NCBI GenBank assembly: GCA_016934295.1
Contig: JAFGTD010000154.1
Coordinates: 1-38,257 of the forward strand
Source of the DNA: Acidobacteriota bacterium
GTDB taxonomy: Bacteria > Acidobacteriota > UBA6911
DNA: 38,257 bases
Reading direction: 5' to 3'
A model generated the notes under the pieces. That model saw only the letters and a list, made by a program, of their open reading frames with translations. It did no database searches and had not been told where the DNA came from. Both the position numbers and the translations under genes were made by a program. Positions 1-38,257 of this stretch are shown piece after piece (the first letter of the stretch is position 1; every line of letters starts with the position of its first letter).

Positions 1-1172
1 AGCGTCTCGCGCACATGCTGCTGGCGGACGGGCATTCCGTAACCCATTTTGTTTCCTATGCAAAAGCCCCGCTCGAATCCCACATGACGCTTCTCCAGGA
101 GGCCCCGGGATTCACTTATTGGAACGGGCAGATTCGCCAGCTCTCCAAATGGGCCGGATTCCCCGAGTTTCTTGCTTTGGATTACCGGATATTCCGACGG
201 AAAGCCGGTTCCATCGACCTGCTTCATGTCCACGATATTTCGGGCGCGTTCTCCCCCGTAAGCTTGCGTCGTCTTGCGCGTGAGGTGCCGACGGTGTGGA
301 CATATCACGACTGTTCTCCCTTCACCGGCGGATGTATTTATCCCTTTGACTGCAGACGCTTCGAACGACAATGCGGTCCGTGCCCGGAGATGGGCCGATG
401 GCCGCTCAATAATCGGTTTGACCGAACGCGCTGGATGCAGCGTTTCAAGCTGGGTTTTGCAAATACGTATCGTGCCGTCGCTCCCAGCCGCTGGATGGCC
501 GATATGGCCATGGCTACCGGCCGCATAAGAATGCGCCCCACCGTAATACCCAATTCCGTCGACACGGAAGTTTTCAAGCCGCGCGGTAAGATGGAATGCA
601 GGCAACGGCTGGGACTTCCGACCGCAACCCCCATTGTTTGTTTCGTCGCCAATTTCCTGTGGGATCGGAGAAAAGGAGCGAAGTATTTTGTCGAATCCCT
701 CCGGCGGTTGCTGCCGCTGAAACCTTTTCTGTTGATAGTGGGTGGAGAGGATGCGGCGGTGATGAAGGCATTGCGCGACTGGCCGGCGAAATTCACCGGA
801 TTCATTTCGGATTTCAAGCTGCTGTCCCAATGGTATGCCGCGGCGGATTTTATGGTGATGCCGGCGGTGGCGGACAACCTGCCTACCGCCTTGATAGAGG
901 CCATGGCATGCGGAACGCCTACGGTTGGGTTTGCCACCGGGGGTATTGTGGACCTTGTGCAACACGATCATAATGGATGGCTCGCCCCGACGGGGTCGGT
1001 GGACGATCTGGTGGAAGGGATGCGCCTTGCGCTGAACGATACAGCCAGACTTTCGGCCTGGAGTCAGGCGGGGCTTGCACGCGTTCGCGAGGAATATTCG
1101 GATAGGTTGTTTCTTGAAAGACACTACCGTATTTATGCGGAGACAATGAGGTGGTACAAAACAAGGCGATGA
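1..1172 (+). CDS. Glycosyltransferase family 4 (GT-B), 5'-truncated by window edge
   Basis: This is a retaining GT4 glycosyltransferase that would transfer a sugar from a nucleotide donor onto a growing glycan in the cytoplasm. The frame is open to the left edge: codons from position 3 read RLAH before the first ATG at 15, and the text matches the start of a GT-B N-domain (LAxxLxxxGHxVT). The true start is therefore outside the window. The C-terminal donor domain shows the PNSVDTEVFKP segment, a VGGED strand and the nucleotide-sugar loop NLPTALIEAMACGTPTV followed by FATGGIVDLV, all usual for GT4. The stop overlaps the next start by ATGA, so it heads a translationally coupled operon as far as is visible. 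Acceptor and donor cannot be told from sequence. Confidence 0.9.
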   Translation, partial: RLAHMLLADGHSVTHFVSYAKAPLESHMTLLQEAPGFTYWNGQIRQLSKWAGFPEFLALDYRIFRRKAGSIDLLHVHDISGAFSPVSLRRLAREVPTVWTYHDCSPFTGGCIYPFDCRRFERQCGPCPEMGRWPLNNRFDRTRWMQRFKLGFANTYRAVAPSRWMADMAMATGRIRMRPTVIPNSVDTEVFKPRGKMECRQRLGLPTATPIVCFVANFLWDRRKGAKYFVESLRRLLPLKPFLLIVGGEDAAVMKALRDWPAKFTGFISDFKLLSQWYAAADFMVMPAVADNLPTALIEAMACGTPTVGFATGGIVDLVQHDHNGWLAPTGSVDDLVEGMRLALNDTARLSAWSQAGLARVREEYSDRLFLERHYRIYAETMRWYKTRR

Positions 1173-1546
1173 AAATGCTGCGAGTTATGATCTTCGGCGC
1201 CGGAGAGGGTGGACGCCGTGCGATGGAATACCTGCGGGAAGATTGCCGGGTTGTCTGCATTCTCGACAATGATCCTGAAAAACATGGCACTACCATGGAC
1301 GGGATTCCCGTTTGCAACCCCGATCGGGCTTTGGAACCGGATGTGGACCAGATTCTTATCGCGAGTTTTTACAGCAGTGAGATTTTTGAACAGCTGCTGG
1401 AGATGGGAGTCGATGTTCATAAGATAGAGGTTCTGGATTATGAGCTGCTGCAGGGCTGCGAAAAATTCCCGGCGGGAATCCGCAATCTTTTGATCGTATT
1501 GGGGGTGCTGGCGGCCGCTTTAATTCTATGGGTATGGTTTCGATGA
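1169..1546 (+). CDS. Small Rossmann-fold nucleotide-binding protein with C-terminal membrane anchor
   Basis: This 125-residue protein starts at the ATG that overlaps the previous stop (ATGA, 1169-1172). An in-frame GTG at 1151 is possible but less likely. Residues 5-100 form a Rossmann-like unit: MIFGAGEGG (glycine-rich loop), VCILDNDPEKHG (acidic end of the second strand), GIPV, then DQILIAS. This resembles the N-terminal nucleotide-binding part of CapD/FlaA1-like and NeuD/PglD-like sugar proteins. There is no catalytic epimerase or acyltransferase domain. The last 20 residues (LLIVLGVLAAALILWVWF) form a single membrane helix ending in Arg. It probably binds a nucleotide or sugar nucleotide at the inner membrane. 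Comparable domains occur in the genes at 14997-18197 and 24471-25181. Confidence 0.75.
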   Translation: MKMLRVMIFGAGEGGRRAMEYLREDCRVVCILDNDPEKHGTTMDGIPVCNPDRALEPDVDQILIASFYSSEIFEQLLEMGVDVHKIEVLDYELLQGCEKFPAGIRNLLIVLGVLAAALILWVWFR

Positions 1547-2763
1547 CGTCCTCAAAAAATCCGGTTGTGGATGCTGTTATCTGCAATTTCAACCAGGGCC
1601 GGTGGCTTCCGATAAGCCTTGAACGGCTTTTGCATCAAAGCTTCAGGCTTCGGTGCATTCATGTCGTGGACAATGCTTCCACGGACGATTCGCTGCAGGT
1701 TGTGCGCAATGCCACGAGCCGCTCTCCGGTTGAGATGAAAATCCATAGGATGGAAGTGAATCTCGGGGGGGCGGGCGGCTTCGCATTCGGCACGGAAGCG
1801 GCGATGAAAGACAATCCCGATTTCCTCATGCTGCTCGACGGAGACGCTTTTCTGCACGAACATACGGTCGAAAAGCTGGTACGCTGCGCGCTGGAGCGAA
1901 AGGAGGTTGCGGCGCTCGGACCCAAGATTTATCTCGCACGCACAAGCGGGAAGACCTGGGGTGAAATTTCTTCCGGCCGGGTGATTCAGGAAATAGGCGG
2001 AATGCTGGATTGGGAAAGGGCGGATTTTCTATTGCAGCATAATAAAAGGGATGAAAATACGATCGCAGAGCTCAAGGGCATCTTTCCCGTGGATTACGTG
2101 GCTGCCTGCGCCTGTCTTGTCCGGGGTGAGGCCATCGCACGTTGCGGAACGATGGACCCCTCCTATTTTCTCTATTGGGACGATATAAACTGGTGTACAC
2201 GCATGCGGGCGGCCGGATATCGTATTGAGGTATTTGCCGATGCTCTGGCCTGGCATGTAGGCGGAGGACGCGTACGGATTTCTCTCAAGCCGACCTATTA
2301 TTACTGGCGTAACAAGATACGGTTTTTCGGCGCGCACCGTGAATGGAAGCCGGAGGTTCCGGCTCTCGATAACGCGCTTTTTTACGGGCTGCGGGCTGTG
2401 TTCACCTGCCGCCTCTTCGGCCAGGATACAACGGCGGACATTATTGAGAAATCGCTCGAGGACGGATGGATTGATTGCCGGGAACCTTTGGATATCCGGG
2501 AAGATGCGCTTAAAATACAGCCGGTCGGAAGGCGTGTCGAACCGAAGCGGAACAACGACGGGCTTCGTTGGATTGAAGGTCTGGAACATGTACTGGAAAT
2601 CCCGGAAAACGTCGCCGATCTTGATCCCGAGCGCACGGTTCTCAGCGATCGATACGGAAAAGAGATGCGTTTAAGCGATGCCCGTCAGGCAGTGGAACAA
2701 TTCAACCATTGGTATCCTGAACGGCTGGCACTACTGAGGCGCCTCCCGGGAGCCTGGATATGA
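1543..2763 (+). CDS. GT2 glycosyltransferase, GlfT/galactofuranosyltransferase-like
   Basis: This is an inverting GT-A enzyme of about 406 residues. The start at 1543 gives an ATGA overlap with the upstream stop; an ATG at 1528 is also in frame. It has the nucleotide-binding strand VICNFNQG, VDNASTDDS, then NLGGAGGFAFGTEAA and LLDGDAF (the DXD metal site). The acceptor-side WDDINWCTRMRAAG and WHVGGG follow. The NxGGxGGFxxG signature is typical of galactofuranosyl- and rhamnosyltransferases related to GlfT. The glf gene two genes downstream supports UDP-galactofuranose as donor, although the substrate is inference. The C-terminal 130 residues are not recognised. It is tightly coupled to its neighbours by overlapping stop/start codons. 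Confidence 0.8.
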   Translation: MTSSKNPVVDAVICNFNQGRWLPISLERLLHQSFRLRCIHVVDNASTDDSLQVVRNATSRSPVEMKIHRMEVNLGGAGGFAFGTEAAMKDNPDFLMLLDGDAFLHEHTVEKLVRCALERKEVAALGPKIYLARTSGKTWGEISSGRVIQEIGGMLDWERADFLLQHNKRDENTIAELKGIFPVDYVAACACLVRGEAIARCGTMDPSYFLYWDDINWCTRMRAAGYRIEVFADALAWHVGGGRVRISLKPTYYYWRNKIRFFGAHREWKPEVPALDNALFYGLRAVFTCRLFGQDTTADIIEKSLEDGWIDCREPLDIREDALKIQPVGRRVEPKRNNDGLRWIEGLEHVLEIPENVADLDPERTVLSDRYGKEMRLSDARQAVEQFNHWYPERLALLRRLPGAWI

Positions 2764-3629
2764 CAACCGCCCCGCTTCAACGTGTAAGTGTAGCTATTCT
2801 CAGCTACAACCGGCGGGATGAACTCCATAAAACCCTAAACGCAGTCTGCCGTCCGGAATACCCGTGGCGTGAAGTCCTTGTCGCAGACAATGGATCAACG
2901 GATGGAACGGTTGAATTCGTCCGCAATGCATTTCCGGATGTTCGGCTGCTTGCTCTCGACAGGAATATCGGGATAGAAGCCAGCAACCGCGCGTATCTGG
3001 CGGCCACCGCTCCCTGGGTTTTGTCGCTGGATGACGATAGCGCGCCCGCTGTTGAAAGCTTCGATGTACTGGCGGAAGAACTGGCGCGGGAGCCGCAGGT
3101 AGCTGCCTTAGCGCTTTCGGTTCGGCGTTCGGCATCCGCCCTGGAGAGAACCTCCTCCAGCGAAATCGCTTATGGATTCAGTTCGGCCGGCGTGCTTTTC
3201 AATCGGGCGGCCATCGAGAGTATCGGTCCCTACGATCCGGAGCTGTTTCTTTTTACCAACGAACTGCACTGGACCGCCCGTGCGCTTCTGCAGGGATGGC
3301 GCATCCGGAAATACTCCGGAGCCGTGGTTGTTCACCGAAGCGCATCGCGGAACCGGCATTCGTCAAAACACGCCTTCTATTACAGCCGGAACCTCCTGCT
3401 CTTCCTTCTACGGTATGCGCCGACAGCCCAAAAGGCGGCTATGATGTCTTCTTATTTCCGGGAGCTACTGGTTTGCTCGTTACTGCACCGTACGGGCGTA
3501 TATCTCCGTGCGTGCAACAGCGCCTGGAGGATTGGGGCCGCCACGAGGGAGAAAATTCAACCGCTGCCGGAGGATGTCTTTCGTTCCATCAATCCGGATT
3601 TGCGTGCCGGTTTCGGGTATCTGGGATGA
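2760..3629 (+). CDS. GT2 glycosyltransferase
   Basis: This is a 289-residue GT-A fold family 2 enzyme. The start overlaps the previous stop (ATGA, 2760-2763). Visible motifs are VAILSYNRRDEL, VADNGSTDGTVEFV, NIGIEASNR and the metal-binding SLDDDSAP near residue 93. Further on are GVLFNRAAIESIGPYDPELF and the acceptor-side WTARALLQGWRIRKY and VVHRSASR. Homologues transfer rhamnose, galactose or similar sugars during O-antigen or capsule assembly. The order within the operon (GlfT-like enzyme, this enzyme, then glf) suggests it acts on the same glycan. It is slightly short, with no membrane segments. The specific donor cannot be assigned. Confidence 0.85.
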   Translation: MTTAPLQRVSVAILSYNRRDELHKTLNAVCRPEYPWREVLVADNGSTDGTVEFVRNAFPDVRLLALDRNIGIEASNRAYLAATAPWVLSLDDDSAPAVESFDVLAEELAREPQVAALALSVRRSASALERTSSSEIAYGFSSAGVLFNRAAIESIGPYDPELFLFTNELHWTARALLQGWRIRKYSGAVVVHRSASRNRHSSKHAFYYSRNLLLFLLRYAPTAQKAAMMSSYFRELLVCSLLHRTGVYLRACNSAWRIGAATREKIQPLPEDVFRSINPDLRAGFGYLG

Positions 3630-4102
3630 GCGATCGAATACTGATTGTGCGTACGATCAATGTTGAAGAAATGGGCCCTTTGCTGGATGCCTGTCGTTCG
3701 CGCTGGCCTTCTGCCCGAATCTGCGTGCTGACTTCGCCTAATCGCAGGGAGGAACTCTGTTCGGACGGAAGAATCGGAGAAGCGATAGAGTACAGCGCGT
3801 CTGGTTCAGGATTCGGATCCCCCTGGAACGACGGGCGGGATTATGACGCGTTGGTTGTGCCGATTCGCAACGCCCGGGGCTGGGGCTATGGGAATGTGTG
3901 GGAATCGGTTGCCGCAGTCACGGCGAAGTCTTTCTGGGTGGCTGCCTGGAGTCATAATCTGCGTTCGGTCTCTCTTCGCCGGATGCTTTTCCGTGCGCGA
4001 ATGGAGCGGTTTCTCGGGTTCGCCTGCGGAATCGGCGCCCGGGGATTCGCGTATCTGTTTCTGTTGCGTTGTCGGTTGCGGAAAAACCGGAAAGGATCGT
4101 AA
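3626..4102 (+). CDS. Conserved-type hypothetical protein of the glycan operon
   Basis: The protein has 158 residues. The start at 3626 is chosen because it makes an ATGA overlap with the previous stop; a longer in-frame extension to 3296 would lie wholly inside the upstream gene. It begins RILIVRTINVEEMGPLLDACRSRWP, followed by ICVLTSPNR and YDALVVPIRNARGWGYGNVW. This reads like the first Rossmann-like subdomain of a GT-B or heptosyltransferase-type protein without the second half. The C-terminal 40 residues are hydrophobic and end in a basic tail (LLRCRLRKNRKGS), suggesting peripheral or single-pass membrane attachment. I do not recognise a family, and function is unknown beyond its embedding in the galactofuranose operon. 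Its stop overlaps the glf start by one base. Confidence 0.65.
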   Translation: MSDRILIVRTINVEEMGPLLDACRSRWPSARICVLTSPNRREELCSDGRIGEAIEYSASGSGFGSPWNDGRDYDALVVPIRNARGWGYGNVWESVAAVTAKSFWVAAWSHNLRSVSLRRMLFRARMERFLGFACGIGARGFAYLFLLRCRLRKNRKGS

Positions 4103-5211
4103 TGATCGGACCTTGTCTCATTGTCGGAGCGGGATTTTTTGGCGCAGTATGCGCGCGCGAACTGACGGATGCCGGTATCCGGTGCCGGGTAATAGAAAAA
4201 CGGGACCATATCGGAGGCAACTGTTATACACGAACCCACGAGGACGTCGGTTGTCACGAACATGTCTACGGGCCGCATATCTTTCATACCGATTCACGTC
4301 CGGTTTGGAGCTATGTAACACGCTTAGCGGAATTTAACTCCTTTATTAACCGCCCCAGGGTTTGGTACCGCGACCGCCTCTACTCTTTTCCCGTAAATCT
4401 GCTGACCCTGTACCAGCTTTTTGGCGTCCGCACTCCTGCTGAAGCAGAGTCCGTGCTGCAGCAGAAGCGGCAACCGCAGGCGGACCAGAGCAACGTTGAG
4501 GGTTGGTGCCTGGCGAATCTGGGCGAAGAAATATATGAGACTTTCATTCGCGGTTATACATGGAAGCAGTGGAACCGCCCGCCCGCGGAACTTCCGGCGG
4601 ACATCATTCGTCGTGTGCCGGTCCGCCTTACCTGCGACGACAATTACTATCAGGATAAATTCCAGGGAATCCCGATCGGGGGATACACGGCTATATTTGA
4701 AAGACTTTTCGAAGGCATTCCGGTCGACCTGCAGATAGACTTTTTCGAGGACCGGGAATCCTGGCTGGACCGGTATCCGCTTGTCATTTATACCGGTCCG
4801 GTGGACGCATTTTTCGACCTTGAATTCGGTGCCCTTGAATACCGCTCTCTCCGGTTTGAACGGGAGTTCCTTGACGTGCGGGATTTCCAGGGGAATGCGG
4901 TTGTTAATTACACGGAGCTCGAAGTTCCATGGACCCGGATTGTGGAACACAAACACTTTAATGCCGACCTTTCCCGGGAGCGCACCCTGATTACGAAGGA
5001 ATTTCCCGCAGACTGGGCGCCCGGCCTGGAGCCCTACTATCCGGTCAATACGGACGAAAACGTGGAGAGATTTAAAAAGTATCGTCGCAGGATTCAGGAG
5101 TGCGAAGGCAAAATTGTCTTCGGCGGGCGTCTTGCCGAGTACCGCTATTACGATATGGATGAGGTGATCGAAGAGGCGCTCGGTACCGTTAAAAGTTTGC
5201 TGGGAAAGTAG
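4102..5211 (+). CDS. glf: UDP-galactopyranose mutase
   Basis: This is a FAD-dependent mutase that interconverts UDP-galactopyranose and UDP-galactofuranose in the cytoplasm, supplying Galf for glycan assembly. The 369-residue length is normal for the family. The ADP-binding loop IVGAGFFGAV lies at residues 7-16. It is followed by the family signatures EKRDHIGGNCYT, VYGPHIFHTDS and FINRPRVWYRDRLYSFPVN. Later come the YTWKQWNRPPAELP stretch, NYTELEVPWTRIVEHKHF, and the C-terminal GGRLAEYRYYDMDEVI, where the flavin-proximal Arg and Tyr lie. The ATG at 4102 overlaps the upstream TAA (TAATG) and follows an AAAGGA ribosome-binding site. A TTG at 4069 is in frame but less likely. It is the last gene of the overlapping operon. 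Confidence 0.97.
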   Translation: MIGPCLIVGAGFFGAVCARELTDAGIRCRVIEKRDHIGGNCYTRTHEDVGCHEHVYGPHIFHTDSRPVWSYVTRLAEFNSFINRPRVWYRDRLYSFPVNLLTLYQLFGVRTPAEAESVLQQKRQPQADQSNVEGWCLANLGEEIYETFIRGYTWKQWNRPPAELPADIIRRVPVRLTCDDNYYQDKFQGIPIGGYTAIFERLFEGIPVDLQIDFFEDRESWLDRYPLVIYTGPVDAFFDLEFGALEYRSLRFEREFLDVRDFQGNAVVNYTELEVPWTRIVEHKHFNADLSRERTLITKEFPADWAPGLEPYYPVNTDENVERFKKYRRRIQECEGKIVFGGRLAEYRYYDMDEVIEEALGTVKSLLGK

Positions 5212-5285
5212 ATACGGCTATCCGGATTTCAAAAAAGGTTATTATATCCCCTCTTTTCCCATAACCGATCCCCTGTCTTAAAGCT

Positions 5286-5343
5286 ATCAATCATTTTGTG
5301 AATGATTAATAGTTCAAGTTCCCTATTTCTTCTGCCGATGAAG
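5286..5343 (+). promoter_or_regulatory. Conserved intergenic element, copy 1 (25-bp inverted repeat + CTGCCGATGAAG box)
   Basis: The 290-bp gap between glf and the methyltransferase contains an imperfect 25-bp inverted repeat at 5286-5310 (arms ATCAATCATT / AATGATTAAT, spacer TTGTG). CTGCCGATGAAG follows at 5332-5343. The same arrangement with the same spacing recurs at 6413-6470. It is probably an operator or promoter-associated site for the downstream gene. No clear sigma70 or sigma54 promoter could be read. A 35-codon open frame starts at the box's ATG (5338) and ends before 5450; it could be a leader peptide or chance. Confidence 0.55.
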
Positions 5344-5501
5344 GCATTGGGCCGGATTATCGGTACAGGTGAATTTTGCATCATCGGTTCTGTCCGAAAT
5401 GAAACCGGTATCGATACGGGAATTGATTTAAAAACCGGTTAATTAGTACAAAAGGTGTTTTTTCAAGTATTTACACTTGAGAGCCCGGAGAGGGATGCCT
5501 G

Positions 5502-6356
5502 ATGCGGAATGAAGAATCCATGGACCAAATACGGGATACGGAATGGTTTGACGTTTTGTGCCTAAGTGCCCGGATGCCCGGAATAAAATACAAAGAACAG
5601 GTGCTGCCGTCATTTCCCCCGGAATCCCTTCAGGAAAATACGACGGGGGCCAGTGGACCGCAAACAATCAGGAATGCATTCCTGTTTTATGAAGACTGCG
5701 TGAAAATATTCAACGAGCTGGGCCGTCCGATCGGTCCTGCTTCCCGCCTGTTGGATTTCGGTACCGGATGGGGGCGGATTGCCCGATGTTTCCTTCGAGA
5801 TATTCCGCGCAACAACCTGTTTGGAGTGGATGTAGACCCCGAATTCATTGCCGTATGCCAAGAATCGTTCGGACCGGACGGTTTCTCGGTTTGTGATCCG
5901 TTTCCCCCGACGGATTTACCGGAGATGGTTTTTGATTTTATTGTAGGCTATTCCGTTTTTTCCCACTTGTCGGAAAAGGCCTGCAGGCAATGGATGCAGG
6001 AGTTTCATCGCCTGCTCAAGCCGGGAGGCATTGCAGTGATGACCACGCGGGATCGGGCATTTTTGGATTATTGTATTGGATTGCGCAGGAAATCCGCCGA
6101 AGGATATCAGAAATCCCTTTCGGCGATGTTTTCCGACTTTGAGGAAGCGAAATCCCGGTACGATCGCGGGGAATTCGTACACTCCAATCACCCGGACCTT
6201 GGAGGAGGCGGGCCGCGCAACTCCGCTTTTTACGGTGAGTCTTTTATTCCGGAAGCTTATGCCGAACACGCATATTTACCTGAATTTAAACTTGCCCGTT
6301 TCCATTCCTCACCCGGAAGGCAACAACAGCCAATGTTGTTTTTTGTGAGTCAGTAG
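5502..6356 (+). CDS. Class I SAM-dependent methyltransferase
   Basis: This is a 284-residue SAM methyltransferase, probably acting on a glycan or sugar-nucleotide in this cluster. SAM motif I is LLDFGTGWGRIARCF (about residues 84-98). The acidic VDVDPEF follows motif II, and FDFIVGYSVFSHLSE and LLKPGGIAVMTT are motifs IV to VI. The first 80 residues are a cap probably used for substrate contact. The ATG at 5502 is preceded by GGAGAGG at suitable spacing; an ATG at 5520 is an alternative. It stands alone after a long intergenic region carrying a conserved inverted-repeat element and ends in a strong stem-loop, suggesting its own transcription unit. The position methylated is unknown. Confidence 0.87.
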   Translation: MRNEESMDQIRDTEWFDVLCLSARMPGIKYKEQVLPSFPPESLQENTTGASGPQTIRNAFLFYEDCVKIFNELGRPIGPASRLLDFGTGWGRIARCFLRDIPRNNLFGVDVDPEFIAVCQESFGPDGFSVCDPFPPTDLPEMVFDFIVGYSVFSHLSEKACRQWMQEFHRLLKPGGIAVMTTRDRAFLDYCIGLRRKSAEGYQKSLSAMFSDFEEAKSRYDRGEFVHSNHPDLGGGGPRNSAFYGESFIPEAYAEHAYLPEFKLARFHSSPGRQQQPMLFFVSQ

Positions 6357-6357
6357 A

Positions 6358-6411
6358 CCTCCCGCTTCGTTGATCCGGATCGACAATTTCCAGGAATCCG
6401 GAAGCGGGGGG
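6358..6411 (+). terminator. Stem-loop after the methyltransferase gene
   Basis: Arms CCTCCCGCTTC (6358-6368) and GAAGCGGGGGG (6401-6411) pair over 11 bp with one T-G wobble. The loop itself contains the palindrome GATCCGGATC. It begins 2 bp after the stop codon. There is no run of T, so it may act as a weak terminator or a processing or stability hairpin rather than a classical intrinsic terminator. Confidence 0.45.
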
Positions 6412-6412
6412 A

Positions 6413-6470
6413 ATTAATCATTTTCTGAATGATTAATGAGTGAAGGTTTGTTCCATACCTGCCGATGAAG
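6413..6470 (+). promoter_or_regulatory. Conserved intergenic element, copy 2 (perfect 25-bp inverted repeat + CTGCCGATGAAG box)
   Basis: Positions 6413-6437 are a perfect inverted repeat with 10-bp arms ATTAATCATT / AATGATTAAT around TTCTG. The right arm runs directly into AATGAGTGA (6435-6443). CTGCCGATGAAG lies at 6459-6470, exactly the distance seen in the copy at 5286-5343. It sits 180-240 bp upstream of the SDR start, in the position of a transcription control site. The bound factor is unknown; the winged-helix regulator at 24471-25181 is a candidate because AATGAGTGA recurs at its own start. Confidence 0.6.
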
Positions 6471-6648
6471 AATTTGAACTTGCCTGGTTTTATTCCGGGG
6501 AACGGGAGAAATGAATGTTCTCCGTAAGGCCGGCGGGATGGGGATCCGATCCCTTTTGTTTTATACAAAGAATAAATGCATGGCAGCTTTAAACAGCAAT
6601 GAACCGTGCATGACATGCCTATTCGGGCACTATGGAGGACATTTTCCC

Positions 6649-7722
6649 GTGAAAAAAGTTCTGCTTGTTGGAGGCGCCGGATATATCGGTTCCGTTCTGG
6701 CTCATGAACTCCTGGAACGAGGGTATGCAGTTCGTGTACTTGACAGAATGTATTTTGGAGACCAGGGATTGGCGGATATAAAGGATCGCGTTGAAATCGT
6801 AGTCGGCGATTTGCGCGACATGCCGCCCACCTCCCTGGATAATGTAGAGGCGGTTATCAATATTGCCGGTCTTTCGAACGATCCTACCGCCGAGTACAAT
6901 CCGGCCGCCAATTACGAGATGAACACAACGGCCAGCGTGGCTCTTGCGAAGCATTGTCTCGAGAAGGGAATAAGGAGATATATTTATGCCTCCTCATGTT
7001 CAATCTACGACTTTGGAGTCGTAGACCAGCAGCGGGATGTCCTGGTCGATGAAACCGCCAAAGTAAATCCCAAGGCGGCATACTCAAGCTCTAAATACGC
7101 AGCCGAAAAAGAACTGCTTCCATTGGCCTCCGAGAAGTTTTGTGTCACGGCCTTGAGAAAGGGGACGGTGTTCGGCTTTTCTCCCAGAATGCGGTATGAC
7201 CTGGTTGTAAATACTTTTGTCAAAGATGCCATAAGCAAAGGATTCATCAGTCTGCACTATGGGGGAGAGATGTGGCGACCCATGGTGGATATCCGGGACG
7301 CCGCACGTGCGTATATCGCCTTGCTCCAGGCGGAACAGGAAGCGGTCAACGGACAGGTTTTCAACCTGGTCAACGGCAATTATCGAATCAGCGAACTGGC
7401 CCTGAGAGTTCGTGAGACGCTTAGGGAGGCCGGTATTCAAGTGGAAGTGCGCCCGGATTATTCCTACAAGGGTGTGAGGAATTACAGGGTATCCGGCGAG
7501 AAACTGTATAAAATTTTAAATTTCCGTCCCCAGGTATCGATTGAAGAGTCTGTACGGACGATGGTGCAGGAGATTCGAAAAGGGAACTGCACGGATTTCG
7601 ACAATCCAAAATATTACAATATCAGCTGGATGCGTTTTCTGGAGGAAGCCCATAAAGTCATTCAGATTACAGGTTCCGTCTTTAATCTGCCTGAGTCGTC
7701 TTCGCTGGCTCTGAGTGCATAA
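6649..7722 (+). CDS. NAD-dependent epimerase/dehydratase (extended SDR)
   Basis: This is an extended short-chain dehydrogenase of about 357 residues, acting on a nucleotide-activated sugar. The GTG at 6649 is the likely start: it follows GGAGG at 6634-6638 and places the NAD loop (VGGAGYIGS) at residues 6-14, as usual. The ATG at 6511 would add 46 residues of unrelated sequence. Visible elements are VVGDLRD, NIAGLSNDPTAEYNP, the catalytic Ser region YASSCSIYDF, and YSSSKYAAEK (Tyr-x3-Lys). LRKGTVFGFSPRMR and VDIRDAARAYI complete the family pattern. It resembles UDP-glucose 4-epimerase-like and 4,6-dehydratase-like sugar enzymes. The exact reaction cannot be assigned. It is 14 bp upstream of the RmlD-like reductase, so the two probably act in sequence. 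Confidence 0.88.
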   Translation: MKKVLLVGGAGYIGSVLAHELLERGYAVRVLDRMYFGDQGLADIKDRVEIVVGDLRDMPPTSLDNVEAVINIAGLSNDPTAEYNPAANYEMNTTASVALAKHCLEKGIRRYIYASSCSIYDFGVVDQQRDVLVDETAKVNPKAAYSSSKYAAEKELLPLASEKFCVTALRKGTVFGFSPRMRYDLVVNTFVKDAISKGFISLHYGGEMWRPMVDIRDAARAYIALLQAEQEAVNGQVFNLVNGNYRISELALRVRETLREAGIQVEVRPDYSYKGVRNYRVSGEKLYKILNFRPQVSIEESVRTMVQEIRKGNCTDFDNPKYYNISWMRFLEEAHKVIQITGSVFNLPESSSLALSA

Positions 7723-7736
7723 CCAGAGGAATAATC

Positions 7737-8603
7737 ATGGCGAAGCCGATTGTGGTAATTGGGGCGACGGGGCAATTGGGTACGGACCTGATGCGCCTGT
7801 GGCCGAAAGGTTCCGAAGCTGAAATCCTGGGCTTGAATCACGGCGACATTGAAGTCACGGATTATGATGCTGTCCACAGAAAACTGTCCTTGATGCAGCC
7901 GCGACTGGTTATCAATACCGCGGCGTACCATAAAGTCGACGCGCTCGAGGACAATCCCGAAAAAGCCTTTGCCGTTAATGCAATAGGACCGAGAAATCTG
8001 TCCTTTTCCTGCCGGGAACTCGATGCGGTATTCATCCATCTAAGCACGGATTATGTTTTCAGCGGAAACAAAAGAAAACCCTACAGGGAGTCGGATCCGG
8101 TCGACCCTGTCAATGTATATGGAATCAGTAAATCCGCCGGCGAAATGTTTGTTCGTTCCATCTGGCGGAAACATTTCATTGTCCGCTGCAGCGGCCTTTA
8201 CGGCGCCGCAGGGCCCTCCGGGAAGGGAACGAATTTTGTCGAGCTGATGTTGCGCCTCGCGCAACAGGACAAACCCGTCAAGGTAGTGGATGATCAGGTT
8301 CTTACCCCGACCCCGACTTCCCTGCTGGCCAAACAGATTGCGATCCTGAGCGGAACGGACAGGTACGGAACATACCATGCAACATGCCGGGGCAGTTGTT
8401 CCTGGTACGAGTTTGCCCGGAAGATTTTCGAATTTTCCGGACTGAAACCGGACTTGAAAACTCAAACCACCGCGCAATCGGGCACCCGAGCAACCCGGCC
8501 GCCCTATTCCGTGCTCGAAAACGAAAACCTTAAAAAGCTCGGCATCGATGCCATGCCGGCATGGCAGGCAGGGCTGGAAGAATATCTCGATGCAAAGGGA
8601 TAA
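7737..8603 (+). CDS. rfbD: dTDP-4-dehydrorhamnose reductase family (RmlD) protein
   Basis: RmlD reduces dTDP-4-dehydro-L-rhamnose to dTDP-L-rhamnose, or a related 4-keto sugar, with NAD(P)H. The 288-residue length is normal. It shows the glycine loop GATGQLG (residues 9-15), NTAAYHKVDALEDNPEKAFAVNA, LSTDYVFSG, and the catalytic VYGISKSAGE with Tyr and Lys. The C-terminal YHATCRGSCSWYEFARKIFE and RPPYSVLEN are classical RmlD substrate-domain features. GAGGA precedes the ATG. RmlA, RmlB and RmlC are not in this window, so rhamnose supply must rely on genes elsewhere, or the enzyme may work with the adjacent SDR on another deoxysugar. Confidence 0.9.
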   Translation: MAKPIVVIGATGQLGTDLMRLWPKGSEAEILGLNHGDIEVTDYDAVHRKLSLMQPRLVINTAAYHKVDALEDNPEKAFAVNAIGPRNLSFSCRELDAVFIHLSTDYVFSGNKRKPYRESDPVDPVNVYGISKSAGEMFVRSIWRKHFIVRCSGLYGAAGPSGKGTNFVELMLRLAQQDKPVKVVDDQVLTPTPTSLLAKQIAILSGTDRYGTYHATCRGSCSWYEFARKIFEFSGLKPDLKTQTTAQSGTRATRPPYSVLENENLKKLGIDAMPAWQAGLEEYLDAKG

Positions 8604-8703
8604 TCGACCGAACGCGATGAGGACGCCCGGGTAGCTGGAAGCACTTCTTCGAATTGCACCGGCGTTTTCCCGTCGCTCAATACTATTCGGAGTTTGATCG
8701 GAC

Positions 8704-9495
8704 ATGCGGAATACTGAATTTTTTTCCGGCCTGGATTGGCGCCAGGATCGAATGCTCTATAAAGACCGGGTCTTCCGGCTTCAGCACCATGTAAACGACA
8801 AGTGGGAGCTCGGGGGAGACTGTTTCATGTTCTACAAGACCCGGGCTCTGGTGGATCAATACGAAAAGTATTTTTCCGGCATACCGGGATTCAAAGCAGA
8901 AAATGTATTTGAACTTGGCATTTGGGATGGAGGCAGCGCCGCATTCTGGTTCGAATTTTTCGAACCCGGCAAGCATGTGGGCGCGGATGTACAAAACAAA
9001 ACGGACAGCCCGTATTTTGTTAAATATGTCGAAGACCGCGATATACGGGACCGGTTGAAAATTTACTGGAACACCGACCAGACCGATAGAAACCGTCTGC
9101 TCGATATCTACCGCAGAGAATTTAATGAACCGCTCGATTGTGTGATCGACGATGCATCCCATTTATACGGGCACACGAAAGAGAGTTTTGAAACGCTGTT
9201 TCCCCTCCTGCGTCCCGGCGGGATTTATATCATCGAGGATTGGGCCTGGGCCCACTGGAAATCTCATCACGACATCAATCATCCATTTTCGAGAGAAATA
9301 CCCCTGACACGCCTGATCGTTGAGCTGGCTGAAGCGGTCGGAACCGATTCGGGCATCATTTCGGACCTGAGCGTTCATCAGGGTTTTACGGTAGTGGAAC
9401 GAGCCCCCGGCGGAAATATCGTCCCGGGCGAGTTTCATCTGGACGATTTCATCGCGAGAATGCCGAAGTTTGAAGCTCAGGCTGCCGCTTCCTAG
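8704..9495 (+). CDS. SAM-dependent O-methyltransferase, CmcI/macrocin-type
   Basis: This 263-residue methyltransferase resembles the Methyltransf_24 / macrocin and cephalosporin-hydroxylase-like (CmcI) group. The SAM loop reads VFELGIWDGGSAAFWFEFF (residues ~79-97). The metal-binding region appears as CVIDDASHLYGHTKESFETLFPLLRPGG and YIIEDWAWAHW. Relatives methylate sugar hydroxyls, so O-methylation of a glycan residue is a reasonable inference. The 100-bp gap upstream contains no gene. The start ATG at 8704 lacks a strong Shine-Dalgarno sequence. It is followed 41 bp later by the GT4-TPR gene and is probably co-transcribed. Confidence 0.83.
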   Translation: MRNTEFFSGLDWRQDRMLYKDRVFRLQHHVNDKWELGGDCFMFYKTRALVDQYEKYFSGIPGFKAENVFELGIWDGGSAAFWFEFFEPGKHVGADVQNKTDSPYFVKYVEDRDIRDRLKIYWNTDQTDRNRLLDIYRREFNEPLDCVIDDASHLYGHTKESFETLFPLLRPGGIYIIEDWAWAHWKSHHDINHPFSREIPLTRLIVELAEAVGTDSGIISDLSVHQGFTVVERAPGGNIVPGEFHLDDFIARMPKFEAQAAAS

Positions 9496-9536
9496 GCCGG
9501 CAATTGCCGGATATTCTTCCGATGGAGGATTTGGTT

Positions 9537-11078
9537 ATGCCCGACAAGGTGCTTTTTATCAGTCACGACGCTACCCGTACCGGGGCTCCAATTATATTTT
9601 TGCATTTCCTGAAGTGGTTTCGCAAAAACACCGACATTCCGTTTCAAATTATCCTGAAGGACGGCGGTCCGCTTGAAGCGGAATTTCACGAACTGGGACC
9701 GACACACGGTCTGAACTGGAACAACGCCTATTTCGATCAGACGGAAAAGGAAAAATATTTATTCAACCTTGCAAAACAGGATTTCAGCCTGATCTACTCC
9801 AACACCGTAACGAACGGACAGGTACTGGCCTGTCTAGCCGAAGCGGACTGTCCCATCCTCACGCACGTGCATGAGCTCGAGTACCGCATACGCCATCAAA
9901 CCGACCCGGAAATCATTGCCGCAACGACGGCGTTTACCGACCATTACATAGCGGTATCCCGGGCGGTTAAACAAAACCTGGTGCTGAACCACGACATTCC
10001 GGAAAAGGCCGTATCCATTGTTCGCGGGTTTGTCCCGACGGAGGATGCTATCGCCGGATCCGGAGGCTGCCCGGACATACGCAACTCTCTTGGGATTCCC
10101 CCGGGGGCCCTTATTGTCGGCGCATGCGGCACATCCGACTGGCGTAAGGGTCCGGATCTTTTCATCCAGCTGGCGGCAGCGGTTCGGCGCAAACTTGGCA
10201 GCTCCGTTCATTTCTGCTGGGTAGGCGCCCAGGTTGACAGTCCCGAGTTTTCGGCGCTGGAACACGATGCCGGGATGGCGGATCTGGACGATTGCATGCA
10301 CTTCATCGGCCCTCAAAAGAATCCGGAGGATTATTTTTCGCTGTTCGATGTTTTTGTATCCGTCTCCCGGGAAGATCCCTTTCCGCTGGTGAATCTTGAA
10401 GCCGCGGCTCTTGGCATACCGGTTGTTTGTTTCGACAACTCCGGCGGCGGCAGGGAATTTGTAGGGAACGCGTGTGGATTTGTAGTGGACTATCTCGATA
10501 TAGCGGGCATGAGTGCTCGAGTTATGGACTTGCTGAAAGATACCGAATTGAGAACCAGGCTGGGAAATCAGGCGCGCAAAAAAGCCCGCGAGTACCATGA
10601 TATTTCTTCGGTTGCTCCTGAAATTCTAAGGGTGATGCAGGCGGTCGGCTCGGACTGGAATCAAACATTATATAGAGCCCGACAGCAAAAAGCCGTGCTT
10701 TTCGGAAACACCGGCAACAGGCTGCAGGCGCTTTTCTCTCTTCTGTCGGATCCCGGGCTTACGGATACCATGCACTCTTCGTTTCTTCAGCAACTCGCCC
10801 GGGAACTTCAGAATAAAGGTTTTTTCCAGGATGTATACAACCTTGCTTCGTGGTTGGACTTAAAGGGAGAGGGAGCCGGGGCCCAGCCGCTGTTTACTCT
10901 CATTTCCCGGTATGCCGCGGATGCCGATCGGGAACTGGCCGGGAAGGCCCTTTATAAAAAAGGATGTTTTGCAGCGGAAGAAGCGGAAGCCGTCGAGCAT
11001 TTCCGGAGTTGCCTGGAACTGTACCCGGGACACGGAGCTGCTCGAGAGCGGTTGCACGACCTGACTAAAACGGGTTGA
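9537..11078 (+). CDS. Glycosyltransferase family 4 with C-terminal TPR-like module
   Basis: The protein has 513 residues. The ATG at 9537 follows GGAGG (9524-9528) by 8 nt and is preferred to the in-frame TTG at 9504. Residues 1-365 are a GT-B GT4 enzyme: FISHDATRTGAPI, THVHELEY, AVSRAVKQNL, GTSDWRKGPDLFI and VSVSREDPFPLVNLEAAALGIPVV with FDNSGGGREFV. After residue ~400 comes a helical extension: FFQDVYNLASWL, then AGKALYKKG and HFRSCLELYPGHGAARERL. This extension is homologous to the end of the next protein. The extension probably mediates protein contact within a glycan-assembly complex (inference). Donor sugar unknown. Confidence 0.88.
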   Translation: MPDKVLFISHDATRTGAPIIFLHFLKWFRKNTDIPFQIILKDGGPLEAEFHELGPTHGLNWNNAYFDQTEKEKYLFNLAKQDFSLIYSNTVTNGQVLACLAEADCPILTHVHELEYRIRHQTDPEIIAATTAFTDHYIAVSRAVKQNLVLNHDIPEKAVSIVRGFVPTEDAIAGSGGCPDIRNSLGIPPGALIVGACGTSDWRKGPDLFIQLAAAVRRKLGSSVHFCWVGAQVDSPEFSALEHDAGMADLDDCMHFIGPQKNPEDYFSLFDVFVSVSREDPFPLVNLEAAALGIPVVCFDNSGGGREFVGNACGFVVDYLDIAGMSARVMDLLKDTELRTRLGNQARKKAREYHDISSVAPEILRVMQAVGSDWNQTLYRARQQKAVLFGNTGNRLQALFSLLSDPGLTDTMHSSFLQQLARELQNKGFFQDVYNLASWLDLKGEGAGAQPLFTLISRYAADADRELAGKALYKKGCFAAEEAEAVEHFRSCLELYPGHGAARERLHDLTKTG

Positions 11079-11145
11079 AGAGACAGGGTAAGGATTCCGG
11101 GTATCCTCCAATGCCTCTGATTTGAAACAATACGGAAAAAAGCAA

Positions 11146-12720
11146 ATGAACGCCAATGTCAAAATACTTGCCTTGAACTTTCCTCAATTCCACCCAATAC
11201 CCGAAAACGACATCCTTTGGGGCAAAGGTTTTACCGAATGGACGAATGTGACCAAGGCAAAGCCTTTATTCCGCGGCCACTATCAGCCTCAGTTGCCGAC
11301 CGATCTGGGTTTTTACGATTTAAGACTGCCCGAGGCAAGACAGGCGCAGGCGGATCTTGCACGGGAATACGGTATTCACGGCATTTGTTACTACCATTAC
11401 TGGCTTCATGGGCATCGCCTTCTTGAGAGGCCCGTGAACGATATCATTGCTTCCGGAAAACCGGATATGCCCTTCTGTTTGTGTTGGGCCAATGAACACT
11501 GGACCCGAAAATGGGACGGCCTGGAATCGGAAATACTTGTCCGTCAGGATTACTCGGATGAGGACGATCTTGCGCATATCCGATGGCTGTGCGAGCATCC
11601 GTTTCGCGATCCGCGGTATGTAAGAATCGACGGGAAGCCTGTTTTTCTGATTTATCGGGCGTTTCGGTTGCCGGATCCCGCCAGAACATGCCGGATATGG
11701 AGAGAGGAAGCATACCGGCTCGGCATAGGGGAGATATACCTTTGTCGAATGGAAACTTTTGTGGATGAAATCGGAGATCCTACTGAAATCGGTTTCGACG
11801 CAGCGGTCGAGTTTCAGCCGGACTGGAAGAATATGGGCCCCCCCCAGCGCCGGGGACCATTCTGGAGATCCCTTCGAAAGCTTGGCCTTTCAAATCGGGC
11901 GTTTGGAAACCACCGCATCTACGATTATGAAACGGTCGTCAAGCGGATGCTCCGGAAAGAAAAGCCTCCCTACAAGAGATTTCCATGCGTGACTCCCGGT
12001 TGGGACAATTCTCCCCGTAAAAAAACGGACGGTTTGATCATTCGCGACTCCAATCCCCGGCTGTATGAAATGTGGCTTACAGAAGCAATCCGGAAATTCA
12101 AGCCCTTCAGTGAGGACGAGAACCTTGTTTTTATCTGCGCATTGAATGAATGGGCGGAGGGGAATCATCTCGAACCCTGTCGTCGTTGGGGCCGGGCATA
12201 TTTGGAAGCAACGCGCCGGTCTCTTGAAGGTGCTTCGCTGCCGGAAACTATTAAGCCGGTGCTGAAAAACAGTTCCCGGGGTCGGGAACCGGCAGTGCCC
12301 GATTGGGCAAAAAAGAAAGATCCTATCCGGAGAAGCCTGAATATGGATGCCGCTTCCCTTTTTCAGCGCCTGCGGGATCTTTACTCCGGATCGAAGTCTT
12401 TCAACGAGGAAGAGAAGCAACTCCTCCAGGCCCTGGATCAAAAAGAAGTGTTTATTCATCTGTACAACATGGCATCTCTTGCGGCGGAGCGGCAGGATGA
12501 AAATGCGGCGTTCCGGCTGTTTCTATTGATCGGCGGCCTGATGCGGGGAGTGAATCCTGATTTAGCCGGTAAGTGCCATTATAAGCTCGCACTGCTCAGC
12601 AGCCCCGCAGCCGAAAGAAAAAAGCATCTTGAGGCCTGCCTTGAGCTGTACCCGGAGCACCGGGCTGCCCGAAAGTTGTTATACGAAATAAAGGAAAATA
12701 TCGCCACTTCAGCTGCTTGA
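11146..12720 (+). CDS. WbsX-type glycan protein (GH99-like domain) with TPR-like tail
   Basis: Residues 1-350 match the WbsX family (Glyco_tran_WbsX, a GH99-like TIM barrel found in polysaccharide clusters). Signatures are LALNFPQFHPIPEND, WGKGFTEWTNVTKAKPLF, GHYQPQLPTDLGFYDLR, CYYHYWLHG, CWANEHWTRKWDG and ICALNEWAEGNHLEP. The family is annotated as glycosyltransferase-like, but its fold suggests a glycoside hydrolase or lyase, so the activity is open. Residues ~400-524 form a helical TPR-like tail ending AGKCHYKLA and HLEACLELYPEHRAARKLL, closely matching the upstream GT4. The ATG at 11146 is preferred over the in-frame TTG at 11122. No signal peptide is seen. Confidence 0.88.
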   Translation: MNANVKILALNFPQFHPIPENDILWGKGFTEWTNVTKAKPLFRGHYQPQLPTDLGFYDLRLPEARQAQADLAREYGIHGICYYHYWLHGHRLLERPVNDIIASGKPDMPFCLCWANEHWTRKWDGLESEILVRQDYSDEDDLAHIRWLCEHPFRDPRYVRIDGKPVFLIYRAFRLPDPARTCRIWREEAYRLGIGEIYLCRMETFVDEIGDPTEIGFDAAVEFQPDWKNMGPPQRRGPFWRSLRKLGLSNRAFGNHRIYDYETVVKRMLRKEKPPYKRFPCVTPGWDNSPRKKTDGLIIRDSNPRLYEMWLTEAIRKFKPFSEDENLVFICALNEWAEGNHLEPCRRWGRAYLEATRRSLEGASLPETIKPVLKNSSRGREPAVPDWAKKKDPIRRSLNMDAASLFQRLRDLYSGSKSFNEEEKQLLQALDQKEVFIHLYNMASLAAERQDENAAFRLFLLIGGLMRGVNPDLAGKCHYKLALLSSPAAERKKHLEACLELYPEHRAARKLLYEIKENIATSAA

Positions 12721-12747
12721 TCCCGGTCGGCTAAAAAAGAGGGCACA

Positions 12748-14007
12748 ATGAAGAAGGTATCCGTCATTCTCCCGTGTTTAAACGAGGAACGCTACATCAG
12801 GGAGGCTTTCGAGTCGCTTCGGGATCAAACATATAAAAATCTTCAGATTATCCTTGTCGATAACGGATCCACGGACGCTTCCGTCCGTATTGCCCGGCAG
12901 ACAGTTGAGGGTGATGATCGGTTCCGGTTTGTGGCGGAACCGAAGAAAGGAATTGCCCGAGCCCTGAATCGGGGTCTTCAGGAAGCGGATGGAGACATTA
13001 TTGCCTTTCTGGATGTCGACGATTTTTATTGCGGAAATGCCATTCAACGTATCGTTGAAGAATTTGAAAACACCCATGCCGATTTTATTGCCTGTAACGG
13101 ATATTTAGTTGATGAAAACAGTGAGGTTTACGGAGAAATCGACGCCTACATATATTCTGAAGAAATGACTCCTTTGGTGCTTTTCCAAAAAAATATCATA
13201 TGGACGATGTCCTTTCTTGCCGTCAGGAAAAGCGTTGTAAATACGAAGTCCTTTTTTCCAGATGCCTATGATCGCCTTCCTGATTGGCACCTTATCCTGG
13301 ATTGCATCAGCCGGGGATTGAAAATACGATTTCTGGATGAACCTCTGGTCCACAAAAGATATCACGATCAGAATCTTGCCTACAATTCGGGATTGGTGGA
13401 GCCGCAGTCCATCCGGAGACTGCTGGAATTCATGCAGGCATGCCCGCGTATATCCGAGTTTTATAATGAGGATGACATAAAACGAATATTGACCGAGCGA
13501 TATATTCGTGGGGTTCAGTATTTCCGGCGCAAGGGTCTTTGGGACAGGATACCCGGCTACCTGGAAGAATACGTCGATTCAGGCCACCTCGACGAAAATG
13601 TGTATCGCTACTTCAATGCCATAGCCCTGTTGCATACCGACACGGATGCCTTTGTTTCTTACGCGGAAGACGGTCAAAGCCGGCACCCGCTGTGGCATTT
13701 TGTCCGCGGTTTAAGATTCTGGGTCGGGAAAGAATACCGATCGGCCTGCAGTGAATTTGAGGCGGCCTTTGTCCGTTCCCTTCTGCGGTTTCCCGAAGCG
13801 CTGAATTCATGGGCGCTCGCATGCTTTTTTGTGAACCGGGACCGGTCGGGCAGGCTGATCAGTCAAACACTGAGCCAATGGCCGGACTACAAAGACGCAC
13901 TGGAAAACCGGAAGTACATTCTTGAAGGAAGACCCGGTCAATTTAAACATACATTGACGTTAATGCCCGATTCGCTGAGCCGACTCACCGGGATCCCTAT
14001 GGAGTAA
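12748..14007 (+). CDS. GT2 glycosyltransferase with helical C-terminal extension
   Basis: This is a 419-residue protein. Residues 1-220 form a GT-A family 2 domain: VSVILPCLNEERYIREAF, LVDNGSTDASVRIA, KGIARALNRGLQEADGDIIAFLDVDDFY (DXD-type metal site), and RLPDWHLILDCISRGLKIRF in the acceptor half. Residues 230-400 are helical and repeat-like (IRGVQYFRRKGLW, LRFWVGKEYRSACSEFEAAF, SWALACFFVNRD), which I read as degenerate TPRs. AGAGGG precedes the ATG. It is the last rightward gene before a convergent junction of 66 bp with no clear terminator. Sugar specificity is unknown. Confidence 0.87.
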   Translation: MKKVSVILPCLNEERYIREAFESLRDQTYKNLQIILVDNGSTDASVRIARQTVEGDDRFRFVAEPKKGIARALNRGLQEADGDIIAFLDVDDFYCGNAIQRIVEEFENTHADFIACNGYLVDENSEVYGEIDAYIYSEEMTPLVLFQKNIIWTMSFLAVRKSVVNTKSFFPDAYDRLPDWHLILDCISRGLKIRFLDEPLVHKRYHDQNLAYNSGLVEPQSIRRLLEFMQACPRISEFYNEDDIKRILTERYIRGVQYFRRKGLWDRIPGYLEEYVDSGHLDENVYRYFNAIALLHTDTDAFVSYAEDGQSRHPLWHFVRGLRFWVGKEYRSACSEFEAAFVRSLLRFPEALNSWALACFFVNRDRSGRLISQTLSQWPDYKDALENRKYILEGRPGQFKHTLTLMPDSLSRLTGIPME

Positions 14008-14073
14008 CGCAGTCGCCCTGCCATGGATGGTGTCCCCGATACCCTTTAAAATACTGTAATGGAATAATCGGCA

Positions 14074-15000
14074 CTATTTGCGGGCGATAGCCCGAAGGAA
14101 GAGGCGATCGGGGCCGGATTCGGCAAAAATAGGAAAGGGTAAAGGTGGAGCAATCCCGCGCTTGACATTTTCCACAGGATCGACAGGATCGAAGGCGAAG
14201 CTCGTATCATAGGCGCCGTCGGCATCGAAGACCGGTCCGAAATTATCCAGCAGTAAAATATCGAGCTCCGCTCGTTTTAACAGATGCTTCAATCCATCCT
14301 GAGTGAAGAAAGTCAGATGCGGAACGTGCGGCGTGTCCTGGTTATACCACCACACGCGCTTTTTCGGGCAATGGGGCACCTCAATTACAAGAATACCTCC
14401 GGGTAATACGATATTTCGAATGCTCTCTATGAAACCCAGGGGTTCGGTAACGTGTTCCAACACATGGAGCATCAGAGCCGCATGAAAACGTGCATGGTTT
14501 AAATTCCGCAATACTTCGTCCGTTATCCCGGATGCAATGACATATTTGGCTACCTGGGATAAGGTCGGATGGCATTGGGCATCCGGTTCGACCGCGGTTG
14601 CTTCTATGCGGTCTCCGAACATTTCGCGAAGGGCATAGATTACATGCCCGTATCCGGCGCCGACATCAATAATCGGCATGGAATCCGGAAGCGGGGTTGG
14701 AAGAACAGAACGCATGAGGTGCGCCAGAGAAATGCCGCGGCTTAAAAACCAGAGATTGTCCGTCGGGAAACCGACCGGTGAGGCACAGTTGCGTCCGTCC
14801 TTGCGGTAGGTCTCTTCATAATATCCTGCCAGCATGGAGGGATCCGGCCGGGGATCCGCAAAATGGGTATGACAGGTGCTGCAGGACCAAAGGGAACAGC
14901 CTGTGAAAATATCGTCTTCCGGTCGGATCCGGCATATGTAGGGGAGGGCGTATTCAGTTGTTGTCCCGCCGCACGCAGGACATGCTCTGGGATGAGTCAT
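14074..15000 (-). CDS. Zinc-ribbon class I SAM methyltransferase
   Basis: This 308-residue protein has an N-terminal zinc ribbon (CPACGG near residue 8 and CSTC near residue 40) followed by a Methyltransf_23-type domain. SAM motif I is IIDVGAGYGHVIYALREMFG (residues ~109-128), then AVEPDAQ, LMLHVLEHVTEPLGFI and VLPGGILVIEVPH. Such two-part proteins are common in sugar biosynthesis clusters, where related enzymes C- or O-methylate deoxysugars. The start overlaps the upstream fusion gene stop by ATGA (14997-15000), so the two are translationally coupled. The substrate is not known. Confidence 0.87.
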   Translation of the reverse strand: MTHPRACPACGGTTTEYALPYICRIRPEDDIFTGCSLWSCSTCHTHFADPRPDPSMLAGYYEETYRKDGRNCASPVGFPTDNLWFLSRGISLAHLMRSVLPTPLPDSMPIIDVGAGYGHVIYALREMFGDRIEATAVEPDAQCHPTLSQVAKYVIASGITDEVLRNLNHARFHAALMLHVLEHVTEPLGFIESIRNIVLPGGILVIEVPHCPKKRVWWYNQDTPHVPHLTFFTQDGLKHLLKRAELDILLLDNFGPVFDADGAYDTSFAFDPVDPVENVKRGIAPPLPFPIFAESGPDRLFLRAIARK

Positions 15001-18000
15001 TGCAGATTGACTCCCGTACCGGATAGTAGACTGGAAATCCTGTCGAAAAATATATTTCTTTTTGAAGAAAGAGGAGGCAGGCCGTTTTCAATTTTCTTTA
15101 CGATACTGGAGCGATTTTTACAAATATTCCGGTAGAGGGCTTCAAACCTCTGCAGGTAATTATTCTCTTCAAGCCGGATACTGCAGTCGGCAAGATCGAA
15201 CAGCCCCAGGGCTCCTGCATTCTTGTGCTCGTAGTAGGCGCCGTGCGCAAGGCTTATTACAGGAACCCGTTCGCCCAGGGCAAAAATAATCGGGTGATGC
15301 TTCATCGTGATACAGGCATGGCTTAGGGAAATCAGGGCGCGGGCGATGCGGTAATCCTTGTTGTAGCGCAGCATTCGATAAGCAGCGTCGGGCAGGTTCT
15401 TTTCCAGATCAAGAAGCGTTTGTTCGTCTATCGCGGTCATGGGAAGACCGACGACGGGAACAGGATCCAGTTCCGCGAGGCATCGCAGGATGGCGGCAGC
15501 CCGGTCCAGAAGCCAACGTCGATCCGAGTCTTCGTTAAAGCCCCAATAATGCAGATTCAGTACGATAAAGCGCGAATCGACGATGGAAGGATTTATGTTC
15601 GAAACGTCAAGCAAACTTCGAAGCGCGCCAATCCCGGACGGATTTTCCATGAAAAGGGCGTCGTCGCAAGTTGTCATAACCTTTGACGGGCTTATTCCAA
15701 GGTTTTGCAGTGCTTCAACAGATGCATTCGAATCACGGGTTGCAACCAGGTGCGCCCGCTTAAGGCCCCAACCGGCCAGCCATCGTGAAAAACGGCTGTT
15801 CCAGACGCCGATGGTTTGTCCCGAAAGCACACTGGGCGTGCCGAACAAATGCGCCAGCCTGAGAACAAACATTCCATCCCAAAGACGTGAAAGAGTTTTT
15901 CCTGTGAGATAGCCCCCGCCGCAGAAAAAGATCAGGTCCGCTGTAGCGATTTCGTACAACAAAGCCGTGCGGCGCGCGTTGACAAACGAAATCGGTATGC
16001 GGTTCTTGATGAACCAGGCATTGATGAGTAGCCAGAAGGAGCGAAACAGGAATCTAAATTTTTTGCCCCGCGTAGGAAGAGAATATAGATCGGATATGTC
16101 CAGGTCGTAGAATGCGAGCCTCGAAGCCTCCCCGACGAGACACGCATCATGCAGAAAGTGCGTATCTCGGAGATCCGGCGTAAGGACCTTAATCAGGTAA
16201 TCCGGGAAACGCCGGGACAGTTCCCGCAGGGTAGCAGCGAGCTGTGCTTCATCGCCGGCATTTCTATAGCCGTATCCGCCGGCTACCAGGATCTTTTTCT
16301 GCCGGTACCATGGGCTTTTGCGTTTGGGCCGGTGCTCGCGACTTTTTATCCATGGAAGCTTTTTAATCCAATCCTGAAGATTGGTCTTCCCTTCCAGCGC
16401 CCAATCCTTTTGGGCACGAAGTAGCAGAGGATTTACAGCAAGAATTCGGATCGATGCGCTGAGTTCCAAATCGGTTATCTGTCGCCGGATCTGTTCCTCA
16501 AAAACGCTGGCAATAAGAATCAACAGGTCGGCTTCCCGTTCTTTTTTCAGAAACGACGGCGAACGGACCGGCACTCCTAATAGGGATGTGTCCTGTTTTC
16601 GGGGATCGCTGTCCACGAAGTAGCCGATGCGTCCGGCAAGAGCCCGACCGACATCCCGCCCGAGAGATCCCGTGCCCCAGCAGACTATAAGAGAACGGCG
16701 TTCATGGAGTATCCTGCGCCATAAAAACCTTCTTAGCCGATTCATTCCCCGCTTTGTCGTTGTTTCCGCATCGAAATTTTCAGCGGGCAGAGTGTGTTTG
16801 GGTCTTCCCATCAGTGTAAAAAGCAGGCGCCGTGTAATCTTTGCCGTAGTGTGTGTATAGCAGATCCTGGACAGAAACGAAGCCAGGCGGTATCGCAGAT
16901 AGCCGCTTTTGCGATTTTCCCGACTCCACCAAGGTTTGTTGAACCGGTCCATTATGCGGATTTGTTTATACTCGACGGTCGGTTCCTGGCAGTGTGCGAC
17001 CACGGATTTGTCGAGCGGCTCGAGTGTCAGTTCGGTATTGTTTTGAAACGCGTCCCGTAAATTCGAATTCCTGAGGATTACGATACTTTTCCCAAGGGGA
17101 TCCGATGCCCAGTGGCCCCAGGCATCCTTGACCGTTATATCGGCGCGGTGCCCCCAGAAATCGCTGCATAAGTGACAGCAGCCCATGGCGAACCAATACT
17201 CGCGCCAGGCATGGGTGAACAGAGACCGATAGCGGTTTTCAAGGGATACCTGTCTGCCGGAGACGTCAAACCGGATATTGAAATTATTGGCATCCGGAAT
17301 GCCGTCCTTGTTCCGAAGGTTGGCATCGAAGGAGACTCGGGGAGAAAGCCCGACCGTCTCCGCCAGTAAATCAATGAATTGACCGTTGACGTTATGGCTG
17401 CAGGCCAGAGCGACCGTCACCAGCGAAATGGCGCTATACTCCGGTTTTGCTTCCCAAAGATTTCGAACGGCTTTAATTACACAGGGCACGCCAACGACTG
17501 CCACCCGTCGTATAGAACCCGGAAGGAATTCGAGGACATTGTTATAACAGATAGGATGGTAGAAAGATCCCCGGCGCGCTTCGCACTCCTGCGCTGTGGT
17601 GCTTATCCCGGCCCTGAAATGAGGCTTGCCGATGCTTCCCTCTATCGGCTCTCCATGAATGACGGCATCCGCGAGCCCTGTTTTCAAAAGATGACGCAGC
17701 AGCGCGGTTACGGCTCCCCCGGATGCGCTCCGATGCCGCCGTTCAGGTTCAGGATCCCATGCCAGAAAGAAATCGGCTCCATCCATGCCGAAAGTCCACG
17801 GATCGCAAGAGGAAATCCGTTCCGCGTCCTCCCGAAGAGTCCGCGGATTATTGGGGCAGGTGGAAGAGCAGAGCCCGCAGTCGGTGCACAGCGATTCATC
17901 GACCCTTGGGATGTATTCGCACCGGTTTGTCCAGTGGATGGTGACTGCGTTAACGGGACAGATGACAGCGCAACAGCCGCATCCGATACAGGTGCCGGCA

Positions 18001-18197
18001 TGGACGGTATTTCCTATGTTCGCTCGGCGGGTCACAATAGCGGTTTCCCGGATAAAGAGCCTGTTTATTTCTTCCCGGAAAAGCGGTTCTCCCGGGCTTT
18101 TTCGTAAATTGAACCGCGGCTCTTTGGTATGACGGAATAATCCCTCAGGGCATCCACGCCTGTGGAAAATACCCCGCTTCAATAACATGTACTTCAT
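14997..18197 (-). CDS. Ferredoxin/FrhB-like + Rossmann + polysaccharide pyruvyl transferase fusion
   Basis: This is a 1066-residue multidomain protein. Two 4Fe-4S sites are visible: C70-x2-C73-x2-C76-x3-C80-P and C104-x2-C107-x2-C110-x3-C114-P. Residues ~140-440 are a coenzyme F420 hydrogenase/dehydrogenase beta-subunit (FrhB) domain, with ASGGAVTALL, VVGVPCVIKAVRNL and GCCHLCSDFWGHRADITVKD. Residues ~500-600 are a Rossmann unit (LIVCWGTGSLGRDVG, FVDSDP, LILIAS). Residues ~635-990 are a polysaccharide pyruvyl transferase domain (GGYGYRNAGDEAQLAATL, FFCGGGYLTG, SGQTIGVW, KHHPIIFALGERVPVISL). It would pair a redox step with pyruvyl ketal transfer on a glycan; this is inference. The start is uncertain: the ATG at 18197 lacks a Shine-Dalgarno sequence, and a GTG at 18035 (residue 55) follows a GGGA and sits closer to the first cluster. 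Confidence 0.88.
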   Translation of the reverse strand: MKYMLLKRGIFHRRGCPEGLFRHTKEPRFNLRKSPGEPLFREEINRLFIRETAIVTRRANIGNTVHAGTCIGCGCCAVICPVNAVTIHWTNRCEYIPRVDESLCTDCGLCSSTCPNNPRTLREDAERISSCDPWTFGMDGADFFLAWDPEPERRHRSASGGAVTALLRHLLKTGLADAVIHGEPIEGSIGKPHFRAGISTTAQECEARRGSFYHPICYNNVLEFLPGSIRRVAVVGVPCVIKAVRNLWEAKPEYSAISLVTVALACSHNVNGQFIDLLAETVGLSPRVSFDANLRNKDGIPDANNFNIRFDVSGRQVSLENRYRSLFTHAWREYWFAMGCCHLCSDFWGHRADITVKDAWGHWASDPLGKSIVILRNSNLRDAFQNNTELTLEPLDKSVVAHCQEPTVEYKQIRIMDRFNKPWWSRENRKSGYLRYRLASFLSRICYTHTTAKITRRLLFTLMGRPKHTLPAENFDAETTTKRGMNRLRRFLWRRILHERRSLIVCWGTGSLGRDVGRALAGRIGYFVDSDPRKQDTSLLGVPVRSPSFLKKEREADLLILIASVFEEQIRRQITDLELSASIRILAVNPLLLRAQKDWALEGKTNLQDWIKKLPWIKSREHRPKRKSPWYRQKKILVAGGYGYRNAGDEAQLAATLRELSRRFPDYLIKVLTPDLRDTHFLHDACLVGEASRLAFYDLDISDLYSLPTRGKKFRFLFRSFWLLINAWFIKNRIPISFVNARRTALLYEIATADLIFFCGGGYLTGKTLSRLWDGMFVLRLAHLFGTPSVLSGQTIGVWNSRFSRWLAGWGLKRAHLVATRDSNASVEALQNLGISPSKVMTTCDDALFMENPSGIGALRSLLDVSNINPSIVDSRFIVLNLHYWGFNEDSDRRWLLDRAAAILRCLAELDPVPVVGLPMTAIDEQTLLDLEKNLPDAAYRMLRYNKDYRIARALISLSHACITMKHHPIIFALGERVPVISLAHGAYYEHKNAGALGLFDLADCSIRLEENNYLQRFEALYRNICKNRSSIVKKIENGLPPLSSKRNIFFDRISSLLSGTGVNLQ

Positions 18198-18323
18198 CGA
18201 CAGATTTCATGGGAATCAATAGAAAATATTCTTTTCATTGAATAAACGCGTAAACGGCAGGATTGCGCGGAACAACAAGAAAAAATAAAGATTTCAAGAA
18301 TTTACGACGATGAAGTACATGTT
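18184..18323. promoter_or_regulatory. Divergent control region framed by a perfect 16-bp inverted repeat
   Basis: AACATGTACTTCATCG at 18184-18199 is the exact reverse complement of CGATGAAGTACATGTT at 18308-18323. The two frame 108 bp of AT-rich DNA between divergent genes. Each copy contains the CGATGAAG box seen at 5336-5343 and 6463-6470, and each begins a frame reading MKYML. The leftward one is the annotated N-terminus of the 1066-residue protein. The rightward one is a 28-codon open frame ending at 18396. Probably a bidirectional promoter/operator region. No clear -35/-10 pair was read. Confidence 0.5.
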
Positions 18324-18347
18324 GGATCGTGGGCTTTTTATTCGGAA

Positions 18348-18362
18348 TCACTCATTGAGTGA
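18348..18362. promoter_or_regulatory. 15-bp palindrome containing the AATGAGTGA-type 9-mer
   Basis: TCACTCA-T-TGAGTGA is a perfect palindrome 50 bp upstream of the rightward gene. Its left part TCACTCATT is the reverse complement of AATGAGTGA found at 6435-6443 and is repeated at 25187-25195 at the start of the winged-helix regulator gene. The most economical reading is an operator for that regulator. Confidence 0.45.
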
Positions 18363-18411
18363 ACGAACCGGCGTGAATTCGAGAGCGGTTCGATAGTGCA
18401 GAAGGCCGTTT

Positions 18412-20706
18412 ATGTTTATCTCTTTTCTCCTTCCATATGTCGATAGAGGGCAAGGCCCCATTTATCATTGGGTGCCTGCGGCGCAAATGTCCAGACTGGA
18501 TTCCGGGGACATAGTTTTAATTGCGGACGAAGGGTATTTCTCCGCGCCTTACGACTGGGGAAGGACGGAATATTTACATGGATTTCACTATGAGTATCCG
18601 GATATAGAGAAGTGGAGGAAGATTCGAAAAATAACCCTGGGAGGGGATATTTTTGGAGAGCTTGAAACCGGCAGTCTTTCTATGCTGGATGCCTTCCGCA
18701 CCCTGCTTTCCCGGGATTATCCCCCTTTAGGCAATGCGCTCCGGAGAATATTCGACGATCTCTGCCGGGCTGAAAAGCCTGAAGGGATATTGACCTGGTG
18801 CAATATACCAAGCCTGGAACTGGCTGCCGCCGAATACGGTCTGCCCGTGATCCACAATGAATTCGGTCCGTTTCGCCCGCCGAATTACACGGGTACTATC
18901 TATTTTGATTTCAAGGGAGTGAATGGAAATACCAGCGCAGCCCGGGATATGTCGGCATTTATGGACGAGGTGCGCCACGATGAAACGTTCCGTCCGTTGG
19001 ATATGGAGGAACTGCGACAGCTGTTCATGGTGGATCCGGCCCGCGCGCTGCAACGCCCCCCGATGCTCTTTAAAAGCGGCGTTGCACTGCAGGTCGAAGA
19101 CGACTCCAACATGCTCGCGTTCAATCGCGGCATGAATAATTTCGAGCTTATCTTCGCCGCACGCAAGGGATTGCTGCCCGGAGAACTCTTGATCCGCCGG
19201 CATCCCAAGGGTTATCTCGAATACGGGTCGTCCCTGGGAGTCCTGGATAATTCCGCAGATTCCATCGAATTCATTTCCCGGTGCGAGCGTGTTTTTTGTA
19301 CGAATTCGAGTGTCGCGTTCGAGGCCATGCTCATGGAAAAACCGGTGAAACTTTTCGGGGATTCTCCCATTGCCTGCCTGTCTCATGAGAAATACAGGGA
19401 ACTCTCACCCCGGGAACGGCTCCTCTGTTTAAACTACATGTTTATTGGATACCTTGTTCCGGTTTCCCTTCTCTTTGACCGGGATTACTATCGATGGCGG
19501 CTGGAATTCCCCACTTTCCGTGAAATCTACGACCGGCACCTGGATTATTTCCGCCGGTGTGGTGCGGATGCATCCACGAACGACTTGAATACCAGGGCGG
19601 AAAAACCGGCCGAAAAATATGTGCACGGATTTTCAAATCCGAATGACGTTCTATGGTTCGGCATGCATCTGTACCAGGAATCCAGGCATGCGGAATCCAG
19701 GGAATGGTTCGAAGCCGCCAGGCGCTGGCCGGACGTTCATCCCGATATTGCCGCGGAAGCCTGTTTCCACCTCGCGGAAATCTTTCGTGTGCAAGGGGAT
19801 GAAGAGCGATGGCGGCAATACAGCCTCGAGGGCATCCGTGTATTGGAAGCGTGGAGATCGGAAGACGTCCGTCGTCCGTTAAAAATCGGGATGCGATTTT
19901 ATCTGTTGGGTGAGTGGCTGCGGAGCCGGCCTTTTTTCCAAACCGTGGCGGACTCTCCGGATGTGGATGCCGAAAAGAGGACCGAAGCGAACCTGATGCT
20001 GGCCAGAATTCACTATCAACTGGGAGAAATGGCTCCCTGGGCTTCTCTTCTGGCTCGGATTATTGAAGAAAAAGGTATTTCCTATCCCCAGCCCTGGGAG
20101 CTTTTCGAACTCAGCCGCTGGCATTACGGGCGAGGCGATCGAGAACAGAGTCGCAGGGGATTTGAACATTTAATCGAATCCAATTTAGTGACGGAAAGCC
20201 GGCTGGTCGAGGCATATGTCTGTCTGGCGGATATTTACAGCCGGGAAGGTTGCCAGGATAAGCGGGAATGCCTGCTGCGATCGGGGATCGAAATTATGGA
20301 AGCAATCGATCCCAAAAGCAATTCCATGGCGCTGCTCCTTGCTGGATGGTTCCTTGAACTGGGAGATCGGGCCGGCAGCCTCCACTGGCTTGAATACATA
20401 CATAATCTACTGTATGAAAATTACTGGTCGGATCACGATGCATACCAAATAGCATCCCTTTTTAAGAGAACGGGGAAACACGAGTCAGCCGTTGCATGGT
20501 TCCAGCGTGTTTTAAATACGGCGGAATCGGAATCGGTTCGGGCCGGAGCGTTTTTTCATCTCGGCGAGTTGGCCCTGCGGCAAAAGGATTCTTCCCGGGC
20601 TCGGGACTATTTAAAAAAATGCCTCGAACTGAATCCGCAGCACCGTAAAGCACAGGTTTTTTATACGCAGATTTTGAATGGAGCCGTTCCTGTCCCGGAT
20701 CCATAG
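18412..20706 (+). CDS. Capsule-type glycosyltransferase (GT-B-like) fused to TPR repeats
   Basis: The protein has 764 residues. The first ~400 resemble capsular polysaccharide synthesis transferases of the KpsC/KpsS broad group. RRHPKGYLEYGS is followed by IEFISRCERVFCTNSSVAFEAMLMEKPVKLFG, the phosphate/nucleotide loop in which a surface Asn-Ser-Ser precedes a helix. The family assignment is only moderate. Residues ~415-760 are helical repeats of TPR type: WFGMHLYQESRHAESREWFEAA, CFHLAEIFRVQGDEERW, QIASLFKRTGKHESAVAWFQRVL and FFHLGELALRQKDSSRARDYLKKCLELNPQHRKA. The latter matches the tails of the GT4 and WbsX proteins. It is divergent from the 1066-residue fusion gene and is followed by a radical SAM gene 26 bp downstream. 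Confidence 0.72.
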   Translation: MFISFLLPYVDRGQGPIYHWVPAAQMSRLDSGDIVLIADEGYFSAPYDWGRTEYLHGFHYEYPDIEKWRKIRKITLGGDIFGELETGSLSMLDAFRTLLSRDYPPLGNALRRIFDDLCRAEKPEGILTWCNIPSLELAAAEYGLPVIHNEFGPFRPPNYTGTIYFDFKGVNGNTSAARDMSAFMDEVRHDETFRPLDMEELRQLFMVDPARALQRPPMLFKSGVALQVEDDSNMLAFNRGMNNFELIFAARKGLLPGELLIRRHPKGYLEYGSSLGVLDNSADSIEFISRCERVFCTNSSVAFEAMLMEKPVKLFGDSPIACLSHEKYRELSPRERLLCLNYMFIGYLVPVSLLFDRDYYRWRLEFPTFREIYDRHLDYFRRCGADASTNDLNTRAEKPAEKYVHGFSNPNDVLWFGMHLYQESRHAESREWFEAARRWPDVHPDIAAEACFHLAEIFRVQGDEERWRQYSLEGIRVLEAWRSEDVRRPLKIGMRFYLLGEWLRSRPFFQTVADSPDVDAEKRTEANLMLARIHYQLGEMAPWASLLARIIEEKGISYPQPWELFELSRWHYGRGDREQSRRGFEHLIESNLVTESRLVEAYVCLADIYSREGCQDKRECLLRSGIEIMEAIDPKSNSMALLLAGWFLELGDRAGSLHWLEYIHNLLYENYWSDHDAYQIASLFKRTGKHESAVAWFQRVLNTAESESVRAGAFFHLGELALRQKDSSRARDYLKKCLELNPQHRKAQVFYTQILNGAVPVPDP

Positions 20707-20732
20707 TCCGGTGAAAGCATAAAGAGTATGAG

Positions 20733-21785
20733 GTGGTTGTGTTCCATAGCCCTCCGACCAAAATAGGCATTCATCCGACAAGCAGGTGTAACCTGAAATG
20801 TCGTATGTGCGATACGGGGTATAGGGGATCCGGAGCGGAAAGCCTGCAGCGGAATTTTGCCCTTCGTCGTTCATCGTACAGCAATGAAATGCCCATTGAT
20901 AAATGGGAAGAGGCGATCGACCAGATCCGTGCGATTGCTCCCGGAGCTCCCTTGAGTGTCAGCGGCGGCGAACCTTTTTTATATCCGGACATCGTCAGGC
21001 TGCTTGCATCCATTATAAACGCCGGTATGGAATTAAGAGTGGTTACCAATGGGACTCTTCTTGGGCCCCATGTTGCGTCGCTTTTGCAGGCTTTAAACGG
21101 AAGAACCGCAACACTGGTATTTTCCCTGGATGGGCCCGAGCATATACACGACAAGGTCCGTGGCGTTCGCGGAGCCTATTTACGGCTCATCGAAACGATA
21201 GAGGACCTGGCGAAGCATGGGGATTTTTGTAAAATCAATATAACGACGACAATCAACGATGTGAACTGTTCCCGCCTGTTCGATACCGTGAAAGCAATGC
21301 TGGACCGATACGGCGATCGTATATTCACGTACTCCCTGTACCATCCCTGGTATCGGAACAACCGTCTTGTCGAAATACACAACCGGGAGTGCAGGGAGTA
21401 CAAAGCCCTGCCCGCAAATTCTCAGGTCATCGATTATCAGGCCATGGACACCGATACCGTCTGGAACGAATTAGAAAAAATCAAAACCATGTACCCGCAG
21501 GTACGGATAGTGCCTCAACTTGACAAGAAAGGCATGGACCTGTATTACCGGTCTCCCGAAACCCCTGTTGTTAAAAATCTGTGCAAAGCCCCGTTTACGA
21601 ATTTACTGATAAATCCGAAGGGCGATGTCCTGGTCAATGCGCTCTGTTTTGCCGGCGTTCTGGGCAATGTACGGGATTCCGGAATTGCAGATATATGGAA
21701 CGGAGAAAAATTCAGGATTTTTCGGGAGCGCATGTCCGAACGGATTTATCCCGGATGCAACCGGTGCTGTGACCTGTTTATGTAA
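20733..21785 (+). CDS. Radical SAM / SPASM-domain enzyme
   Basis: This is a 350-residue radical SAM enzyme. The cluster motif C19-x3-C23-x2-C26 (CNLKCRMC) binds the SAM-coordinated 4Fe-4S cluster. SVSGGEPFLYPD is the usual GGEP SAM-binding motif. FSLDGPEHIHDKVRG follows in the barrel. The C-terminal SPASM/twitch part carries Cys in NLCKAPF, ALCFAG and PGCNRCCDLF, enough for an auxiliary Fe-S cluster. Relatives modify peptides, or dehydrogenate or epimerise sugars and alcohols; given the neighbours, a sugar or glycopeptide substrate is plausible but unproved. The start is GTG at 20733 or 20739, both near GAGG at 20730-20733. It converges with the NHL gene after 25 bp. Confidence 0.88.
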   Translation: MVVFHSPPTKIGIHPTSRCNLKCRMCDTGYRGSGAESLQRNFALRRSSYSNEMPIDKWEEAIDQIRAIAPGAPLSVSGGEPFLYPDIVRLLASIINAGMELRVVTNGTLLGPHVASLLQALNGRTATLVFSLDGPEHIHDKVRGVRGAYLRLIETIEDLAKHGDFCKINITTTINDVNCSRLFDTVKAMLDRYGDRIFTYSLYHPWYRNNRLVEIHNRECREYKALPANSQVIDYQAMDTDTVWNELEKIKTMYPQVRIVPQLDKKGMDLYYRSPETPVVKNLCKAPFTNLLINPKGDVLVNALCFAGVLGNVRDSGIADIWNGEKFRIFRERMSERIYPGCNRCCDLFM

Positions 21786-21810
21786 AGCCCGGGCTGGGAC
21801 CGGAGGGTAT

Positions 21811-24276
21811 TTAATTCTGCCGCTCATAAACGTGGATCGATCCGAAACTCATATCCGCTACATAAAGCCTTTCCTGAAAGACCAGCATGCCGGGAGCGAA
21901 GTAGTTTAACAGAAGCTTGCCCTTTTCCGTTCCGGAAGGGCTGAAAAGTTTGATCGATCTTAGATACTTGTTCTGGGCTATGGCGATCGCCCGGTCTTCA
22001 AACTCCGCTGCGGCTTCCGGCAAAAAGAGGTCTCCCTCTCCGAGTCCGCATTTTCCCATCTCTTCGACAACGGTTCCTTCCTCATTCAATCTCAGGATGC
22101 GGTGGTTGCGCCGATCCACAACCCAGAATCCTCCATCGGATGCGGTGCAGAATGAAACCGGCTCCAGCATTTCCGCGCGGTTTCTTCCGATTTTTGAGAA
22201 AAAAGGCTGGATTTTGCCGTCCGATGTAATTCGGGCGATGCAATGATTTGCGTCCGTTACGAGCAGCGAACCGTCCGGCCTCGCAAGAATGCCATAGGGG
22301 GCAGTCAGCTTTTCCCGTGCGGAACCGTCTCTGCCAAGCGTTCTGAAGGCTTTGCTCTCCAAATCGAATTCAACGATTCGATGATTGGAGAAATCGGCCG
22401 CCCATAACCGTTTATTCATGGCCAGAGCCAGATGGGCGAAACTTGCGGGCCCTTCATGGTTTTCCAGGCCGCTTCCCAGGTTTTCGAGAATTGTTCCCTC
22501 CGGGTTCAAATGCAGAATTTCCGATGCATTGTGTGAACTGACATATAAATCTCCCCCGGAAGAACATGCCAGTCCGAGAGGATTGAACCGTTTGTCGCCA
22601 CGGGTAAGCTGGATTGTATTTACTTCACGGAACGGGGTGGATTGGGGAGGATGATGGCGATAGTCGCTGCGATGGGACTGATATCCCGGGGATTGTTTTT
22701 TATCCGGCAGCTTTTTTGCCAGCGGTTGAATCCAGGGAACCGGCAGATACCCGGTAACGGCTTCTCTTACAGCGGTCCACTGATAAATCCATTCCCTGAT
22801 GTTTTGCAGCTCGGTTTCCAGCGGTGCGATAGCGTTCGTCATACTTTCATTCGGCGTTCCCCCGGAAAGTGTGTTGTGCAGCAACATAAGGGTGTCCAGG
22901 CCGTCCTGCACCCGCGCGAAATAATCGAGGATCGGACGGGATAATCCCATCCAGATATCCTGTTCGGTCGAGATTCTTCCGGCCCGTTCTCCGGCGTCTT
23001 CGACGGAAAAATGCCATTCAAGGAGTCCGAGACTCCAGTGGTGAATGGATTGGATAAAGATTCGTTCCGCTTTTTTCCTTTTATCCGGGAGTGCCTGGAT
23101 CTCTTCTGAAATCCGGGTCCATTGCCGTGGATCGTTTTTATTGCCGAGGGATTCCACCCTGTCCGTCAGGGCGAGAATTTCGTCGACGATCTCCACCCAG
23201 CCTGCAACCGCATCGTGGATGAGGGTTTCGTCCCGCAATGCGAGTTCCATTTCGGCCGAAGTGCGTAATGGGGAATATCGTATTGAGGAATGAGAGGGAT
23301 CGGGATCCGTTTTAGAGGCCTGCCATTGGCTGCGTTCGATGCAATCCCCTTTTTGAAGAAAGAACTCGTTTAAGGGCAGATTGGATGGAACGGGAATCCC
23401 CCGGACTTCAACCTCGTACCGGCATCGACCGGCGGCGCTGTAGATATGCAGACGTCGGGTGTCCCGCTGCCAGCCGATCAGACCGGAATTATCGGCGGAC
23501 ATCCATTCGATATTTTTTGAAAAAGAACTGATTGGCAAGAAATTCGATAAAAGGACCTGCTTCAGCTGCAGGGATCGGGGTTCCCAGATGTAAAGAGCCT
23601 GCTCGGAACTCCCCAATATCCTGGCCGGGAAAAAACAGAATTCGAACAATGGGAACTCTCGGATATATCCGGGGTGAACGGCAACGTTTTCAAAAAGCAT
23701 TCCCGGGATCGCCCAGTGATCCTGCAGCGCCGTCGGGAAACGACGTCCGATTTGAAAAAGAAGCCGCCCGTTCGACCCCATGGCTGAGAGAAAGTGGTTA
23801 TCTTTGTCGAGTACCAGCCAGTAACCTCTGTCATACGTCCCGTGCGTGGAATCTGAGGCATCGGGAATAAACCGCACGTCGCAGGGCTCCAGCAAGGGCT
23901 TGTTTCCTGCCTTGTGCCAGGCTTCAATCGGATTGCCCGCCGTGTCCAGGAACTGGACACGGTGATTCCATGAATCGCAGACAGCCAGGCATTCAATGAA
24001 TGCCTCTTCTTTTTGAATAACACCCAGGGAGATTCCCCGAGGGTAACGAAAGGCGCCCGGTTTCGAGCCGCGTTCGCTTTGATGCCATCGTATGGATCCG
24101 TCCGGGGTCAAAGATACGACGCTATGATTGAGCTCATCGGAATAATAGAGGTTTCCGGATGAGTCCGCGACGATGGTGTGCACCGGACCGGCCGGTTTGC
24201 CGGTAAAGCCCGGCAAACGAAACTGTTCCAACGTACGAAGTGTTGCCGGTTTTGAGGGTGAGTCCGCATGGTTCAT
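21811..24276 (-). CDS. Large NHL-repeat (beta-propeller) protein with central helical domain
   Basis: The protein has 821 residues and no signal peptide or membrane segment, so it is probably cytoplasmic. The N-terminal ~220 residues contain NHL-like strands (VHTIVADSSGNLYYSDELNHSVVSL, PRGISLG, AVCDSWNHRVQFLD). A central section of ~200 residues is helical (ALTDRVESL, LPDKRKKAERIFIQSIHHWSLGLLEWHF, VQDGLDTLMLLHNTL). The C-terminal ~270 residues are canonical NHL repeats (LGLACSSGGDLYVSSHNASEILHL, LWAADFSNHRIVEFD, PYGILARPDGSLLVTDANHCIARI, GGFWVVDRRNHRILRLNEEG). NHL propellers bind proteins, RNA or glycans. The role here is unknown. The first gene after the convergent glycan island, it reads away from the regulator region. 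Confidence 0.82.
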   Translation of the reverse strand: MNHADSPSKPATLRTLEQFRLPGFTGKPAGPVHTIVADSSGNLYYSDELNHSVVSLTPDGSIRWHQSERGSKPGAFRYPRGISLGVIQKEEAFIECLAVCDSWNHRVQFLDTAGNPIEAWHKAGNKPLLEPCDVRFIPDASDSTHGTYDRGYWLVLDKDNHFLSAMGSNGRLLFQIGRRFPTALQDHWAIPGMLFENVAVHPGYIREFPLFEFCFFPARILGSSEQALYIWEPRSLQLKQVLLSNFLPISSFSKNIEWMSADNSGLIGWQRDTRRLHIYSAAGRCRYEVEVRGIPVPSNLPLNEFFLQKGDCIERSQWQASKTDPDPSHSSIRYSPLRTSAEMELALRDETLIHDAVAGWVEIVDEILALTDRVESLGNKNDPRQWTRISEEIQALPDKRKKAERIFIQSIHHWSLGLLEWHFSVEDAGERAGRISTEQDIWMGLSRPILDYFARVQDGLDTLMLLHNTLSGGTPNESMTNAIAPLETELQNIREWIYQWTAVREAVTGYLPVPWIQPLAKKLPDKKQSPGYQSHRSDYRHHPPQSTPFREVNTIQLTRGDKRFNPLGLACSSGGDLYVSSHNASEILHLNPEGTILENLGSGLENHEGPASFAHLALAMNKRLWAADFSNHRIVEFDLESKAFRTLGRDGSAREKLTAPYGILARPDGSLLVTDANHCIARITSDGKIQPFFSKIGRNRAEMLEPVSFCTASDGGFWVVDRRNHRILRLNEEGTVVEEMGKCGLGEGDLFLPEAAAEFEDRAIAIAQNKYLRSIKLFSPSGTEKGKLLLNYFAPGMLVFQERLYVADMSFGSIHVYERQN

Positions 24277-24470
24277 GGCAAGAGTGATTATACTGGAAGT
24301 GGATCTTTAATGAACGGATTTAACCCGCATTTCCAACAAGGTTTGTGTCTGCGGGATATGCCGATTCAGGGCGCGGATGGAGATCCCTGTCTTCCGGCAG
24401 CGGGTGAACCGGGGTAAATGCCGGCAATAAAAACGTGCTGTCCCTATGTCGGAGTCCTGGTTGAAATCGA
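24277..24470. other. Intergenic region between NHL and regulator genes
   Basis: These 194 bp lie between two leftward genes. On the minus strand a TATAAT hexamer sits about 12 nt upstream of the NHL start codon (24289-24294), but I see no convincing -35 partner. A 6-bp inverted repeat CCGGCA/TGCCGG lies further upstream. No T-rich terminator for the regulator gene was found. Confidence 0.35.
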
Positions 24471-25181
24471 CTATGAAAAGCTGTTTGCCTGATCCCGGTT
24501 ATTATAATAGGACAATGGTTCCGAACCGGCCTTGAGGAATGTTGGGTTGTCCTGTCTTCGGCTTTTATACAGGTAAATAAGTTCTATCCCGCGTTCCGAC
24601 AGGGCGGCGAGGTGTCGGTGCATTTCCTCCGTATTCAGGGTGCCTGCAATAATGACGGCATCGGGAGAGATAAACCGGATCTGCGAAGGATTCACCACCT
24701 CGCGACCACAAAAATCGTTGCCGATCCTTTCGGGATTGTCGTCACAAATTCCCTGAATGCTGATACCGGCCGATTCCAGAGCATGAAACGCCAACTGAGC
24801 CAGGTGCCCGCTTCCGTACAGGACAACCCTCTGCAACGCGGAACTGGCCTGGTTCATGATTCGTGTTCGAATGTACTCTTTGGCGCCGGCAAACATCCGG
24901 GCCATTTCACCGATCAGTTCCGTTTGAAGCGTTTCAAGATGCCGGTCTCCTGAAAGAGTCAGGTGATAGGTGACGCTTTTAACGGATTTGCGGTTGTATT
25001 CCAGCAGGCCGCTGTTGCACAGGTCCTTCATATAGTTGTTAACCATGGCAACAGACAGGGAACAACGGGCGGCAAGTTCCGCCTGTGTGATTCGGGCATT
25101 TGCCGCCACTTCACGGAGGATATTCAACTGATTTAATTTTGGCGACTGAAGATAGAGACTGTGAAGGTCTTTTGTCTGCAT
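24471..25181 (-). CDS. Winged-helix regulator fused to Rossmann-type sensor domain
   Basis: This is a ~236-residue DNA-binding protein. Residues ~18-75 are a winged helix (LNILREVAANARITQAELAARCSLSVAMVNNYMKDLCNSGLLEY, then a YHLTLSG wing). Residues ~117-215 are a Rossmann unit: VVLYGSGHLAQLAFHALES, GICDDNPERIGNDFCGREVVNPSQI, then DAVIIAGTLNTEEMHRHL. This matches the layout of the sugar/nucleotide-binding domains at 1169-1546 and in the 1066-residue fusion. It could therefore read a nucleotide-sugar or cofactor and control glycan genes. The ATG at 25181 is chosen; a GTG at 25190 adds three residues. The 9-mer TCACTCATT at 25187-25195 sits at its start, suggesting autoregulation. Confidence 0.8.
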   Translation of the reverse strand: MQTKDLHSLYLQSPKLNQLNILREVAANARITQAELAARCSLSVAMVNNYMKDLCNSGLLEYNRKSVKSVTYHLTLSGDRHLETLQTELIGEMARMFAGAKEYIRTRIMNQASSALQRVVLYGSGHLAQLAFHALESAGISIQGICDDNPERIGNDFCGREVVNPSQIRFISPDAVIIAGTLNTEEMHRHLAALSERGIELIYLYKSRRQDNPTFLKAGSEPLSYYNNRDQANSFS

Positions 25182-25186
25182 ATTAT

Positions 25187-25195
25187 TCACTCATT
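25187..25195. promoter_or_regulatory. Candidate autoregulatory half-site (TCACTCATT)
   Basis: This 9-mer is identical to one arm of the palindrome at 18348-18362 and is the reverse complement of 6435-6443. Here the second half is degenerate (CAATGGTTCA). It lies on the translation start of the winged-helix regulator, where a bound repressor would block expression. Upstream, the minus strand also carries GTCGATGAG near 25245, similar to the CGATGAAG box. Confidence 0.35.
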
Positions 25196-25386
25196 CAATG
25201 GTTCATGGCGCCCGGCAGGGGGCTAAGATTCAAACCTCAACCGGACTCATCGACGAAAACAATTGAAAACTTTAGGTTTCTTTGTCTAAAGACCTTGAAT
25301 ACGAGGCGCGGGATTGGACGTAATTTATTTACTGTTTTAATGGAGAGGCGGATGGATCAGGAGAGGCGGGTCGGAATGAAAGAATC

Positions 25387-26316
25387 CTATTTTTCTCCGC
25401 TTGCAAGGATCGTTTGAAAATATGGGGGAGCTTCTTCCCGGGCCACTATGCTGATCTCTATTTGCCTGAAACCTGCATCTTCAAGCCAGCGATGCAGGTC
25501 GCTTTCGGCAAAACCGGACCAGCGGTCTCCATAAAGCTCGTGTGCTTTCTCGAAATTGTGTTTGAGTAAATCGAGAATCATTATGCGGCCTTTTTGGCAC
25601 AAAATGCGATGAGCGGCGGCAATGGCGGCAGCCGGATTTTCCGCATGATGCAGCGCCTGGCTCAGGATGGCCAGATCCACGCTGTCTTTTTCTATAGGCG
25701 GATTTTCGAGATCCCCCAGTCGAAATTCCAGGTTGTTCAACTTGTTTTTTCCGGCTTTTGCCGCGCCGAAAGAAACGATTTTTTCCGAATTGTCAACCGC
25801 GATCACTTTCTTGCAGCGGCGGGCCAGCAATTCGCTCAGCAGTCCCTCTCCCGAACCAAGATCTGCAACAGTTAGAGGGGGAAGAATCCGCAGGAGGAGG
25901 TGGCCGAATCCCTGCCAGGACCTGCCCGGTCCGTAAACCCGGTCGAACCGCCCGGCCACCTGGTTGAAATAAACCTGGGCCTGATCGTCTCTCCGTTTAA
26001 GAATGCGTTTCAAATTGATTTGATCCGAAGCATAGTCGGGAAGTTCGCGGGCGCCCGCAATGGCCAGCTTGACAAAATCCGAACCGGATCCATCCAGTTC
26101 AGGGTTTTGTTTATAGTATGTGCGCTTGCCTTCTTTCCTGGATTGAACAACCTCCGAATCCAGAAGCTGGCTCAGGTGCGTGGATATGCGCGACTGCCCC
26201 ATGCCGGTGATTTCCTGCAATTCATGCACCGACAATTCGTTCTTTTCCAGCAGGGAAAGAATGCGCAGGCGGGTCGCGTCGGAAATGGTTCGCAGCAATT
26301 TAAGGGTCGAGGTCAT
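25387..26316 (-). CDS. ArsR-family regulator fused to SAM-dependent methyltransferase domain (SahR-like)
   Basis: The protein has 309 residues. Residues 1-75 are an ArsR winged helix (ISDATRLRILSLLEKNELSVHELQEITGMGQSRISTHLSQLLDSEVVQSRKEGKRTYY). Residues ~145-260 are a Methyltransf_11 domain (VADLGSGEGLLSELLARR, VIAVDNSEKIV, LGDLENPPIEKDSVDLAILSQALHHAENP, LCQKGRIMILDLL). It is divergent from ahcY, and a palindrome lies over the ahcY promoter. ArsR-type SahR regulators of the SAM cycle are established in Desulfovibrio and other Proteobacteria. By analogy this protein probably senses SAM or S-adenosylhomocysteine and represses ahcY. GGAG precedes the ATG by about 7 nt. Confidence 0.87.
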   Translation of the reverse strand: MTSTLKLLRTISDATRLRILSLLEKNELSVHELQEITGMGQSRISTHLSQLLDSEVVQSRKEGKRTYYKQNPELDGSGSDFVKLAIAGARELPDYASDQINLKRILKRRDDQAQVYFNQVAGRFDRVYGPGRSWQGFGHLLLRILPPLTVADLGSGEGLLSELLARRCKKVIAVDNSEKIVSFGAAKAGKNKLNNLEFRLGDLENPPIEKDSVDLAILSQALHHAENPAAAIAAAHRILCQKGRIMILDLLKHNFEKAHELYGDRWSGFAESDLHRWLEDAGFRQIEISIVAREEAPPYFQTILASGEK

Positions 26317-26358
26317 GGATGGCTCCGGAATTAAAATGTCATTTTTTCAATAAATTTG

Positions 26359-26386
26359 TTGACGCAGCCAAAAAATAATATATCAT
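26359..26386 (+). promoter_or_regulatory. Predicted sigma70-type promoter of ahcY
   Basis: TTGACG (26359-26364) and TATCAT (26381-26386) are separated by 16 bp, close to the sigma70 consensus. Transcription from here would start near 26393 and leave a leader of about 80 nt. The -10 element overlaps the left arm of the 26385-26410 palindrome, as expected for a repressible promoter. Confidence 0.55.
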
Positions 26387-26410
26387 CATATCATGATTTG
26401 ACGATATGAT
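26385..26410. promoter_or_regulatory. Palindromic operator in the ArsR-methyltransferase / ahcY intergenic region
   Basis: ATCATATC (26385-26392) and GATATGAT (26403-26410) form a perfect 8-bp inverted repeat with a 10-bp spacer, next to a smaller palindrome ATCATGAT at 26390-26397. It lies between divergent genes and over the predicted ahcY -10 and start site. The adjacent ArsR-type regulator is the natural candidate to bind it. Confidence 0.6.
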
Positions 26411-26471
26411 AAATTTAATTTTGTGAAACAGCCTGAATCTTTTACTCACATGACATTTTGAGGGAAAGCTT

Positions 26472-27929
26472 ATGTCCGCTACAAACGTTGTTCAATCTCA
26501 AAACAAAGCCGGAAAGGTTGCCGGCAATGAGGAATTTGTTGTCAAAGATATCAGTCTTGCCGAATGGGGGCGCAAGGAAATACTGGTTGCCGAGCAGGAA
26601 ATGCCGGGCCTGATGGCTGTGCGGGAAAAATACGGGCCCCAGAAACCGCTTGCAGGAGCACGCGTTACCGGTTCTCTGCATATGACCATAGAAACCGCGG
26701 TCCTTATTGAAACGCTGGTCGAGTTGGGCGCGTCGGTGCGTTGGGCCAGCTGCAATATTTTCAGCACCCAGGACCAGGCGGCTGCCGCTATTGCAAAAAC
26801 CGGAGTGCCGGTCTTTGCTTTCAAGGGAGAATCTTTGGAGGATTACTGGGAATTCACCCTCGCCGCACTCACGCATCCCGGCGACAAAGGTCCGGAACTG
26901 GTAGTGGACGACGGCGGCGATGCCACGCTGCTGCTCCACAAGGGGTACGAAATGGAGCAGGGAAGCGACTGGGTGCATTCACCCAGCGAAGCCCACGAGG
27001 AGAAGGTGCTTAAAAACCTTCTCAAGAAATGCGCGCAACAGCGGCCGGGATGGTTTACCAGGGCGGCGAAGGAGTGGAAAGGCGTCAGCGAGGAAACCAC
27101 GACCGGCGTTCACCGGTTGTACCAGATGCTCGAAGCCGGCAATCTTCTGGTTCCGGCCATTAATGTCAACGATTCGGTAACGAAATCCAAGTTCGATAAT
27201 CTTTACGGATGCCGGGAATCCCTGGCGGACGGGCTCAAAAGGGCGCTGGGTGTCATGATTGCGGGCAAAACAGCCGTTGTCTGCGGTTATGGAGATGTCG
27301 GCAAAGGATGCGCGCATTCGCTGCGGGGCTTCGGGGCTCGCGTTATCGTGACGGAAATCGATCCCATCAATGCGCTGCAGGCGGCCATGGAAGGATTCGA
27401 GGTGACCCGAATAGAAGAAACTTTCGGCGAGGGGGATATCTACGTCACTGCCACCGGCAACTGCGAGGTTATTACGGTGGACCATATGCTTAAAATGAAA
27501 GACCAGGCCATTGTGTGCAATATCGGCCATTTCGACAACGAAATCCAGGTGGAGAAGCTGAACCGGGCGCCCGGAGTTCATAAGGTCAATATCAAGCCGC
27601 AGGTGGACCGGTACGATCTGCCGGGCAAACAGAGCATATATATGCTGGCCGAAGGGCGGCTGGTCAACCTCGGCTGCGCCGAGGGGCATCCAAGTTTTGT
27701 AATGTCGAATTCCTTCACCAACCAGGTTCTGGCCCAGCTGGACCTCTGGGAAAACCGGGCAAAGTACGAACCGGCCGTATACAGGCTGCCGAAGAAGCTC
27801 GACGAAGAAGTCGCCCGTCTGCATCTCGAAAAAATCGGAGTGAAGCTGACGAAGATGACCCGGAAGCAGGCGGACTATATCGGCGTGCCGGTCGATGGCC
27901 CCTACAAGCCGGAGCATTACAGGTACTGA
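26472..27929 (+). CDS. ahcY: Adenosylhomocysteinase (S-adenosylhomocysteine hydrolase)
   Basis: This is an NAD-dependent cytoplasmic enzyme that hydrolyses S-adenosylhomocysteine to adenosine and homocysteine, relieving product inhibition of methyltransferases. The 485-residue length fits the long bacterial form with an insertion. Signatures are [60 protein letters not shown], and [20 protein letters not shown]. The NAD site is [16 protein letters not shown] (~residues 269-284), and the C-terminus is [14 protein letters not shown] sits upstream of the ATG. It is probably controlled by the divergent ArsR-methyltransferase protein through the 26385-26410 palindrome. A strong intrinsic terminator follows. 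The several methyltransferases nearby would generate its substrate. Confidence 0.98.
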
Positions 27930-27933
27930 TTGC

Positions 27934-27961
27934 AGATTGAAAATTAAAGATTGAAGATTAA
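27934..27961. repeat. Two tandem 14-bp AT-rich repeats
   Basis: AGATTGAAAATTAA (27934-27947) is followed at once by AGATTGAAGATTAA (27948-27961), one mismatch. They lie between the ahcY stop and its terminator. Low-complexity repeats of this kind are common in intergenic DNA and no function is inferred. Confidence 0.6.
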
Positions 27962-27965
27962 AAGC

Positions 27966-28016
27966 GGGCTGCCGGTTGTTGATACATTTCGGTACAATCG
28001 GCAGCCCTTTTTATTT
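27966..28016 (+). terminator. Intrinsic terminator of ahcY
   Basis: GGGCTGCCG (27966-27974) pairs with CGGCAGCCC (27999-28007), extended inward by GTTGT/ACAAT. The tract CCCTTTTTATTTT follows directly. This is a textbook rho-independent terminator 36 bp after the ahcY stop codon. Confidence 0.9.
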
Positions 28017-28048
28017 TCCGGGATCGCCTGAATAATAAAAACAAACTG

Positions 28049-29284
28049 CTAAACAAAAAAGCGAAGAACTCTTGCCGCACTGGCCACCAACAGGTCGGTT
28101 TTGCCTATTTTATGCCTGGTAAAATGGTCCGGCTTATGGATTAGCTGGAGGGCGACGGGACAGTCCAGTTGAGGCAGGAATCGTTTGAAATGGGGGGACG
28201 GCTCTGTTTCGCCGGTCTTTACTTCTACGGGCAGCCAGGGCTTCCTGTCCTTGACAATCAGAAAATCTATTTCACGTTTCTCTTTTGTACGAAGATAGAA
28301 TAATTCGAACAACCCTTCTCCCGTATCCGTCCAGTAGTGACATGCTTTCAGAAGATGCGACGCCACCAGGTTTTCAAATCTGGCAGCCGGATCAGCGATT
28401 TCCGAATAATCCCAGAGGTACAACTTGCCGTCTCTTTTCAGGGAACGGGGTATTTTTCGGATATACGGTTTGATTTCAAAAGCATAGTACAGCTCGTACA
28501 GATACTGCATCCAGCGACGGACGGTATCGAAACTGACTTCCAGATCTTCCCGCAGAGAGGCGCGGCTGAATAGAGAACCCACCCTTTCAGGAAGAAGGGA
28601 GACAAGCATCTCAATCTGGCTTAATTCCGGAATCCGCGATAAATCCCTTAAATCTTCACGGATGACTTTTTCAATGCGACCGCGGCGCCATAAATTCAGA
28701 CGTTTTTCTTCGCCCGCCAGAAACGGTTCGGGAAAACCGCCGAATTTGAGAAGGGAATCCAAGGCGGTCTGATCCTGCTTCCGACCATTCCCGGCGTCAT
28801 TAAGAATTTTTGTCCGCAGCAGTTCGGGATCCGGAAGAGGATATCCGCCGATTTCAGACAGGGTGAAGGGATGCAGCCTGAAGTGATAATAACGGCCCAT
28901 CAGGCTGTCGCTTCCCTTCCGATATACGGAAAGCCGGGCACTACCGGTCACGATAATATCCGCCGGCCGGTCCATTGTGTCGTAAACGCCTTTCAATGAC
29001 TGTTTCCATTTTTTGGCTTTATGGATTTCATCGAGGACGATTATGGGAACGTCCTTTTTATGCCGACCTCTATTTTCGGAAGATAGAACGGCTTTCGGCG
29101 ATTTCGTCCAAAGCCGGCGGAACTCCGTTTCATCCCAATTGTAATAAGATCCGACGCCCCGGTCTTTCAGCAGCATCTTGCCGAGCGTGGTTTTGCCGCA
29201 CTGGCGCGGTCCGGAAACGAACGCAATCTTCCGGTGTGCAAAGCAGAGATTTTCCAGCGCCTTTTCAAGGTACCTGCGTTTCAT
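28049..29284 (-). CDS. AAA ATPase with DUF4143 domain
   Basis: The protein has 411 residues. The N-terminal ATPase domain shows Walker A GPRQCGKTT (residues 25-33), Walker B IIVLDEIHKAKKW and sensor IIVTGSARL. The C-terminal DUF4143 domain contains RFENLVASHLL, REIDFLIVKDRKPWLPVEVKTGE and a VAL strand, a pattern resembling PD-(D/E)xK nucleases (Asp, then Glu-x-Lys). This family is widespread and often mobile or solitary, and its physiological role is unsettled. It is the only leftward gene between ahcY and the CRISPR-Cas operon. Two copies of a 26-bp repeat lie directly upstream of its start, suggesting autoregulation. Confidence 0.9.
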   Translation of the reverse strand: MKRRYLEKALENLCFAHRKIAFVSGPRQCGKTTLGKMLLKDRGVGSYYNWDETEFRRLWTKSPKAVLSSENRGRHKKDVPIIVLDEIHKAKKWKQSLKGVYDTMDRPADIIVTGSARLSVYRKGSDSLMGRYYHFRLHPFTLSEIGGYPLPDPELLRTKILNDAGNGRKQDQTALDSLLKFGGFPEPFLAGEEKRLNLWRRGRIEKVIREDLRDLSRIPELSQIEMLVSLLPERVGSLFSRASLREDLEVSFDTVRRWMQYLYELYYAFEIKPYIRKIPRSLKRDGKLYLWDYSEIADPAARFENLVASHLLKACHYWTDTGEGLFELFYLRTKEKREIDFLIVKDRKPWLPVEVKTGETEPSPHFKRFLPQLDCPVALQLIHKPDHFTRHKIGKTDLLVASAARVLRFFV

Positions 29285-29285
29285 G

Positions 29286-29355
29286 TGACCATACTACGAT
29301 GTGCCCGCAGTTTGGTCAACAACGAATTCTGACCATACTACGATGTGCCCGCAGT
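29286..29355. repeat. Pair of identical 26-bp direct repeats upstream of the DUF4143 ATPase gene
   Basis: Copies at 29286-29311 and 29330-29355 are identical over 26 bp, beginning TGACCATAC and ending GCCCGCAGT. Similarity continues into T-GGTC / T-AGTC. The period is 44 bp. The first copy abuts the start codon of the leftward ATPase gene, and each unit has GACCA near one end and (T)GGTC or AGTC near the other. It could be an operator pair or the footprint of a duplication. Confidence 0.75.
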
Positions 29356-29406
29356 CTAGTCGGGTGTACATGACAATCAAATATCCAACATGGAAGAAAT
29401 ACACGA

Positions 29407-29435
29407 TTGCATTTGCTCAGGCATTATCATATCTT
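29407..29435 (+). promoter_or_regulatory. Weak candidate promoter of the WYL gene
   Basis: TTGCAT (29407-29412) and TATCTT (29430-29435) are spaced by 17 bp, about 57 bp before the start codon. The match to sigma70 consensus is partial and this is offered only as the best candidate in the 136-bp gap. Confidence 0.25.
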
Positions 29436-29491
29436 CATCGCATTCGCAGATAAATTGCCTACGATAAAAACCATGTCAGGGATACAGGAAA

Positions 29492-30472
29492 ATGGCGCGC
29501 AGCGATCCTATTGTCCGGCAGTGGTACTTGCTGAGAAAAATTGAGAGCCCGGGAGGAGCGACACTTTCGGAGCTTATAAATGCGGTGCCTTCCGACTATC
29601 CGAGACATCCTCGTACTATCCGGAGAGACCTGGAATCACTCGAACTTTTTTTCCCGATATATACGGAGCGAATAAACGGGCAGACACGCTGGCGATTCGC
29701 GGACGGCTATCGAAATCTTCCGGCCCTCTCATTTTCGCCAAGCGAATTGATGGCCATGATTTTCAGCCGGGACCTTCTCAAGCCTCTGGAGGGAACAGAG
29801 ATTCAAATGTCCCTGGAGGCGGCTTTCAACAAAGCCGCCGCAATACTGCCGCCGGAAGGCATGGCGCATGTGCGTAAAATGCAGCGCTACTTCTCGGTAA
29901 GCCTCGGGCCGCATAAGAATTATCGCGAGCATAAAAAGACCATAGAGATTCTCAGCCGGGCGCTGGCAGAGAAGCGCAGCATTCAGATGCGATACTATTC
30001 CGCCTCCAGCGACGCAACCGGTCGGCGGGAAGTGGACCCCTACAGGATCTGGTATGCCTCCGGGGCTCTGTACCTTGTCGGCTATTGCCATAAGCGCCGG
30101 GATGTCCGGCTGTTTGCCGTCGACCGCATAAAATCCCTGACAATTACCGACCATGCATGGCAGATGCCGCTGGGATTCGACCTCGACAGTTACGTTCAGG
30201 AGGCGCTTGTCGTCATGCGGGGCAATCCGATTGAGGTCGAGCTGCTCTTCGACCGCAAGACGGCTGCATGGGCGAAGGACCGGCTGTGGCATCCCAGCCA
30301 GAAATTGAAGCATTTGAAAGACGGTCGAATGCAGATGAAGCTGCGAGTATCGGATACGCCGGAGTTGATAGGCTGGATCCTGAGCTTCGGAGCGGGCGTT
30401 CGGGTCGTCGATCCGAAGTCGCTACGGAAAAAAATTATAGAGGAAGCCGGAAAGATTTTGGATATGTTGTAA
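29492..30472 (+). CDS. WYL-domain transcriptional regulator
   Basis: This is a 326-residue regulator. Residues 1-75 are a DeoR-like winged helix (VRQWYLLRKIESPGGATLSELINAV, HPRTIRRDLESLELFFPIYTE). Residues ~145-225 are the WYL domain (AEKRSIQMRYYSASSDATGRREVDPYRIWYASGALYLVGYCHKRRDVRLFAVDRIKSL); here the W-Y-L motif reads IWYASGALYLVG. The C-terminal WCX extension follows (VELLFDRKTAAWAKDRLWH). WYL proteins bind nucleic acid or nucleotide ligands and often regulate CRISPR-Cas and other defence operons. Placed 282 bp upstream of cas3 on the same strand, it is the likely controller of the type I-C operon. Its base composition resembles the host genes rather than the AT-richer cas3-cas7 block. 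Confidence 0.92.
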   Translation: MARSDPIVRQWYLLRKIESPGGATLSELINAVPSDYPRHPRTIRRDLESLELFFPIYTERINGQTRWRFADGYRNLPALSFSPSELMAMIFSRDLLKPLEGTEIQMSLEAAFNKAAAILPPEGMAHVRKMQRYFSVSLGPHKNYREHKKTIEILSRALAEKRSIQMRYYSASSDATGRREVDPYRIWYASGALYLVGYCHKRRDVRLFAVDRIKSLTITDHAWQMPLGFDLDSYVQEALVVMRGNPIEVELLFDRKTAAWAKDRLWHPSQKLKHLKDGRMQMKLRVSDTPELIGWILSFGAGVRVVDPKSLRKKIIEEAGKILDML

Positions 30473-30754
30473 ACGTCCTTTTTAGGGATATTTTCATTTT
30501 TTATTTGGATGTGACCTCGGATGTCACGTTCATTCAGTATTTTAATTTGTTAATGCAATTAGGTAAATATGTATTAGATAAATTTTATGAATACAGTCAG
30601 GTTCTGCTATTTCAAAGTAGATCAACACGGGCTAAATTCATACAAGTGCGAAGCTTTTACCACATATTGAACGGGCCTGGCGAACTTTTGTTGTATTGGT
30701 AGAACCCAAACCCTTTGGGGTATGGAATGGTCATGACTACATAGGATTTCATTT
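30473..30754 (+). promoter_or_regulatory. AT-rich leader between the WYL gene and cas3
   Basis: This 282-bp gap is much AT-richer than the WYL gene. GTGAC-N7-GTCAC (30511-30527) is a short inverted repeat that also reads as a near direct repeat GATGTGAC/GATGTCAC, a possible WYL operator. TTGTTA (30547-30552) and TGTATT (30570-30575), 17 bp apart, are a weak promoter candidate. ACCCAAA-CCC-TTTGGGGT (30704-30721) can fold into a small hairpin 35 bp before cas3. Confidence 0.35.
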
Positions 30755-33226
30755 ATGACCAGTTATATTGCTCACAGTAATCAGGAATTATTTGAGCACC
30801 TTGATGGTGTCGCTGATCTTGCTAAAAAACATGCTCAAAAGATTGGGATGGGGATTTATGGTGAACTTCTGGGACTGCTTCATGATTTCGGAAAATATAG
30901 TGAAGAATTTCAAGAATATATTGAGAATGCGATCAAGAAGAATGACCCGGATTTTAATCCAGACGAAGATGAAGATTTCGAAGACCCGACGGGAAAGAAA
31001 GGCAAGATCGACCATTCAACCGCCGGAGCCCAGTATCTATCCAGCAATATCGGTACTTCCAACGCCCACAAAATTCTCAGCCAGGTGCTTTCCCTTTGTT
31101 TGGTCTCGCATCATTCAGGCCTTATCAATTGCATAACGACAGACAGCACTGGAACCTGGGATTCTTATTCAAAGCGGCTGAGAAAAGAAGACAGAAAAAC
31201 TCATCGGGAGGAATGCTCCAGAAAAGTTGATAGACACATCCTTGGCAAGATAAATTCAATTCTTTCAGATAAGTCCTTAACGAAATCATTTGAAGAAAAG
31301 TGCCGGGGAATTGTTCGTGTTTCTCCTGAAAGAAAGCCAACTTCAACGGTCGCTCAATTTCAAATGGGTTTACTGGTGAGATTTCTCTTCAGCGTGCTTA
31401 TTGACGCTGATCGTCAGGATACTGCCGATTCAGAAAAATCCAATAAAGCGCGGCATAGACAGCAAGGGGATTATAGTCCATGGAGCATCCTGATTGAGCG
31501 ACTAGAAAACAAATATGAAACATTTGAAATAAAAAACCGGGTCGATGAAATCCGCGAAGAAGTATCCGAGAATTGCCTGTTAGCCACGTCGAGAGCAAAG
31601 GGATTATTCACTCTCACGGTACCGACCGGTGGCGGTAAAACACTTGCAAGCCTGCGTTTTGCGCTTCGCCATGCAAAAGAACACGATTTAGATCGAATCA
31701 TCTATATTGTCCCTTTTACGACCATCATTGATCAAAATGCTCAAAGTGTACGAGAAATCCTTGAACCGGAAAAATTCCCTGATGATGCTGGAAAGATCGT
31801 TCTTGAACACCACGCAAACATCGGAGCCGATGCACAAACTTGGAAAGAAAAACTACTGACTGAAAATTGGGATGCACCGGTAGTCTATACTACGATGGTT
31901 CAATTCCTGGAGGCGCTTTTCGGCGCAGGCACCCGTGGTGCCCGCCGGATGCATCAGTTGGCAAACGCTGTCATTGTCTTTGATGAAATTCAAACCCTCC
32001 CGATAAAATGCGTCCACCTCTTCAACAATGCGATCAACTTTCTTGTTGATCACTGTGGGAGCACAGTTGTTCTCTGCACCGCCACACAGCCACTGTTGGG
32101 ATCAGTTGATGAAATAAAAGGGGCTCTTCGCCTTTCAAAAGAGAATGAACTCATGCCGGAAATTGGCAAACTCTTTACTGATTTAAAGAGGGTTCACGTT
32201 CATGACTGCCGCAAATCGCCGGGATGGACATATTCCGAAATAGCGGCGCTCGCGGTTGATCAGGTGAAGCAAAGTGGAAACTGCCTTGTCGTGGTCAATA
32301 CGAAGAAAGCAGCCCGTTTGATTTTCGAGGAGGCCAATAAAGAAGGATATGAGGTTTTTCACTTGAGTACCGGAATGTGTCCCGCACATCGAAAACAAAC
32401 ACTCAAAACGATTCGCCAGCGCCTTTCTGACAAAGAGCCGACCATCTGCATCAGCACCCAACTCATCGAGGCTGGCGTTGATATCGACTTCCGTTCGGTT
32501 GTCCGAATGCTGGCGGGGCTTGATTCCATTGCCCAGGCAGCGGGCCGCTGCAATCGTAACGGCAGTCCGGAATTCGGCAATGTCTTTATTGTTAATCCCA
32601 TTGAAGAGAGCCTTGATTACCTTAAAGACATTGCCGTCGGTAAAGAAAAATCGGTCCGAGTCTTGGATGACTATAAAACTGAACCATTAAAATATGACTG
32701 CGACAGAATTGGACCTAAATTGCTGGATTGGTACTATCAAAATTACTTCTATGATCGAAAAGATTTCATGGATTATCCGGTAAATGCCGGCCGTAACGAT
32801 ACCCTGCTAAATCTGCTTTCAACGAACCACCTTGCTGTTGATGAATTCGGGCGGGCAAACAAAACGATGCCGGATATAGTTCTAAAGCAATCCTTCATGA
32901 TGGCGGCAAAGCTTTTTAGGTCAATTGATGCGCCATCACGAAGCGTTCTTATTCGTTACGGCAAAGAAGGGAACGAACTAGTTTGTCAACTGTGTTCTGC
33001 ATTTGAAGTGGAGAAGCAATATGCCTTAATCAAGAAGGCACAGCAATATTCGGTTAACTTGTTTCCCTATGAATTTGAAGAATTATCGAAAAAGGAATCG
33101 CTTTACCGCGTCCAGGAAGGGACCGAGATATTCTACCTTGATAATGCACACTATAGCAAAATAACCGGCTTATCTTTGGAACCGGTAAATCGGGAGGAGC
33201 AGTTCAAAGATGAAAACATTGCCTAA
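30755..33226 (+). CDS. cas3: CRISPR-associated helicase/nuclease Cas3 (type I-C, HD + DExH)
   Basis: Cas3 is recruited by Cascade to target DNA, where it nicks and degrades it with ATP-driven 3'-5' translocation. The protein has 823 residues. The N-terminal HD nuclease shows H7, LLHDFGK with H43-D44, DHSTAGAQ with H87, and VSHHSGL with H119-H120, all metal ligands present. The SF2 helicase has Walker A TVPTGGGKTLAS (T291-T296), VFDEIQTLP (D410-E411), CTATQPLL, STQLIEAGVDIDF and QAAGRCNRNG. The whole set looks intact, so the nuclease should be active. It is the first gene of the effector operon, and its end overlaps cas5c by 17 bp. AGGA precedes the ATG by about 8 nt. Confidence 0.97.
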   Translation: MTSYIAHSNQELFEHLDGVADLAKKHAQKIGMGIYGELLGLLHDFGKYSEEFQEYIENAIKKNDPDFNPDEDEDFEDPTGKKGKIDHSTAGAQYLSSNIGTSNAHKILSQVLSLCLVSHHSGLINCITTDSTGTWDSYSKRLRKEDRKTHREECSRKVDRHILGKINSILSDKSLTKSFEEKCRGIVRVSPERKPTSTVAQFQMGLLVRFLFSVLIDADRQDTADSEKSNKARHRQQGDYSPWSILIERLENKYETFEIKNRVDEIREEVSENCLLATSRAKGLFTLTVPTGGGKTLASLRFALRHAKEHDLDRIIYIVPFTTIIDQNAQSVREILEPEKFPDDAGKIVLEHHANIGADAQTWKEKLLTENWDAPVVYTTMVQFLEALFGAGTRGARRMHQLANAVIVFDEIQTLPIKCVHLFNNAINFLVDHCGSTVVLCTATQPLLGSVDEIKGALRLSKENELMPEIGKLFTDLKRVHVHDCRKSPGWTYSEIAALAVDQVKQSGNCLVVVNTKKAARLIFEEANKEGYEVFHLSTGMCPAHRKQTLKTIRQRLSDKEPTICISTQLIEAGVDIDFRSVVRMLAGLDSIAQAAGRCNRNGSPEFGNVFIVNPIEESLDYLKDIAVGKEKSVRVLDDYKTEPLKYDCDRIGPKLLDWYYQNYFYDRKDFMDYPVNAGRNDTLLNLLSTNHLAVDEFGRANKTMPDIVLKQSFMMAAKLFRSIDAPSRSVLIRYGKEGNELVCQLCSAFEVEKQYALIKKAQQYSVNLFPYEFEELSKKESLYRVQEGTEIFYLDNAHYSKITGLSLEPVNREEQFKDENIA

Positions 33227-33980
33227 GAATACTATCGAATTCAGGCTCTGGGGGCGTTATGCCCTTTTCACCGATCCACTTACCAAAATTGGCGGAGAGA
33301 AATGTTCTTATCACCTACCAACCTACGAAGCACTGAAGGGTGTCTGCAAGTCGATCTACTGGAAGCCTACGATTATCTGGATTGTTGATGCGGTTCGGGT
33401 CATGCGTCGAATCCGCACACAGACAAAAGGAACAAAACCACTTGAATTTAGTGGAGGAAACACGCTCGCTATATATACGTTTTTGACAGGCATTGATGAG
33501 AATGTAACGGATGCGAGTAGAAAATTTGGTGTGGAATACCAAGTGCGAGCTCATTTTGAATGGAATGAACACCATAAGGAATTAGCGAAAGACCGTATTG
33601 AAGGGAAGCACTTTGCTATAGCCAAGCGGATGCTTGAACGTGGCGGACGTCAGGATATTTATCTCGGTACTCGTGATTGTCAGGGCTATGTCGAACAATG
33701 CTTATTCGGCAAAGGTGCAGGTGCATATGATGGAGACGATGAAGTCGGCTATGGTCTGATGTTCCATGGTTTCGATTATCCCGATGAAACAGGAAAGGAC
33801 GAGTTGCATGCGCGGTTCTGGTATCCGACCTTAAAAAAAGGTGTACTGACATTCGACCATCCAAAAGATTGCAGGTCTGATCTCAGAAAATTCGTACGAA
33901 AAATGTCACCAAAAACCTTTGGCATAAAAGATGTTAAATCGGTGGATCTTGAGACCGGGGAACTGGAGGTTTGGGAATGA
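33210..33980 (+). CDS. cas5c: Cas5c (Cas5d), pre-crRNA processing endonuclease of type I-C
   Basis: In type I-C systems Cas5c replaces Cas6: it cleaves the repeat in the pre-crRNA and then caps the 5' handle in Cascade. The protein has 256 residues, typical for the family. Tyr50 (in SIYWKP), Lys133 and His134 (in GKHFAIAKRMLERGG) sit where the experimentally known catalytic Tyr-Lys-His triad of Bacillus halodurans Cas5d lies. GYGLMFHGFDYP and ARFWYPTLKKGVLTF follow. GGGAGGAG upstream of the ATG is a strong ribosome-binding site within the end of cas3. The stop overlaps the cas8c start (ATGA). Confidence 0.95.
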   Translation: MKTLPKNTIEFRLWGRYALFTDPLTKIGGEKCSYHLPTYEALKGVCKSIYWKPTIIWIVDAVRVMRRIRTQTKGTKPLEFSGGNTLAIYTFLTGIDENVTDASRKFGVEYQVRAHFEWNEHHKELAKDRIEGKHFAIAKRMLERGGRQDIYLGTRDCQGYVEQCLFGKGAGAYDGDDEVGYGLMFHGFDYPDETGKDELHARFWYPTLKKGVLTFDHPKDCRSDLRKFVRKMSPKTFGIKDVKSVDLETGELEVWE

Positions 33981-35893
33981 GCTGGATTCAAAAGCTGTAT
34001 GAGACAGGCCTAGCAATAGACCATTTGCAATTGAACAGAGATGAACGCCCTTGGCCGATTTCGCATGTAGCCAAAAAGGCTCATGTTGAAGTCACTATCG
34101 ATAGTAGGGGCAATTTTAGAAGTGTTCGTCCACTAGGATGGAAAGAGTCCATCACAATCATACCCGTTACCGAATCTTCAGCTAATAGAACAAATACTGA
34201 TGAGCCCCACCCACTTTGTGAAGAATTAAGTTATTGTGCTGCTGATTTACCAGGAAGAAAAGAAACGCGATTCAAAAAAATGATGGCATTGTTGGAAAGC
34301 TGGGATAGTTCACAAGAATATGCCCACCCTAAGGTACATGCCGTAAAGTCTTATTTGAATCAGGGTAAGTTATATACCGATCTATCAAATAACAGTATAT
34401 TTCCATTCAAATCTATGAGTTCCAAAGGGAAAAAGACTCCAGTTGAGGATAAAAAGGTTTTTGTTCGATGGCGCATAGCAGAGCCTGAAAATCCTTGTTC
34501 TGGCACATGGGAAGATGATTCTTTGATAGAGGCATGGATTAAGTTTGATGAAATGAAGAACAAACCCAAAAAGCAAACATTCTGCATGATGTCAGCAAGG
34601 AACGTACGAATTGCAAAATGGCATCCTCGTTTCTTAAGAGCATCAGATGATGGAGCAAAAATTATTTCATCAAACGATATAAAAGGATTTACTTTTCGTG
34701 GCCGTTTTACTGATGGGAAAGATGACTCAGGAAGTCAAGCTTGTACAGTCGGTTACATTGAGAGTCAAAATGTACATAATGCATTGCGATGGCTAATTCG
34801 CAGACAAGGCTATCATAAAGTCGAAGATGAATTTGTGAGATATTTCGTTGCCTGGGCAGTAAGCTGTAAACCAATCCCTGACCCATGCGCTAACTCTTGG
34901 GATTTCCTTGGTGATGAGCCACCAATAGAGGATGCCAATCAAACCGGGGATTTCGGACATTCTTTTGCTCTGCGTTTTAAAAACAAACTTGCTGGATACA
35001 AAGCCAATATTACCGACACGGAAGATATTGTTGTCATAGGGTTGGATTCTGCAACAACGGGACGCATGGCAATAACTTTTTATCGGGAACTGACCGGTTC
35101 TGAATTCCTTGAGCGCATAGAAAGATGGCATTCCGATTTTGCCTGGTTGCAGAACTACGGAAAAATCAAAAAAGATAAGAAGAAACAGATCACTTTTGAA
35201 GGATCTCCTGCACCGAAAGATATTGCGTGGTGCTCTTATGGCCGCAAGGTGGAAGGTAAAAACGGCATTAAACTCCTCAATGCAACAGTTGAGCGTCTTC
35301 TACCTTCAATTATTGACGGTAGGCCTGTTCCTTGTGACTTGGTTGAACATTGTGTTCGTCGTGTTTCTAATCGGACTGGCCTTGAGCCGTGGGAATTTGA
35401 AAAGTGCTTGGGAATAGCCTGTTCACTATTTAAAGGTTTTTATAAAGAAAGGAGGTATTTGATGGCTCTTGAGGAAGAAAGAAACTCACGGGATTACCTG
35501 TATGGCCGGATGCTCGCGATTGCTGAAAAAGTTGAATCCATGGCGCTATATTTTGCAGGTGAAAATAGGGAAACCACTGCTGCACGTTTAATGCAGCGGT
35601 TCGCCGACAGGCCCTACTCTACTTGGCGTACAATTGAAGTAAGCCTTACATCATATAAATCCCGCCTTAATGCAAAAATGCCTGGATTGCTTAATGGGTA
35701 TATCGAGTTGATCGATGGAATTTCCAACAAGTTCATCATTGATGAGTTTGCTCAAGATCGTCGATTAAGTGGGGAATTCCTACTGGGGTACCATTGTCAA
35801 CGGAAATGGTTGGATGAACATAAAAGAGAAAAGGGGCAATGGGTGTTGAAATCTGCTGATGTGGCAGAAGGGCAAGAATTAGATTCTGAATAA
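33977..35893 (+). CDS. cas8c: Cas8c (Csd1), large subunit of the type I-C Cascade
   Basis: Cas8c is the large subunit that recognises the PAM and helps recruit Cas3. The protein has 638 residues. It starts at ATG 33977, which overlaps the cas5c stop and follows GGAGG by 7 nt; a TTG at 33971 is less likely. Csd1 features are MSWIQKLYETG, LCEELSYCAADL, and MMSARNVRIAKW-type segments. The region VVIGLDSATTGRMAITFYRELTGSEFLERIERWHSDFAW is characteristic of the family. The C-terminal 143 residues can also be made separately as Cas11c (see the internal start at 35462). Base composition by eye is near 40% GC, lower than cas4 and cas1. Confidence 0.95.
   Translation: MSWIQKLYETGLAIDHLQLNRDERPWPISHVAKKAHVEVTIDSRGNFRSVRPLGWKESITIIPVTESSANRTNTDEPHPLCEELSYCAADLPGRKETRFKKMMALLESWDSSQEYAHPKVHAVKSYLNQGKLYTDLSNNSIFPFKSMSSKGKKTPVEDKKVFVRWRIAEPENPCSGTWEDDSLIEAWIKFDEMKNKPKKQTFCMMSARNVRIAKWHPRFLRASDDGAKIISSNDIKGFTFRGRFTDGKDDSGSQACTVGYIESQNVHNALRWLIRRQGYHKVEDEFVRYFVAWAVSCKPIPDPCANSWDFLGDEPPIEDANQTGDFGHSFALRFKNKLAGYKANITDTEDIVVIGLDSATTGRMAITFYRELTGSEFLERIERWHSDFAWLQNYGKIKKDKKKQITFEGSPAPKDIAWCSYGRKVEGKNGIKLLNATVERLLPSIIDGRPVPCDLVEHCVRRVSNRTGLEPWEFEKCLGIACSLFKGFYKERRYLMALEEERNSRDYLYGRMLAIAEKVESMALYFAGENRETTAARLMQRFADRPYSTWRTIEVSLTSYKSRLNAKMPGLLNGYIELIDGISNKFIIDEFAQDRRLSGEFLLGYHCQRKWLDEHKREKGQWVLKSADVAEGQELDSE
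35451..35455 (+). promoter_or_regulatory. Internal Shine-Dalgarno site for Cas11c
   Basis: AAAGGAGGT at 35448-35456 is a near-perfect Shine-Dalgarno sequence inside cas8c. GGAGG ends 6 nt before an in-frame ATG at 35462. Such a site deep inside a coding frame strongly implies internal translation initiation. Confidence 0.85.
35462..35893 (+). CDS. cas11c: Cas11c small subunit, translated from within cas8c
   Basis: In type I-C systems the small subunit Cas11c is produced from an internal start inside cas8c, as shown experimentally for other type I-C systems. Here the ATG at 35462 is in frame with cas8c (codon 496), is preceded by AAAGGAGGT at 6-nt spacing, and would yield 143 helical residues. 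The product begins MALEEERNSRDYLYGRMLAIAEKV and ends with the cas8c stop. Residues ALYFAGENRETTAARLMQRF and STWRTIEVSLTSYKSRL match the expected small-subunit helices. It would line the Cascade backbone and hold the non-target strand. Confidence 0.85.
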   Translation: MALEEERNSRDYLYGRMLAIAEKVESMALYFAGENRETTAARLMQRFADRPYSTWRTIEVSLTSYKSRLNAKMPGLLNGYIELIDGISNKFIIDEFAQDRRLSGEFLLGYHCQRKWLDEHKREKGQWVLKSADVAEGQELDSE

Positions 35894-35920
35894 TAAAGAA
35901 TTATTGAAGGAGAAATGCAT

Positions 35921-36796
35921 ATGCCTACTCTGAGCAAAAAAATCGATTTCGCGATTATCATGAGCGTTAAGAATGCCAATCCTAACGGAGATCCTTTGAA
36001 CGGAAACCGTCCCCGTACAGATTACGATGGTCTTGGAGAAATGACCGATGTCTGCCTTAAACGGAAAATTAGAGATCGTTTAGTCGAGCGGTATATATCA
36101 CTGAAGAATGAAGACGAAAAAAAGGGGCAGGCTGTCTTCGTCCAATCTGATGACCGAAAAATTGACGGTGAAACCAGTCTTCGCAATCGGGCAGAATCGG
36201 ATGTAAATGGGTTGGGAAAGAAAGCATTTAGTGCAAATACAAAAAAGGAAGAGACTGCAAAATCAGCCTGTACGAAATGGTTTGATGTTCGTGCATTTGG
36301 ACAAGTATTTGCTTTTGGTAAAAGTAATGATGCGGATGGTGTATCTATCCCTGTTCGTGGACCTGTGACAATCCAATCGGCATTCAGTATCGAGCCTGTT
36401 AGCGTTTCAAGTACCCAAATCACAAAGAGTGTAAGCGGCGAAGGTGATGGTTCAAAGAAAAGCTCCGACACTATGGGCATGAAGCATCGCGTGGATAGTG
36501 GAATCTATGTAACTTACGGCAGCATGAATCCACAGCTTGCAGAGCGCACAGGCTTTTCCGACGAAGATGCGGCAGTCGTAAAAGCTATTCTTCCCAAGCT
36601 CTTCGAAAACGACGCATCTTCCGCACGTCCCGAAGGAAGCATGGCTGTGCGGAAGGTTATCTGGTGGGAACATAATTGCAAAGCTGGGCAGTATTCGTCT
36701 GCAAAAGTACACAAGACTCTAATTGTCAGTGCTGATGGAAGCTACTCTTTGAATAATCTTGAAAGTCTTGTTCCAGAACCGATTGATGGTTTTTAA
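35921..36796 (+). CDS. cas7c: Cas7c (Csd2), crRNA-binding backbone subunit
   Basis: Cas7c oligomerises along the crRNA spacer to form the Cascade backbone. From the ATG at 35921 the protein has 291 residues. That start is preferred over ATG 35915 because AAGGAG (35907-35912) is 8 nt from it and only 2 nt from the other. The N-terminal signature IIMSVKNANPNGDPLNGNRPRTD is diagnostic of Csd2. It is followed by DVCLKRKIRDRL, KWFDVRAFGQVFAFG, IPVRGPVTIQSAFSIEPV, and MGMKHRVDSGIYVTYG. It ends the AT-richer block; an 85-bp gap separates it from cas4. Confidence 0.95.
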   Translation: MPTLSKKIDFAIIMSVKNANPNGDPLNGNRPRTDYDGLGEMTDVCLKRKIRDRLVERYISLKNEDEKKGQAVFVQSDDRKIDGETSLRNRAESDVNGLGKKAFSANTKKEETAKSACTKWFDVRAFGQVFAFGKSNDADGVSIPVRGPVTIQSAFSIEPVSVSSTQITKSVSGEGDGSKKSSDTMGMKHRVDSGIYVTYGSMNPQLAERTGFSDEDAAVVKAILPKLFENDASSARPEGSMAVRKVIWWEHNCKAGQYSSAKVHKTLIVSADGSYSLNNLESLVPEPIDGF

Positions 36797-36881
36797 GTAG
36801 CTTGCTGAGCGGAGTGCAGAGGTAAAATAGTAATTAAACTATCTCTTATTATCGCATGCTCAAGGATATTTGGGGTGAACG

Positions 36882-37583
36882 GTGACTTTTTCTGAAGATG
36901 ATCTTCTCATGCTTTCCGCTCTTCAGCATATTGTATTTTGCGAGCGGCAGTGTGCGCTGATCCATATTGAAAACGTATGGGCGGATAATGCCTTTACGAT
37001 CCAGGGCGAGCACATGCACGAAAAGGTGCATGAAGACGGCAATAGGACCGAATCTCGCGGAGATATAAGAATTGCCCGCGGGCTTCCGCTCCGGTCGCTG
37101 AAGCTCGGCTTGTCGGGTATTGCCGATGTGGTCGAATTCCATCGTGTCGGAGAAGGCGGTATCCGTATCGATAATGTCCGCGGATTGTGGCGGCCGTTCC
37201 CGGTTGAGTATAAGCGCGGCAGGCCAAAGCGGGATCGATGCGACGAAGTTCAGGTTTGCGCTCAGGCCATTTGCCTTGAAGAAATGCTCGGTGTTGTTAT
37301 ACCGGAAGGAGCCCTGTTTTATGGGGCCACTCACCATCGGTTCGATGTCTGTTTCGATCCTGTGCTTCGATCAGAAACAGAACATGCTGCAATTCGCCTG
37401 CATGAACTCATCCGCGGCCGAAAAACCCCGCCGGCTGTTCGCGAACCTAAATGCGATCGATGCTCGCTGGTGGAAATCTGCATGCCGCAACTTGCATCGA
37501 AAAACAGATCGGTAAGATCCTACCTTAACGGTGCCATTAAAGAGGCACTTTCCGATAATCCGCAAAAACCCGGAGGCCCATGA
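36882..37583 (+). CDS. cas4: Cas4, RecB-like exonuclease of the adaptation module
   Basis: Cas4 trims prespacers and selects PAM-bearing ends together with Cas1-Cas2. The protein has 233 residues with a GTG start at 36882. Fe-S ligands are visible as C20/C24 in FCERQC and C191, C194 and C200 in KCDRCSLVEICMP. The RecB nuclease motifs are D82 (SGIADVV), E109-Y110-K111 (PVEYKRG) and the QVCAQA region with Gln124. All appear intact. Base composition is higher in GC than cas3-cas7. The stop overlaps the cas1 start by ATGA. Confidence 0.95.
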   Translation: MTFSEDDLLMLSALQHIVFCERQCALIHIENVWADNAFTIQGEHMHEKVHEDGNRTESRGDIRIARGLPLRSLKLGLSGIADVVEFHRVGEGGIRIDNVRGLWRPFPVEYKRGRPKRDRCDEVQVCAQAICLEEMLGVVIPEGALFYGATHHRFDVCFDPVLRSETEHAAIRLHELIRGRKTPPAVREPKCDRCSLVEICMPQLASKNRSVRSYLNGAIKEALSDNPQKPGGP

Positions 37584-38257
37584 AACAACATCTGAACACT
37601 CTTTTCGTGACTACTCAGGGCGCTTATTTGCATTGTGAAGGCGAAGCGGCGCTGGTCCGCATTGAGAAAGAGACCCGGCTGCGGGTTCCGATGCATATGA
37701 TCGGGGGAGTGGTCTGCTTCGGCCAGGTGTCCTGCAGCCCAATCTTCATGGGGCGTTGCGGCGAGCGCGGCGTGACGATTACCCATCTTACCGAGTACGG
37801 CCGATTCCTGGCGCGAATCGAAGGTCCGGTCTCAGGAAATGTGCTGTTGAGAAAGACTCAATATCGAAACTCGGATGATCATGGAAGCGCTTCCGAACTG
37901 GCGCGAACCATAGTGCGGGCCAAGGTGGCCAATTGCCGTACAGTTCTTTTGCGTGCCTTGCGCGATCACCCGGATATTCCCGGGGTATCCTCCTTATCCG
38001 AAGCGGCCGGTAAGCTTTCCGGAACGCTGGAAAGACTCGAAAGGCCTCAACCGCTGGACTCCGTTCGCGGGATCGAGGGAGAGTCGGCACGCTATTATTT
38101 TGAGGTTTTCGATCACCTTATACTCGTCCGGAAGGAAGATTTCTTTTTTAAAACGAGAAACAGGCGACCGCCTCTGGACAATGTAAATTCGCTATTGTCT
38201 TTTATTTACACGCTGCTGACGCATGATGCTCGTTCGGCTCTGGAATCCGTAGGTTTG
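37580..38257 (+). CDS. cas1: Cas1 integrase of type I-C, 3' end beyond the window
   Basis: Cas1 integrates new spacers into the CRISPR array with Cas2. The frame opens at ATG 37580, overlapping the cas4 stop (ATGA), with GGAGG at 37572-37576. It stays open for 226 codons to the window end without a stop, so the gene is cut by the edge and not broken. MKQHLNTLFVTTQGAYLHCEGE is followed by GGVVCFGQVSCSP and GRFLARIEGPVSGNVLLRKTQY. LRALRDHPDIPG, then GIEGESARYYFEVFD, include the catalytic glutamate. The two later ligands (His and Asp or Glu) lie outside. cas2 and an array are expected downstream. Confidence 0.95.
   Translation, partial: MKQHLNTLFVTTQGAYLHCEGEAALVRIEKETRLRVPMHMIGGVVCFGQVSCSPIFMGRCGERGVTITHLTEYGRFLARIEGPVSGNVLLRKTQYRNSDDHGSASELARTIVRAKVANCRTVLLRALRDHPDIPGVSSLSEAAGKLSGTLERLERPQPLDSVRGIEGESARYYFEVFDHLILVRKEDFFFKTRNRRPPLDNVNSLLSFIYTLLTHDARSALESVGL

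What the first reader, a model, noticed from the sequence alone, without database searches (positions are those of the whole stretch)
24471..25190. Winged-helix regulator carrying the same Rossmann unit as two glycan-cluster proteins
Three proteins in the window share a Rossmann layout: G.G..G loop, short beta strand ending in DxxP, G..V..P, then ILIAS or VIIAG. They are the small membrane-anchored protein at 1169-1546, residues ~500-600 of the 1066-residue fusion, and the C-terminal half of this DNA-binding protein. If they bind the same ligand, the regulator could sense a glycan precursor while two biosynthetic proteins handle it. Such a sensor would couple precursor level to expression of the island. 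This is seen as sequence pattern; common ligand and regulation are inference.
Basis: partly seen in the sequence, partly recalled or inferred. Interest (0 to 1): 0.72.

Follow-up and report, generated by a model that had tools for sequence, protein, structure and literature searches.

The report
Flagellum-linked regulator of a sugar-coat island
A small DNA-binding protein beside sugar-chain genes in a flagellated Acidobacteria-type bacterium carries the same nucleotide-binding-type domain as two of the sugar-chain proteins, and its gene and one sugar-transferase gene share a conserved control region that looks tied to the flagellum programme.

Summary
In detail: the regulator's C-terminal half, the small membrane protein and residues 505-579 of the 1066-aa fusion are homologous Rossmann domains. 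The module is common in glycan proteins and also resembles Rex, so a shared ligand does not follow. The regulator is a MarR/AsnC-like winged helix, a long helix, then the Rossmann domain: ordered like Rex, but with another DNA-binding head.

New here: a FliA (sigma28)-type promoter core lies upstream of 12 of 12 regulator genes tested from flagellin-bearing genomes; in 9 of these a conserved operator-like site follows 72-75 nt later. The same pair precedes the GT99 gene at 18412 and its counterpart in a second species. Four homologues tested from flagellin-free genomes lack the core; the family's other branch has a perfect GTTCA-N5-TGAAC palindrome upstream in 6 of 6 loci. Autoregulation is thus a likely family trait.

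Best reading: an autoregulated, flagellum-linked controller of a glycan island whose Rossmann domain senses a nucleotide or nucleotide-sugar. Ligand, sign of regulation and flagellin as glycan target are inference.

The parts
24471..25190 (-). Regulator gene (ORF; likely start ATG at 25181): winged helix + long helix + Rossmann domain
24999..25133 (-). Winged-helix domain, residues 20-64
24849..24956 (-). Long helix, residues 79-114 (likely dimerisation helix, inference)
   Evidence: AF2 model
24567..24836 (-). Rossmann domain, residues about 119-208
25184..25201 (-). Conserved operator-like site before the regulator start (CCATTGAATGAGTGAATA)
25246..25275 (-). FliA/sigma28-type promoter of the regulator (TAAAG-N16-TCGATG)
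25326..25343 (-). Upstream element, possible second operator copy (weak)
   Evidence: score 16.1-16.6; not significant on the GTTCA criterion
18285..18314 (+). FliA/sigma28-type promoter of the GT99 gene (TAAAG-N16-ACGATG)
18348..18365 (+). Operator-like site; 18348-18362 is the perfect palindrome TCACTCATTGAGTGA
18412..20706 (+). GT99-type glycosyltransferase with Capsule_synth and TPR matches, predicted target
   Evidence: counterpart in G009 with the same composite
1169..1546 (+). Small protein: stand-alone Rossmann domain with C-terminal helix, probably membrane-spanning (ORF from GTG 1151)
16461..16685 (-). Rossmann domain, residues 505-579 of the 1066-aa Fer4-FrhB-Rossmann-pyruvyltransferase fusion (14997-18197)
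5313..5342 (+). Further sigma28-like promoter before the methyltransferase at 5502, no operator at the usual offset
   Evidence: score 23.5; highest in 40 shuffled windows 20.8
6413..6437 (.).

Best explanation
The protein is an autoregulating transcription factor of a glycan island. Shown by sequence: a MarR/AsnC-type winged helix joined by a long helix to a Rossmann domain of the superfamily that also supplies modules to glycan enzymes; a sigma28-type promoter and a conserved operator-like site before its own gene; the same composite before the GT99 gene at 18412 in two species; a perfect GTTCA-N5-TGAAC palindrome before the genes of the other branch of the family. Inferred: a dimer binds these sites and represses its own gene and GT99 (the site lies between promoter and start codon); binding of a nucleotide or nucleotide-sugar by the Rossmann domain changes DNA binding, so that glycan genes are expressed only when FliA is active and the precursor state is right; the glycan is perhaps attached to flagellin or used during motility.
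For: Domains and fold. Module homology with controls. Promoter-operator composites: 13 in 333,680 bases (window and L024-L042), 10 before regulator genes (one a truncated paralogue), the others before GT99 (window), GT99 (G009) and a Zn-dehydrogenase (G001); the last three were not in the training sets. Reversed-sequence control: operator scores of 16 or more 0 against 15 real, promoter scores of 12 or more 3 against 15; 9 of each 15 are training sites. Operator pattern exact at 2 places in the whole genome, both here, and a wider pattern at 5 places in 21 genomes, each before the regulator or GT99. Core TAAAG/TTAAG-N16-NCGATN scores 9-11 of 11 in 12 of 12 regulators tested from flagellin-positive genomes (window and 11 others) and 6-8 in 4 of 4 tested from flagellin-negative ones; 6 of the 8 genes with 10 or more, out of 244 genes, are the regulator. 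The genome has FliA over the cut-off beside FHIPEP (FlhA), SRP54-type (FlhF), MinD-like (FlhG) and FliM genes (names in brackets are my reading). Flagellin co-occurs with 10 of 10 strong regulators against 19 of 89 other relatives. Family operator GTTCA-N5-TGAAC: 7 of 7 exact copies in the fetched loci. A Chelatococcus homologue sits between manC-type and gmd genes. Sensor precedent: the WbaP DUF (PF13727) is stabilised by UMP/UDP/UTP and destabilised by UDP-Gal (PMC10942596, passages).
Against: No ligand data. In the PDB the regulator's own Rossmann profile matches NAD(P)-binding proteins best (Rex 5zz5 8.8e-6, 6iaq 6.9e-5, 7xdu 0.0033, 7r09 0.0047); the glycan protein 3nkl comes fifth (0.008). 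The regulator's own site in the window is a poor palindrome: the best palindrome of its upstream region is elsewhere and no better than shuffles (159 of 200), and it matches GTTCA-N5-TGAAC with 3 mismatches, as shuffles often do (235 of 500). The GT99 operator score (19.9) was exceeded in 1 of 40 shuffled windows (21.1); the strength lies in the pairing and its conservation. The window regulator's sigma28 core scores 9 of 11, which 24 of 244 genes reach; single cores mean little. Of 7 genomes with strong regulators among the 21 (G001, G010, G012) have no exact operator match. The flagellin genes of this genome score under 9.5 with the promoter model, none at the flagellin promoter, and only 9 of 11 on the core. 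GT99 is found in only 2 of 60 genomes, own and G009. No flagellin gene was seen in the window. The Deltaproteobacteria homologue L052 shows neither motif. Relatedness inflates the co-occurrence P values.
Confidence: 0.5

Rival explanations
1. Rex-like redox sensor: the Rossmann domain binds NAD(H) and couples redox state to the glycan island.
For: Same domain order; Rex is the best PDB profile match of the regulator's domain (5zz5, 8.8e-6), followed by NAD(P)-dependent enzymes, and the top Foldseek match of the model (3wg9, 2.9e-7); D150 fits the ribose-binding acid of Rossmann NAD sites (recalled).
Against: No match to the Rex winged helix PF06971 among Pfam hits up to E 1, while two true Rex proteins of the same phylum score 62.7 and 59 bits with it; Rex equivalog 17.7 bits against a cut-off of 217, true Rex 231.1 and 193.7 with the same model; the domain is closer to the glycan modules (hhalign 99.3%) than to Rex (88.4%, two-sequence Rex profile); the NFAP segment of Rex seen in L063 and L065 has no counterpart in the aligned regulators.
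Confidence: 0.2
2. The Rossmann domain is only an oligomerisation or protein-contact domain, for example docking on glycan enzymes with the same module, and binds no ligand.
For: The related WbaP DUF forms most of the dimer interface (PMC10942596, passages); the third glycine of the loop is Ala in 14 of 17 aligned sequences.
Against: The first glycine of the loop (G126) and G162 are invariant and D150 is kept in at least 90%; relatives bind nucleotides (PMC10942596, passages).
Confidence: 0.2
3. The conserved sites are bound by another regulator, or act in the 5' untranslated RNA, and the wHTH protein regulates something else.
For: In regulator genes the site ends a few bases before the start codon, where a translation signal would lie.
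Against: At GT99 it lies about 50 bases upstream of the start and is a perfect palindrome; exact matches occur twice in the whole genome; the other branch carries a perfect palindrome before the same gene in 6 of 6 loci.
Confidence: 0.12

Closest known systems
Rex redox-sensing repressor
   Same: Winged helix followed by Rossmann domain; top fold match
   Different: Other winged-helix family, far below the Rex cut-offs (positive controls), long linker helix, sits in glycan islands
TIGR04176 MarR_EPS, EPS-associated MarR-family regulators
   Same: Related winged helix and glycan context; the family's other branch scores up to 65.4 bits
   Different: Window protein 22.8 bits against a cut-off of 88; the 105-position model matched only the winged-helix part
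PF13727 domain of WbaP-type phosphoglycosyl transferases, and 3nkl
   Same: Related Rossmann module in glycan proteins; nucleotide sensing proposed for WbaP (PMC10942596, passages)
   Different: There part of a membrane enzyme, here fused to a DNA-binding head
NeuD/PglB/VioB sugar acetyltransferase N-domain and Methyltransf_14
   Same: Sub-threshold family matches of the Rossmann part (TIGR03570 25.3 bits, PF08484 17.5 bits)
   Different: Below the cut-offs; no acetyltransferase or methyltransferase part

Membership tests
Rex | Rex-type N-terminal winged helix (PF06971) | tested here: not met
   No such hit among families up to E 1; two true Rex proteins hit it at 62.7 and 59 bits
Rex | Score over a Rex equivalog cut-off | tested here: not met
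   Best 17.7 bits against 217
Rex | C-terminal Rossmann fold | tested here: met
Rex | NAD(H)-dependent DNA binding | not testable with these tools
   needs bench work
TIGR04176 MarR_EPS | Score over the cut-off of 88 bits | tested here: not met
   22.8 bits for the window protein; 29.6-65.4 for five homologues
TIGR04176 MarR_EPS | Located in polysaccharide gene clusters | tested here: met
   window, relatives G001, G003, G008, G009, Chelatococcus
PF08484 / PF13727 / TIGR03570 Rossmann modules | Score over the family cut-off | tested here: not met
   PF08484 17.5 against 23.5; TIGR03570 25.3 against 160.8; PF13727 not listed up to E 1
PF08484 / PF13727 / TIGR03570 Rossmann modules | Homology with modules of this superfamily | tested here: met
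FliA (sigma28) regulon | Promoter TTAAG-N16-CCGATA (consensus from PMC3627812, passages) | tested here: met
   9 of 11 in the window, 9-11 of 11 in 12 of 12 regulators, spacing 16; but 24 of 244 genes reach 9
FliA (sigma28) regulon | FliA encoded in the genome | tested here: met
   264 bits, over the cut-off, beside flagellar genes
FliA (sigma28) regulon | Transcription start and FliA dependence | not testable with these tools
   needs RNA data

The most novel reading that the evidence does not exclude
A family of one-component regulators that join a MarR-EPS-type head to the nucleotide-sugar Rossmann module of glycan enzymes, so that the same pool is read by enzymes and by the repressor; one branch has been placed under sigma28 so that precursor supply gates surface (perhaps flagellin) glycosylation only while the flagellum is being built.
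Probability: 0.25. Interest if true: 0.75.

Novelty: new variant of a known kind. Interest (0 to 1): 0.5.

Why it matters
It turns a vague sensor idea into something testable: a named operator and promoter at fixed places, a predicted target, and a defined domain for ligand screening. If the domain senses sugar nucleotides, it would be a transcriptional counterpart of the allosteric nucleotide sensing proposed for WbaP, and would tie glycan supply to flagellar timing in Acidobacteria-type bacteria; one full-text search for Acidobacteria, flagellin, glycosylation and FliA together found no paper.

Tried and rejected
Site 6413-6443 as operator: rejected (not in the top 12, lowest 9.2). Filing as Rex, MarR_EPS or Methyltransf_14: rejected on cut-offs. 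Reading the shared domain as proof of a shared ligand: rejected, since the module is widespread (12 of 99 relatives have a match to the small protein at 1e-3; hosts). Search for a generic palindrome upstream and for GTTCA-N5-TGAAC in the flagellar branch: uninformative there, except one 1-mismatch site in L030 (1 of 500 shuffles) and a 2-mismatch one in L033 (29 of 500). The VIA-align list is filled by the winged helix and says nothing on the Rossmann part. The hhalign comparison A4-A5 is partly circular (two shared rows), and A4 contains rows found with the regulator domain. The six control profiles hold only 1 to 5 sequences, the Rex one 2. In the co-occurrence count I split the 15 relatives with a match into 10 strong (E 2.1e-24 or lower) and 5 weak (4.3e-17 or higher); the 5 weak ones (0 of 5 with flagellin) stayed among the 89 others; one of them, G068, is a methyltransferase's module, not a regulator. 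Structure of the small protein from a single sequence is only fair (pLDDT 71.9). The regulator of L032 (near a contig end) was left out (one search gives it a promoter score of 21.2 and no operator), and that of L038 out.

Literature: ten searches, seen as listings; one search listed 12 of 45. No listed title or abstract start is about this regulator type. Passages were seen of PMC10942596, PMC12802240, PMC5550985, PMC11187230 and PMC3627812; no paper was read whole.

Full report
What was checked. The ORF 24471-25190 (-) encodes a 239-residue protein. Pfam gives HTH_24 (2e-12, residues 20-64) and sub-threshold Methyltransf_14 (residues 110-206) and CoA_binding; NCBIfam gives sub-threshold NeuD_NnaD (residues 122-208), MarR_EPS (residues 20-80) and Rex. 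The small protein (1151/1169-1546) matches the same Rossmann families and, in the PDB, 3nkl (2.6e-5). The 1066-aa protein is 4Fe-4S + FrhB + pyruvyltransferase, with no Pfam match listed between residues 395 and 646.

Homology of the three domains. phmmer among 1757 ORFs links regulator with small protein and small protein with fusion in both directions (E 2e-4 to 8.8e-6); regulator and fusion do not find each other directly. In whole-genome searches the small protein hits the fusion (4.8e-4) and regulators of G013, G057 and G042, and the fusion's domain hits the small protein (6.7e-4). Profile comparison: 99.3%, 98.3% and 99.8% (the last is partly circular). Controls in one script: six other nucleotide-binding proteins of the window gave 0.0-0.1% against the regulator profile and at most 15.2% against the other two; Rex gave 88.4%, 96.8% and 82.8% (control profiles of 1-5 sequences, Rex of 2). 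In PDB profile searches the regulator's domain matches Rex first, then NAD(P)-dependent enzymes, then 3nkl; the profiles of the other two modules match 3nkl first, then Rex, and also a mycarose C-methyltransferase, VioB and perosamine acetyltransferase. So the domains belong to one Rossmann superfamily frequent in glycan proteins. Hosts found include GT2, Glycos_transf_4 with CoA_binding_3, FkbM and other methyltransferases, Capsule_synth and radical SAM, and two Rex proteins.

Distribution. Of 99 relatives, 15 have a match at 1e-3 (16 of 100 with the own genome); in G068 it is a methyltransferase's module. The named collection returned 10 loci, nine in Acidobacteria MAGs and one in a Deltaproteobacteria MAG; the window's organism is inferred from that. 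On Chelatococcus plasmids a homologue (27% over 134 residues) annotated only as winged helix regulator lies between mannose-1-phosphate guanylyltransferase and GDP-mannose dehydratase. A tree of 20 sequences splits the family in two (100/99, midpoint root): one side has the 13 sequences from flagellin-bearing genomes plus the Deltaproteobacteria one, the other G015, G025, G063 (two), G075 and Chelatococcus.

Promoter and operator. The region upstream of the regulator is conserved in patches: a box TAAA-N16-GNCGATNA and, 72-75 nt further, CATTGAATGAGTGAA just before the start codon. The pair is found at 9 of the 12 regulators of the flagellar branch that one search tests, and before a truncated paralogue in G012; L033 has core and operator but was not paired, L034 and L035 have the core and an operator-like site before or over the -35 box (in L035 the site is weak, 8.1). 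The same pair stands before GT99 in the window (offset 63) and in G009 (offset 62), about one helical turn shorter, and before a Zn-dehydrogenase in G001 (offset 75). GT99 and its upstream sites were not in the training set. Between window and G009 the 14 bases ACTCATTGAGTGAA are unchanged while the flanks differ. In the own genome the operator pattern has 2 exact places, both in this window, and 39 against 4 in the reversed control at up to 2 mismatches (the pattern was written with these sites in view). Among 21 genomes a slightly wider pattern has 5 exact places, each before the regulator or GT99, control 0; 3 of the 7 strong-regulator genomes there have none. The promoter pattern within 2 mismatches has 3 places in the genome, 2 of them these, though at up to 3 mismatches its count is close to the control (18 against 16).

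Sigma factor. The FliA consensus TTAAG-N16-CCGATA (PMC3627812, passages) fits 12 of 12 tested regulators from flagellin-positive genomes with 9-11 of 11 bases at spacing 16; four tested from flagellin-negative genomes reach only 6-8. Of 244 genes of 200 aa or more in these loci, 24 have 9 or more and 8 have 10 or more; 6 of those 8 are the regulator, while the window's own scores 9. The genome encodes FliA beside FHIPEP, SRP54-type, MinD-like and FliM genes and has three Flagellin_N matches; the two strong ones carry a 9-of-11 core upstream, one at spacing 15, but do not fit the longer promoter model. Strong regulators occur only in flagellin-bearing relatives: 10 of 10 against 19 of 89 (Fisher 1.3e-6; 8 of 8 against 2 of 6 within the family, 0.015), uncorrected for descent.

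Operator of the other branch. GTTCA-N5-TGAAC occurs 7 times in 363,577 bases of the window and fetched loci (0.35 expected for random sequence), every time within 180 bases upstream of a regulator (L036, L037, L038, L040 twice, L041, Chelatococcus L149). By eye it follows a TTGAC...TATAAT-like promoter in L037, L040 and L041. This is independent support that these proteins control their own genes. The flagellar branch has a different, partly related site (RYTSA-N5-TGAAY by eye), not significant on that criterion alone.

Mechanism. Shown: domains, conserved sites, their placement, co-occurrence with flagellin. Inferred: the regulator binds the sites, represses, and is released by a ligand. The best ligand guess is a uridine nucleotide or sugar nucleotide, from the WbaP DUF (UMP, UDP, UTP stabilise, UDP-Gal destabilises; PMC10942596, passages), from the NeuD/PglB/VioB similarity and from the place of the Chelatococcus gene among GDP-mannose genes; NAD(H), by analogy with Rex and by the PDB ranking, is the main rival. 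Flagellin as acceptor of the glycan is a guess from the promoter type.

Verdict. Observation confirmed; interpretation partly supported; regulation now better founded than ligand. New variant of a known kind.

Noticed in passing
25387-27929, and L024, L025, L026, L027: An ArsR-methyltransferase fusion and an AdoHcyase gene flank the regulator in the window and in 4 relatives, while fusion, radical SAM and (outside G009) GT99 genes are not found there: the island seems to sit at a fixed site beside ahcY.
   Followed up: partly
14997-18197: 1066-aa fusion of 4Fe-4S, FrhB N and C, Rossmann module and polysaccharide pyruvyltransferase; no other match at 1e-20 in the window and L024-L042.
   Followed up: partly
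30755-38257: CRISPR-Cas genes (Cas3, Cas5d, Csd1, Cas7, Cas4; type I-C by my reading) up to the contig end, preceded by a WYL-domain regulator at 29492-30472.
   Followed up: no
5313-5342: Third sigma28-like promoter before the methyltransferase at 5502, without the operator at the usual offset.
   Followed up: partly
25326-25343 and 18231-18248: A second element about 54-68 nt upstream of both sigma28-like promoters, resembling the operator; could mean looping.
   Followed up: partly
L025:14615-15676: In G008 the gene right after the regulator is a GT2 with the same Rossmann module at its C-terminus.
   Followed up: partly
L024:804-2003: The GT99 counterpart in G009 is a 399-aa ORF, against 764 aa in the window; the search notes a TAG inside the match.
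   Followed up: no
20733-21785: Radical SAM/SPASM gene directly after GT99, possibly in its operon.
   Followed up: no
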